A stretch of 64,000 nucleotides of DNA from NCBI GenBank assembly GCA_001599915.1, contig BCIG01000032.1, positions 194,342-258,341 on the forward strand. Direction: 5' to 3'. Under the pieces are notes generated by a model. It saw nothing but the letters and a program-made list of their open reading frames with translations, was not told where the DNA came from and did no database searches. Each line of letters starts with the position of its first letter. Position 1 is the first letter of the stretch. Of the stretch, positions 1-64,000 are shown piece after piece. A program made the translations under genes and the position numbers. The DNA is from Symbiotaphrina buchneri. Taxonomy: Eukaryota; Ascomycota; Symbiotaphrinales; Symbiotaphrinaceae.

Positions 1-3000
1 AACTGTAACTTATAGGTTAAAAAAACTAAATTACTGCCTTGGTTAATAAGTTTAACCAGGTATCGGTAACTGTTTATAAAATATCCTTAGTCCTAAATAA
101 ACATATATAAAGCTTACCTGTGTTTTTTCCAGGCTGGACAGGATCATTCAATCTTTATCAGTTCTTTGTCCATCTTTTATTATAGCATTGGCAGCCATTT
201 TGCTGATAAGATCTTTTTATGCCCTAGCAGCTGCTGTAGCTTGTTTACCGGTATTTGTTTCTGTTTCTTAGATTCAGTTAATATAGATACTCTTTTAAAA
301 AATTCCTTTACTGGTCTTTCTAAACCATTATCTTATCTAACTGTCCCCTGGGGTTCAATGCTCTTTGTTTAAACATTTATCAGCTCTTTTATCATACTCT
401 AAAACCTATCTTATAACCGTTTTCCTAACTTTGATAACATAGGTGTATTCTCTGAAAGCTTTTCTGCTTGTCCTTCTAAGCTATTAATCCGTTTAGCTAT
501 CTTTTAAGATTTGATATTTATTGGTACCATATTTAGTGATTCTTTTGTTTCCTGCCAAAGCCTGCCTTGCAACTTTTCTAAAAGTTGATTTGCTGTGTTA
601 TTCTGCTCTTATTCTCTTAAGATAACCTGTTCAAAGCTTGTCCATGATAAAATGTCCTTCTATTGCCCTTCTGATATCTTTTCATCAGAACTTTCTAACT
701 CTAACTTCATTTTGTTATACTAGATACTGGAAAACATCATCGATAACAGGTAACCATCAGAAGATATCTTAATCATTTTTTATTATGATATTAAAGGATC
801 CTTCTCTATAGGCTCAATATTCTAAAGTTCATCTTGTATATCCAGAAAAGGTATCAATTATAGTATAAAGTCTATACTCTTAGATCTGTACAATATGTTT
901 AAAGATAAAGCTATTCCTGATAAAAGAAAACTGGTCCTGTCTGACAACAATAAACTAAACAATAAAGTGAAAGTAAAACCTCAGTTAACCTTTATAAGTT
1001 GAAGTAAACTGAATAATCAAAAAAGGATAAAGGTATTTATAAAAAGAAGATAAAACCTGAATAATAATCAGCAGTAAACATCAGTAACCTTGTATAAAAG
1101 AGAAAGAAAAAGGATATAAAAAGGAAGATAATAGATAGAAGTTATATAAAAGGAAATGAATATCATACTATTAAAATGTTTAAATTACCTATATTACCAT
1201 TTCATAGGAATTGTCCATCTATATCTAAGTCTTTAAAAATTTAAAAACCATATGTTTTCTTATTATTATATCTTAGGTTTGATTCTTTCTTGTTTATAAC
1301 AAGGATTTAAACTCTAGCTAAAGTATAATATAGCGTTATCAGCCTATAACAGGATTATCTAGAATTGTTAACTGATTGGTTAAAGAACCTTTTTTGCCTT
1401 TAGTATCTTGATATCCTTTTTTGAAAAATAAAACCTTATAACATTTTTTGCTTCTCTAGTAGGCTTTAGATCCTCTGGTATCCTTTTATAGATTGGTAAC
1501 CTATAAAGTTATTATTGATATTCTGTTGTACAAATGATTAAAAACATGCTATTTGATAAATAAACTCCTAAACGCTCAATTATACCATGCCACTCTTTTT
1601 ACAAAAGCACTTTAACAGACTGGGTAAAGTCTATTACCTTTTTTTCCCAATACTTCTGATTTTCCTCATCTGTAAAATCTAGTAAGAAGTCTATAAACTC
1701 CTTTTACCATTCTTCATTATAGCTCTAACTGGGTAATTTCCATTATAGCTATTGTTTATTTTATCTTTCTAGATATTTATATAGATGTTTTTATACTTGC
1801 AGTCATTAATTCACTTTAAACCTGATTTCCTTATTTATTTAAGCTATTATCTTTTAGTTTTTTTTAGATTATTTATATTACTCTTTTATAATAAAGAGCT
1901 TAAAGTCATTCAGATAATACTTATCAATCTATGCCTTAGAATAGAGATCCTGTAAAATAGCTGCTTTTGCTTTTCTTTTGTCAGCAGTCAGCTTCTTTAG
2001 GACATATGGACCTATCTACTTTAATTCCAGTTTGTACAGCCTTTAGTTATCTTAGGCTAGATAACAAAATAAAACCAAATCTCTAGGTTATAACACTTAA
2101 GTAAAGCTATCTTTATCCTTCTGTGCTCTTGCTGTTTTTCTTGCTAATGACTCCTTTTTTGCATATTACTTCTTTACTGTAATTTCCTGTATCTTATCTA
2201 AGTTTACCAACTAAACAAAGTACAACTGTTCAGGTAGCATATCTAGCAACTTTTTAGCTTAAACTGTTTATCTAATAACTGCAGCATGTACTTGTTCTTC
2301 TATTGTTTGATGTTCTAGTAGGAAGTTTAGCTAAAAACCAAATAGCAGTTAGGCTGGAATAAAGCTATATACTTGTAGATGTCTTATGTTGATTAGGTTG
2401 ACCATTGGTATGATGTACTTGCTTTACTTAAAGATCCAGCTTGCCTTTCCTTAAAAAAGTGTTTAGAGCCTGTTTAGGACTATCTTGACATACCTTTCTG
2501 ACAATCCTACTGAGGATAGATATATGATTAACACAATAAAGTAAGATATATTCTATTCCTGAAACATTGAGTAGAACATTCTTTTTACAAAGTGTAAACC
2601 ATTGTCAGAATATACTGTTCTTGGCCATCTAAACACGGTAACTATATTCTTAAAAAAAAAGTCAAATAATACCGTTAAAATTACAACTTATATGACACGA
2701 TATATAGGCCTTACTCAGTGACTGCTCGCTAGTCAGTCAGTCGCTACCTCGTGACCTCGCTTATAGCTAGCATTCACTTTATAGCTCTGCACCTTAGCTA
2801 GATAGCTTTCTCAATCAACACCATCACCATAAATCCATAAGTTCCTACCATTATACCGTTTTTATAAACAAGAACTTGCTAAAGTAATCTATTACAATGA
2901 TAATAAACCTTAAGCTATTTTCTATAATAAGGCTGATAGATCTAATATAGTTAATACTGATCAGGTCCAATGGCTATAGCTGTAGGATAGGAAGCAATCT

Positions 3001-6000
3001 TTTTAAAAAACGAAGTAGTTTAAGATTTTAGCACTATAAACAACTTTAATAGTATATAATGATATCTCTTGATTATATAAGCCAGTAGAATCTTTTAAAA
3101 CTCTGTCTAAGTATATATCTGTTATAAAGTGTCCATATATATCATGAAACATTGTTAGAACATTGATAACCTTTGTTTTTATAATGTATTTGCTAACCTG
3201 ATTACTAACCTTATGATAACAAAGCTGTTTTATCTTGCCTGGTAGCTCTGTTAGGATATATCTTAAAAAGGCCTTCTAGACCCTTTATCAATATATTTAA
3301 CTTAGGATATCTTTGTATAAAATGTTTCTGATGCTTTTATATTTGATCATATCTCTATACCAGGCATTTTATACATAATATTCCTATCCTACCAATCATT
3401 CCAGGGTCTTTAGTTCTGTTTCAGATGTACTTTTATTAATTATCATTATATATACAAAAAGGCTGATATTATATTCTTTTTCCTATATAGATAACCGGTA
3501 CTGGACTTAGCCTTTAAGCCTGAAGAGCCTATCTGTTAATGTAAGTTCTTTTCTTAGGATATAGACAGGAAGGATATTAAATTCTAAAAGTTTTATTTAT
3601 TAATAGATGATTCTTCCTTTTGTTTTATTATTCTTTAGCATTGATAACAGTGTACTATAATTGATATACAACATGACTGGGTATTAAGACCCTTATATAA
3701 GCTATACAGTCTTTTTAAGGTTTATTAATACTGAAAAAGCTTTATATTCTATGATATGATACTATATCTCTGTTAGGTTGAATTTGAAAGATAAGAACAT
3801 TATAATACATTCTGAACCACAGGTGGTAGAATCTGTTTTTATACTAAAAGCATGATCTAATAGTTAAAACAAGACCCTTCCTATACCTGTCAAGGAAGCA
3901 TCTGTAGCCAGATAATATTGTAATTCTGGGTTTCCTACAGTTATAACATTATTAAAGATAGCTTGTTTAATTGTTTAAAACGTTCTTTTATGCTTTAGCT
4001 TCTAGTTAAACCTAATGGCTATCTTCACCTTTTTAAGTTTATCTCACAGCATTGTTTCTTTCTGTTCCTTATAGACAATAGCTTCTTTCATTAGCCAAGT
4101 ATAGTCTGCCTTTCCAGGTATAAAATCTTTTAGAAAGGGTAGCATATAAAGGAAGTCTATTAACTCTTTCTTGTTGATTAAAGACTTCCAATCCTTAAAA
4201 GCAGCCTTTTTATCAAAAGATGATTGAATGCCTTGATCATCTTGCTGATAGCCTAGTATGTTGATTAAACTTGTTTAAAACTTTAATTTTTCCAGATTTA
4301 AACTCAGCTATATCTATGTTACTTAGGAAAAGTAATAGTTCTTAAAGAACTTAAATAAAAACTTAAATGTATCAGCTTTTCCAATATTGTTATCTATAAA
4401 ATGATTAAACATGGTTCTTTCTGATAGTATATCTGTAAAGGTTAACTCTATATTTAACGTTAGTATAAAACCTGTTATTATATCTTTAAGCTTTAAGTAT
4501 GTAGCAAGCTTACCTGTTAATCCTTATCCTATTTACAAATAGCATAGTTAGCCAAGATACAAGGTAAAGATAATCTTATATATATGTTCTTTTGCTAATA
4601 TAACAGTTTAATAACCGTTATTAGCATCAGTTTAAAAGAATATCTTTAGGTAATCTTGTTCTAACTTCTGCAGAAGATGTTTAATTTATAGCATCGGATA
4701 ATTGGTCTTTATTGTTATCATGTTAATAGGATAATAAATGTAGATTATTCAGAGTTTTCCTGATAGTTTAAGGATAAACTTTATCGTAGCAGACTAAAGA
4801 GATTTACAATGTGTTAATACTCCAGTTTTGATTAATTGCAGGAATGTCTTCTTTTGATAAGCAATCTCTTACAGGTTGTATAACTGGGACTTAATCATTT
4901 TTAATACTGTATTCAGATAAGTAAAGATCTGATAGGTAATCAAATCTATTTCAGGCATGTTTTAGATATCTTTGATAAACAAATCTTTGTAAATGAACAA
5001 TAACCGCTTGGCTTTCAGCTGTTTAACATCAGATTTGACTTGATTTCTTATCAATCCTAGATATTGTTTTACCTAGGTTTTAATCTTATCCTCTGGTACT
5101 GATAACAGTTGATACCGATAATCTATTAGCCGTTTTATCATAGGGAAACCTAACCTGCCTTTGTTAAACTTATATTCTTTGATAGCCTGCCTGCAGTTCA
5201 ATTGCCAGTTTATAACTAAATAACATATTAGCATTTCTTCTTTTGATAACAATAATGGATACCAGTTTATAAAAGGTATACATCCTATCTTCTATACAGT
5301 TAATCAAAGCTAGGACATTGATGTTAAAACATCTGTTTAAATATATATGCTATTTACTTGATTAACACCCTGACATTGTTGTTGGTTCTTAGATTATCTT
5401 GTATCAGAACGATTTTAAAAGATCATTAGGTTTCTAATCTCCTTTAACTAACTTTTAAACAGGGCTTTGCTCCCTTGGTGTTCCTGTAAAAGATGATTAC
5501 AAAAGAATATACTTTCTTGGGAATTTAATATAATCTGGTAATCATCTACCCCTTTTTCAGGATAGTTGTTGCTATAGGTTGTATTGATGCTATTTACCGT
5601 TATAGGGTGTTTTAGCTTTAATATCTATAGTTGTATTATTTTATTATGATCCTTTTTTGATCCTGGTAGATTGATTATAAAATAATGTTTATCTTCTCTG
5701 TTATTGATAATATCTATCAATCTCTGTGCTATTCTCTTAGATAGCACCTGAGTATACTTGTTTATCAGCCATCTGATTTTCCATATACAGTGTTGTTTAA
5801 TTCCTTTTCTGTCTTGCTGTTTACTCTAGATATCTGCTGTGTTTTCCTAGTAAGATAATGACTTACTAGCATACCTTAGGTTATATACTAGTGATTCTCT
5901 TTTTCTGAACCTGATTCATAGCTAAATGTCTTATTTTCCTTTGAGTTCTATTTACTTTTGGCTTTATCAAGCATCAAGTTCCAAATTACTTTAATGATTG

Positions 6001-8640
6001 TATCTGGTCCGGTTTCAAGGTTAACCATTGTTTAATAATTAAATCTCTTCTTGTTGTAGGTATAATTTGTTAGGATAACCATGGGTGGTTTTATCTTATT
6101 CAATGTATACTTTCAGATCAGTTTATATGCCTTCCATTCTGTCCTAGAATGAAATACTCTTTAGTTCTATAGTACCCAATGATGCAGTTTGTTCTTAATC
6201 AAGGTCTACCTAGCAATAGAAAGTAGCTAGGGTTTCCTGGCACCATTTATATCTTTACCTATAAAGGTATGCTGATGATGTTGATCTATAGCTAGATGTT
6301 TCCTAGGATTAGGATACGATCTCTGGTTATCATTTGGATACTCAGGATGTTATTAGGATATATAGCTATACTGTACTTGTTAATTATGAATTGAGTAATT
6401 ATGTTGACTGATAAGCCTAGGTCAACCAGCACCTTGCAAGATTAATAGATTATTAAGCTATATGCCTTTTTAAAAAGATCATATGTAAAGAAGTTTAAAA
6501 CTGATAACTAACAGGTATACAGGATTATATCAACCTGTATTATAGCTGATTATAGAGCTCTAATCATATGATTGATATAACTGGTTACCTGATTGGTATA
6601 TCCTATAATTGTAGATATTGTTTAAAAACAGTAAGGTTTGATAGGATGTTCTACTTATGTTTCCAGTTTAAATCTCCTCTTAATGTCTGTTTAGAAAGAT
6701 AATAAGATTTCTGCCAGCTCTCTAAACAATAACATAACCAAGGTTTTCTTGATCACTGACCATGTATCAAATTTTAATTCTCTAAACATAGCCTAAATAT
6801 ATTGTTGTTAGTTTGAAAAGGCAGATTATGTTATATAGTAAACAATAGATTAAACAGCCTTTTAGGCCTTATCATTGCCTGATATACCATCTTGTTGAAT
6901 TTTAGCCTTTTAATATCTTTGTTTTATTCTAACAACATAAATATCTTATAGTTAGTTCCTATGAACTATTGATCAGACTTCTATAACTATATCCAGCCAG
7001 TTCTTTTTTAAATCTTTAATAAAGATATTAGCAATTAACTGGCTAGGATCCTTATAGAGGATATCTTTGTTACTAGGTATCTATTCATCTATATCTACCG
7101 TATATACTCCAGTTAATACAGAGTTAACTTTGATATTAACCATTATAAGAATAACTCAAGAGGTAACCAGCGGTTTTAATGGCTAATTACCTTGTTCAAG
7201 ACATGCTAAATGTTATATATGCTCTTGTTAGATAGCTATTTATTGTTTTAATAAGAATGGTTCATTTTGGTAATCTAAGGATATATATCTGATTTCCTTA
7301 TAGCTAAAACAGATAACATTGAAATTATACCTCCTTTGATCAATAGGTCCTGATATTAGTTTTTTTTCTTTAGGCTAAGGTTTTCCTTTTTGATATCACC
7401 CTATAACAGGTTTGCTTTCTATTCTAGATGTCAAAGTTGTTATATAGCCTATGTTTGCTGATATTACCTTTGCCGGCTCTTGATATATATTCTATTAACT
7501 TAGTATCTTTTTTAATCTTTATAATATCATTGACAACGTTTTTAATTAATCAATCATGGATTTGATTAACTTATAATCCTTTATTAAGGCTGGATCCTTT
7601 AAATTAAAAGCTAAAGGTACAACACTAAGAATATCGATTTTTTCATTCTTTATATATAGCATATCTTTAATATAATTCATGGTTGCTTGGAAAGATGTTA
7701 ATTAAATTTGCTGAAATCTTAGTACATATATATACATTTTATTATTCAATCCTTAGATTGTTGCCAGATTGAGTTTATGTTTTACCTAGTATAGAAAACA
7801 ATAAGCTAGGCATTATACTTGTTCAAAGTATTTTTTAAAAGGACGGTTTTCCTGTTACAGCTATCCAAGCTCTGTATACATGTTTAGGCTATTGTACTCT
7901 TTTACCTAAGGTTTTAGGAAATGTTTACAAAAAACATGTTTTAATTTCACCTTATTATCCCTAGTAGCTTTATTTAACTTAGTAATAAACCAATCAGCTG
8001 TTCTTATAATATATATAGTTAACATATATAGATATACCTTTAAATGATTAACTTTTAAAAAAATAAAAGGAAATGCTTTTTTCATGGTTTAGATCTAAAA
8101 AGCCATATCCTTTCTAGATGCTTTTAAAAAGATAAAGATAATCTAAAATATCATAGCTATCATATTGCCAATTAAGCTATAGGCTAATATCTTTATATAA
8201 ACAGTTAAAGTATATATATTGATTTAATTTAACTTATAATCATTGTTTTCTTTAGAAAAATCTTTATATAAGGCCTTTTCTACAATGTATAAGCCTGCCT
8301 GCTGATTCCTTACCAATTGATAGCTTGCTGTTTGTTGTTTTCATTTTAAGTCAGATACTGATCTTAGTCAATAAAGAAGTTTAAATCTTAATAGATGTTT
8401 CAATGGTTTCAATGGATGAACAAGAGTTAATAAATAAACAGAAGTCTATTCTGATATAAACCGATCATTGGTTATAGTATAATAACCTCCTATAATTCTT
8501 TCTCTATTAATATGAATAATGTTTATATATATCAATGATGATCAAGCTGGCATAATCAACAATGATTAAAGACTTGCTATAAAGTGATCACTTCCCTTTT
8601 AAGAAACCATACTTAAACTGTATCTATATTGACTAACAGG
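1..8640 (-). mobile_element. Ty3/Gypsy-like retroelement fossil in AT-rich (RIP-like) island
   Basis: This stretch is strongly A+T rich with dense TpA and no open frame above about 70 codons, as expected for a repeat mutated by RIP. Read on the minus strand it still shows traces of a retroelement pol. An RNase H-like segment lies at about 3630-3930, with an ATDASL-type motif near 3900. Reverse-transcriptase-like sequence lies upstream of it on the minus strand (higher coordinates), and integrase-like sequence on the other side (about 1900-2600). The element is broken in very many places and is a fossil. Its 3' part runs off the left edge, so one end is missing. I could not place LTRs. The family call as Ty3/Gypsy rests on the RNase H context; the age is old, but I cannot date it. 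Confidence 0.6.
2677..2852. mobile_element. 176-bp GC-richer insert flanked by 8-bp direct repeats
   Basis: Within the AT-rich retroelement relic lies a short block of near-normal base composition, with runs such as CAGTGACTGCTCGCTAG. It is bounded by identical octamers ATACCGTT at 2669-2676 and 2853-2860, which look like a target-site duplication. Eight base pairs would fit hAT-type DNA transposons. The two ends share only a weak inverted ACTTAT about ten bases in, so a clear terminal inverted repeat is lacking. It may be a small non-autonomous element that arrived after the host element decayed. It has no coding capacity. Confidence 0.45.
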
Positions 8641-10210
8641 AAAGAACAAGCTAGATAGCTCTTCTGAAGCTGGACCTCTGATACAGGTGCTTTGAATTGT
8701 CAAGGTGATGATGTCTTATCTTTCTTTCTTAAAGGTTGATCAGCATCTCCCTTGTCCGTTCTGAGGTCTCCTACATCAATGAATCAACTTGTACCGATGA
8801 GTCGGCCACGAAGGTATAACGATGAATCATATGAACTGAACTTGCGAGAAGGCCTTTAGAAGACGAGTCCCCGGAGATCAACCCTTACTGAGAGCTTACT
8901 AGATAAAATTGAGCAGAATAGTGATCTTATTGGTGTGTGTTGCAGATGATGTTCTAGCTAAGTGAGGAAGGTGGGTGAAATACCCATGCTGAGTCAGGAT
9001 GCTGAGTAAGCGCCTCACACCGGGATCCACCATCATTCATTATTCATTCATCCCACTCCATCCTGATCACTGACCACCTCAGTCATCATCATATCATCAA
9101 GGCAAATTCATTCCTTTGTCCCTTTCAGAAACAATTCGCTCAGTATTTCCCCGGCTCTGCTCTCTTCCTTCTTTTTCTCTTTCCCCCTTCCCTTTTCCAT
9201 CTTCCTTCTTCCCTGCCATCCCCGCTTCTGATTGAGTCATCTTACCAATATTCGCACTCCGCTGCGAGCCGCCAATTGCTACGCTGTTCCTGAAGCCTGA
9301 GGACCCTACCTTACGCGCCCCTGCCGAAGTTCGGACCAGTCCAAAGTCGGCTTCCCACATTCTCCTGGCGCACGACCCCGCCCTTCAGATTTAAGGCATG
9401 GTCAGGGTCGCCAGCCACAATTGAAAGATCTTGCTGCGTGGGATTGGTTCGGGGAACAAGGGAAGACCGTGCCAGGTGCTCGTGAGTGGTCCCGGGAGCT
9501 TGGGTAGCCAGAGACTCTGTCCCATTGGACCCGTGGTGCAGCAAGAAGGAACCTTTCGGCTCCCACCAACGAGGCCGCGTCCGAGGCGAGGCAGTTGTAG
9601 GAGCGAGTCCTGTGAACGAAAAAGCATTGCCGACCAACAGGCCAGCAGACAAACGAGCCGGGGCGTAAGGTACTGTCCGACTATCCTCCGTCTGCGACTC
9701 TGCCTGCACTGCATGCCCACCAGTACCTGTTGCTCTCCCGGGCTTCGCAACAGTTGCCGTGATCTGCTCTAGCTGTCCAGGCGAATACTCCCAATCAACC
9801 TACGACATACGACCATCGGGTGACCTGCACATTGTCAACTGATGTGCATATAGAGCGACGGCTTTGTGCGACCGCTTCCGCTTTCTAATAGGGCATCCGG
9901 CGTCCACAGTAACCCCCTCACTCACGCCCGCACTTCGCCAGGGGAATCTTCCCCGAGACGTAGCCAAACGTTGACGTCGTTGCCTGTCAGGGCAGCAAAC
10001 AGCCCGCCCCGCCTGTACAGATCGCTTATCCGGCATGAAACTCGTGATAGCACCGCTCCACTGGCCTCCCGATCATATTCCTCGCCATCGCTGACTATTC
10101 ATCATCAGTCATTGGCCTTGACCACAGTATCCCCTCGAATCCCGCAGTTGGAAGACCGATCGTTTTTCCTGTTGCTTTTCCGTCTTCAACCGTGTACACA
10201 TTATCATCAA
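8641..10210. other. Transition from AT island to gene-bearing DNA; no supported gene
   Basis: Base composition changes to normal over about 8640-8760. From there to the CASTOR-like gene I see only overlapping short open frames on both strands (for example 9311-9709 minus and 9866-10333 plus). None has a recognisable domain, conserved residue pattern or consistent splice signals. The last few hundred bases are probably the promoter and 5' UTR of the gene starting at 10211. Nothing else could be supported. Confidence 0.5.
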
Positions 10211-11583
10211 ATGGACAGTTCTATGACACTGCTGCGTGCGCAGATCCAGTTCATTGTAAGTGCAACATTCCCTTGTGTCCTAAATTTTGGCTTGTATGAT
10301 CCAAAGAACACCGCGTCACCGTATCAGTTATGAGGGTCCCATTGCTGTTCACCGGTCTGAGAGGGCCTTAGGTCCTTGACTTCTTGGTATAACTGTTGAC
10401 TCTCCTGGACACCACAGGATACCCGCCTAAGCCTCATTCACATCCCCCTTCATCTCTACTCCAACTTCTTTCAGCCTATCGTGCAGCTTCTTCTGCCAGA
10501 ACTGGCGCGGGAGGACCCAGATGTTGCCTATGGTTTTCCAAACCATGCGGTGAACGCTCCTGCAGCTGCGCCAGCATTTGCCAACATCTCCGTCACGCCC
10601 ATAGAGTGCTCTGTCGTCTGTTCAAAGACAAGTGCGGAAGAATTATTCTTGCCCATCATCCAGAATCTGGAAAGAGGTGCTCGAGACCAGGTATCGATCA
10701 CTAAGGAGGACTTCGTGGTCATTCAGGTGGAAGGAGAAGGTCTAGATGCAGGGCAAAGGGTCCTGGAATTGACCACGCCGCTAGCAATGGCAGGAATGTG
10801 AGCCACGAACAAGGAGGAACTCTGACGTCCGGTAACCACTAACAAGTGATCAGTTCCATATTTTTCATCACAACATATTTTTCCGATTACGTCCTTGTTC
10901 CCCTGAAGTCACGCGGCCAGGTGGTTCGGGCTTTGGAGGAACAGGGATTCGGTTTCGAACAGGATGCGGACATGTTCGTGAATCAGGCGCACCACCGTAA
11001 TGCATCGTCCGGCTCATCGTTAGAGTCGCCTCCACCTTCAACCCCCCCGCCGAGCTCTGTGACAGAGCTGCAGGCTCGGACTTTCTCGCTCTTGGAAAGA
11101 AGGAATGTGGTACCTCAAGTTGATCCACGGATCAGACTGGTACAATGCGCTGGCCGCAAGATCACCTCATCATCAACTGACAGCGTTAACGACGCCAGGT
11201 TCGTACTTGGCCTGATAAGGTGCTTGGCTATGAAGCCGCGCTTCCTCAGTGTCACCCTGACAAGCAGCGACCCGGCTTCACTGTTACTGGAAGACGAATT
11301 TATGTCCCAATTTGGATCTGAAGATGTCCTTCTAGGCTCTAAAGAAGATATCCTGATACCGATCATACTTGATCTGAGGCAATTGCCTTTCGAGTCAACA
11401 GGCATTGTCTGTGGAGTTGCAAGCAAGGTCGTTGGAGGGACTGCTGGCCAGTTAGCAGAAGCTGTGGAAATGAGCTACTTGAGCACGGCCAGAGCTGGCA
11501 CGGTAATGGTTGGAGAGGCCGAATTGGAAAGGACCTTGGCGGCGCTCAAGGGTGCTGGGGCCTGTGAAACGGACTCGCCGTGA
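10211..11583 (+). CDS. CASTOR-like ACT-domain protein
   Basis: Exons 10211-10255, 10418-10797 and 10854-11583 join in frame to 384 aa. The first intron (162 bp) carries GTAAGT; the second (56 bp) has a CACTAAC branch-like site. The segment reading ISIFFITTYFSDYVLVPL (from about residue 142) matches the ACT half of the animal arginine sensor CASTOR1 (ISVLMLSTYQTDFILV), and the C-terminal STARAGTVMV segment is typical of the fungal relatives. Animal CASTOR proteins bind arginine and restrain GATOR2/TORC1; whether the fungal proteins sense an amino acid is not established. The start at 10211 gives the usual short first exon ending in AQIQFI, continued as DTRLSLIHIPL. A proline/serine-rich linker sits between the ACT halves. 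The family call is firm; the sensing role is inference. Confidence 0.87.
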
Positions 11584-11832
11584 AGCTTTTGTCAATTACG
11601 GTCCTGCAAGGCATCTAGACCTTGTGGTCGAATGCGCCGGGCTTGAGTGCGTGTGTATCGCAAGGCTCCGGTACGACAGTTGTGACTGCCGAAGAGGCAC
11701 CACCATGTGACTCGTCTGAACTGTGTGCCGTGTGCAATAACACCTTGCACTGGTAGCGAGTCATTGCTCGCTGATGGAAAGAAAGCCGCTGGAATCGATC
11801 CAGGGTGTCGTGCTACAAGGCCTTTATGCATA

Positions 11833-13004
11833 TTAAGGCATACCCCACACTATTATTGCACCTAAATGAAAATAAGAATAGAACTTTGATGCAGTCGAGG
11901 GACTTCTTACCGTCCACCCCCCCGCTGATCCACTCTTCCTTCACAGGGTTGAAAGCTACTGCGCTGGCGACCTTTTTGGAATGGGCAGTCAATTTTTGAA
12001 GAACCTTTGCTTCCAGCAGGTCCCACGCGAAGATCTGACCGTCTTCGCTCCCGCTTACCACTACGGCATCTGCGAGACCGAGGCATGAACGAATCCGGTA
12101 ATCCTTATTGATGTGGCCTTTGAAGTTCTGAAGCATATTACCATTCGCTTTGTCCATGAGACGGATGGTGGAGTCCAACGATGACACGAGCAGGGCGTTG
12201 CCATCCGGGGTCTGTTGTACAGACGTCACTGGATCTGGATAGGAGCACACAATGAGCATCTGACAGTAATCATGACAGTGAATGAGCCTTACAGCCAATC
12301 ACGTCTACGTAGACTTGACCCATGCGAAGATCATATAATCTTGTGCGGCCATCGACGCTACCCGTGACAAGTTCGTGGCCGACAACATGAAGACTGCTCA
12401 CACTGTCTTTGCTCTCGTCTAGTATCTGGATTGGCTTCGTCGACTGGCTCTTGCAATCCCATAACCGGACCGTGGCGTCAAAGCTGCCTGCCCACTCTGA
12501 GAAGATGTCGCAATGGAAATGAGGAAGCCAGCACGCACCTGTGACGAGGACACTGCCTCCACCGCCAAAATTGCAGCAATTGATCCGGGAGTAATGCCCA
12601 GCAAACCTCCTCACCGTCCGGGCAGTGGTCACGTCCCAGAGGAATGCCTGCTTGTCACCGCCGACCGATGCAAATCGCGCATTGTCCTCCGTTACCGCGA
12701 GGTCCAGGACCTCGTAGCCATGCGCATCGTAGGTCTGGATAAGGGTACCATTACCGGGGTTATAGAGGCGAACGGCCCGATCCTGTCCACCTGAAAGGAC
12801 CTCCAAGGTGTCAGTGAGCTCGACGGCAGATTCTGCACGCAGACAAAGCACTTACATATTGGCCAAGCCCAGCACTGTACGTCACGGCATGGACGGGGCC
12901 TGGGGTCACTAGAATCAGCAGTGAAGCTCCAACAGGAGGACTGGTGGAGGAGTATTACCATTATGGCCGGCCAGTGTCCGCAACTGGCGGGAAGGGAAGC
13001 GCAT
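11833..13004 (-). CDS. WDR83: WD40-repeat protein WDR83/MORG1
   Basis: Six exons on the minus strand (13004-12959, 12899-12856, 12800-12539, 12487-12293, 12234-11911, 11861-11833) join to 299 aa, the normal size for this all-propeller protein. Recognisable repeats include LRTLAGHNGPVHAVTYS, GGQDRAVRLYNP, SFDATVRLWD and GSEDGQIFAWDLLE, and the protein ends GAIIVWGMP. The orthologue is MORG1/WDR83, a scaffold of ERK-type MAP kinase modules that is also found with catalytic-step spliceosomes. The start at 13004 (MRFPSRQLRTLAGH) is the first ATG placing the first WD repeat intact. Exons 1, 2 and 6 are only 46, 44 and 29 nt, so automated callers may lose them. The neighbouring septin gene lies upstream in the same orientation, with about 600 bp between them. 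Confidence 0.92.
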
Positions 13005-13606
13005 CAGCTGGATGCCCTCAATGGCGGTGAGTTGGGGCCGAGTGTGTCATTGGGAGCTGGAGCTTTGCACTGTAAATTTGAGGTCTGCAGACGCTCGCTT
13101 GAAGCACCACCGCTCGTCCATTGCAAGCCAAGCAACTCATTCGTATGAGGCTCCTTACACTACGATGCAAGCCACCGAGGACGCCAGTTCTCGAGACGCG
13201 ACAGCCATTTCCATTCTAGAAATTTGACAAGCTACTTATTCTGCAGGATCAGTGTTCTCAGAAATGGCGGTGAATTACCGACAATGAATTACCTTATCTG
13301 GCCGTTGTGGCAGTTATGGAGAACTAAGTCGAACTAAAGAATAACACCCCTTGCCTGCTTCCTGCAAAGAATTCGAACAAGAAAGACGGCGCTGCAGCAT
13401 TACCATTTAACGATGTTTAATGAAGCAGCCTCTTTATGCAGCTTTAGGAGCCCACCCCGAGCACTGTCTTCTCCACTCCATCTCCCTGGGGGGACCTGTG
13501 ACCATTGCACAATTCGAACCCATAAGAACTTTTGGCACACAGTACAACGCTCAGCCTCAACCCATCAACCCACGAGACGCATAAAAGGTGGCGAAAGAGA
13601 TCGCGA
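13005..13606. other. Intergenic: WDR83 promoter and septin 3' region
   Basis: About 600 bp between the septin stop and the WDR83 start, both genes on the minus strand. I see short unsupported open frames only. It should hold the septin 3' UTR (near 13607) and the WDR83 promoter (near 13004). Confidence 0.6.
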
Positions 13607-15101
13607 TCAACGGCGGCCATAACTCCTGACGGCGCTGCCTTGCATCTGTTCCAGTTCCTGCTCCAGCTGCTTGATACTAATGCGGTGTCAGTGATTCGGA
13701 ACGAGTACCAAACATGGTTTAGATAGGCATACGTAGCGTGAGTGCTTTCCAGGTCTTTATTCAGGCGATCCCGTTCAGCAATGATTTTCTGCTCCCACTG
13801 CCTGAATCTCTGTTCTTCCACCTTGGCTTGTTCGGTGAACCGCTTCCTCAAGTTCTCTTCTTCTTCCTTGAACTTGGGGTTGTCCAATTTCCTTGGTCTA
13901 GCCTCCCCAAACTTCCTCGTCTCCATTTGTTGAGCACGATAAGCTTCGTAGTGCATTTCCTCGGTCGTGTGAATGAGGTCAAGCATATGAGTACGGATCA
14001 GAATCGAACGCAACTTTTTGAAGTCACAATGGTCCTCGTTCTCTACTTCAGCAACGCCCCACGAATACTGCCGGCCCTTAACAATTCGACCATCTCCAGT
14101 CTTGACGTCTTTTTCAGAACCAATCACCGCAAAAGGCATAGCCGCCATCAAGCTTCGCGCATGTTGAGCGGCTGCCTCGTCGTCCTCTTCCAAAGGTGGC
14201 TGATAAATGCGAATGCCCTGCGCCTCGACAACGGCCCGGATCTGCAGACCAGTTAGCTAGATTATTGTGCAAAGCAACAAAATCAGTAAGTTACCCGTTG
14301 CTTGAATCTTGCAAGATCTGCTGGGCTGAGTGTGTCCGCTTTAGCAATGACAGGAATCAGGTTCACGCGCGAGCTGAGACGCTTCATGACCTCGATATCA
14401 AGAGGCTTAAGCGTGTGGCCAGTGGGGCGGATGAAGTATAAGCAGGCGTGCACACGCAAGTCGATTTTGTCGACGCGACGCGGCTGTTGTTCCTGCAACA
14501 TGTACGATTCGTGCTGATCATCCAGAAATTCGATGATCGGCATCCAGGAGTCCCTGTTGTTGACATAATCTCCGAAGCCGGGCGTGTCAATGACAGTAAG
14601 CCGTACTACATTGATGTGAGAAGGAGGAAAACGGTCAGCAGAAGTGAAATAGCCAAACCTTTGAAGAATTTCTCCTCTAGCTCTGCCTTCGTAATCTCGA
14701 TCTCCACTGTTTTGTCCACCTGCTTTTGATGCCGACGGCGATGGTCGGCGTAATTTTTGATGGTGGTGGAAAAGAGTGTGTTGATGAAGGTGGTCTTGCC
14801 CAGACCAGACTCGCCAGCAACCTTCGGGCCAATAAGTGCTCTGAAAGGGGTTGATAGACGAGAGATCTCACCATGATGGTAAATGCTGCGCCTCTCTTCG
14901 CCACTATTTTATGCCTATAACATCTCAGCTTAGATACGCAGCGAGGAGCAATCGCAACAGCCGTCACAATATACATGCCTTTGGTTAGGTAACTAAGCTG
15001 CATGTTAGCACATTGCTTCCTTGGTAGATTGAAGCTCGAGCGGATGGACTCACGTTGGCAATCCCAATGGGAGAAGCGGACTCTGCCGTCGCGGGCGCCA
15101 T
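13607..15101 (-). CDS. aspC: Septin, Cdc12/AspC type
   Basis: Six exons on the minus strand (15101-15054, 14928-14872, 14821-14659, 14605-14295, 14241-13733, 13676-13607) join to 385 aa, the usual length of AspC. Septins are GTP-binding filament proteins of septa, germ-tube bases and conidiophores. The G1 P-loop GESGLGKTT, the G3 DTPGFGD and the G4 AKAD are all intact. The polybasic stretch before the P-loop reads RHKIVAKRG. The C-terminus holds the septin unique element (HTTEEMHYEAYR) and an alpha-helical coiled coil rich in E/K/R ending EQMQGSAVRSYGRR. The first exon (MAPATAESASPIGIAN) begins at the only ATG giving the conserved SPIGIAN leader. It is divergent from PWP2 across about 640 bp. 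Confidence 0.95.
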
Positions 15102-15742
15102 CCTCTCAGTCGGAAAAGTAAGAAGCCACTCCTGGCGTGTTGCCTGCAGAGGCTTGGAGAAAGAGGAGCTAGCCGGACAATGCTGGTAGAAGACGCAGCG
15201 ACCCAATGTGGATCAAGCGGGATCCAGGAGGAGACTTCGAAGGTAAAGAGATAGGTGGAAGGTCGACAGGTGGAAAAGGATTGAAGCAGTGTGATGGGAG
15301 TAAGGAGGTCTGGCAGTGGTGAACGGCGGTCGCGTACGAGAGGATACTGTAGGGAAAGATCCAGGGGACGGTAAGGTACGGAGTACCTGATCTTGTTATT
15401 GAGTGGCCATACACATGCTAGGTACCTTCGCGTTACGGCTTCGTGGAAAAAGGGGGTGGAGCTCTGACCGTGCGCCTAAACCCTTTCGGAATCCGGAATA
15501 ACTTGTCTACCGAAGAAATCGTCAGGAGCAACTCTCTCCAAAAAAAAGTTGATAACAGAAAATCATAGTCAATATTACGTTGAGCCGCCGAGATATCTCA
15601 CAGTTATTCCTGAAGCGGAGTCAGAGTATTAATACTCTCTCGGAAATACCTAACATCCGATAGCAAAGACCCGCCCGTCAGCACCGTCATCCACATTACC
15701 CTCACTGTGATCACCGCCGGTGATAGGCATGGCACGGCAAAA
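15102..15742. promoter_or_regulatory. Divergent promoter region between aspC and PWP2
   Basis: This 641-bp space separates two outward-facing genes and must contain both promoters. It holds a GGTAAGG/GGTACC-rich patch at about 15370-15425, a motif type that recurs in several other spacers of this window. No supported gene is present. Confidence 0.6.
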
Positions 15743-18672
15743 ATGAAGACCGATTTCAAGGTGCGCCCCTTCGTCCCATACCCACCCTTGCCTGTCCTAG
15801 CACGCTTACCCGATATTTCGCAGTTCTCCAATCTCTTGGGCACCGTCTATTGCAAGGGCAATCTCGTCTTCACCCCGGATGGAACGTGTCTTCTCTCTCC
15901 TGTCGGCAACAGAATATCTGTATTCGACCTCGTGCAGTACGTCGTTCCCGCTCATGCGTTCTTCCTTTTCCCCTCTTGGCTCATAATCTTGGCTCCAGCA
16001 ACAAATCATATACTCTTCCATTCGCACACCGCCGAAACATCTCCCGGATCGCCCTCAACCCCCAAGGGAACCTGCTACTCTCGGTCGACGAAGATGGACG
16101 GGCGATACTGAGCAACTTTCCGCGGAGGATAGCACTCTATCATTTCTCTTTTAAATCCAGGGTCTCGTGTCTGGCATTCTCACCCTCCGGGAGATATTTC
16201 GCCGTCGGGATTGGGCGCCTCATTGAAGTCTGGCATACACCGTCTACCATTGGCTTGGACCCAGATGCGGAAGCGGACTACGCGCCGTTCGTTCGGCATC
16301 GAGTGTATGCTCGACATTATGACACCGTCAACAGCATTGAATGGTCCGGAGACTCGAGGTTCTTCCTGAGCGCCTCAAGGGATCTGACCGCCAGAATATG
16401 GAGCGTAGATCCCGAGCAGGGATTTGACCCTGTTAGCTTGGCTGGGCATAGGGAGGGAGTTCTTGGTGCATGGTTTTCTAAGGATCAAGAAACAGTGCGG
16501 TTTCCTCCGATCTTGTCATATGTGCTAGTACTCATTTCACCGCAGATCTATACCATCAGTCGTGACGGTGCACTCTTCGAATGGTCGTACATGTTGCCCG
16601 ATGGGCCTCTGCCGGGACGGCCGGCCTTGGAAAGTCACCATGGTGAAGATCAGTTGCGATGGAGGATCTCTCGGAAGCATTACTTTATGCAGGCAAATGC
16701 TAAGGTCAATTGCTCCGTTTTCCACGCGGACTCCAACATTATAGTGGTGGGCTTTTCCAGCGGAATATTCGGCTTATACGAATTGCCAGACTTCAATATG
16801 ATACACACCTTAAGGTGAGCAAGTTCTACTCGGATAGGTGTTAGAATACTGACTCTTCTAGCATCTCGCAGAACGATATTGATTTTGTCACGGTGAACCA
16901 ATCTGGTGAATGGCTTGCCTTCGGAGCCTCGAAACTTGGACAATTGCTCGTATGGGAGTGGCAAGCCGAGTCTTATATTCTGAAACAGCAAGGCCATTTT
17001 GATCAGATCAATTCCCTCGTCTATTCGCCTGATGGACAAAGGATAATCACAACTGCGGATGATGGAAAGATCAAGGTCTGGGATGTGGATTCCGGATTTT
17101 GCATCGTTACGTTCACTGAGCACACGAGTGCCGTCATGGCATGCGAGTTCTCCAAGCGTGGCAATGTGTTATTCACGGCCAGCTTGGATGGCTCCATTAG
17201 AGCATGGGATCTCATACGTTATCGAAATTTTCGAACCTTCACGGCTCCTACTAGGCTATCATTCTCTTCTCTGGCAGTAGACCCCAGTGGCGAAGTTGTC
17301 TGTGCAGGGTCAATGGACTCTTTCGATATACACATCTGGTCGGTACAGACTGGCCAATTACTCGATCGCTTAGCCGGGCATGAAGGCCCTGTCTCTACTG
17401 TGGCCTTTGCACCAAACGGCGGCTCCATCGTCAGCGGGAGTTGGGATCACACCGTGCGCATTTGGAGCATATTTGGAAGGACTCAGACGAGTGAACCTCT
17501 TCAGCTACAAGCTGACGTACTCTGCGTTGCTTTGAGACCGGACTCGAAGCAAATTGCTGTATCTACACTAGATGGGCAAGTCTCGTTCTGGTCAGTATCT
17601 GAGGCTTCTCAGGAAGGTGGTATTGACAGTCTACGGGATGTGTCTGGCGGAAGAAAGCTGACCGATCGTCGGACTGCCGCCAATGTGGCGGGCACGAAGA
17701 ACTTCAACTCCATCGCTTACAGTACTGATGGCTCATGCGTGCTGGCTGGTGGCAACAGTAAGTTCATATGTCTCTATGACGTACAATCTGCCGCTTTGAT
17801 CAAAAAGTTCGGTGTATCGGTCAATCTGTCCATAGAGGGCACGCAGGAATTCCTCAACAGCAGAAATTTGACTGAGGCTGGCCCTGCTGGTATTCTTGAT
17901 GAAGGAGGAGAAGCTACGGATCTGGAGGACCGCATTGATCGATCTCTTCCCGGAGCTAGCCGCGGGGATATGGCTGCGAGAAAAGCAAGGCCCGAGGTTC
18001 GCGTTCCTGCTGTTGCCTTCTCCCCTACCAGTCAAGCTTTCTGCGCCGCTTCAACGGAAGGTTTACTCGTCTACTCGCTGGGCGCTTTCGTACAATTTGA
18101 TCCTTTTGATTTGGATGTCTCTATAACTCCTGCTACGATACTGGACACCCTTGCACGGAAGGATTTTGTGAGAGCTCTGGCTATGGCTTTCCGACTCAAT
18201 GAACGGGCGCTGGTACAGAAAGTGTACGAGAAGACGCCTACTTCAACCATATCCCATGTTGTTCAAGAACTTCCGACCGTCTATCTGTCTCGACTTCTTC
18301 AATTTGTTTCCCAGGAGACCGAGCAGACTCCTCATCTCGAATTCAACCTTAAGTGGATTGAGGCACTGCTCAGCCGACATGGTCATCTGTTAAAAGAGAG
18401 GTTTTCAGCCTTTGGTGCCGATCTACGGGCCCTTCAAAGGGCAGTTGCCCGGATTCAGTCTGATCTCACCCGACTGTAAGCAATCCCTTCCTTAACTATC
18501 ACCAACATAAAGCTTAACTAAGGGCAGCGCGAATAACAACGTCTACACCCTTGACTACCTATCATCGCAGCCTCCTAGGAGCAAGCAGATCCAAATGTCG
18601 CTTGAAGGCTTTGACCCTATGGCTGAAACCCTAGATACTCCAGGCGATGAGGAGTGGATAGGGCTCGACTGA
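15743..18672 (+). CDS. pwp2: Periodic tryptophan protein 2 (Pwp2/Utp1), SSU processome
   Basis: Exons 15743-15760, 15824-15936, 15999-16494, 16546-16814, 16862-18475 and 18528-18672 give 884 aa. Pwp2 is a tandem WD40-propeller subunit of the UTP-B complex, needed for early 18S rRNA processing in the nucleolus. The start MKTDFK/FSNLLGTVYCKGNL is the conserved N-terminus. WD signatures run through to about residue 600, and the C-terminal Utp12-like helical domain carries LARKDFVRALAMAFRLNE and LPTVYLSRLLQFV. The protein ends DEEWIGLD, the classic Pwp2 tail. The first exon is only 18 nt. For the last intron I chose the acceptor at 18527, because it restores phase and gives the conserved RLANNNVYTLDYL; the nearer AG would break the frame. 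PRP45 converges from the other side with about 236 bp between stops. Confidence 0.95.
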
Positions 18673-18908
18673 ATCCAGTCCTTTCCTATCTAAGACGGTG
18701 GTGCTGATGATTTTGGATCATTACATTGCATGAGGCGGCGTACCCATTGCTAGTTCTTCGGTGTTAGGATAATCCGCTTCATTGGACGTTCTCCTCCGTA
18801 TATGCATGGCGGAGGTGAAGGCGCAGGCGGGGCACACTGTTATAACATGGTACCGATGCGTGCTCTATGGCTGGTATATTTAGAGGTGATAATACGACTG
18901 GCAAAATG

Positions 18909-20742
18909 CTATCCTTCTTCTTCCACTTTTGCTCTTTTAGAAGCACGGGTTTCTGGCTCCTGCACACCATAGCGTTTGTTCCCAGCGCCGCCAGTGGCTT
19001 CACTTATCATTTGATCAATATTGAAAGGATCTGTATCCTTTTCAAATTGCACGGGACCTTCTCTCTCCTAGGTCGCGGTTAGCTTACTGATATGGAGCTC
19101 GAATGCTGCATGATATGACATACCTCAGCATCTGCAGCACCTTTGAAACCTTCCTTTGCGCGTCCCAATACTTCGAAACGGTTCGCTTTTTGTATTTTAT
19201 CAATCTCCGCACCTCCTGCAGACTCGTCAATGTCGTCATCCATGTTCGTCCTCGGACGATATATGCTACTGATAGCGTCTTGTGCCGCAAAAAGTGGTTT
19301 GTCATAAGGTTGGTCCTCGTTGAAGCCGCTGTCGAAACCACTCGACTGGTTGAACAACCTGCTATCCCACATAGACTCGGATGATTGCGTAGGCTTTGCA
19401 AGTCCCAAAGCCACCTTCTCGGATATGTCCCTATTCTGCTGGCGTGCCATCATCTGAATGCGTCGTTCAGTCCCCATGCGCGACTGCCGTAACTGACGTT
19501 CATCCTCGCGCCGTCTCTCTTTCCGCATCTGCTCACGTTCGCGGGCAGCCTCATCCTCACTTTCAGATTCGGACTGCGATGAAGCAGGAGATACACTCCG
19601 GCTACCGCTCGGAGATCTTGTCGCTCGCGATCCTCGACGTCTGGCACCACCTCGCGTCTCCTCCCTCGCTTTTTGGGCCAGCAAGCGAAGATGCTCCTCC
19701 TTTTGTGCCTTCTCCTTTTCCGCGAGCTTCTGTTGCATTAAGGCCCTCTGTTTGACTTCCTCCCGGGCATGCCTATCGGCCGTGAACAGGGCTTCCGCAA
19801 ATTGGGCAAACTTGTCATTAATCGTCACGTCCTGCAGGCCGCGACCGTCTGCAGCCAACCGTTTATCAAGCGGGACCGTGTAACCTTTTGGGTTCTTCCA
19901 ATTCGACACGGGAGGCGGTATTTTCCAGGCCTCTTGGTCTTCCGCGGTGAGTTTTCTCGGCGGAGAATGCATGACTGGCGGAGGCGGAGAAGGTGGCCCT
20001 CGGGGAATTTTCTTGTGTTTAAACTTGGGCGGTTCCATGGGATCCTGCTGTCTCTCAACTATTTTCATGATTCTGTCGTTTTTCCTTGTATTGTCCCCCA
20101 TCTGGTTCGCCGGCGTGTATCGCACAAATGTGGGTTCCGTCCTACTCAGCCCTTTTACATTTTTGGGCTTCTGAGCGGCGACTGCCCCGGACACCAGAGC
20201 AGCCAACGCATTCTTTGTCCTCTCGGTCGATGCAGCCACTTCCTCTTCCGAAGGTCTCTCTAGGGAGATCTCGCCAACGTCCGCTCTCTGCCGCAACGGG
20301 ATGAGGTCCTTGAAAGACGCATGCACAATACGTTTGTCGTTATGTCCTTGCCTTGCGATTGCGTCATATTTCACCTTGCCCTCCGCATCAACCTGTACAG
20401 CCAAGGCATTGGAGGTTGATGTCGACTTTCTGCCCATGTCGAGAGGATATTGCGCTACAGGTATCTCTGGAAAAGCCCCTCCATCTCCGTAGTCCTCTGG
20501 AGCGCGCGGCCGCCAGCCAGACCGTCGGCCATAGGGCGGTGGTCCTGTTTTCTATGCCTCGTCAATAGTGGATAACATGCGTTGGGCGAGAGTATTGTCA
20601 CCTTCAGCACAATCTGAGACTCGTCGATCTGACCCGCTCCGAGCACCCTTGGCCCTCGAGACTGGACAGGAAGCTCTTCTTCTTCTCCAGTATATTTGGG
20701 TTTGGGCAGAGCCCTTGCCAGCGACGAAGCGATCGATGTCAT
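18909..20742 (-). CDS. prp45: Pre-mRNA-processing protein 45 (SNW/SKIP family)
   Basis: Three exons (20742-20602, 20551-19124, 19067-18909) on the minus strand give 575 aa. SNW-domain proteins are spliceosome subunits (Prp19-associated) that also link to transcription. The first exon reads MTSIASSLARALPKPKYTG and the second opens KTGPPPYGRRSGWRPR, both hallmark segments. The family signature SNWKNPKGYTVPLDKRLAADG is present in mid-protein, preceded by IPPCISNWK-type context here seen as IPPPVSNWKN. A basic, charged C-terminal region follows, with an RS-like serine-rich patch (GSRSVSPASSQSESESEDE). The end SKRAKVEEEG closes after a 53-codon third exon. The upstream flank faces the second AT-rich island about 440 bp away. 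Confidence 0.95.
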
Positions 20743-21179
20743 GACGCCTTATCCAGCCTTCGCTGTTTAGCGCTATGATCGAAGTGTGCTTGAGTTGAGG
20801 GAAGGCTTGTAGCACACGGTAGATGAGGTTGGTGGAGGAGGGTTGATTGCTTCAGGAAAGTTTTGGGGTTGCCGTACGGTATCGGTTCATAGATACATTA
20901 CATAAGGTACCTAGGTCCCTTGGGCGGTGAGACATGGCTGACATGCGCCTCATCTCGCTGGATATGGCCGAGATTTCGTCAAGAAATGATGATAATCTCC
21001 AGCAAGGGATGCGTGTTGATAATCTCCACGATTGCCAGCCTTCTTTCAGAATCCTTCAGAATAATATCAAGATTTCCCTTGCTCTGCACAACAGTCATTA
21101 TAAAACCATGGTCCGTACGTCCCTAAATGTTCTTCTTGAGCACCGTTACTTTCTTGGCAGACCGTACTCTTAAAACGCG
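20743..21179. promoter_or_regulatory. PRP45 upstream region up to the AT-rich island edge
   Basis: This is the only normal-composition DNA between PRP45 and the AT-rich island, so the PRP45 promoter should lie here. It holds a TAAGGTACCTAGGT patch near 20904-20920. A short open frame at 20934-21173 has no recognisable features. The composition switches to AT-rich at about 21180. Confidence 0.5.
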
Positions 21180-21880
21180 ACAATAGCTTTCCTATTGTGA
21201 TCATATCCTTGTAACATAATAATATTAATTGTAAAACAATGATATGCTTATAGAACAATGAAATTCCTGGCAGTTTATATATTTTTGAAATAGAATGATA
21301 TATTCATAGATAATAACTAGTATTATGACCACTTCTTTAGAGTGATCATGGGGGTTTTTATCTTACTAAGTAATTTCACATGATATCAAGATATAATATG
21401 TGTATAATGTAGATATTAAAGTAAATAGATAAGAAACAATAGTAAAAATACTTATATAATAATTTACAGGTATATATTCATTTAAAAAAAACTATATTTC
21501 CTTTTCTAAATAGGTAAGTTTATATATATTTTTATAATTTAATATAATCTATTATAAATTTTTATAATATTATATAAATCTATTTAATTTTAATTTATAA
21601 TAATTTAAATATTATAAATATATTATTTAAAAAGTTTTTATATATATAATAATAAAGAAAATTATTTTTAATAAATATATAAATAAAACTAAAATTATAT
21701 ATATTATATAATTTTATCTATATATATTTATTATAAATATTATAAAAATAAAAGTTATAAATTTATTCTATTTAATCTTTAAAAAAAGTAATATATAATA
21801 TAAAGATATATATATAGGATATATATATAAAATATATATAAAGGATTATATTTTAAAAAGATAATATTATAACTTTTATC
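21180..21880. other. Left margin of the second AT-rich island; near-pure A/T tract
   Basis: From about 21480 to 21870 the sequence is almost wholly A and T in short TAT/ATA runs, and from 21180 it is already strongly AT-biased. I see no gene, repeat unit or domain trace in it. Confidence 0.7.
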
Positions 21881-21884
21881 ACAG

Positions 21885-24800
21885 AATTACTAGTTGCTAG
21901 TTATTTAATCATGTGTTCCTAAGTTGCTAACTTAGTTTACTATGTTCTTAGTATTATTTTATAGCTAGATAGCTTAATTAACTATTATCTTACTAAGTTA
22001 AAAGCCTTGTTTGTTGTTAAATAGTAACAATACTTGTTTTGATAAGATAACTAACTTATCTAATCAATAGCTTATATCAACAGTATTTCTATATATTGTA
22101 CCAATTGTTTGTTTTATTGCCTAAGTCCTCTGGCCCAGCTGAATGCTTTTAACCTAGCTGTCCTACTATGATTATCCTACCAAGTCCTTTTCTTTAATAA
22201 ATCTAACCTTTTCAAGTATAATTCGGTTTCTTTTGATTTTTAACTTCTGGCTTACAGAATTACAAGTTAAGTATCAATTCAAGAACCTAGGAACAGTTAT
22301 ATACGTTTCTTTCCATTATACATTTACTCTCTATACTAAAAACAGAGAAACTACATCTATAACGGTTTATAACCAGATGTTTGTTAACAATGATATCTAC
22401 CTATGATTACAATACTTTATTTATCTCAATCTTATTACTTTATAGTTTTATAAACTATATCAATGTATACAGATGACTGTTTGAAAAGGAATCATCTATT
22501 ATTAATTTACTAAGTTAGCATTTTACAGCTTTAGTAGCTCTTATATTATTCAAACCAGTATTATAGATTTACTATAATCTAATTCCTTTTCTAAGATAAC
22601 CATAGTTACCCTGTAATTTCCTAATCTTTCAGAGTTACCTAAGATGATAATAGTTATTACTCATCAGTTATACTGACTAATTATAAATAGATTTAACTTT
22701 ACAAGGAATTTAGAAGAATTTACTCTATGATTAATAAAAGTTATTCATGTCTTTTATCTATATACAAGGTTAATCTTACAACCTTATTAGATAATAGATT
22801 AAACAGACTTTATAAATATAGTTTAAAAATTCTAAAGAAATATCTAGGAATTTTAACAATCAGCCTGTTATTTAAACTATATTAACAAAACTTACTGATT
22901 ACTTTTTATAGAACAAAAAGCCCTTATAGATACTGATTTAAAAACAAGTTTACTATACTTGTTTAAAGTTTAACCTTTTAATACTAAAAATCTATACTAA
23001 AGACTTTAGTTAATGATTATATATATCAAGCTTATATCCTGTCAGGTCTTTAAAACCTTGGTAATATAAATCTTAAACTAAATCCAAACCTATTTTTTTA
23101 AAGATGATAGCTGTTATCTAAGCTATAATAGCTTACATAATAACCTAATACCGATTAGTAAATTAAACAACTCCTAGAATATAAAGTCCTTAAGGACCTT
23201 AAAGGCTATAAGGATCATCAGGTTTATCAGAAGGTAATAATAGGTATTTTCAAACAATAGAAATTAGGTTTTTCTATCCTAATAACTTTAATCCTTATAA
23301 TGATATAATTTAAAAAGATAAAGAGAAGTTCTATAAGAATATATATACCTTTATTATATAAGTACAAGTTGTAAGTCTTATAAGAAATCTAGTAATTATT
23401 AAAAAGAATCTTGATAACTATCTTTTTAATAAGATTGATAACTGATAAAACAATATCCTTTTTTATATTTAACAAGTTAGGATTATATATAATATAAACA
23501 GAGTTAAAAAATGATATAAGGTTTTAGAAAAACGTTTTTATATACCTTTAACACAAGTACTTTTAAAGCTTAACTTATTAAAGTATATTATTATAGATAT
23601 TAAATTACAGAAAAACATTACTAAATACCTATAATTAATCAGTATTTACTTAAAACAATATAGATAAGATGATTATAAGTTCTTTTAAGTTTTTAGAACC
23701 TAAAGTTATATTAATCTGAAATTGCATATAGGTATAAACTTTAAACCTTTTGAATTTATTACCATGTTAGAGCTTTTAAACAAATTAATATCTAAATAAT
23801 TAACATAGTTTAATTATTATTCTTACAAGGAAAATAGGATTAAAGAACAAGATAAAGAGTTTAAAAACAACATTAAAGAATACAGGAATGATACTTATAA
23901 TAAAGATTGTAATCAACCTTTTAACAAAGGTTAATATCAATGATTATTTTATTATTGACAATCCTTGATACCATTTGAATATAGAAACTATCTAAGTTAC
24001 TATCTTTTAAACTATATATATCAAGATAATAATAACTTCTGGAACTTTTAAAATTCCTACCTGAACCAAGGTAATTATAGCTGTTTTCAAACAGTTTATA
24101 ACCTAAATTAAGAGTTTTAAATATAGTTAGAGCTATCAGTACTATCTTTAAGGTTGTAAATTATAACTAAACTGACTGGTATCTGAGTTAATAGAAAGTA
24201 TTAAGCTTTATAGTTTTAATAAAGATTGGCTGAAAATTGTAACTCTGGAAATCACAGATCCTTTTATAAATACAGGTCCTTAAACAATCAGTATAACAAT
24301 AACTGGAATTTTAACTATCAAGATAGAATACAAACAGTATATACAGAAGATATCTTTATATAGGATTCTTCTAATCTTACTTCTGTAAATAAGAACTTAT
24401 AAGAAAAGGACAAGTTGACTTATAAATTAAAAACCGTTCTATAAGAGCAAGGAACTCCTATAATAGGATACCATGTCTTATATAAAAAGATATATAATGA
24501 TTACAAACCTTTTCCAAAGCCTGATTATAGTTATCATGACTTTATAGATGATCAGGACAGTAATAAATCATTATACTATGTTAATAGGTACTTTATAACT
24601 ACAGATTTATAAATGAACCAATTGTTCTATAAATACTAAAGATATAACTATACCTTTATCTTTAGGAACAAGTTATACAAACATTTAAAGACAAATACAG
24701 AATATTATCATTTATCTAAAAAAAGGCTTTAGAAAACAAAAACAACATAAAAACATTTATCAACATGATAATCAGGACTTTACAGATGATAGTTCAGACT

Positions 24801-27800
24801 TTATAGACATAAGTCATCAGATTAAAGCCTTATATCAATATATATGATAGTTTAACATTCTGTAGATAGTACTATACAATAATCTTAATCTAATTCATTA
24901 TTATAGGATCAATGATCTATATATACATGGATATAAGGTATACTATGATCCTGATCAATTATAAGTTTTTGTAAAAGATAATACTCTAGTTAGAACATCA
25001 TTGTATAAATAAAAAGCTTATGGTATAAGATTTTAATAAACAAAAACATAAGATTGATAAATATATCCTTTTAAACCTGTACTTAACTGGATAAATTCTT
25101 ATAACAAGAAAGAAGATTGGTACTTATATCCAACAAAAAGCCTATATGGTAAATAACCTAAAAGCTATCATATTGATAGATATAAACATTATAGAACCAA
25201 AACAGATAATAGTAAATTTTATAACTTGTAAATTAATAGTTAACACTTATAAAGACATGAATATAGACCTTATTATTATCCTATAATCCTTTTACAGAGT
25301 TTATTAATCTGTTATAAATTAAAGATAAGTTTTAATTTCAGGAAACTTAATAATAATAATACTGGTTATATTCCTTAGAAATGCTATAATTTAAACAATC
25401 AAGATTATATCTTTACTTTAAATATCAAGGAAAACATCAATTAAATTATAAATCCTATAATATCTTGCATACAAATCTATAACAAGGTAACAACTCTTTT
25501 AATTATCTTTTAAAACTCTTAAATAGGTACTTTGGAAGATTATAATAAAGATAACCTCCAATGATTAAACCTATTATTAATAGAAACATTATATATAATA
25601 ACTGTTATCAATATAGTTAAAGATAAAATATATAAGGAAATAAAGCTACCTAATAACATAATAATCTATAGAAACCTATATAAAGTCAAAGAGTTTATAA
25701 AGTCAATTATAAAACATTTAAAACTCTGAAAAGACAGAAAAGATACAATATAACTTTTAGAATCAAAATTATTAAAAATCCTATTATATTCTAATTAACA
25801 GGAAAGAACAAGGCTAGATAGTTAAATTTATCTATTTAATAAAAAAGATTATATTATTATAGATAAGATATTTAATAAACTCTATAATCAGGATAAAATA
25901 ACATGAATTACCAATTGGATACCCTTTAATTCCCTAGTCTTTATGATCTGACAGATAGTAAAATCAAAATCAAGAGAATCTAAACATAAAAACAAGATGA
26001 TAATTGATATCAAAAACCTAAATTGTATATTAGAAATTAATACCTATCTACTCTTAATCTAAAAAGATATCTTAGGATCTATTCAAGGTTGTACTTATAT
26101 AACTATAATAGATGTTTTATTCTTCTTTTATCAGTTCCTGATTACAATTAATGATCATTATTTCCTGGTAATCAAGACTTATTAAAACTAAGAACAGTTT
26201 AACATAATACTGATAAAATATTATAACAGCCTTCTTTTTGCTTAGAAAGTAATTAATAACGTTCTATATATATATAAAAATTATATAAAAGCCTTTATAA
26301 ATGATATAATTATCTTCTCTAAAAGCTACCAGGATTATTTACAACATCTTTAAATTATCTTACAGTTATTGAATAACTGTTAAATTTATCTTGTTTTATA
26401 AAAGGCATTTATCAGCTATTCTTCTATAATGCTGTTAGGTTAGAGAATAAATCGCTTTGGACTTTTAACTGATAAAGAAAAGATTAAAGCTTTAGTAAAC
26501 CTAGAGTTTCTAAAGATGTTTATACAATTAAAAACATATATAAAGCTTATTAATTGATTGTAAAACATTATACCCTTTTACTTATAGATTGTAAGCCTTT
26601 TGTAACAAAGAAAAACTGAATTGCTTGTATATAGCCTAAAAGTAAGATAACTTAAATAAAACTATTTCTAGATTACAGTTATTGAACATTTATCTAACTA
26701 AGAACAAGAGAGCTTTAATAAACTATAAGAAATGTTCAAAACATGTTTAAACTTAATATATTATAATCTAGAATATAAGTTATACATTTATATTAATAGT
26801 TTTAAAAAATAGAAAGTAAACATAATAACATGCTATATAAAAGGCAATCTGAACAAATTAATAAAGAAAGAAAACATCCAGCTGAAATTATACCTTAGTA
26901 AAAAGTTAAACAACGTTAAACAAAGATATTAATCTATTAAGTTGAAAATAACTAAAGTTATATAGATTATATAGAAGTTTAAACAGATAATTGATTTTAT
27001 CTATCTTAAAAAGCTATCTATAATTATTTATATTGATTATACATCTATTATCAACATAATAGATTAAGTCTTGTTATTTATATTGTGGTGGGGAAGAGGG
27101 TGCAGAAGGTGCAGAAGGTGCAGAAGGTGATTTGCGCTTTTGCACCGATGTCACATGATGTGGTCCAAGCTCCAGCAGAACGGAACGGAACAACGTTTCT
27201 CCGGTGTTCTGCGCTCCAGGGATAAAAGCTTCCTTCTTGGTAGTCAGATAGAGCAGCATGTTGGATAGTGAATTCAGGACCTGTTTTGCTGGTGTTTCTT
27301 TCTTGTTTTGGATAGGTGATTTCTCTATGTGGTTTTCTATGTGATTTCTCTATGTGGCAGCCTGTGCAGAGGCTTTATTCCCATTGTTTTATCGCGGTGT
27401 TTCTCCTATAGCACATCTCCCTACCTATTCTCCTACCCGATTCGGTGGCTATCCACCTACCCCCAACTACCCCAGCACAATATCTTTAATGAACAAAGTT
27501 AACATATATTTAATCTAAGTATTCTAGTATCTCTTTCAGTTTGTAAAAAAAATAAAGTTATAATATAAACCAGGTAAAAAACATATTGTTCTGAATATAT
27601 TATTAAGATTTAAACAAAAGATAAAGTATAAAGCTTAATAAGATAAAAAACAATTAGAAAAGCTTAAGACCTTTAACTGTTCTAATATAATACTGATCAA
27701 ATTGATATTTAACTTTTAAGAATGACTTTAAAAGACCTATAATACTAATAAATACTGATAATAAATCAAAAAGTTAATAATTAACAATAATACAAAGATA

Positions 27801-29200
27801 GAAATGACCAAAGAAAACTAGTTATAGCTATTAACAAAAGCTAGGAATTAAAGCTTGAAATCCTTTATTTAGTTTATACTCTAAAACGACCTATTTTACT
27901 TTATTGATCAAAATAACTTCTAAGAATGTCTGTATATTCTAACAGCCTTTAAAAAGGACATAGACTGAAACAAGTCTTTGTTTAAATAACTTCTATATTA
28001 TACATTTATAAGCTCTTTAGGAAACTTAAGAAGTATATAGCTTATTATCATCTATATATATTGAATAGAACAATATATTACTTATTTAATAAAAGCTATC
28101 AACCTGTTTAGATATTAAACAAAATCTTTCACATATAAACTATTGATTTTATACTTGTTCTATCTGAAATTAAAGTATAGAACTTTATTATATCGATTAT
28201 TAACAAGACCTTTAAAAGGATAAAACTTGTACTAAGCTATAATAACTAGTCTGTTAAACAATAGATAATTACTATATTAAAAGAAGCTTATAATTAAAGA
28301 ATTTTAAAAACAATAATTTCAGATTAAAACTTTAAGTTCTTATCAGATCTTTAATAAGTAACCTTTAAGTAGTTAAGCTTTAAATCATTGATAACTACTG
28401 TATATCATTTCTAAGTAAACAGGTAATCTAAACAAATTAATCAGATAATACAGATTACTTTAAGATATTTCCTTATAAAGGATAAAAACTTAAAGAATTA
28501 GATATATTTCATCTAAACTCTTAAGTTTATGTTTAATAAAATATCTAATACAGCTATTGGATTTTTACCAGATAAAGTTATATATAAAAAGCATTTAAAT
28601 AATTAAATAATCCTGTTTTATAACAACCAGGTTAAAACTGATATTATAACTACTTGTTAAAGAATCTGTCATAAAGCTTTAAATATGATAACGTTTGTTA
28701 ATACCAGATATAAGATGTTGTTTAATATAAAAAATTAACCTATAATATTAAAATATAATAATAAAGTGTTTTTAAAGCTTTATTATAGTTATAAAGTACT
28801 GATTTAAGAAAACAAGAAATTATTAAATCAAAAAACAGAACTATTTAAGATTCTAAAACAAATAAGAAATCTAGCTTATAAACTTAATATACTGGTATAC
28901 TAAAGAATTCATTTGATAATCAACATTGTATAACTTAAACCTATTCCTAAAAAGAAAGATACTTTAGAATAAAGATCTTTCAAGGTTAAAAAGGTTATAA
29001 GGAAAATATTACATCAGTATGAATGCAAAAAGCTAAAGATTGAATATCTAATAAGGTAAAAAGGCTATAGCTTTAAATATAACCAATAATATAGTAAAAA
29101 GTTATTAGAAAACTTAAAAGAGCTATTTAAAGAGTATAAAGTTATATAATAAGGATTTAGACAGAAAGTAAATGTTAATTAGGTAATTTACAATCCTGTT
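21885..29200 (+). mobile_element. Ty3/Gypsy chromovirus fossil, RIP-degraded
   Basis: On the plus strand, traces of a Gypsy pol appear in the expected order. A reverse-transcriptase-like segment around 26100-26450 includes an aspartate-containing motif of the FIxDIxIFS type near 26300. Connection/RNase H-like sequence follows, then a region where integrase is expected (about 27.6-28.6 kb). A chromodomain-like stretch lies at about 29030-29150 (a WKGY-type core followed by an NxxxLL...LFKEY-like helix). The element is broken in very many places, all consistent with old RIP. It is interrupted by the insert at 27084-27479. LTR boundaries are not clear; the start is approximate, near a change in texture at 21885. 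The family is well supported by the chromodomain after pol; the age is old and undated. Confidence 0.65.
27084..27479. mobile_element. 396-bp unmutated insert, TG...CA ends, candidate solo LTR or MITE
   Basis: A block of normal base composition sits abruptly inside the AT-rich chromovirus relic. It begins TGTGGTGGGGAAG and ends with the imperfect inverse of that (CTACCCCAGCACA). It is flanked by ATAT at 27080-27083 and 27480-27483, a possible 4-bp target duplication, although ATAT is cheap in this context. TG...CA ends with a short duplication fit a solo LTR; the 13-bp imperfect inverted ends also fit a small non-autonomous DNA element. It contains a 9-bp tandem repeat (TGCAGAAGG, three copies near 27100) and a 61-codon minus-strand open frame with repeated SAP residues and no known domain. 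It shows no RIP signature, so it arrived after the surrounding decay, or is too short or rare to be targeted. Confidence 0.6.
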
Positions 29201-29326
29201 ATAATAAACAATAAGATGTTTTTATCTGATCTTTCTTTTCTCTTTATACTTTTACCATTAGTATCATTCTTTAATATCTGCAGAAAAGCTTTATAATCAT
29301 TGTTTATCTGTAAAGAAGTTATATTA

Positions 29327-29480
29327 TTATCTTTTATCTGTTATCTACAACTTTTTAATATACTGTATACCCTGTTGTTAAAAGTTTTATTATTGTCTTT
29401 TATCTATTATTTATAACTTTTTAACACATTATATATACTGTTGTTAATATTGCTATTATCTTTTATTTTATAACTTATAT
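29327..29480. repeat. Tandem repeat, about 63-bp unit, two and a half copies
   Basis: Units beginning TATCTTTTATCTGTTATCTA and TGTCTTTTATCTATTATTTA follow each other and both continue through ACTTTTTAA...CTGTTGTTAA. A third partial unit starts near 29455. The array lies just downstream of the chromodomain trace, so it may belong to the 3' non-coding part of that element. Confidence 0.6.
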
Positions 29481-29499
29481 ATATTACTTTATTATTTAC

Positions 29500-31470
29500 T
29501 ATAACAAAAAAGGATAAATATAAAGTGATTTAAACAATAATTGAAAACTTTAAACAATATGTAAGTATTATACAAATAAAAGACTTAGTTAAAGATTTAA
29601 TAAAGAAGAATATATATATATATATATGAATTCTAAACATTAAATCTTATAACATTTAAAATGGGAAAACACAAACAGGATAAGTTATAAAGGAAGATTA
29701 ACTGTTGTTTTATTTTTTATAATGAATACCATTAGAAAAATACTTTTACTTTGTGAAATTGGATGATTAAACCCTATATATCATCATGTCTTATATTATA
29801 TTCAATAAAATAAAATCATAGACCTATACCCTAGATTTTAACATTAATAACAATATATAAGCAAATTAGATATATGTAGGATTTTCAATAATGATTGGTT
29901 ACTAAGTTAGAATACTGGCTTTCTTTAATCTAGGTAATTGTAAAAAACAGGAAAACGTTATAATATGCTACAAAAAAGGGTTAAAGTACAAACTTGATAA
30001 ACAAGTCTGATATAACATCCTAAAAAAGGCTATAAATAACGATAAAATAGATAAAAAATGGTTTAATGATAAAAACAACATTGATTTAGACAGATTATAA
30101 GTGATATCATCTAAAGCCTCTTTATTATATAATGATAAGATTTAAAAGATAGGATTTCATAAAATATCAGCTTATAAAACGAAATATACAAAGTTAAAGA
30201 TGATATAAGAGGAATACTAGATAGATGACTTTATAGTTATAAATAATAAACCTTTTCAATCAAACATAAAGTATAAGCTTAGGTATTGAATCCTTGACAG
30301 TAATAATGATATCAAGAATAAAGAACAAAAGAAGTCATCTAAATTATAATCTTAAAAGCTCTAGAAACCTTGTATACGTATATTGTTCTTATCTTTAAAA
30401 ACGATAGCTTTTAATTTGATATCTTTAATTAAAACAAGAAATCCGATGTTTTTGACCTTTAAGTCAATAACAGCTTTTAACTTAATATCTTTAACCAGAG
30501 CTATGTTTTTAAACTTTAAGCTTAAGCTTTTAATTACCTTTTTATAACAAGAACAAGAACTTTTTAAGTTTAAAGCTGTATTCTAATAAGCTAAAACTGA
30601 ACTATAGAGTTAGAAGTTAATTATCACAAGATTATATAATAACCTTATATAATTAGAAGCTGAAAAGATAAAGATTAAAACCTTATACTAAAACTATATC
30701 AATGTTCTCAATATGACAATATATTGTATTAAAGTTCTAAAAGCTTTATAATATATAAACAAAAAGGTCTTTTTATATTATCTTTAAAAGAACTCTGATT
30801 AAATTATAATAATGATTGTTTTAGACAACCTAGATAAGCTATCAGATTATAGGTTCAGGGTGTTCTAGAAATCATAAGGATACTTAAAGGAATGGATCAA
30901 AAGTAAATTACTAAAGAGAAAGGAGATTATAGTCATAGAAGTAAAGTACAGGATAGATAAGCTATAAAGAGAGATAGAAAAGAACGTATTAGACAAAGAC
31001 AAAAAGGATGATGATAAAACAAGAGATGAAATGGCTAAAGCTGATGCTAGGAGTCTAAAGGAAAGGGATGTTAAAACTGTTTAGCTTTAGAATACAATAT
31101 CTACACATCTACAGTTCTAGAATACATAACTCTAGAATACAAAGTATAACAAGAATACTATACCTATACATTTACAGTTTCAAAATACAATATCTACACA
31201 TCTACAGTTCTAGAATGTACAATTTCAGAATATAAAATATAACAAAAATGCTATATCTATACATCTATAGTTTTAGAATACTACACCTACACATCTACAG
31301 TTTCAGAATACAACATTTAACGAACAACAGGCACCCATGGATTCCCAATTTCAATATGTAACTCTGGAGTTGGGTAGGATTACAGGACCAAGCAGGAAAG
31401 AAGATGGATCTCCTCCCAGTCATATCCAAATCTGCATCAGGTCGGATGGATATACAAGTCTGATTAATTT
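29500..31470 (+). pseudogene. Gene-like relic of unknown origin with charged coil region and Gln/Thr-type repeats
   Basis: Not recognised. Between the chromovirus relic and the AT-pure tract lies a less degraded stretch. Around 30950-31080 one frame reads as a lysine/glutamate-rich helix (DKDKKDDDKTRDEMAKADA). From 31080 to 31320 a degenerate repeat of about 22 bp (ACACATCTACAGTTCTAGAATAC-like) appears, which in one frame gives THLQFQN-type repeats. From 31320 to 31460 the sequence is nearly normal in composition and open (reading MDSQFQYVTLELGRITGPSR). An internal tandem repeat lies at 30390-30535. It could be a captured or duplicated host gene fragment or an unrecognised part of a transposable element. 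Its composition gradient suggests uneven RIP. Confidence 0.35.
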
Positions 31471-32865
31471 ATTATTAATTTAATTCTCTTTTAATAAAAA
31501 TTATATTTATAGATTAATTTAAATTTAAATTAATTTAATTAAAGATTTTATAATATTTAACATTTTATAATTATAAATATTAAGTTAAAATAATTAAACA
31601 GATAGTTAAATTAAATTTATTTAAAAATTAATATTTTCTAATTTATATAATTAATTAACAACTAATAATCAAGATAGAACAGATATAAATATAATGGATA
31701 ATATAATTAAAATAGTTAGAATAATTTAATTAAATAAAACAGATTATATTTTATACTATTTTATAATGTAAGTAAATCTATTACAAGGATTCAAAGGGTT
31801 GATATAAGAATAATAGATAGAACAAGGTTATATAATGTTATAAGAATATAGAACAAATATAAAAAAAGGTTATACATGTTTTTTGTTTTGATTTGGGTTG
31901 TGCTGGTAGAACAGGGGCAGGTTACATGTCTGCCATTCTTGGCGGCTTAGTGTAGTTTGTAACTTTTTGTATAATAGATAATGTTTCTAAGATAGAATTA
32001 CTCTTATAAAGTAATATTAATTTTTAACATCAGATATTATTATATAATGGTAAAATTTTTAGAATATCTCTTTATCTGATAGATATTACTAATTAACATT
32101 AAATATATTATTTTAGTAAAAATTCTTTTTATTTAACATATAATATTAATAAAACATTGATTAATAATATATATAATCAGATAAAAAGATAAGAATAATA
32201 TAAATTTTAAACAAATATTTTTTAATAAAGTAATAATAATTTAACTATAGTTTTTATATTTAATTATTTAATTTAAATAATTTTATAAAAATTAATTTCC
32301 AATTAAAAATAATTGATTAAAATCTTATTTAATTGATAAAATATCTAAACATTTAGAATTATCTAAATAGAATTTGAAATTCTAAAATTAAAAGAATAAA
32401 TATTATTTGTTTAATAATATTTGAATATATATAATTATATATATTATATATAAAAAGATAATAAAAGAATTAAAATTATAATTAAATCAAAGTTATATAA
32501 CTAGGATTAAATTTTAAATAGAATAAAGACTTATTTTATAAGTATATATAAATTATATGTTAGAACATAAATAATAATTTAAATTATATTATAAGCTAAT
32601 ATAAATTCTGTATTCTATTACAATTTAATTATTTAAACTCTTTAGAACATGTTTCTTTTATAAATCAAATATATTTAATTAACTTTAAGCTTTTCTATTA
32701 TTAACTTGATTTTAATAGAATAAATTAATTAATTAAGATTTTATATTACATCAAACTTGTTATTGATAAAAAATTTACTAGTATATTTATTAATATAATA
32801 TAAATATTTAATATTAAAAACTAATTAATTTAATTATATAAGTTTTTTAGTCCATAAAAACCAGG
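31471..32865. other. Near-pure A/T tract
   Basis: About 1.4 kb of almost uninterrupted A and T in TTAATTTAATTA-like strings, with one small GC-richer patch at about 31880-31970. I see no gene, repeat unit or domain trace. The texture is the same as 21480-21870 and 35440-35780, which suggests a shared origin or the end state of mutation. Confidence 0.6.
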
Positions 32866-32867
32866 CT

Positions 32868-33219
32868 TGTTCTTAGTATAATATAACATAGTATTTTGAC
32901 TGTTTAAGTTTAAATACCAAGAAACTTGATTATACATAATAGTTTAGATCTCTAATACCAGATACTACTAGTTATAAATGTAAATACTATTATCAAGTAT
33001 TTATTGTACATCATTAAACTATATTACTAACTGTTTATTAAATGTTTAATAAGTGTTTAGTAAATAACTTTAAATAAAACCTAATTTTATCTTGTGTAAA
33101 CAGGCTTGTTGTTAATATAGTATAATATAGTATTTTAACCTTTGAAGTTTTAAGCTTGTCTATCAAGAAACTTGATTATATATAGTAGTTTAAACTTAAT
33201 ACCCGATATTACTAGTTAT
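32868..33219 (+). repeat. Repeat family A, copies 1 and 2 (tandem; second truncated)
   Basis: Two adjacent direct copies begin AGGCTTGTT at about 32870 and 33101. Both carry the string AAGAAACTTGATTATA, then a GATA(T/C)TACTAGTTATA block. Copy 1 continues to a TAATTTTATCTTG block; copy 2 is cut at 33219 by a family C repeat. Both copies are more AT-rich than copies 3 and 4. Confidence 0.7.
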
Positions 33220-33308
33220 ATAGGGTTGTTATTAGTATAATGTTTACTAGTTAATATAGTTTACCAACCTGGTACTAAGTATAGGTTGATGTAGAGATCT
33301 GACACCAG
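33220..33308 (+). repeat. Repeat family C, copy 1 (fragment)
   Basis: A short copy of the family also seen at 34432-34555, 36291-36500 and 36503-36722. The diagnostic string here is TACTAAGTATAGGTTGATGT followed by AGATCTGACACCAGACC. Confidence 0.6.
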
Positions 33309-33907
33309 ACCAGGCTTGTTGTTGGTATGGTATATATCACCAAGTATAAATATACCACACCAGTGTTAAATATGGTCTGGTATCAAATTTTAATACCAGT
33401 GGTACTTAGTCATGATACCATATTCTACTGATACTAAATATAATATATACCAGATTACCAGATCAAAAAGATAAGATAAGAAAATTTTCTCTTTTGGAAT
33501 TACTTTTTGAAAGGGGTATAATATTACAAACAGGTAGGGTAGTAGTTGTACTGACTTAAGTTGCATTGGTAAACTATCATTGCTGTGTTAATTGTATAGT
33601 GTGTGTTTTCTAAGTACAGACATCTGTTTTGCTTAGAGCTAAACCCTAAACGTTAATCTGAATCAGGCCACCCTTTTCTGATGTGTTACATCTGGCATGT
33701 AACATATAAAATCAACACTTAACAGGTTCCATGTATATTCATAGTAATAAGCTATACTTAATTGGGTTCAATGTACAAGTAATTTGTATTAGTTAGTATA
33801 TATTAGTCTGTATTAATGTGTTTTACTATTTATTAGTACTTATAAATACAAGGTTAACTAAACCCAAAGAGTTAGTTTGAATACAATTATATTATATAAT
33901 CTTGTAT

Positions 33908-34430
33908 TCTGACTGACCTAGACTTGTTATTAGTATAGTATAGTATGGTATTTTGACCTTTTAAGCTTGTTTACCAAGAAACTTGACTATATATAGTAGT
34001 TTAGACCTATAATACCAGATACTACTAGTTATAAATACAAATACTACTATTAAGTATTCATTGTACTACTAAGCCGTGTTATCAACTGTTTAGTAAGTAC
34101 TTAGTAAACACTTAGTACGTAACTTTAAATGGAACTTAATTTTATCTTGGTAAATAATCAACCTTTTAAAATAATAAAAACATGGTTATATAACAAATTC
34201 TTTGTTAAACAGTACCCTTTTTGATTTTTGGGGATCCAATAAGGAATGGTTAAGATATTATCATTTTCTAGCTAATCCTAGCCCTAGGTTCTATGGTAAC
34301 CGGAAACGACAGGATAACAACAAGCTAGAAGTGTAAAAAAGATTTGGGACAGTAACTTAGTTAAAGTTCAGAAAAATTCCAAATTTAATCATATCTAACT
34401 GACCTGTCTCTTTTTACATAGCTTACCCAG
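33908..34430 (+). repeat. Repeat family A, copy 3
   Basis: A full-length-looking copy of about 520 bp, beginning with a variant of AGGCTTG (AGACTTG) and a GTATAGTATAGTATGG run. It includes CAAGAAACTTGACTATATAT, a TTAGTAA(A/G) series, then TAATTTTATCTTGGTAAATA and GGAATGGTTAAGATATTATC. It aligns along its length with copy 4 at 34558-35046. Confidence 0.75.
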
Positions 34431-34431
34431 G

Positions 34432-34555
34432 TTTGCCACTGGTATAGTGTTTACCAGTTGGTATAGTTTATCAAACCGGTACTAAGTACAGGTTGGTATA
34501 GAGATCTGATACCAGACTATTAGCTGGTTTGGTACAATGGTGTTTTTCCCTAGGT
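34432..34555 (+). repeat. Repeat family C, copy 2
   Basis: Begins CCCAGGTTTGCCACTGGTAT and carries ACTAAGTACAGGTTGGTATA then GAGATCTGATACCAGACT. It sits precisely between family A copies 3 and 4, and its reverse complement matches 36340-36500. Confidence 0.7.
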
Positions 34556-34557
34556 TG

Positions 34558-35046
34558 GCAGGCTTGCCGTTGGTATGGTATGGTATGGTATTTGGACCTT
34601 TTAAGCTTGCCTGTCAAGAAACTTGACTATATGTAGTAGTTCAGACCCCTAGTACCAGATACCACTAGTTACGAATACAAATACTATCACCAAGTATTCA
34701 TTATATATTATTTATACTGTTTACTAAGCGCTTAGTAAACGTTTAGCAAACAACTTTGACCGAAACCTAATTTTATCTTGGTGAATAATCAACATTTTAA
34801 TGAAAGAAAAACACGATTAAATCATATAGCAAATTTATTGCTGAATAATACCCTTTTTAAAATTTCAAAATCCGATTAGGAATGGTTGAGATATTATCAT
34901 TTTCTAGCTCTTAGACTCTACAAAGACTACAATGGTCAGGAACTACAGGATAGCAGCAAGCTGGAAGTGCAAAAAGGACTTGGGACAGCAGCTTGATTAG
35001 AATTCAAGAAAATACAAAATATGATTATATTCCAACCGACCTGCCT
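34558..35046 (+). repeat. Repeat family A, copy 4
   Basis: About 490 bp, starting AGGCTTGCCGTTGGTATGG with three TATGG units. This is the least AT-shifted copy, with strings such as CAAGAAACTTGACTATATGT and AAGTGCAAAAAGGACTTGGG that have close counterparts in copy 3. Because it keeps more C and G than the other copies, it may be the youngest or the least mutated. Confidence 0.75.
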
Positions 35047-35439
35047 GTTTGGGCCTAGTTTACCTCGTATTTATAAGCACTAATAAATAGTGAAACATAC
35101 TAATGCACACTAATATACACTAATTCAAACTAATGCAAGCTACCTCATACATTAAACCTGATTAGGTATAGTTTGTTACTATAAATATAGTCACAGAACT
35201 TGCTAAGTGCTAGTTCTATACCCCTTCCAAAAATGGTAATTCCAAAAGTTTTTTTTCTTATCTTATCTTTTTGATCTGGTGATCTGGTATTATACCACAT
35301 TTAACGCCCATAGAATATGGTATCATGACTAAGTACCACTGGTACCAAAAGTTGATACCAGACCACATTTAGCACCGGTGTGGTATATTCGTTTTCAGTG
35401 GTATATACCATACCACCAGCAAGCCTGACCTTACCTGTT

Positions 35440-35859
35440 TGTAATAAAAGGTTTAATATTTTAACTATATTAATATTTAGTATTAAGGTTTAAACCATTA
35501 TAAACATTTTATATTCTTAATAATTAAAATTAAAAAAATAAAATATTATATTATACTCTATTACCTATAAGTTTAATTAAAAATAATAATAGTTCAATTG
35601 ATTTAAATTAAATTTAAGATAATAAAATTTAAAGACAAAATAATCTAATAACAGATTTATTATATTAAAAGGTTAACACTAACCAAGATAAAAAAGAAAG
35701 TTTATTTTTTCTATTTGATTTATTGATATTAAACTTATTATTAAAATTGTATAGTTTGGTTTTTAATCATTTTAAATCTAACTACCAAGAGGTATCTATA
35801 GATTGGTATGGTTTTTTTTGAAAAATTTACCAAAATTCACTGGTTTCTAGTTTGGGTTT
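35440..35859. other. AT-rich spacer between repeat copies
   Basis: About 420 bp of AT-rich sequence like that at 31.5-32.8 kb. I see no gene or clear repeat in it. Confidence 0.6.
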
Positions 35860-36290
35860 TTGAAAGGTTGATTATTTACAGAGATAAAATTAAGTTTCGT
35901 TTAAAGTTCCTTACCAAGTGCTTAGTAAACGTTTACTGAATAGTTAGTAATACAGTTTAATAATATGTAATAAATACTTGGTGATAGTATTCGTATTTAT
36001 AACTATAGTGGTATCTGGTACTGGAAGTCTAAACTACTATATATAGTCAAGTTTCTTGGCAGACAAGCTTAAAAGGTCAAAATACCATACTATACCATAC
36101 TATTGATACTAACAAGCCTGGGCTAGGGTTACAATTAAAAAATGATGATATCTTAACCATTCCTAATCAGATTTTAAACTTAAAAAGGGGTATTATTCAA
36201 CAAAGAATCTATTATAGAACAATATTTTTTATTATATCAAGAGGTTGAATATTTACCAAGATAAAATTAAATTTGTTTAAAGATGTTATT
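35860..36290 (-). repeat. Repeat family A, inverted copies 5 and 6 (partial)
   Basis: In reverse orientation to copies 1-4. The segment 35860-36118 is the reverse complement of the AGGCTTG-end half and finishes AACAAGCCTGGG. The segment 36119-36290 is the reverse complement of the other half (GATATCTTAACCATTCCTAA, then AAGATAAAATTAAATTTG), so these are two separate partial copies end to end. Confidence 0.65.
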
Positions 36291-36724
36291 AAACGCTTAT
36301 CTTATCAGATATTATCAAATACTACTGGAGAAATGTTTTTCCTAGTTATAATCCGGTTTATTTGGTTTCTTTACCAACCTAGAGAAAAACACCATCTTAC
36401 CAAACCAGTTGGTAGTCTGGTATCAGATCTCTACACCAACCTGTACTTAGTACTGGTTTGGTAAAGTACAACAACTAGTAAACACTGTACCAGTGACAAG
36501 CCTGGTTGATATTATCAGATCTTATCAAATAATTCCAGAGAAATGTTTTTCCCTAGTTATAATTTGTTTTCATTTGGGTTTTACCAAACCAGAGAAAAAA
36601 ACTATTAAACAAACCAACTGGTTTTCTGGTATCAGATGTTACATGTACATACTAACCTGTAGTTAGTATATACTAGGTTGGTAGACCATACCGACAGGTA
36701 AAACCATACCAACAACAAGCCTGA
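36291..36724 (-). repeat. Repeat family C, inverted copies 3 and 4, ending at the island edge
   Basis: Two successive copies (about 36291-36500 and 36503-36722) each run from a TATCA(A/G)AT...CCAGAGAAATGTTTTTCC block to a right end of ACAAGCCTG. The second one's ACAACAAGCCTGACT end coincides with the return to normal composition, so the AT island boundary is set by this element's terminus. Confidence 0.7.
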
Positions 36725-36900
36725 CTCCTGAGAACACTGTTTTGATGCCTGCATGTTTCCTCAAAGGTATCAACCAACATCTTACTCCTCCGCCCCCTGT
36801 GATTGTTTTGAGGACGTATCAGTCAAGTATAACCAGTGCAAAAGGTCTTCTCAAGAGACTATGCCGAGACTTCCATTGGTCCCTGTTACTTTGAATGGTA

Positions 36901-37362
36901 CTAGAATGTCCATGGGGTTTCTATGCCGCTGATCAATAGGTATAGTGGGACTGCCGTAGAAGGCCTTGACCGATGAGTGCTCTTGAGGACGAGCTTGATA
37001 GTCAGGATTGTGGTAATCGTGAATAGCAGCCATCTCAACGCCCCAAAGACTGTCGCCGCCCCGAGCGACCCACAGTGGCTCTCTTCTCCCGGACACGCAT
37101 TGCTCCCTATGTTAACAGCCACAGCAATGAAACCAGCAAGCCATGAGAGGAGAGCCACAGCTCCGACGGCGACACGAATGTATCCGATCAATGCATGATC
37201 CACGAAGCTGAATCCAGCAATGATGAGAAAGATGACGCCCAGCAATGTCCACGTAGCATAGAACATTAAGAAGCCCGACGCATCAGGGACGCCATAGTAA
37301 TCGTACAAGTCGCCGAATTCAGATGTTTTCGTAGACAGTGTGGCTGCGAAACACCGAAACAC
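36901..37362 (-). pseudogene. MARVEL-domain membrane protein, apparently truncated
   Basis: A minus-strand open frame of 153 codons shows three membrane segments (FYATWTLLGVIFLIIAGFSF; VAVGAVALLSWLAGFIAVAV; FGALRWLLFTITTILTIKL). A loop with a cysteine pair and C/P residues (ACPGEESHC) lies between them. This is the layout of fungal MARVEL/Nce102-like four-helix proteins, but the first membrane helix is missing. A splice-acceptor-like CCTAG lies just upstream of the frame, yet I found no convincing 5' exon in 37363-37610. The C-terminal tail is uncertain: an overlapping frame (to 36851) gives an equally plausible soluble tail. It lies about 175 bp from the AT-rich island, so loss of part of the gene next to repeats is likely. 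It may be a pseudogene or have an unrecognised first exon. Confidence 0.5.
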
Positions 37363-37610
37363 ATGCTAGGCAATGAGGTCAGAGACAATGGTGCGTCGAC
37401 AGACTCGGATACATTAGTTCTTCCGTACCGTAGCCGTCTGTTCCCATGACGACGTCACCGATCCCTCTCCGATGTTGAAAAGTCAGCAATACTGTGTCAA
37501 AACGTCAAAAGAAGCGGATCATCGACACCAAAGAGTGCGTTCAGAGATGATGACATGTAACGGCGTAGCTAATATGTCTTTCCGGCCATGAGAGTCCATG
37601 GTACCCAGTA

Positions 37611-40600
37611 TTATTCTCCTTGATCGTCGTTATCCTTTATCGCTGCGGCACGGCCCTTGCCTTTCTTCTGATGGTGCACTTCCAAGAGGCTTTGCTTCTT
37701 GACGTACTCTATCACGATCTCTTCTTCCGTCCTCTCTTGTGTCGTTTTCTCCCCCCGTTGTCCCTGTTCTTGCACCTCGAACTCACTTTGCCTGGTGCCC
37801 GCGAGATGCCCCGGATCAAACAAACAAGGCCGCTGGACGCTTGTTGATCCATCAGCCACGGCTGCCGCCTTCTCCGCCATCTTTTCGGATCTTCTTATTG
37901 CTCGCTCGAACTCGTCATCGTCTCCGTTATGGAGACCTATATCCGACTCCCATTCCCTCTGACTGCCACTCTGTCTCTGTCCCAACGCACTCTGCGCCAT
38001 GAGTCGCCCCAGCTGTTTCTCAAATTCTAAGGCTTCGCTCGCGTGTCGCTGAGCTTCGGTTTCGCTGGCCACTATAGCCTGGCGGAGATTCTCCTGCTCC
38101 GCCTGATGATCTGCAGCTCTTTGTTGTTGGCGCTGAAGCTGAGGCGCTTTCTCCTGAATTGACCGCTCCAAATCGGCGACTAATAGTCGGATGGGTTCGT
38201 TGATTTCAGCCGCTGTTAGCGATTCCGCAGGGGACCGTGAACCGCCTGCAACGAGCGTGGCGCTCTCGGGATCTAGCGTCGGAGCTTCTGCACTGGCGGA
38301 CTGAGCGGAATTGGCTATATGTCCGCAGTTTTGGCGGGCCACTGTGCCCTCTATATTATTCTTTCGTTGTGCTTCCAGGACATCTTGCACTATCTCGTCA
38401 GTCTTGCCTTTTTTCCTTAGGTATTTCTGGATCAGCTTCCACCGAACGATGACGTCTTGCTTTTCTGAATCGGAGCTCTGCAGCCACTCCTCATATCCTT
38501 GAGCTACCCTGGACGCGACGATGTAATTCTGTACATTGCTCCCGGATAACTTCTGTATCTCCTTTTGTACCCCCTTCATCGTATGACCGAGGATACCAGA
38601 GAAGCCTGCGAATGGCTTGGTTGCGAATCCTGCGACCCCTTTGCCGATTCCTTTGACAAAGCCACTAGCACCCTCTTTCTGGGCGCCTTTCCAGGGCTGA
38701 GTGACCAGACCAGTAACGCCATCGTACCAGCCAAGGCCGAACTCTTTCCCTGCTGCCATGGCGCCTGACTTGAAATCGCTGACTTGTTCTTGAGGTCGCA
38801 CGGTATCGTCTCCCCAAAGCTTGGGAAGATTGTGAAACCCTCTGGTTAAACCCACTGAAATTTCCATAGGTGTCTGCACAAACGCCGTTACGAAACGCCC
38901 AAGGCCTTTGTTCGTGTGCAGGCCAGTCTGACGCAGCATGTCGTGGTCCTTGCCATCTGACATAGAGCTTGATCCGATGTTGGAAGTGGGAGATGACAAA
39001 CCGGGGGGGTGGGGAGAGCCCCGAACACGAGTAAGATATTCCTGCACATTCAAGCTCGTCTGACTTTGTTCTGGCGAACTTGGCGGTGTTGATCTTTCCC
39101 CCACGTGTGATGTCTCATGTTTCCTTGCGACTATTTTCGACACTGAGTCTTGGGACTGATGTCGGCTGGATCCAATGGAATTGTAGAGAGTTCTCAATGC
39201 CTCCGATGGAACCTCGGCCAGGCCCATCGCCATGCCACTGAATGCCCTAAAACATGCCGCAGCGCCTCCGGATATTGGATCCCAAGGACCTTCATCGGTG
39301 TAATATTCCTGTGGTCTAAAAAGCTTCAAGTCATGGAAATCCAAAAGATTTGCATTCGCCAAAGTACAGGCAGCAAAAGCGCTCAACCTGACCTGGGTGC
39401 GCTTGATGCGCCACGCAGCGGGTCGAGATGGTGCAAGGATGCAACGGAGTCGGTCAGCCTTGAGATGTTGATGGAATGACTGAGCACCCATGTCGCTGCC
39501 TCGCTCCGCCGCGATCTTGTTCGCCAGTTCTTTGGCGCGTTCCAGGCTTTCGGGCTTCAGGCAGAAGTTGATGGCATTGGCTAGTTTCTCCGCTGTGAGT
39601 TGTTTGTGAGGGATTGGATCGGGGCCAGCGCCTGCCCGCGCGACCATGGCGCCCCAGAAAGGTTGGTCTCCAAAGAAGGGAACGACTACAGTCGGCCGGC
39701 CTGCCGCAATGCCTGCCGCCGTGGTTCCTGCACCACCATGGTGAACGACACACGAGACATGCTTGAAAAGCCAGTCATGCGGCACGTTGCCCAGCATAAA
39801 CACTCCGTCCGGGATACGAAGCCTGTCCGCGCCCATGCCTCCCCAACCTTTAGAAAGGAGGACACGGTGGCCAGTCTTCCTCACGACCTCGAAGATGAGC
39901 TCCGTCATCGAGTCGGGATCGTCTAGGACGATGCTCCCGAATCCTATGTAGACAGGGGCCGGACCGGCATCGAGGAATGCTTGGAAATCAGCGGTAGGCG
40001 TGTAGTGAGACGCCAAGTTGAGGAAGTAGAACCCGGATATGGATATGTGAGGGCCCCTGTCTTTTGGTTTAGGTATCAGGGCCGGAGACCAGCAGTAGGT
40101 GTGAGGGACTTTGAGACGCTGGAGCATCCCCGGTGCCCAGATCTGACTCACTGGATCCAAACCGAGACACTTCGCGCGAAATCGGTTGACGATGTCGCCT
40201 AGGCCTTGCCACGAGAGGATTTCAATCATAACATAACTTATGTAATTAGTGAGTTGAGGGTCGGCATTGGAGGACTGGATGTTGGCCAGCGGATGGGGAA
40301 AAGCCTGGGTGGGAGAATATGGCATAGTGAACATGATGTGCAGGGGGATGCCCAGCTTCTCTGCGCAATGGAGATGGGCAAAGCTCGGGGGATTGGCGAT
40401 GATGCAATCGGCGATGAAGGGCCTTGCTGCAGGGTTGTTTTCAGAGGGACCAGAAAGGTCATCATCGGTAGCACGAAGGCCCATTCCGTCACCGGCTTCG
40501 TAGCATGATCGCCAGCAGCCTTGCATGTACTCGCCAACATCTCTCCTTCGCTGACCGATATCTCCACTTAGCAGACTGCGAAAGCCCGGCATTAAGCTGG

Positions 40601-41186
40601 GGTTTCTGACTATGAAGGCCATCAGCTGAAAGGGATCACTGCCGATGCTGAAGAATTCCAGCCCATTCTCCTGCACAAAGTCTTTGAAGTTGGGATGAGT
40701 CGCTAGACGTATGCGGTGGCCGTAGGTGTCTTTCAGAACTTTCCCCAAAGCAACAAAGGGTTGCACATCTCCCCGCGAGCCCACGACCTGGATCACGATG
40801 TTCAAGGGCGGGGGTGGAGGCACCCCCTCCTCGCCTCCTAAGGAAGGGGGAACGTAGGGGGGAGGGGGCGGGCGACTATCTTGGACACTCTGGACCTCTT
40901 GACGTAAAGCAGGAGTAAAGACCTGGGACAAACGGCGGTTGAATTGATTAATGCGGATGTTGACGCGGCCGTCGTCGGTGATACAGGCACTGGTGCCCAT
41001 GCCATCCTCTTCACTGCGGATCTCGCCATAGATGTCGCCGTAAACAGGAGGGGGCATGTCGTCCTCGGCCGCATCGGGACCGACGAGGTCATTCTCATGC
41101 AGAGGGGCCTCCTGCCCGGTGGGTCTTGCGGGATTGGTCTGGGCGGCCGCGGCAGCTTGTGCTTGCTGAAGCATAGATTGCTGCAC
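37611..41186 (-). CDS. UDP-glycosyltransferase, sterol glucosyltransferase-like, with VPS13-like C-terminal segment
   Basis: A single open frame of 1191 aa on the minus strand. Residues about 128-590 form a GT28/UGT80-type glycosyltransferase. The N-terminal nucleotide-fold entry is NIVIQVVGSRGDVQPFVALG, and the donor-site motif VHHGGAGTTAAGIAAGRPT at about 481 leads to PFFGDQPFWG. This is the pattern of UDP-glucose:sterol glucosyltransferases such as Atg26, but the PH/GRAM region of Atg26 is absent. Residues about 820-860 (GVTGLVTQPWKGAQKEGASG, then FVKGIGKGVAGFATKPFAG) resemble the repeated helix at the C-terminus of VPS13 lipid-transfer proteins. The remainder is polar and coiled, with a UIM-like DDEFERAIRRSE near residue 1110. 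It probably acts on a membrane lipid; the substrate is inference. The start at 41186 precedes a Gln/Ala-rich leader. Confidence 0.88.
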   Translation of the reverse strand: MQQSMLQQAQAAAAAQTNPARPTGQEAPLHENDLVGPDAAEDDMPPPVYGDIYGEIRSEEDGMGTSACITDDGRVNIRINQFNRRLSQVFTPALRQEVQSVQDSRPPPPPYVPPSLGGEEGVPPPPPLNIVIQVVGSRGDVQPFVALGKVLKDTYGHRIRLATHPNFKDFVQENGLEFFSIGSDPFQLMAFIVRNPSLMPGFRSLLSGDIGQRRRDVGEYMQGCWRSCYEAGDGMGLRATDDDLSGPSENNPAARPFIADCIIANPPSFAHLHCAEKLGIPLHIMFTMPYSPTQAFPHPLANIQSSNADPQLTNYISYVMIEILSWQGLGDIVNRFRAKCLGLDPVSQIWAPGMLQRLKVPHTYCWSPALIPKPKDRGPHISISGFYFLNLASHYTPTADFQAFLDAGPAPVYIGFGSIVLDDPDSMTELIFEVVRKTGHRVLLSKGWGGMGADRLRIPDGVFMLGNVPHDWLFKHVSCVVHHGGAGTTAAGIAAGRPTVVVPFFGDQPFWGAMVARAGAGPDPIPHKQLTAEKLANAINFCLKPESLERAKELANKIAAERGSDMGAQSFHQHLKADRLRCILAPSRPAAWRIKRTQVRLSAFAACTLANANLLDFHDLKLFRPQEYYTDEGPWDPISGGAAACFRAFSGMAMGLAEVPSEALRTLYNSIGSSRHQSQDSVSKIVARKHETSHVGERSTPPSSPEQSQTSLNVQEYLTRVRGSPHPPGLSSPTSNIGSSSMSDGKDHDMLRQTGLHTNKGLGRFVTAFVQTPMEISVGLTRGFHNLPKLWGDDTVRPQEQVSDFKSGAMAAGKEFGLGWYDGVTGLVTQPWKGAQKEGASGFVKGIGKGVAGFATKPFAGFSGILGHTMKGVQKEIQKLSGSNVQNYIVASRVAQGYEEWLQSSDSEKQDVIVRWKLIQKYLRKKGKTDEIVQDVLEAQRKNNIEGTVARQNCGHIANSAQSASAEAPTLDPESATLVAGGSRSPAESLTAAEINEPIRLLVADLERSIQEKAPQLQRQQQRAADHQAEQENLRQAIVASETEAQRHASEALEFEKQLGRLMAQSALGQRQSGSQREWESDIGLHNGDDDEFERAIRRSEKMAEKAAAVADGSTSVQRPCLFDPGHLAGTRQSEFEVQEQGQRGEKTTQERTEEEIVIEYVKKQSLLEVHHQKKGKGRAAAIKDNDDQGE

Positions 41187-42253
41187 GACGCTTCAGGGGA
41201 CAGGTCGCCTCTTTTCTGAGGGAGATTGGGTGACCATGGTATGAATCAGAGACGACAGGCCGAGTGAAGTGACGCGATTGCAAGAGACTCTATCATAGAC
41301 CTGTACACGTACATACCCTCATCCATACCAGGGGTATGTGACTTGATGAGCAGAATGGGGAAGCGCATTTTTTGGGATATTCTTGAACCTTATCAGGTCC
41401 AGGCAGCAACAACCGGGGTCAACCTGCGACCCTGCAGCGCCCGATGGGGTCGTAACCTGATGCCGCACCCACAGGTCAAGCCACGGACAAGGAGAAGGTC
41501 ACCACAGGGCAAGAAGACAGGTTTTCCGAAGTCCATCACTCTTGACTCTTGCTACGTGTTGGGCCCAAGGTGATGGACTGCTTTTATTGTGAACTATCGC
41601 TAAAGAGTCTGGAAGCGCCGAAGCGGGGAGACACGAGGTGTCGTTGCTCTGTGAAATCGCTTATTACCGCACCCAAAACGCGGGTTCCCCACAACCCCCT
41701 TAAGCAGCAATCACTCGTACCGTATAGGGTACGGTAGCCACCTCAACTTTTATAAAAGGGTCATAAGATTAGTACATCTTATAAGACCATATAATGACAT
41801 CTGGTTGTCTAAAGTGTCGTATGATAACTTACCTGCAAATCAGCAAATATATATGATCCTAGAAATCCGCACCACCTGGACAGGACTTAAAGAAGTAACC
41901 ATTCATATCCTTGCCCATGCCATCAACTTTCGCCATTACAATTTAAGATCATAGTCTGTTATCTGTACGCCTGACATATTTGCATAAACACCGATATGCT
42001 TTTACCGTTGTGGCATTGGTACAGGTACTTGCTGATATATACAGATACAAACAAGTACGTTATTAGGTCGGTGGTTCGCAGTCACTTGTACCGGGTCGAG
42101 ACTACGGATTGGATGATGCCTTGTAACATTGATCACTAGCACTGTCTCGCCATGCTTGCAACCATCTAACCTCTCTTGCAACGTCAATCATACCGTCGGA
42201 TCATCAGAGGCACATGCGGAGCACACTAAACTCCTTCTTCTCACGTCGCAGCA
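41187..42253. other. Intergenic between glycosyltransferase promoter side and GFA 3' side
   Basis: About 1.07 kb. The part near 41187 should hold the glycosyltransferase promoter. A near-palindrome ACCGTATAGGGTACGGT lies at about 41718-41734. I found no supported gene, tRNA or repeat. Confidence 0.5.
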
Positions 42254-43112
42254 TCAGCTTTCATTATCTCTGAGAGCCTGCGGGGCCGTCTCCTTCTTTG
42301 TGCCATGGAATAAACGTTCATTCTCATCCATCAGCTCACTCTCATTGTTCAGGCCTGACCACTTAGGTTTCCCATCCACGATATCGACGACTCTCCGACC
42401 GTAGAACATGTGACAACTGTTCTTGATCAGCGACAAGCACACCTCCAGAAGGGCCTGACAAACCTCGGCTCGAAGTTCTGCATGTCATCGCGATTTCCCT
42501 TGAAGTGGATCAAAGTAGGGAAGAGAAGGATCTTGTTTCTGCCCTCGTCCATGATCGGAGTGCGACAGTAGGCACAGCTCACCTTGCATGGGAGCTTATG
42601 CCTGGTCGTCTTCTCTCCGCTGTCGTACCAGGCAAGATCATGATGCCCGTTCGTGAAGTTGATATCCTCTTTCTAAAAGATGGCCGCCCACTGGAAGGGT
42701 GCGCCTACACCAGGGTCAGACTTGAGGGACGACGTGCTATGGAATAATACATGCCATGGATTGTCTGGCAGGTGGTGCAATGACAATACTTGGCATCCAA
42801 TGGCTTCTCGCGGCTCAGCTGGTAGGTCACACGACCACAGTGACAGCTAGCCTCATAGCGAGCATGGAAATTAGCACCGGATTCATGAATCCTGTAGGGC
42901 GCTCTGGTCTTCCATTCATCCTGACTCATCTTGGCCGAAGTGGCGAATGTGGCCGAGGTTGATGGGGCCAGAGAAGGGGAGAAGGTGGTGATGATGGTGG
43001 GTGCAAGACGATATGAGTATCTGGAGGAATGAAGTGCGGGAGACTGAGACGTGACGTCACTGATAGGACGTAGGCGTAGATAAGATGGGCGAAGCAGGGC
43101 TCGACAGGCCAT
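42254..43112 (-). CDS. GFA/CENP-V domain protein, possibly mitochondrial
   Basis: Exons 43112-42755, 42704-42464 and 42416-42254 give 253 aa. The Gfa-type fold has zinc-binding cysteines ASCHCGRVTY and YCHCTTCQTIHGAPFQWAA, then CAYCRTPIMDEGRN, as in the glutathione-dependent formaldehyde-activating enzyme/CENP-V family; the substrate of such fungal paralogues is not known. The last exon continues SCHMFYGRRVVDIVDGKPKW, the usual family ending. The first 60 residues are rich in R, S, T and A without acids (MACRALLRPSYLRLRP...), as in a mitochondrial leader, before an internal MSQDEWKTR that would be the start of a cytosolic form. Intron 1 (42705-42754) uses a GC donor (G|GCATGT): no in-frame GT alternative gives the conserved HGAPFQW. 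Confidence 0.85.
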
Positions 43113-43944
43113 GAAATGAGAAGAAGTGGGAGATGGCAGTGGCAGTGGAAGTGGAGGATAAGGAAAGTGGAAGGGGGTGAAGATATATTGAGTTGTTTAG
43201 TGTGCTTGATCTGTTGAATGATGACAGCATGGGGCAATTCACATTACCATCATTAACAGCATCGGGATTTTTTGGGGACAGTTTTGAGTTTGTTTTCAAT
43301 GATCTACAGGGACCGGTTAGGTTCGTACAGACGTACTCGTACCTTAGGCGAGTTGCGCTACACCAATAGAGCCCGAGGCGACACCGCTCGATTGGTACTT
43401 TGAGGTAGGTAAGGTAAGGTAGGTAGCTTATGATGTGTTGACGTCGTGACGATGATGCGATCATCATTCATCATTCCACCGCCCCTTGGCTTTCCCTCCC
43501 TTCTCTACAGAGTGCTCTTACTTTGTCCGACTATGGGGCGGAACTGGTAAAATAATGTCTACCAACAGATCGAACCCAACCTCTGCATCGTGCATGGGCC
43601 TGTCATTTATGGACGCTGACTGACCTTTTCACCAAAAGTGCAAGGTTCACACTACTCCACAGAGCCTTATCCGCACCTCCAACGGCCGAGACAAGGATGA
43701 TGAACGACTAGGGAACGTCCTGTAGTATGAGTACATGTGGGGTATGTTAAAAAGACACCGAATCCACCATATAACTTTGTACAGCGACATCTCATCATGC
43801 ACATCTGCACGCATTTATTTTTGACCTGGACACTCACAACGCCGCCCTGGCAACCTCAGCCATGAATTGAACATGCGCCCAAGTCCCACCCAACAGTCCT
43901 GTAAATGCATAGCAAAATCTAAGTGAGTAGATGCAGACCGGAAA
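43113..43944. other. Intergenic: GFA promoter and 5-phosphatase 3' region
   Basis: About 830 bp between two minus-strand genes. It holds a TACCTTAGG/GGTAGGTAAGGTAAGG-rich patch at about 43338-43425, near the expected GFA promoter. No gene is supported. Confidence 0.55.
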
Positions 43945-46900
43945 TCATCGGCCACTTAATAACCCACTGGCTTCAGTGGCAGACATCTTGCAAATGCTGG
44001 TAAGGTAGTAGAGTCTGAGGATCCGCTCGGTCAGTTGATGCTCATAGATTCCTCGCCATTGCTCATGAAATTGACTAGAGCAAAGTTCGTGCAGTGCGCG
44101 AAGGACCGACTTACTTGGTCTCTGCGAATATCCTCGCTTGGACTTCTTCGAATTTGCGCTCCGACCTCTCCCAAACAGCCGTCCGTCTCTCGGGCCTGAC
44201 AGACTTGACGAGAAGTTTGAAGAGGCCGCTGACAGGACGATGGTCAGAGATGCGAACCTCATGCCGGCGGTAGTCGAGTTGCTTGACACGGCCGACGCCC
44301 CGATAGAGGAGCCGATCGCACCAAGCCGGTGCGCGACGTTTTTCACTGCTGTCGTAATTGTTCGTGCCCACATCGTACTTGTACGTCGGCGCAAATTGGA
44401 TCGGTGACTCCGCAAACGCCCTTAATCTTGACATTGGATTCCTTTTCCGGGACAGTAACAGTTGATCCCGCTCAAGTAATTTGCCAAAGTTGCGAGCTTT
44501 CACCGCATTAACCACTGTGTCACGTCCCATGGTATCAATCCTGTAATTTAGGTCACCGTTCAAGATGCAAATCTCATGATCTAAGACCATAGAACCATCC
44601 CCTCCACCCACAAACAAGCTGGCCCGGACATTGGAGTCACGCTCGGCTGGCAACGCCGATGTTTCAAGTATGGCAGTGATATCATTGTTGCGATGGACGC
44701 TCTGGGTTTGTCCGGCAGCCAGATGACAGTTAATGAAGCAAATAGAGCTGTCATCAAGCAAAAGTCGCACTATCAAGGCACCCTAAGCCGCGAGTGAGTA
44801 AGGTAGGCGGCTTTTCCCAATGCGGCAGCACACTTACCTTGTTCCCATGCAACCCGCCCAGTCCTCTCTTCACTTCCGCAGCATCGACACCGCGGATATG
44901 GTTTCGCTCCGATGCGCGAACAAACACACAAGTGAATAACCCTACCAAGCTTGCACTATATAACGGATAATAGGGCTCATCAATTGGCATACAGTCTTCG
45001 ATGCACCGTGTGAGATAGTCTCTCCACTCCCGGTATTGTCTACTCATATGTTCCTGCTCTGAGGAATCTTTCTTCTTATTACCTAAGAGCAGACTCTCTG
45101 GACCTTTTCAGTGCTTCGTCGTGAAGGTGCAGAGCGATGATACTCACTGGCCGTCATCTTTTTATCCTCTAAATCGACCAGCTCCTGAAATCCGAAAACG
45201 AGGAGGTCAGGAGGCGCTCGTTCCCTGATGATATCCCTGAAAGCTTCCTGGTCGCCGTCCGAATACTTAAGGTTGGTAGGTTTCGATGCTCCAGCATTCC
45301 AGGTAACCACCAAAGCAGATATCTCTCTGAACTCACAGTACTCCACGTCATGTTCTTGCATCTCGATCTCTGAGAAACTATCAGCTATAAGCCTCTATTG
45401 GTTTGACCGCCGAACGCACCTAGCCAATCCTCATGCAAGAGGCCGTCCCATATCCCTATCGTTCTGTCAGCGCCGAGAGACAGGACCTGCAGGCGATCGT
45501 GTTTCCAAAGACCCGTGGGTTCCATGACCAGGCTGACTATCGGCTCGGTGTGAGCCTGCCAGTCTTTGAGCACCTTCCAAGGCTCTGAAGTAGTGTCGTA
45601 GACATAGATCTTTCCAGTGTTGTAAGCCGCCCAAAGATAGTCCCCCGCGCCGGCTAAGCAGCTTATTTTGTAAAGACTGACATTGATAATTTGTAGGCAG
45701 GAGTAATTCAGTGATGAGTATATCGTCACCTTCCCATCGGTGTGTCCAAAATATATCCTCTCTGGTTGACCAGGGATAATAGCTCCGGCCGTAAATTCAC
45801 CAGCAGAAGGTTGAGAAATGGGCTTACTCAGAAGCTGGAATCCGTCGTCGGCATTGATGCTAGGCCGGAAAACCTTCATTTCTTTTCCGTACGCCATCCA
45901 TAGTCGACCCAGAACAGCCATTGAAAAGGTATGACCCCGCGGGACACGGAAGGTTTGGGGTGAATTTGTCAAGCTGGAGCCTTTTGAGTCTTCCTGTGGC
46001 CAGACCTGTAATTTGCCATCATCATCGAGGGTCCACATGTCTAATCCATGTTGGTAGATTTTGACCACGTCCCTCCTGGCATGAGCAATGTTATTCGATG
46101 AAGTCAGCCTCTGTTCCAGTACATCAATCTCCTGGATTTCCCCAGTATTAGAACCCAACCACAGCCGCGGCCGACCCTCCCCTGGCCGAGGTTTGCCCCT
46201 GAAAGCAACAGCAGTAATTCTGACAGAATCCTCAGGAGTCAAATTGAGCAACAGTTCCCCAGTCGAAGTGTTCCACACTCGAGTCAAATGGCCCGTAGTG
46301 CATACATATTCTTCCCAGGTTGCCATGAGTCTAGTATCATATTGGGTATCTATATTATGCGGAGGGTTGTTGAAGCGCGGAGGCCGTCGATTGGCTTGGG
46401 AGGCATCAGGATAGTCAATCGGGCCCATTTTCTGAGCTTCAGACTTAGCGGATGGGTTGATATCTCGCGACAGATGGTCCTCCGCAGATGCTACTAGATA
46501 GGAATCGGGACCAGAACGTATGTCTCTCGAAGAAACGACCCGCCCCCTCACGGGAGTTTGCTCCACGTGCATAGGTCTTGGTGATGTACCCATGTCCGCC
46601 GAAGGATTGGTTCTTTTCGGGGGCGGTGGAAAGTGGGCCGTCGAATCAGCTACCGACGTAGTGACAGTTGGTTGATTGCCACGAGATGCTGGTCTAGGTG
46701 TCTCGACGATATGTCTCGAAGGCGATCGACTCACAGACCCCGCCATTTTGCTAGTGACTCTCGGAGGCAGCCCAGGTCGGTGTTCAGGAAGATCACTGGT
46801 ATTCGCTACTTTCGAAATCAGCGTTCTAGGAACCTGGTACGATGATTCCAAAGCTTCGTTAGCCATAGGGGGTTTGACCTCCAATCGGCGCTTTTCTGCC

Positions 46901-47873
46901 ACAGTATGGTGGACTGGTGGCCGTTGAAGAGGCTGATACTGTCGATCCGAGACTTTCCATGCTGAAGTCGGTCGCAGAGTGACTGGCGGGCTTGCATCCT
47001 CATCCTCCTCGTCCGGGCTTTCTTCCCCACTCGGAGGCGTGTTAAATGGTGAAGTTTTGTCCTCATGTGAGGAGCTGGCACGAGGCGCCAGTCCTGGCCC
47101 AGCAGATTTTATCGATATGGTTGGCGGCTTCTCCGGTACTTTTGGCTTTTCGCTTCGGTGGAATGACGGCACGATGGAGGACGTCGCAGGATTTGAAGCT
47201 CTTGTTGGGCTCCTTGATGAAGAGCGGGATATATGTCCTTTAGTACTCGCCGCCTGGCTAATCTCCGTTCTCGGGGTAATGGGCTGACCCCATTGTGCCA
47301 TTTGACGGACAGGAGACGCACTTCCAGAGGCTATTCCTAGGCCAGCACGCTTCCCTGGGTCTCGGCTCGGTACCCGTGAATCTGAACGTGAGGGAACACG
47401 CAGATGTGACGGTCTCAGAGCAGAAGTAGGTGGATCCAAAGTCAGTATAGGAGGCGACTTAGGGGGTGATAAGGGCCCCATGGACACCGGCCTCTGCCGG
47501 CTCCCATACTCAGCATTCGGGACCCGTATGGGGGTCTCATCCGCGAGCCGTAAAGTTTCGTGGCCGGCGTGAGCAGAACCATTCCAAGTTTGGTCCCGCC
47601 TAGGAATGTCTAACGATATACGCCCCGAAGGCCTTGTAGAGGACTGGCTTCTTGATTCGCCTGGAACGGTAAGTTGGGGCGAGGCTGGTCGGGAGCCGGA
47701 GGTAGTGGCACTTGCTGCCCTACCCGAATTGGCAATGTTCTCAAAATGGGATCGTAGTGACGATACCGGTTTCTAACATTGCAGTTAGCATGCAGGCAGT
47801 ATGAGATGGGCCTGGCGTATCAGGAGCTCACAATTGACGAGTCGTCTGTACCAGGTCCTATGGTCGGATCCAT
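43945..47873 (-). CDS. Inositol polyphosphate 5-phosphatase with N-terminal WD40-like propeller
   Basis: Six exons (47873-47832, 47772-45420, 45369-45148, 45082-44838, 44782-44115, 44014-43945) join to 1199 aa. The first 330 residues are serine/proline-rich and probably disordered. A beta-propeller follows (MATWEEYVCTTGHLTRVWN ... GLWKHDRLQVLSLGADRTIG). The C-terminal catalytic part begins ISALVVTWNAGASKPTNL and contains FGFQELVDLE, ILNGDLNYRID, PAWCDRLLYRG and SDHRPVSGLF, which are the metal- and substrate-binding motifs of type II 5-phosphatases. It is therefore expected to remove the 5-phosphate of PtdIns(4,5)P2 or related lipids. The last short exon (LYYLTSICKMSATEASGLL) has the family's C-terminal helix. 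The start MDPTIGPGTDDSSI precedes a 59-bp intron. A propeller plus phosphatase is the usual arrangement in this fungal family. Confidence 0.92.
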
Positions 47874-48863
47874 GATGATGGCTGATGACGGGCGGCAGTA
47901 ACTCCACTTAGGAATGCTCAACCAACGTCCAGTCAGTTTCGTCTGACCAGGAAATCCCAGGAGCTCATTTGATCGTCCAGAGAACCATCAAGCACTGCGA
48001 TCCAATCAGCCCTAGCCGGTAACTGTAGGCTGGGCTGCAAGCATGTCTTGACCGTTATCGTCAAACTTAGTAGGACCTGGCAATCATAGGAGTCGTGCCT
48101 ATGATGAGCACGAGAGGCACTATCCATTTATCCCTCCGATTCATGCCCTTCACATGTGTAGTATGTAGGATTAAATCGCCCTGTGTTTCCGGCCTGCAGT
48201 TGTGCCTTAGCAAGCAACCGCAGAGGTGCACTAAGCTGGAAGAGCTCCACTGGCGGGGGTGCTGGACCTCGGACTAGAATGCGAATGGTGGGGAGCAGCT
48301 TGTTTCGGAGAAGGAACCGCGTCTTTTCATGCGACCTCCGTATGGTTAAGGTAGGTAAGCCTAAGCGGTTGCCCTCCTGATCCAGTTTGATACCAACGAC
48401 ACCAAGGAAAGGCCTCCTCAACACCGCTCAGGATCTTCTGGAGGAGAACTGTTGGCGGCGCATCGTTTCGTAAGGTACCGGGGATACAGGGCGAACTAGG
48501 TATCTACCTTACCTTAAGTACCTGCTCTAAGAGACACACCTGACACAAACAACCGCACGAGGCGCATATTGGTCAGACAGCAAAATATACTTAAGGTAAG
48601 GTACCTAAGGTAATGTAACCTCTTGACAGGTACGAAGCGCGCACGCGAACTCCATTGCATCGCGTCTCCCCGGCCAATCATTGTCGAAGCCTTCCACGTA
48701 CAAGAAACCCCTCCGTCTGACCTGGCTCTGTTCTTGGGCTGATATCGGAGAGCATGCAATGGGAATAGAGCGTTCATAGCAAACTTCTCCACTTGTGCCC
48801 TCACATCAGATCAAAACCAGTGCCACGGTCTGGCAGTTTGACCCTCTTGACAAGTTATTCAAT
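47874..48863. other. Shared promoter region of 5-phosphatase and CHY gene
   Basis: About 990 bp between divergent genes. It holds two TACCTTA/TAAGGTACC patches (about 48470-48530 and 48586-48620). Short open frames on both strands lack recognisable features. No further gene is supported. Confidence 0.55.
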
Positions 48864-49503
48864 ATGTGGTATCTTGCCTCCATGTCCATCAACTCCATCA
48901 CTGCATCCATTAACAGCATCTTCTAGCAAGCACGTCTTGAATGCGCAAGTCTCGATTCGTTCTCCCTGTTGTATGGATCCGCGCCCGTGATCTGTTTGTG
49001 CATGTCTTACAATCACAAGGTCATAAATGGTTCGACTGCGCCGAATGTCATCATGAGCAGGAAGATCATCCGCTACTCCAGCGCTTTGATATGGTGTGAC
49101 CTTCAGCATGACTTGGATTTCAGCGAAGGGACCGGCTAATGAGGTACAGACATTTGCATGCAAGAAGTGTAAGAAGTGTTTTCGGAAGGACGCCCAAGAG
49201 TTCGACGAGAGGTGATTTGCACTCAGTTACAAGGCGACACTCGCTGATGCGTATAAGTGACGAGTACTGCCCACACTGCGACAACCACTTTGTCATCGAG
49301 GCAATGACACCCAAGCCAGCATTAAAGGTCGAAGGAGAGGATGCCCGTATGGATTCCAGGTAAGCATCGAGACTGACCTAAATCTGGCTTCGACGGGCCC
49401 GGATTGTCTGACTTTGAGTAGAATGTTGAAAGATGAACGGATTCGTGGCCAAGAACAGCGCTCAATATTTAATGTCAGGGATGCGGCGGATCGCCTAGGG
49501 TAG
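48864..49503 (+). CDS. CHY-type zinc-finger protein, six short exons
   Basis: No open frame of ordinary length reveals this gene. Exons 48864-48868, 48927-48970, 49020-49093, 49150-49211, 49258-49359 and 49422-49503 join in frame to 122 aa. The product starts MCKHVLNAQVSIRSPCC, then has WFDCAECHHEQEDHPL, FACKKCKKCFRKD and DEYCPHCDNHF, the Cys/His ladder of CHY zinc fingers (relatives include yeast Hot13, a helper of mitochondrial Tim assembly). It ends EQRSIFNVRDAADRLG. All five introns (49-62 bp) have GT..AG ends in matching phases. The first exon is just ATGTG. The function in this organism is unknown. Because the join reproduces conserved residues across every boundary, I regard the model as reliable. 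Confidence 0.85.
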
Positions 49504-49772
49504 GATCAAAGGGCTAGGGTAGGATCGAAGGGGGAATGGAAAGGCATTTAGGCGTTTGATATGGACGAGGGACTTTCATTCGTGGTGGAAGCTTCACATC
49601 ACACGACATACCATGATGCTACGTTAGATATTGAGTGCCCTCTTATTGGCAGTCATGACCCTGTTGATTTCGAGTCCCGAGCATAAACAGTCAATGCGCT
49701 TGCAAATTTGGGTGCCCGCTCGCAGCAACGCAAATACATTTGTCTGCCGGCTGACCAAAAAAGGAAACAGGC
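49504..49772. other. Convergent 3' regions of CHY gene and PRE6
   Basis: About 270 bp between two converging stops. It contains a direct repeat of CTAGGGTAGGATC(A/G)AAGGG at about 49496-49532. No gene is present. Confidence 0.6.
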
Positions 49773-50799
49773 TCAGCTCTCTGAACCGCCTGGCTCCGTC
49801 CGAGTCAGTATTGCTGCAGTCCCTGTCCCTGGGGTTCGACCCGTCTTCTTCTTCGCCGCTTCCTCTTGCTTCTCAGCCTCCACATTCTTGACGTACGATT
49901 CGATGTCCTCTACGGGCAGCATCTCGATCGTCTTACCGGGCGCCATGATGGCGACCTCGATGTTCTTTGCTCCAGTCTGTACGACTTCCAGAAGGGATTT
50001 GATCGTCAGTTTAATGGTCTCATCCCGATCCATATCAGACTTATGATTTCTCTCTAAGAATTCCCTGACTGTTTTACTGGACCTCCCGATTGCGTTTGCT
50101 TTCCTGTGCGGTCATCAATACAGTATTTCTCTACTATAGACCAAAGATATACTGACCACGCAGAGTAAATGCCGGATGGTTCGGTCTGGTATAGTTTGGG
50201 GACCGTATCGCCTTTGTCGAAACCGATGATCAACGTACTGATACCAAATGGTCTTACCCCTCCACTTTGAGTATACCGTTGTTGAACGCCTGCGACGTAC
50301 TTGGTAATGTACTCGATTGTGACAGGATCCTCCACGGTGAGACGGTGTGACTGTGCTTCTAAGCGGGCTTTGTCGAGCAATATGCGTGCGTCTGCATTCA
50401 ACCCGGCGAAGGCAAGGCAGACATGGGTATCGATCAAGCCGATCTTTGACGGGGTGATCCTTGTGTCCTGGAGCTTCATTGCAGTTCGCTTCTCGCAACC
50501 CAAGACGACGATATCCTTTCCCTTGACACCGACCGCACATGTTCCTAATAGGTTTTAGTAAGGTCCGCCTTGGACGATCATCATCGAGCCGAGCTCACCT
50601 CGTTTCACAGCTTCAAGGGCATATTCCACTTGAAAGACATGTCCATCAGGGCTGGTACCTATTGTCAAAACGTACTCAGGGGTAGATCGCAGCGACCAAC
50701 GCTCACCTGAAGACTAATTGGGAGTTAGTATAATCTTACGGAGCCGCAAGACCTGAGTGGATACTCACCAGAAAGAGCTCTGTCATAGCCGGAGGCCAT
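49773..50799 (-). CDS. pre6: 20S proteasome subunit alpha4 (Pre6/PSMA7)
   Basis: Exons 50799-50769, 50713-50707, 50651-50599, 50544-50157 and 50103-49773 give 269 aa. Alpha subunits form the outer rings of the 20S core. The N-terminal alpha signature reads [20 protein letters not shown] and continues [17 protein letters not shown]. The core has [15 protein letters not shown] and [19 protein letters not shown], as in alpha4/PSMA7. The C-terminus is charged ([13 protein letters not shown]) and ends with a fungal-specific tail. Exon 2 is only 7 nt (50707-50713): it supplies the middle of V-F-S, without which the alpha signature is lost. All junction phases agree. Its promoter side faces the dehydrogenase gene across 508 bp. 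Confidence 0.95.
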
Positions 50800-51307
50800 C
50801 GTGATGCTGCCCTGTAAAGGAAGGCCTAGGTGCCGGCTCCGAGAAGAGCTGCCGATTTGTATCCAGGTAAAGGGAAAACCGACTTATTGCAGTTAAAGAA
50901 TGAGATATGCAAGCGTTGTTGGAGATCCCGTGAGGATTGCTCTGTGCTCTCTAGGTAGCAGCTTGACGCGAAGCTCCAGGGAAGTGTCGTATGGAGTGAG
51001 CTAAGTACTCCTTACCTAAGGTTCCTGAAATAAAGAAACGTAAAGATACCGGTACACTAAGTACAGGACAAGTGCGAAGTACGAAGTACTCGACCGTACC
51101 ATACCTTTGGTACCTCACCCAAGGTACCTCGATTTTATCGGAACACTGAACCCCCGTCCCGTCACCCCCACTCCTTCTCCTGCACGGCTGGACTCTATGG
51201 CTGTCACCGGTTTATTCACACCTTCAGCAACTTCCCACAACGACGTCAGGTTGCGGCCGGGGTGATTGCTGCCTCGCACGAGCATCTGTGTTTGAAGAGG
51301 CTTTGCA
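50800..51307. promoter_or_regulatory. Divergent promoter region between PRE6 and the FAD dehydrogenase
   Basis: A 508-bp space between outward-facing genes. It is rich in TACCTAAGG, GGTACC and GAAGTACGAAGTACTCG motifs at about 51005-51130. I saw no obvious PACE-type proteasome box. No gene is supported. Confidence 0.55.
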
Positions 51308-53189
51308 ATGGCTTGTAAATCGAAAGCTATGCCATTGTTGCGCCGGGCGAACGCCCTACCAAGCGCCTGCCCGTTGCGCCTGACATGCGCTGTCTCGCGG
51401 CGATGGGCTTCCAACAGCACGCCGTCCTCGGCCACCACCGAGCCTCACCAACCCGGTACAGAGGGAGGGGTTAAAGGACAATCAAAGCCCGCCAATCATA
51501 TCGCATTCACTTCCGAGAAGTACAACAGAAGTTCGATTCTTGGAATCCTCACTGACATTCTTCCAGGTATCCAAGTCTTAGAAGAGATTCTAGGTTTCGC
51601 GAGGTGCGCTCATAGCTGGAGGCTGCCTTCATCCGCGGAACTAATTGTCGGTGTAGTTGACTGCAGAGCACGTCTCTTACTTCAAGGACCTGCTGGGATC
51701 ACCTTCTGCCGTCATCGACGGAGTCACCCAAGACGCCTCCGACGACCTGGAACCTTTCAACAGCGATTGGATGCGAAAATACCGCGGGCATACCAAACTG
51801 GTAGTCAAGCCGAAGAGTACTGAAGAGGTTAGTAAGGTGATTAAATATTGCAATGACAATTCATTGGCAGTCGTTCCTCAAGGCGGTAACTCGGGCTTGG
51901 TTGGGGGCTCAGTGCCTGTCTTCGACGAGATCGTAATAAATATGAGCCGGATGAACAACATTCGATTCTTTGACGAGGTATCCGGCATCTTGGTTGCAGA
52001 CGCTGGCTGTATCTTAGAGGTTGTGGACAACTATCTCTCTGAAAGGAGCCATATATTCCCACTGGATCTTGGTGCCAAGGGATCATGCCACATTGGAGGG
52101 AATGTAGCAACGAATGCAGGTGGCCTGCGCCTCTTGAGGTACGGCAGTCTGCATGGTAATGTTCTGGGAATAGAAGCTGTTCTACCAGACGGCACCGTCG
52201 TCGACGATCTATCCAAACTGCGCAAAAACAATACTGGATATGATCTGAAGCAGCTGTTTATTGGGTCTGAAGGCACTATCGGCGTTATCACGGGTATCTC
52301 CATTCTGTGTCCGCAGAAATCAAAAGCATTGAACGTCGCCTATCTTGGTCTGGATAGTTTCGAAAAGGCTCAGCTGGCTTTCAAAGAGGCAAAGGGGCAA
52401 CTGTCCGAGATCCTATCTGCTTTCGAAATGATGGACGGTAAGACGCAAGAGATTGTCCACACCGTGACAGGGAAGAAGAGACCACTTGAAGGAACCCACC
52501 CCTTCTATTGCCTGGTGGAGACTAGCGGTTCAAATCCGGATCACGACCAAGAAGTATGAAGCCAACAATCTTTGGCAGACCAAAATACGCTGACGACTCT
52601 TACTAGAAGCTGCAGAGCTTTTTAGAACACGTAATGAGCGAAGAAATCGTGTCTGATGGTGTTGTTGCCCAGGATGAGACTCAGATCCAGGCTCTTTGGT
52701 CCTGGCGGGAAGGCATCACAGAGTGCCTGGGGCACTGGGGTGGCGTGTACAAGTACGACTTGTCGATACCGCTCCAGGAGCTCTACCAGCTGGTGGAGGA
52801 TACCCGTGATCGGTTGACTGCTGCGGGTCTTGTCGGGGACGACGACCGACACCCGGTGGTTACGGTGGTCGGTTATGGCCATATGGGTGACTCTAATCTC
52901 CATTTGAACATACCCACACGAAGATTTGATAAAGAGGTCGAGAAACAGCTAGAACCATTTGTATATGAATGGATTGCGAAGCGGAATGGCAGCATCAGCG
53001 CCGAGCATGGGCTCGGCATCGCGAAAAAGGCTTTCATCGGCTACAGCAGGAGTGACACAATGGTGAAATTGATGAAGCAAATCAAAGAGCTCTATGATCC
53101 GGTAAGGACCATTCACTCATATGGGGATTCTTAGGCTGACCAGAATACGCGTGCAGAAAGGTATCATGAACCCATACAAATATATATGA
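51308..53189 (+). CDS. FAD-linked D-2-hydroxyglutarate/D-lactate dehydrogenase (Dld2/Dld3 type)
   Basis: Exons 51308-51519, 51567-51603, 51657-52553, 52607-53101 and 53157-53189 give 557 aa. The family oxidises D-2-hydroxyacids using FAD; yeast Dld2/Dld3 act as D-2-hydroxyglutarate-pyruvate transhydrogenases. The FAD-binding domain contains [17 protein letters not shown] and [19 protein letters not shown]; the C-terminal cap has [15 protein letters not shown] and [14 protein letters not shown]. The end GIMNPYKYI is typical. The first 40 residues are basic and acid-free ([18 protein letters not shown]) and suggest mitochondrial import. The 37-nt exon 2 restores the conserved [21 protein letters not shown]; skipping it loses the frame. 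A second in-frame ATG at 51329 could serve instead of 51308. Confidence 0.93.
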
Positions 53190-54389
53190 GCGAGGAGGGG
53201 AAGGGAAGAAATAACAGAACGGGGTGGATCTGAGGGAGGGAGGGCTCTAAGGAACTCAGATTCCCATTCCTAATGGCATGAATGGGCAACCATCTTTGTA
53301 GCATAGAGACGAAAAATACAAAAGTAGTCCGGCGCGCCGGTGTCTGCTGTAGATAAGATTTCAGACATGCGATAAGATAAGACACGGAGGTGTGACCTCG
53401 GGACCTTTTGAGAAGATGCAGATGCATGATATGACAACCTGCTGAGATGCCTACCTTACGGTACCCCATATATTAGTGACTACCTTTAAGGTACGTTAAG
53501 TTACCCTTCCCGGTAGCATCAGCACCGTACACCACTTGGGCTGTCTTGGCAGGAACCGTGTGGAGCAACAATGGACAAATGGGGAATTGCGGTGGTTGCT
53601 GTGGTTGCTGTGGTTGCCGTATCGCTCAGATTGGCTGTTAGCGCGTAAACAAAAGATATATCTCCGATATCTTGACCATCATACGTGCCGTACTTCGGTA
53701 CCTTATTCTGCATTGCTTGCTGGAGAGACTGGTCCAATAATGGACTGGCTCGTAGCTGTATCTATGAATACTAGCTTGATGCGATGAATTTGAAGCCGTG
53801 CTAAGCTCATCTGATCTATGGAAATGATAATAAAACAACCATAATCCGGAGGCGGCTCCAGACCCGTAAGGAGCGTTTCATGCACCGGCCCCGTACCCAT
53901 GTACTCCTACACGTAATTTTACCTCATCCCCTCCCAAGCTACCTCGATCTGATCTTGCATCCCCTTTCCTCCATCTCTCCTTTTGCTCTTGCTCTTTGCA
54001 CCTGAGTTATACCTTATGTACATTACCTTACCTTGACCACAAATCATAACTTACTCATTATCTCAATCCTCCTTTGGCTCTCTCCTCTATTCCGGCCCTG
54101 AGGCGGTACGAGTACACGTGCGCTGCCTCTACCGTACCTCTTACCTTACTCCACCTCAATCTTATTTTCCGACCTGCTTGTACCCAGGGCGTCGGTTGGG
54201 TCTCGTCTTTCTCGTCACCCCCGGTGCTGTCCTTGGCCTTCCTGCTTCTTCTTGTTGTCCTGGCTGCAGCACATGGCATCGTTCTGGCTCAGCCCACAGC
54301 CAAACCATCGTCATCGACTCTGAACATCGACTTCCAGACTCTCCTACCAGAGCTCGTCAGCAGAGAAGCACTATCGGAGTAGACAACAC
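53190..54389. other. Intergenic: dehydrogenase 3' region and kinase promoter/5' UTR
   Basis: About 1.2 kb. It holds a TACCTTACGGTACC/TTTAAGGTACG patch at about 53452-53500, a short 9-bp tandem repeat (TGGTTGCTG) at about 53591-53620, and an upstream open frame at 54074-54382. That frame would encode 102 aa with a hydrophobic LSLAFLLLLVVLAAAHG segment and stops 8 bp before the kinase start. I cannot support it as an independent gene. Confidence 0.5.
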
Positions 54390-56433
54390 ATGACAAGCAT
54401 CATGGATGAAGCAGCGATGGCAGACCAGTACCAAATGCTGGAAGAACTAGGAAGTAGGTCCCATTGGCAGTCGCCCGCTGGCGTCACTTATCTGACATGG
54501 TCACATCAGGTGGCAGTTTTGGGGTTGTGTACAAAGCCATCGAGAAATCTACAGGGGATATTGTCGCGATCAAACACGTATGTCAGAGCCCGCAAAGTCA
54601 TCATGTTAGCCCGACCACAGGTACTGACGAAACCATCTTGCTAGATCGATCTGGAGTCAAGCGAAGATGATTTGCAGGAGATACAGCAAGAGATAAATGT
54701 CCTGAGTACTTGCGCCTCTCCATATGTGACCCAGTACAAAACCAGCTTCCTGCGCGGGTACAAGTTATGGATCGTAATGGAGTATTTGGGTGGAGGTTCT
54801 TGCTTGGACCTTGTAAGTCATTCATGCGCCGCAGTGACAGACCAGCTGATAGTCGAAGTTGAAACCCGGGCCGTTTAACGAGGGACACATTGCAATCATC
54901 TGTCGCGAGCTCCTCTTGGGCCTTGACTATCTACACCGAGAAGGGAAGATCCACAGGGATATCAAGGCTGCAAATATTTTGCTCTCCTCTACTGGCAGAG
55001 TCAAACTGGCGGATTTTGGGGTTGCAGCGCAGTTGACAAATATCAAATCGCAACGCAATACTTTCGTCGGGACACCGTTCTGGATGGCACCGGAGGTGAT
55101 TCAGCAGGCCGGATACGATTTCAAAGCGGATATTTGGTCACTAGGAATCACGGCAATGGAGATGGTCAATGGGGAGCCCCCGAATGCAAGCACGCACCCG
55201 ATGAAAGTTTTATTCTTGATACCAAAGGCTCCAGCTCCCCGGCTGGAGGGGAACAACTACAGCAAGGATTTCAAGGAATTTGTCGCCGCCTGCTTGGTAA
55301 AGGATCCTGATCGCAGGCCAACGGCAAAGGAACTTCTGCGCCATCGTTTCATTAGAGGGGCAGGCAAGGTCGAAGCTCTTCGAGAGTTGATCGAGCGTAG
55401 GCAAGAGTGGGATGGTCAGCGAGACGCGGCGCCGCACCCAAAGTATTATGCTGAGTCCATGTTAGTGCCGCAAACAGTTGACTGGATCGCTTCTAACGGA
55501 TGTAGGAACACAATGTCTTCAAGAGAGGAGCAAGACTCCTGGGTCTTCGAGACGGTCAAGGCACCTACGGTTGCTGCTGCAAAGCAGACACGAAAGAGAA
55601 GGAAGGTCTCTGCCGTACGGCTGACGGAGTCTCAGGTAGCCAAGGAAGGCATGTCGAGACTCGGGCTCGAGGAGCACACAGTATCTGCGGCGCAGGCTCA
55701 CCCCACAGTCCGCCAGTTGGAAACAAGGAGAGTCTCGGGGCCCAGTAGTCCGAGTTCGATCATCAGATCTCCAGCCAGTCAGAGACAACCTCTGGCTCCA
55801 GATATCAGCTTCGGGAACGGTGCCTCCACAGTCCGTCAGTTTCGGAGGGTATCGGACAACTCTCCAGTCACCACTCCACATGCTTCTCTGGGTCGGACGG
55901 ATGAGAACCAGTCAGTGATGGCGGAGGCGCACACGGCCGAAGCGCGGCTTGGGCGCAAGGCGTACGCGAAGGCTGTGGATCAAGCCTTACAAGAAACATA
56001 CTCACAGACAGCGTCACATGCCAAACGTGAAGCCATCTCCCGGGTTGCTGAAGCATGGAGTACACTTGACGCGGTGGACCCTGAAGGCGAGTATCAATTG
56101 CTGCGATCAATCATGGAGAAGCTACAGAAGTAAGTCCTGCGAAATAGGCTGGACAACATATGCTGACGACCCTACAGAGATCCGAAGTTGACCGCCCTGC
56201 TTCCCTCAGCACCTGCAACCAACGGACAAAAACCTAAGCTCGTGCTCGCTCAGAGTAATCCTCATTTGAAGAGTCACAGGCGCCGCCAGTCAGTGCAAGT
56301 CCAGCCTGACAGCGAACAGAGGGAAGAGATGCCTGGCCGTGAAATTTCGGGCATGGAGCATACACGACAGTTGGCGAACGTGCTCTACAATCGATGGGCA
56401 GATGGTCTTAAGACCAGATGGCCCATTGGCTGA
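54390..56433 (+). CDS. Ste20-family protein kinase, GCK-III subfamily (MST3/Sid1-like)
   Basis: Exons 54390-54453, 54510-54577, 54645-54812, 54859-56129 and 56178-56433 give 608 aa from the first ATG; in-frame ATGs at 54402 and 54417 are alternatives, the last giving the usual MADQYQ start. The kinase domain is complete: [51 protein letters not shown] and [12 protein letters not shown]. The [17 protein letters not shown] insert and [11 protein letters not shown] place it in GCK-III, which in filamentous fungi includes septation-network and polarity kinases. I cannot separate the Sid1/SepL and MST-1 branches by eye. A serine-rich linker leads to a C-terminal [20 protein letters not shown] segment. 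A further 45-nt intron (55461-55505: GTTAGT, TTCTAAC, TGTAG) is likely and frame-neutral; splicing it gives 593 aa. Confidence 0.92.
55461..55505 (+). other. Candidate frame-neutral 45-nt intron in the GCK-III kinase gene
   Basis: It has a GTTAGT donor, TTCTAAC branch site and TGTAG acceptor in correct spacing. It has no stop codon and a length divisible by three, so both the retained and spliced transcripts stay in frame. Removal joins YYAESM directly to [12 protein letters not shown], just after the kinase domain. Confidence 0.6.
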
Positions 56434-56827
56434 CCGTTTTCGAATTCTGTCAGATACCCGGCTACAGGCTACAGCGAGTACAGTGCGGCAAAAGACATCA
56501 GCGGGTTTATGCATTTAAGCGTGAGATTGGCGTGCTTCACTTGATATCGATCGGCAGGACCGAGGATGCTTTCGGCGTTCATGCGTGGTCGAATACTCGT
56601 CTTCTGGCCCTTTCCTTTCTCCTCTGTGTTAGTATGATATGGAATACAAAGTGAACTTCTGCATAGCAGAAAGTCGTGTGTAATTTTGGCAGGAAGCCAT
56701 TCATTAGGCGGCATCTCTCGTCGCCGCGTGCTAAATACGAAATGTTCTACATATGCTCGCCGTTATATCAGGTTGTTGGTATCGTCAAGACTGTTGGGGT
56801 ATCAAATAGAGTGATGAAATTGACTGG
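56434..56827. other. Convergent 3' regions of kinase and DUF4048-like gene
   Basis: About 390 bp between two converging stop codons; expected to hold both 3' UTRs. I see no gene or repeat. Confidence 0.6.
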
Positions 56828-58478
56828 CTAGTCCGACTTGGCTTCCTTCCCATGTAGTCGGGTTGGAGGGGCGTGGGGGCTTGGACCTTGGCCAACCTCC
56901 GCGGAAGGAGCAAGACTTTTCTCCCATTCCGAAAGCAGAGTTGTCGCTGTCCGCTTCAAATTGCTCGGATTAAAGCCAGTGAAGGAGGGCCATGGGATCT
57001 CGTCCCGGACCTTCTTGGTGGTAGCGTTGTTGTTGTTCGTGTTGCCAGATGAGGTAATGCCGGCACTGCAGAAGGCATAAATACGAATAAGCATCGACAG
57101 TTCATGGTAGAGAACCGGAGTCTTTTGCTGACCTTGTACTTGTCCGAGAGCTACCCTCGCTCATGGAAGATGAGATCCACTCTTCTGCCGTAGAGGTGCT
57201 ATTACTCCATCTTGATGAGCTTGACTCGCCCTGAGGAGCGTTCCAAGCCTCCCAGGCGTCACCCGTCTCATCACTGTTTGGATTCCTCTCCTCTTTGATT
57301 ATATCCTGCTTCTCTAAGTCACCTTCAGACCTACGCAGGCCCGCGGTAGACAAGCCACGATCCTTCCAGAAAGTCCCACCGACATCAATCAGTGCTCCGC
57401 TCTCGTTTGACTTTCCATTTCTCGAGACCGACCCAGCCTTCTTGTTTCCGGTAGGAGTAGACCGTTGATTAATATTAGGGCTCGTGCTCTCTTTTCGCCG
57501 AACACCTTTGGAAGGTTCCAATACTGCAGATGTCCTAGACGTCGTGCTGCGGACTCCCTCTTCCCCGACCGTGACTTGTCGAAGATCCTCGAGGAAAGTC
57601 CAAAGACCTTCCCTAAAGTCAACAGCAATCTGGCGGATCGCATCTGTCTGAGGTCCTTGATAGGAATGACGATGATTGGATTTAGAGTCAGACGGAGGTA
57701 GTCGTGCACCTGCCGATTCAGCGACGGGATAATTCGGCTGTGATGTTTGATGCATGCCAGATTGTCCGTCAGGCTGTCCATTTGCTTCCTCACCGTGCGG
57801 CTGCTTGAAATTGCTCTGCTGAGGCGATAACAGGGAAAGTGTTCTAGTATGCCTCGAACCAGCGAACACCTTTCTCTGCGGATTTCTGGGCGTATTGAGA
57901 ACCGCGAGTCTTCGCTCTTGTTCACGGCTCAAACGCGATGATTCCTCTGGACTCAGGGTTGTGCTCTCGACACCAATGGATGTCGCACTCAGAGGGCGTA
58001 GTTGCTGGACGTGCTTGACCTCACTGCGCTTCTTGTTTGCCTCATGCATGGCCCATTGTCTCTTTAGCTTGTCCAATTCGCCCTCGGCGCGTTGCAACTC
58101 TTCCTTCAATTCCAGCACCCGTCTCTCTTGAGCAGCCAGGGCCGTCAAAAACAAACCAGAGTCTAAGGGAGAAGGTAGGCCCTTCCGCTCTGGATCGGCC
58201 GTTGCCGAAACTGGAAGGGAAGGTGATGCAGCAAGTGTAGGAGAAGATTGTGCTGAGGTTGTGCCACTGTTCGTCTGGATAGGGAAGGTCAGAGAAAGTC
58301 GCGCTCCGCTGCGAGGCAGCACGCCTGCAGCTGCTCGTGGAGCATGGAATGACGTGGTCCCAGGCCGAGAAGGACTGGTGATGGAAGAAGCAGCCACATA
58401 ATCCGATGGCGAAAGCGTCGCAGGACTGTCCACTGTTGCGTTATCCATGCTGGACGCATTCGCCCTTAGGGACGACAC
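56828..58478 (-). CDS. DUF4048-like fungal protein of unknown function
   Basis: Exons 58478-57133 and 57065-56828 give 527 aa; the internal ATG at 58448 (MDNATVDSP) would give 517 aa and may be the true start. The protein is largely low-complexity and polar. Recognisable fungal-conserved segments are PSPLDSGLFLTALAAQERRV followed by a coiled coil (LELKEELQRAEGELDKLKRQ), then IRQIAVDFREGLWTFLEDLR, and a C-terminal PWPSFTGFNPSNLKRTATTL with a trailing EWEKSL. I recall these as the DUF4048 family, found in Pezizomycotina; no biochemical role is known to me. The intron was placed by GTCAGC...CTGCAG, joining SRTST to SAGITSS in phase. It converges on the GCK-III kinase and is transcribed away from TIM22. 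Confidence 0.78.
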
Positions 58479-59022
58479 CGGCGACAGGTCAGGGAAGGAA
58501 AGCTAGCATGACCCAGAGCGCGACCAGGCCATCTCAGACACCTGAGGATGTAAGCGATGAGGATGAGCCGTGATGAGGTACTTGGTGCATGCAAAGGTCT
58601 CTGCTGGTAAGCGTTCGTGACTCGCTCTGTTTACTTCACTCAGTTCGTCAGGGGGTGGGATAGCAAGCGGTTCAAGGGGATGATGCATCCGGACTCCAGG
58701 TGTATGGAATACGGGGTTAAGGGAGGTGAGGTACGAGTACCTTTAGGTACCTTACCTTATTTTAAGGTACCTGAGGAAGGTACGGCGCGATCCCCTTTCT
58801 TACCTAAGGTACCGGCAGATGGAACGGGTGAAACGGCGGGCTCAATGAGCCAGGAGCGCAGTGCAGTGATCGACAATACGGTACACCTACACTTTTGACA
58901 CTTTTTCCTTAGGTCCCTTTACAATCATCCTTCGCACGTTCGTCCTTCGAAAAATTCCGTGGGGCTCGAATGAACCATCTGACGAAGTCGGGTCGATCAT
59001 CCAGGGCAATAGTTGGGTAGTC
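58479..59022. promoter_or_regulatory. Divergent promoter region between DUF4048-like gene and TIM22
   Basis: About 540 bp between outward-facing genes. It contains the densest GGTACC/TACCTTA patch so far in the window at about 58729-58815 (GAGGTACGAGTACC, TTAGGTACCTTACCTTA, TAAGGTACC). No gene is supported. Confidence 0.6.
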
Positions 59023-59751
59023 ATGAACTTTCCGGGGATGCGGCCGGGCGGTGGCCCGCCAGGGTCCTCGTCCGGCATGACTGAACAGGAACAAGCAGCC
59101 ATTCGAAGTGTCCGTCCACATTTGTATCCCTGATTGGGAGTGCCCGCCTGGCTTTGACTGATGATTCGGTTTAGATGCAAGCTTTCATGGAGAGCTGTGT
59201 CGGGAAATCCATCGTGAGTGGAGGAATGGGGTTTGTTATGGGAGGGGCCCTTGGGCTGTTCATGGCTGGTGTACGATTGCCCGCCCCGGCTCCCCGGCGA
59301 CATACCAGCATTCGAAGCTGGCTCGTCCTTCCGTCACTGACGACTCTGGGCAGATGAGTTATGATACACCCTTATCGGCGCAGGGAAGGGAGATGGCAGA
59401 TCTTCCGCTCCGGGAACAGTTGCGTCGGGGCTTTAAAGATATGGGCTCGAGATCTTACAGCTCAGCCAAGAACTTCGCTCTTATAGGAGCCGTCTACTCG
59501 GGAACTGAGTGTTGCATAGAAGGGGTGCGTTCTTGCCGAGGTCTAAGTCCAGAATGTTCAAGAGTCGTGCTGATGTAACTCTGCAGTTACGGGCCAAGAA
59601 TGATATGGTGAACGCTGTGGCAGCCGGATGTATCACAGGCGGTGGCCTTGCAGCGAAAGCAGGCCCGCAAGCAGCAGCATTTGGTTGCGTCGGATTTGCT
59701 GCCTTCAGTACGGCCATCGAATATTACTTGCGGATGCCTTCCGATGAGTAG
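59023..59751 (+). CDS. tim22: Mitochondrial inner-membrane translocase subunit Tim22
   Basis: Exons 59023-59109, 59175-59270, 59354-59524 and 59587-59751 give 172 aa. Tim22 forms the channel of the carrier translocase that inserts metabolite carriers into the inner membrane. The Tim17/22/23 fold is clear: [60 protein letters not shown] and [17 protein letters not shown], with glycine-zipper spacing in four membrane segments and the conserved cysteine pair. It ends RMPSDE. The first exon ([15 protein letters not shown]) is the typical Gly/Pro-rich leader. The donors of introns 1 and 2 (GTCCGT and GTACGA) are weak, but these are the only phase-0 choices that join conserved sequence. Confidence 0.93.
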
Positions 59752-60868
59752 TTTCGTTCCGCACCTGCCCTTACGCCATCAATGTGACCGGATTTTCCTC
59801 TCCACTCAGCCGGTTTTTGATGGAGGGTGTTTTTGATACCAGTTCGGCATGTACTTGCAATTTGTGGCATTTTCGCGGCGCGCTGGAGTCACTGTTATTA
59901 CCAACAGGTCGGTGGGTCTAAACGAGTACCGGAGTTGCGGTCGTGAGTCGACTGGTGAAATTCCGTGGGACTGTCAGTTTGACAGTCCACTCAGTCTATT
60001 AGATGCACTGCCTGGCTCAGTCCCGCGCCTTGGTCTTGCCTGACCGCATCATTTATTGATACAAGCTGGGTCCCGGATTATACGTCAGGCAGCTTAATTG
60101 CAGATGGTGGGAACCTGGTTCGTTCTCATATCAACATCATTAGGGGCCCTGAGCCACCGTTCTACCACTTAACCTGGAAAGCCGACACGCGCAACCCTTC
60201 GAACATTCGACCTTCATATTGTGATACAAAAGATAAGAAGTCCCTCAGACAGTCGTGCTCTGGTTCGGTGAAGGCGTCAGGTGAATTCTTGGTGTAAAAG
60301 AGTGGAAAATTGTGGGTAGGAAGCCTGTACGAAGCGGAAAGAGATACCTAGCACCACGTAGGGGGTGGTACCTTAGGTACCTACTTTATCGTATATACTA
60401 GTAGATTACTTTACCCAAGATACCTTACTATACCTTACCTAAGGTACCTTAAGGTACGTGGCTAAGGTAAGGTACCTGATGAGTGGACTCAGGTGGAGAT
60501 CAACTTTCGACAAATTATATGACGACCACCGTCACAGGTCTGTTGTCTGTCCGTCCAACCCGGATCCTTCAGATATCCCCGTACTCTTTCTCTTCTCCTC
60601 CTCTTCCTTCCAGTGTTCCTCTCCCCAGTCCTTGCACCCGCCTACCACTAAACCCTTCAGTCTGCCTTTTTCGAAACATCTAGGACTATTCTCCGCCTTC
60701 AATTCATCGATGCAGACCTCACTGAGCCCACTGCTTTGGAGATGATGTTCACACTACGGCACCTCCGCACCAGCTGCCGTCCAGCTCTACGTTCAACCCT
60801 CTCACCGTCATCCCATACATAATAGTGTATCCTTTGCTCTGGCACGCGTTCACGGAAGATCAATCACG
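59752..60868. promoter_or_regulatory. Intergenic: TIM22 3' region and TRK promoter
   Basis: About 1.1 kb. It contains a long TACCTTAGGTACC-rich patch at about 60366-60478, the richest in the window, with several perfect palindromes such as CTTAGGTACCTA-like strings. Open frames at 59849-60043 and 60458-60745 have no recognisable features and are not supported as genes. Confidence 0.55.
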
Positions 60869-63749
60869 ATGGTCGATCTGTGGCGCTCCGTCCGGCGGTT
60901 GTGCAAGAGGCTGTGGCCCGAAAGAATAATCAAGCTCCCACGTCTGAATTTCATAACCATCCATTGTAAGTGGCCGCCAACGCTGCTCCGTAAACAGCAT
61001 TAATAGAGCATGTACAGACATTTACGTTCTCGGGTGGTGTATCGCGGGGTCGATCTTGGTATTCCCTGCGGGTGGTATAGCGTACATTGATGCACTCTTC
61101 TTCGCGTCCGGGGCTACGACGCAGAGCGGTCTCAATACGTGGGTTTCTCTTGTTGCTGGCCGAGCCGGACTAATTCGGATGGGTTAATAGGGTCAATATC
61201 AATGACCTGAATTTCTATCAACAGGTACGGTCCACATCTGCCCAAGAGGAAATTGGTACTGACGCCCTCCCTTCAGTTTGCGCTATTTATGATTCCCATG
61301 TTTGCAACTCCGATTTTCATCAACACTTTTGTGGTGTTCGTTCGCCTCTATTGGTTCGAAAGGCGCTTTCAACATATTGTACGTGATGCCAGGAACTACC
61401 GGCGAACGCGGTCTCGATCGAGGACCGAGACTAAAGACGAGAGGGACGTGGAGAAGGAGCATAGAGGAGTGAACGGCAGGAATATCGTCGTTCTGAGGGA
61501 CACAGCTCAGGCCATAGCAAGGGATGATGATCTGCAAGGTCTAAATACGCAAGCCACCGGGACGGCGGACTTAGAGGACGGCTTAGGTGGTAACAGAGGC
61601 GATAAGGACGTGGATTATTCGTCCGATGACATACGTGCTGGAGACTTGTCTAGGGCCTCGCCATTACCGTCTCTCCATCGAGATATCATGTTTGCCGATG
61701 AGATGGAAGGACGGGGACAGGAGAGGTTGGAAGACTTATCACGTCTCCCGGAACCTCGGAGTGCAGAGCAGCATATTGCTTTCGTTGAGAATCAGCGCAA
61801 CCCGAAGGATAAATCGACGTTACGAATCCCGGGCCCGAGAGAATTTGACCGTGGCGATGTTCCGCGGGCGGTGGAAGACTCAGATGAAGATGTAACGCTC
61901 CCCGGGCGGAAGAATACAGACGCTTCCATGGAGAATGCGCCAGCTTATGGTGTCAATCGGAGAGACTCGACGGATGTATCCCATTTGAACTTTGAAGGTC
62001 CAAAAGTGAAGAGGAATATTACAATTGATGAGCCCCAGCATCCGCGGACCAGAGGGGCAACATCGGCATTTGGCAAGTTAAAGTCCCACAGGTCCATCAC
62101 GTTTGATCGATCCATGTCGCGACAGCAGACAGCCGAGACCGCGGGGTCGGGCCTCAGGAATAGGGCCCGTACGTTTACATCCCTCACACTACGGCCTTCC
62201 AGGAGTATGTCAAGGGACCCAATGCCTTACCTCAGCTGGCAACCCACCATAGGGAGAAATTCCGCATTCATGGACTTGACGCAGGAGCAGAGGGAAGAGT
62301 TAGGAGGCATTGAATACAGGGCTCTGAAGACATTGGCAGCTATCCTAGTGTGTATGTCTATCCTTGTGACTTTTATACTTGAGTCATACTTACAGCTCTG
62401 GGACAGTCTATTATATCGGATTCCATGTATTAGGGGTGATCTGCATGGTGCCTTGGATCGTCCGAAACCAGAAGATTACTTCTGTAGTACAGCAGGATGG
62501 GATTGGCAAGATCTGGTGGTAAGGCATCTCGCCCTCGACACGCAGATCCTCTGAAGATGACTGACCCTAAACAGGGGCTGGTTCACCCCTGCCTCAGCTT
62601 TCAACGACCTCGGATATACCTTAACACCGGACTCGATGTATTCACTCCAAACAGAAACGTTTCCGTTGCTGCTGTTTTCTTTCCTGATTGTCATAGGCAA
62701 TACAGGGTTCCCCTGTATGCTTCGCTTCGTCATTTGGCTCCTTTCACGATTCGTGGATCAAGAATCTGGTCTCTGGGAAGAGCTACAGTTTTTGTTAGAT
62801 CACCCTAGGAGGTGTTTCACTTTACTATTTCCCAGCAAAGCGACATGGATTCTTTTTGGAATTCTGGTCATACTCAACGGCGTCGACCTCATATTCTTCA
62901 TCATCTTAGATGTACGTTCTTGCCTGCAATTCTGGGTCTGTCTTGCTGATCGACGCTCTAGCTCAAAGACCCAACTGTCACTACCCTCGCGCCAGGCTAT
63001 CGCTTCCTTGACGGGTTGTTTCAGGCCTTTTCCACTCGCACTGCGGGTTTCGCTGTGGTGAATCTTGCCAATCTGCATCCGGCAATTCAAGTATCATACC
63101 TTATCATGATGTACATCTCCGTCTTCCCAATTGCCATTTCTGTCCGCAGGACCAATGTCTACGAAGAAAAGAGCTTGGGAATATACGCTTCGGTTCAAGA
63201 GGACGCCGAGGATTCCGAGGAGCCTAGTTACGTTGGGGCCCACTTGAGGCGGCAGCTGTCGTTTGATCTGTGGTACATATTTCTGGGGGTTTTTATTGTC
63301 GCTATTGTGGAGGGTTCTCGGTTGGACAACGGGGATGTCGTATGTTAACACTCTGATTGCTTCTTCCAAGACGACAGCGACTAATCGTCCCCTAGAACTT
63401 CACCCTGTTCACATGCTTGTTTGAGATCGTTTCCGCATATGGAACTGTGGGTCTGTCGCTGGGTTACCCTACTACCGATGCCTCTTTTTCAAGTCAATTG
63501 AGCGTGTTGTCGAAGCTTGTGATCATTGCAATGCAGATCAGAGGCCGGCACCGCGGACTGCCTTATGAACTCGATCGCGCTATCCTGTTACCTAGCGAGC
63601 ACTTGCACCAGAAAGAAGAAGACGCTAGAAGAAGGATGGCGAGGAGACAGTCAATGGCTAGTATGGCAAGTGCTCAAACGAATGGGCTTGATTTCCAGCG
63701 GTCCGGAACCAATGCTTCAAGGCGTACCGATCGAGCTCACACCAGTTGA
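60869..63749 (+). CDS. TRK-type high-affinity potassium transporter
   Basis: Exons 60869-60965, 61018-61138, 61191-61224, 61277-62351, 62407-62518, 62575-62911, 62962-63339 and 63396-63749 join to 835 aa, the usual fungal Trk size. Trk proteins carry K+ across the plasma membrane and contain four pore loops. All four filter regions are visible: GATTQSGLNT, TPASAFNDLGYT, FSTRTAGFAV and SAYGTVGLSLGYP. A long polar cytoplasmic loop (about residues 120-430) lies between the first and second halves, as in TrkA/Trk1. Intron 4 (62352-62406) is easily missed, because the frame reads through it to 62554 in the wrong register. Removing it gives LVFYYIGFHVLGVICMVPWI, then DGIGKIWWGWFTPASAF. The start MVDLWRSVRRLCKRLWPE is the first ATG in frame. 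Confidence 0.94.
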
Positions 63750-64000
63750 TGTAAGACGGGCGTGATCACGCAAGCGTCCTTTCTCATGGTGCACCGTACG
63801 TCGCGCAGCATGTCGGTTCTCATTTATTGTTTTGTGCAAGCGGGCATTCCATTTCCTGTGGGATTTGTGACATTGTGGACTAGCGCCGGCGTGGGGTGGG
63901 AACGTCATGCCATGGCGTTTTGTTGGATAACCACTGGATTGCGACGGACCCGGATGATTTTGTGTTGAAGAGGGCCCGCAATCAGGCGGATGTCCTTCGG
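63750..64000 (+). other. Downstream of TRK; possible partial exon at the right edge
   Basis: The first part should be the TRK 3' UTR. After a splice-acceptor-like ACTAG at about 63882, one plus-strand frame stays open to the window end and reads NHWIATDPDDFVLKRARNQA, which looks more like protein than chance. It is too short to assign and may be the first visible exon of the next gene or an unrelated open frame. Confidence 0.25.

What the first reader, a model, noticed from the sequence alone, without database searches (positions are those of the whole stretch)
32868..36724. Nested cluster of at least three short repeat families sharing AGGCTTG termini
Twelve or so segments fall into three families (A, B, C) that differ internally but share an end of the form CAGGCTTG-TTGTTGGTATGGTAT or its inverse. 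Family A occurs four times direct and twice inverted, C twice direct and twice inverted, and B as one large inverted pair. A common terminus with unrelated interiors suggests different non-autonomous elements mobilised by one transposase. None matches a fungal element I know.
Basis: partly seen in the sequence, partly recalled or inferred. Interest (0 to 1): 0.75.

Follow-up and report, generated by a model that had tools for sequence, protein, structure and literature searches.

The report
Nested short transposons with shared ends
This is a nest of two related, gene-less cut-and-paste transposons of a fungus that have landed inside one another; the kind is ordinary, but the copies found sit only in small AT-rich islands, usually one per large piece of the genome, which makes their location worth testing.

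Summary
A and B are the two ends of one ~860-bp element (E1; window copy 34559-35427). C is one end of a second, 832-869-bp element (E2) with another far end (D). E1 and E2 share a ~525-bp core (81%) and a ~23-bp inverted terminus. The terminus has 138 genomic sites (reversed control 0). It is a true end: 12 terminus pairs have perfect 8-bp target-site duplications, against 0-2 in eight shifted controls, and joined flanks recover uninterrupted older copies. These are non-autonomous TIR transposons, hAT-like by duplication length only; no transposase was found (one domain searched). Copies show RIP-like decay. At least 7 of 12 perfect-duplication insertions lie inside other E1/E2 copies. Sites listed fall in 38 loci on 31 contigs: of the 32 largest contigs 23 have one locus, five have two or three, four have none. 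The one contig seen with telomeres at both ends has one nest, ~4.5 kb. Best reading: families moved by one transposase system, left only in small heterochromatic nests. That the nests are centromeric is untested.

The parts
20600..36750 (.). AT-rich island (12-36% G+C per kb against about 50% on either side) in whose right end the nest lies; limits approximate
32862..33125 (+). E1 fragment, A end (E1 positions 1-251, 73% identity)
33101..33219 (+). second E1 fragment, A end (1-114, 76%)
33222..33310 (+). E2 fragment, C end (about 2-90, 75%)
33311..33913 (-). E1 fragment with B terminus at 33311 (E1 854 down to 423), broken by what follows
33919..34427 (+). E1 fragment with A terminus (1-491, 79%)
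34428..34558 (+). E2 fragment, C end (1-131)
34559..35427 (+). complete E1, 869 bp, both termini present; no target-site duplication of its own (1 of 8 bases match)
35860..36120 (-). E1 fragment with A terminus at 36120 (1-241, 81%)
36121..36504 (-). E2 fragment with C terminus at 36504 (about 1-387, 79%)
36506..36723 (-). diverged E2-type C end (1-208, 73%), terminus at 36723

Best explanation
A nest of two sister families of non-autonomous terminal-inverted-repeat DNA transposons, E1 (ends A and B) and E2 (ends C and D), about 0.83-0.87 kb each. Shown: the shared terminus, 8-bp target-site duplications, recovery of empty sites, nesting of copies in one another, RIP-like decay, and restriction of the listed copies to a few dozen small AT-rich loci. 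Inferred: one transposase recognised the ~23-bp terminus and probably the dense TGGTR/YACCA sites beside it, cut the elements out and pasted them with 8-bp staggered cuts (hAT-like by that length); copies persisted only in, or were directed to, a heterochromatic compartment where RIP and further insertions eroded them.
For: Pairing of A and B ends 840-900 bp apart on many contigs and 19 full-length E1 copies in fetched loci. E2 with C and D ends, 5 intact copies of 832-869 bp among 10 C starts followed. Perfect 8-bp TSDs in 3 of 19 full-length E1 and 3 of 5 intact E2; 12 perfect among 2337 terminus pairs against 0, 2, 0, 1, 1, 0, 0, 0 in eight shifted controls. Joined flanks match uninterrupted E1/E2 copies across the junction, e.g. 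150 columns at 93% and 152 at 89% without gaps. TGGTR/YACCA enriched in ends A, B, C outside the terminus (P<=0.001), not in the cores. C-to-T change highest at CpG and CpA. 73 of 73 A-end and 58 of 58 B-end sites, and 100 of the 100 listed (of 138) terminus sites, lie in the 38 loci.
Against: 15 of 19 full-length E1 copies, the window's included, show no convincing TSD, so much later recombination or erosion must be assumed. No transposase found: PF05699 gave nothing, and its controls rang nowhere, so this says little. The D end lacks the TGGTR/YACCA enrichment, and that motif was chosen after looking. The terminus reads CAGGC, not the hAT consensus I recall (G at position 5).
Confidence: 0.85

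Rival explanations
1. Same anatomy, but the mobilising transposase belongs to another superfamily that makes 8-bp duplications (KDZ/Zisupton, P, or a MULE).
For: Zisupton also makes 8-bp TSDs (PMC12730594, passages). The hAT domain PF05699 had no match in this genome. TSDs show no hAT target consensus that I recall.
Against: hAT is the superfamily that usually makes 8-bp TSDs and occurs in fungi (PMC12730594, passages).
Confidence: 0.35
2. The strings are parts of a longer repeat or satellite that spreads by recombination, not transposon ends.
For: Most full-length copies lack a TSD; E2 C ends are cut at different points and abut E1 copies.
Against: 8-bp duplications directly outside CAGGCTTG, absent when flanks are shifted, and empty sites in intact older copies. 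Copies are not in head-to-tail arrays.
Confidence: 0.04
3. The nests are ordinary repeat graveyards scattered by chance and purged from gene-rich DNA; their near one-per-contig spacing means nothing.
For: An LTR family shares the nests (42 of 44 LTR records within 1.7 kb of an E site). C2 and C11 have three loci, C1, C24 and C25 two; C6, C29, C30, C31 none listed. Contigs are not proven chromosomes.
Against: 35 loci on C1-C32 hit 28 of 32 contigs, 20.8 expected, P=8e-5; several contig lengths were estimated. C15, with telomeres at both ends, has one nest.
Confidence: 0.55

Closest known systems
hAT non-autonomous elements (hAT MITEs)
   Same: 8-bp TSD, short inverted termini, no coding capacity seen, repeated subterminal motifs
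   Different: Terminus CAGGC lacks the G at position 5 that I recall for hAT; no hAT transposase found; confined to AT-rich nests
KDZ/Zisupton transposons of fungi
   Same: 8-bp TSD for Zisupton (PMC12730594, passages)
   Different: No protein evidence either way; not searched here
MITEs of Epichloe festucae
   Same: Short non-autonomous elements in a RIP-type fungal genome with AT-rich blocks of nested repeats
   Different: There MITEs lie mostly in gene-rich DNA and avoid RIP (PMC6218096, passages); here listed copies lie in AT-rich nests and are decayed
Short AT-rich centromeres of Malassezia sympodialis
   Same: Single AT-rich tract of 3-5 kb per chromosome (PMC7025860, abstract), like the ~4-4.5-kb nests on C15 and C3
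   Different: No chromatin data here; nests are made of transposons; some contigs have several or none

Membership tests
Non-autonomous TIR DNA transposon (MITE-like) | Terminal inverted repeats at both ends of a repeated unit | tested here: met
   ~23-bp terminus at both ends of E1 and E2
Non-autonomous TIR DNA transposon (MITE-like) | Target-site duplication of fixed length | tested here: met
   8 bp; 12 perfect of 2337 pairs against 0-2 in eight controls; but 15 of 19 full-length E1 copies lack it
Non-autonomous TIR DNA transposon (MITE-like) | No transposase gene inside | tested here: met
   No stop-to-stop frame of 110 residues or more read as a transposase in the fetched AT-rich parts; longer frames there are copia-type (L013 and L019 by my reading; L022/L023, L029) or unassigned. 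Pfam was run on only three of these frames (L029)
hAT superfamily | 8-bp TSD | tested here: met
hAT superfamily | hAT transposase in the autonomous partner | tested here: inconclusive
   PF05699: 0 matches in G000, and 0 of 14 control genomes, so the search had no positive control
hAT superfamily | Terminus consensus with A at position 2 and G at position 5 (recalled) | tested here: not met
   CAGGC: A at 2, C at 5; consensus is from memory
KDZ/Zisupton superfamily | KDZ transposase | not tested
   No search left (12 of 12 used)
Centromere DNA | Kinetochore or CENP-A binding | not testable with these tools
   No chromatin data
Centromere DNA | One such locus per chromosome | tested here: inconclusive
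   Of contigs C1-C32, 23 have one locus, five have two or three, four have none listed; C15, the only contig seen with both telomeres, has one; 40 of 164 contig ends were read

The most novel reading that the evidence does not exclude
The nests are the centromeres or pericentromeres of this fungus, and E1/E2 are non-autonomous DNA transposons whose insertion is directed to that chromatin, so that they pile up inside themselves at about one site per chromosome.
Probability: 0.22. Interest if true: 0.7.

Novelty: new member of a known kind. Interest (0 to 1): 0.4.

Why it matters
The elements are of an ordinary kind. Their listed copies, however, are confined to 38 self-nested islands spread more evenly over the large contigs than chance gives, unlike the MITEs of Epichloe (PMC6218096, passages). 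If the islands are centromeric, this would be a DNA-transposon counterpart to centromere-linked retroelements, and a single 23-base pattern would map candidate centromeres in this genome.

Tried and rejected
Autonomous partner: PF05699 gave no match and no control rang. Two C ends about 5.3 kb apart on C25 enclose a copia-type retroelement (gag, integrase, RVT_2) between two inverted E2 fragments, not a transposase. The 3.9-kb structure in L017 with perfect TSDs is an E1 carrying an insert with 382-bp direct repeats at 95%, i.e. LTR-type.

RNA or tRNA origin: Rfam on window 20-38 kb 0 matches; tRNAs in the window 0, with a finder run in bacterial code.

A flipped core between E1 and E2 (B-like C end, A-like D end): B against C outside the terminus P=0.002 among six comparisons, A against D P=0.018, but A against B also gives P=0.005; too weak to claim. 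A 1000-bp composite in the window (34428-35427) has flanks matching 7 of 8, within the rate seen in controls, so not claimed. L033:3385-4329 has perfect 8-bp flanks but is unclassified. The AT-rich island at window 1-9 kb is low copy: itself and two weak matches on C6; Pfam on three short pieces of it gave nothing above cut-off.

Literature: eight searches, listings and abstract starts seen; passages of PMC12730594, PMC9910759, PMC4589918 and PMC6218096, outline and abstract of PMC7025860. I saw no paper on this family in those listings; most subscription papers are not held.

Full report
WHAT WAS CLAIMED AND WHAT IS THERE. The window is C32:194342-258341 of a 23.4-Mb, 82-contig genome, by my reading of its open frames and TTAGGG telomere arrays a filamentous fungus; the species was not identified. 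The terminus CAGGCTTGYYRYTGGTATGGTAT has 138 genomic sites at up to 2 mismatches (71 and 67; 100 listed), none for the reversed pattern.

A AND B ARE ONE ELEMENT. Genome hits of A and B pair in inverted order about 840-900 bp apart on many contigs. In the fetched loci 19 copies run from A end through a core to B end; the window's is 34559-35427. I call it E1.

C BELONGS TO A SECOND ELEMENT. Followed inward, C leads into a core like E1's and then to a different end, D. Of 10 C starts followed, five have the far end in place and measure 832-869 bp. E1 146-670 and E2 169-700 align at 81% over 543 columns. The families thus share interior and terminus and differ mainly in the 130-200 bp beside each end. 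Among 167 termini found with up to 4 mismatches 65 were A, 59 B, 19 C, 8 short matches and 16 unassigned, so further end types exist.

THE STRING IS A TRUE END. Of the 19 E1 copies, 3 have perfect 8-bp duplications and a fourth differs by two transitions; 15 have none that convinces, the window's included. Mean flank identity exceeds that of mismatched pairs most at length 8 (0.42 against 0.29; next is 0.37 against 0.30 at length 3), and none of the mismatched pairs is perfect at 8. One of the 19 (L007) had its boundary misplaced there; at the right place it has no duplication either. Of five intact E2, three are perfect, one is 7 of 8, one 2 of 8. A scan of plus/minus terminus pairs up to 12 kb apart (2337 pairs, loose pattern) gives 12 perfect matches; shifting one flank by -3, 1, 2, 4, 5, 6, 7, 8 gives 0, 2, 0, 1, 1, 0, 0, 0. 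With near matches it is 31 against 4 to 11 over nine shifts. Eight of the 12 are E1, several with inserts, three are E2, one is unclassified.

NESTING. Flanks joined with one copy of the duplication match uninterrupted E1/E2 copies across the junction: L032 (150 columns, 93%, no gaps), L033:1629 (152, 89%, no gaps), and with lower identity L024:5208, L024:3031, L030, L031 and L033:1021. That is at least 7 of the 12. L014 and L017 do not match; L034 matches only its own locus; L011 (65-71%) and L033:3385 are unclear. E1 copies in L031 and L034 carry a ~400-bp insert that matches both ends of a copia-type element on C9 (L022 5016-5477 and L023 2474-2869), so probably solo LTRs. L017's E1 carries an insert with 382-bp direct repeats at 95%.

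DECAY. In 18 E1 copies (the long L011 copy left out) change of C to T is 34% at CpG, 21% at CpA, 14% at CpC, 13% at CpT. The reverse change is 2.4%, but my scoring rule, which called a site C where at least 30% of copies had C, lowers that figure by design. Two dinucleotide indices lie in the range I recall as RIP-like in 17 of 18 copies and not in the genic parts. The CpG excess also allows methyl-CpG deamination. DNA-methylase domains occur at three loci (C6, C24, C27); none was identified as a RIP enzyme.

HOW IT PROBABLY WORKS. The termini plus TGGTR/YACCA pentamers, 4.9-6.2 per 100 bp in ends A, B and C outside the terminus (P<=0.001), 0.4-0.6 in the cores and not enriched in D (motif chosen after inspection), look like binding sites of a common transposase making 8-bp staggered cuts. 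This is inference: no transposase was found. PF05699 gave nothing and rang in none of 14 controls. hAT usually makes 8-bp duplications, and Zisupton does too (PMC12730594, passages); the latter was not searched.

WHERE THEY ARE. 73 A-end sites (all listed), 58 B-end sites (all listed), 27 rows chosen, and 44 of the 68 rows for the copia-type LTR (24 short or secondary rows left out) form 38 loci on 31 contigs when merged at 30 kb; 42 of the 44 LTR rows lie within 1.7 kb of an E site, the others at 5.1 and 12.7 kb. All 100 listed terminus sites lie within 2 kb of these loci; the 38 unlisted ones were not seen. The patterns reach only copies within 2-3 mismatches, so older copies elsewhere are not excluded. 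Of contigs C1-C32, 23 have one locus, C2 and C11 three, C1, C24 and C25 two, and C6, C29, C30, C31 none listed. For 35 loci on those contigs 28 contigs hit compares with 20.8 expected, P=8e-5; about a dozen contig lengths were estimated, and contigs are not proven chromosomes. Of 40 contig ends read, telomere arrays were seen at C3 right, C6 left, C7 right and both ends of C15. C15 (722 kb) has one nest at about 609.5-614 kb; its flanks are 49-58% G+C but for 44% in the adjoining half-kilobase; C3's nest is about 4 kb. Two of the clusters named (C5, C20) contain long runs of N or very low called G+C, so some nests are incompletely assembled.

COMPARISON. Epichloe MITEs lie mostly in gene-rich DNA and avoid RIP, and no repeat family marks every putative centromere there (PMC6218096, passages). 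Aspergillus flavus centromeres are about 100-kb AT-rich regions (PMC9910759, passages). [quoted passage not shown] Malassezia sympodialis centromeres are 3-5 kb with an AT-rich core (PMC7025860, abstract). A centromere of this size is possible but not shown.

VERDICT. Real, well-bounded non-autonomous TIR elements of a known kind. The distribution is what deserves a second look.

Noticed in passing
G000 contig ends (L040-L079) and C1:741877: A GC-rich repeat (62-65% G+C where it fills a contig end) has 35 sites; 27 lie within 400 bp of a known contig end and always in one orientation to it, 7 lie on contigs of unknown length, one is internal at C1:741877, between C1's two nests. Subtelomeric repeat or assembly break point.
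   Followed up: partly
window 1-9000: A second AT-rich island (about 30% G+C) without E1/E2; its DNA matches only itself and two weak places on C6 at 369-373 kb.
   Followed up: partly
L029:860-5470; L022:5016-7401 with L023:1-2869: Copia-type retroelements with long open gag, integrase and reverse-transcriptase frames at about 40% G+C, inside the decayed nests.
   Followed up: partly
window 27037-27374: Short frames resembling those in the LTR-type insert of L017 (RNHIENHIEKSPIQNKK), so probably a copy of that LTR in the window's island.
   Followed up: no
L029:545, L020:6833, L031:4326, L018:2081, L027:2971: Further sequences starting CAGGCTTG but with other letters inward (e.g. CAGGCTTGCAAGTGGTAGAATGTGG), perhaps more sister families.
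   Followed up: no
G000 C6:304813-305985, C24:168632-169572, C27:396489-396887: Three loci with DNA-methylase domains (PF00145), candidates for the methylation or RIP machinery.
   Followed up: no
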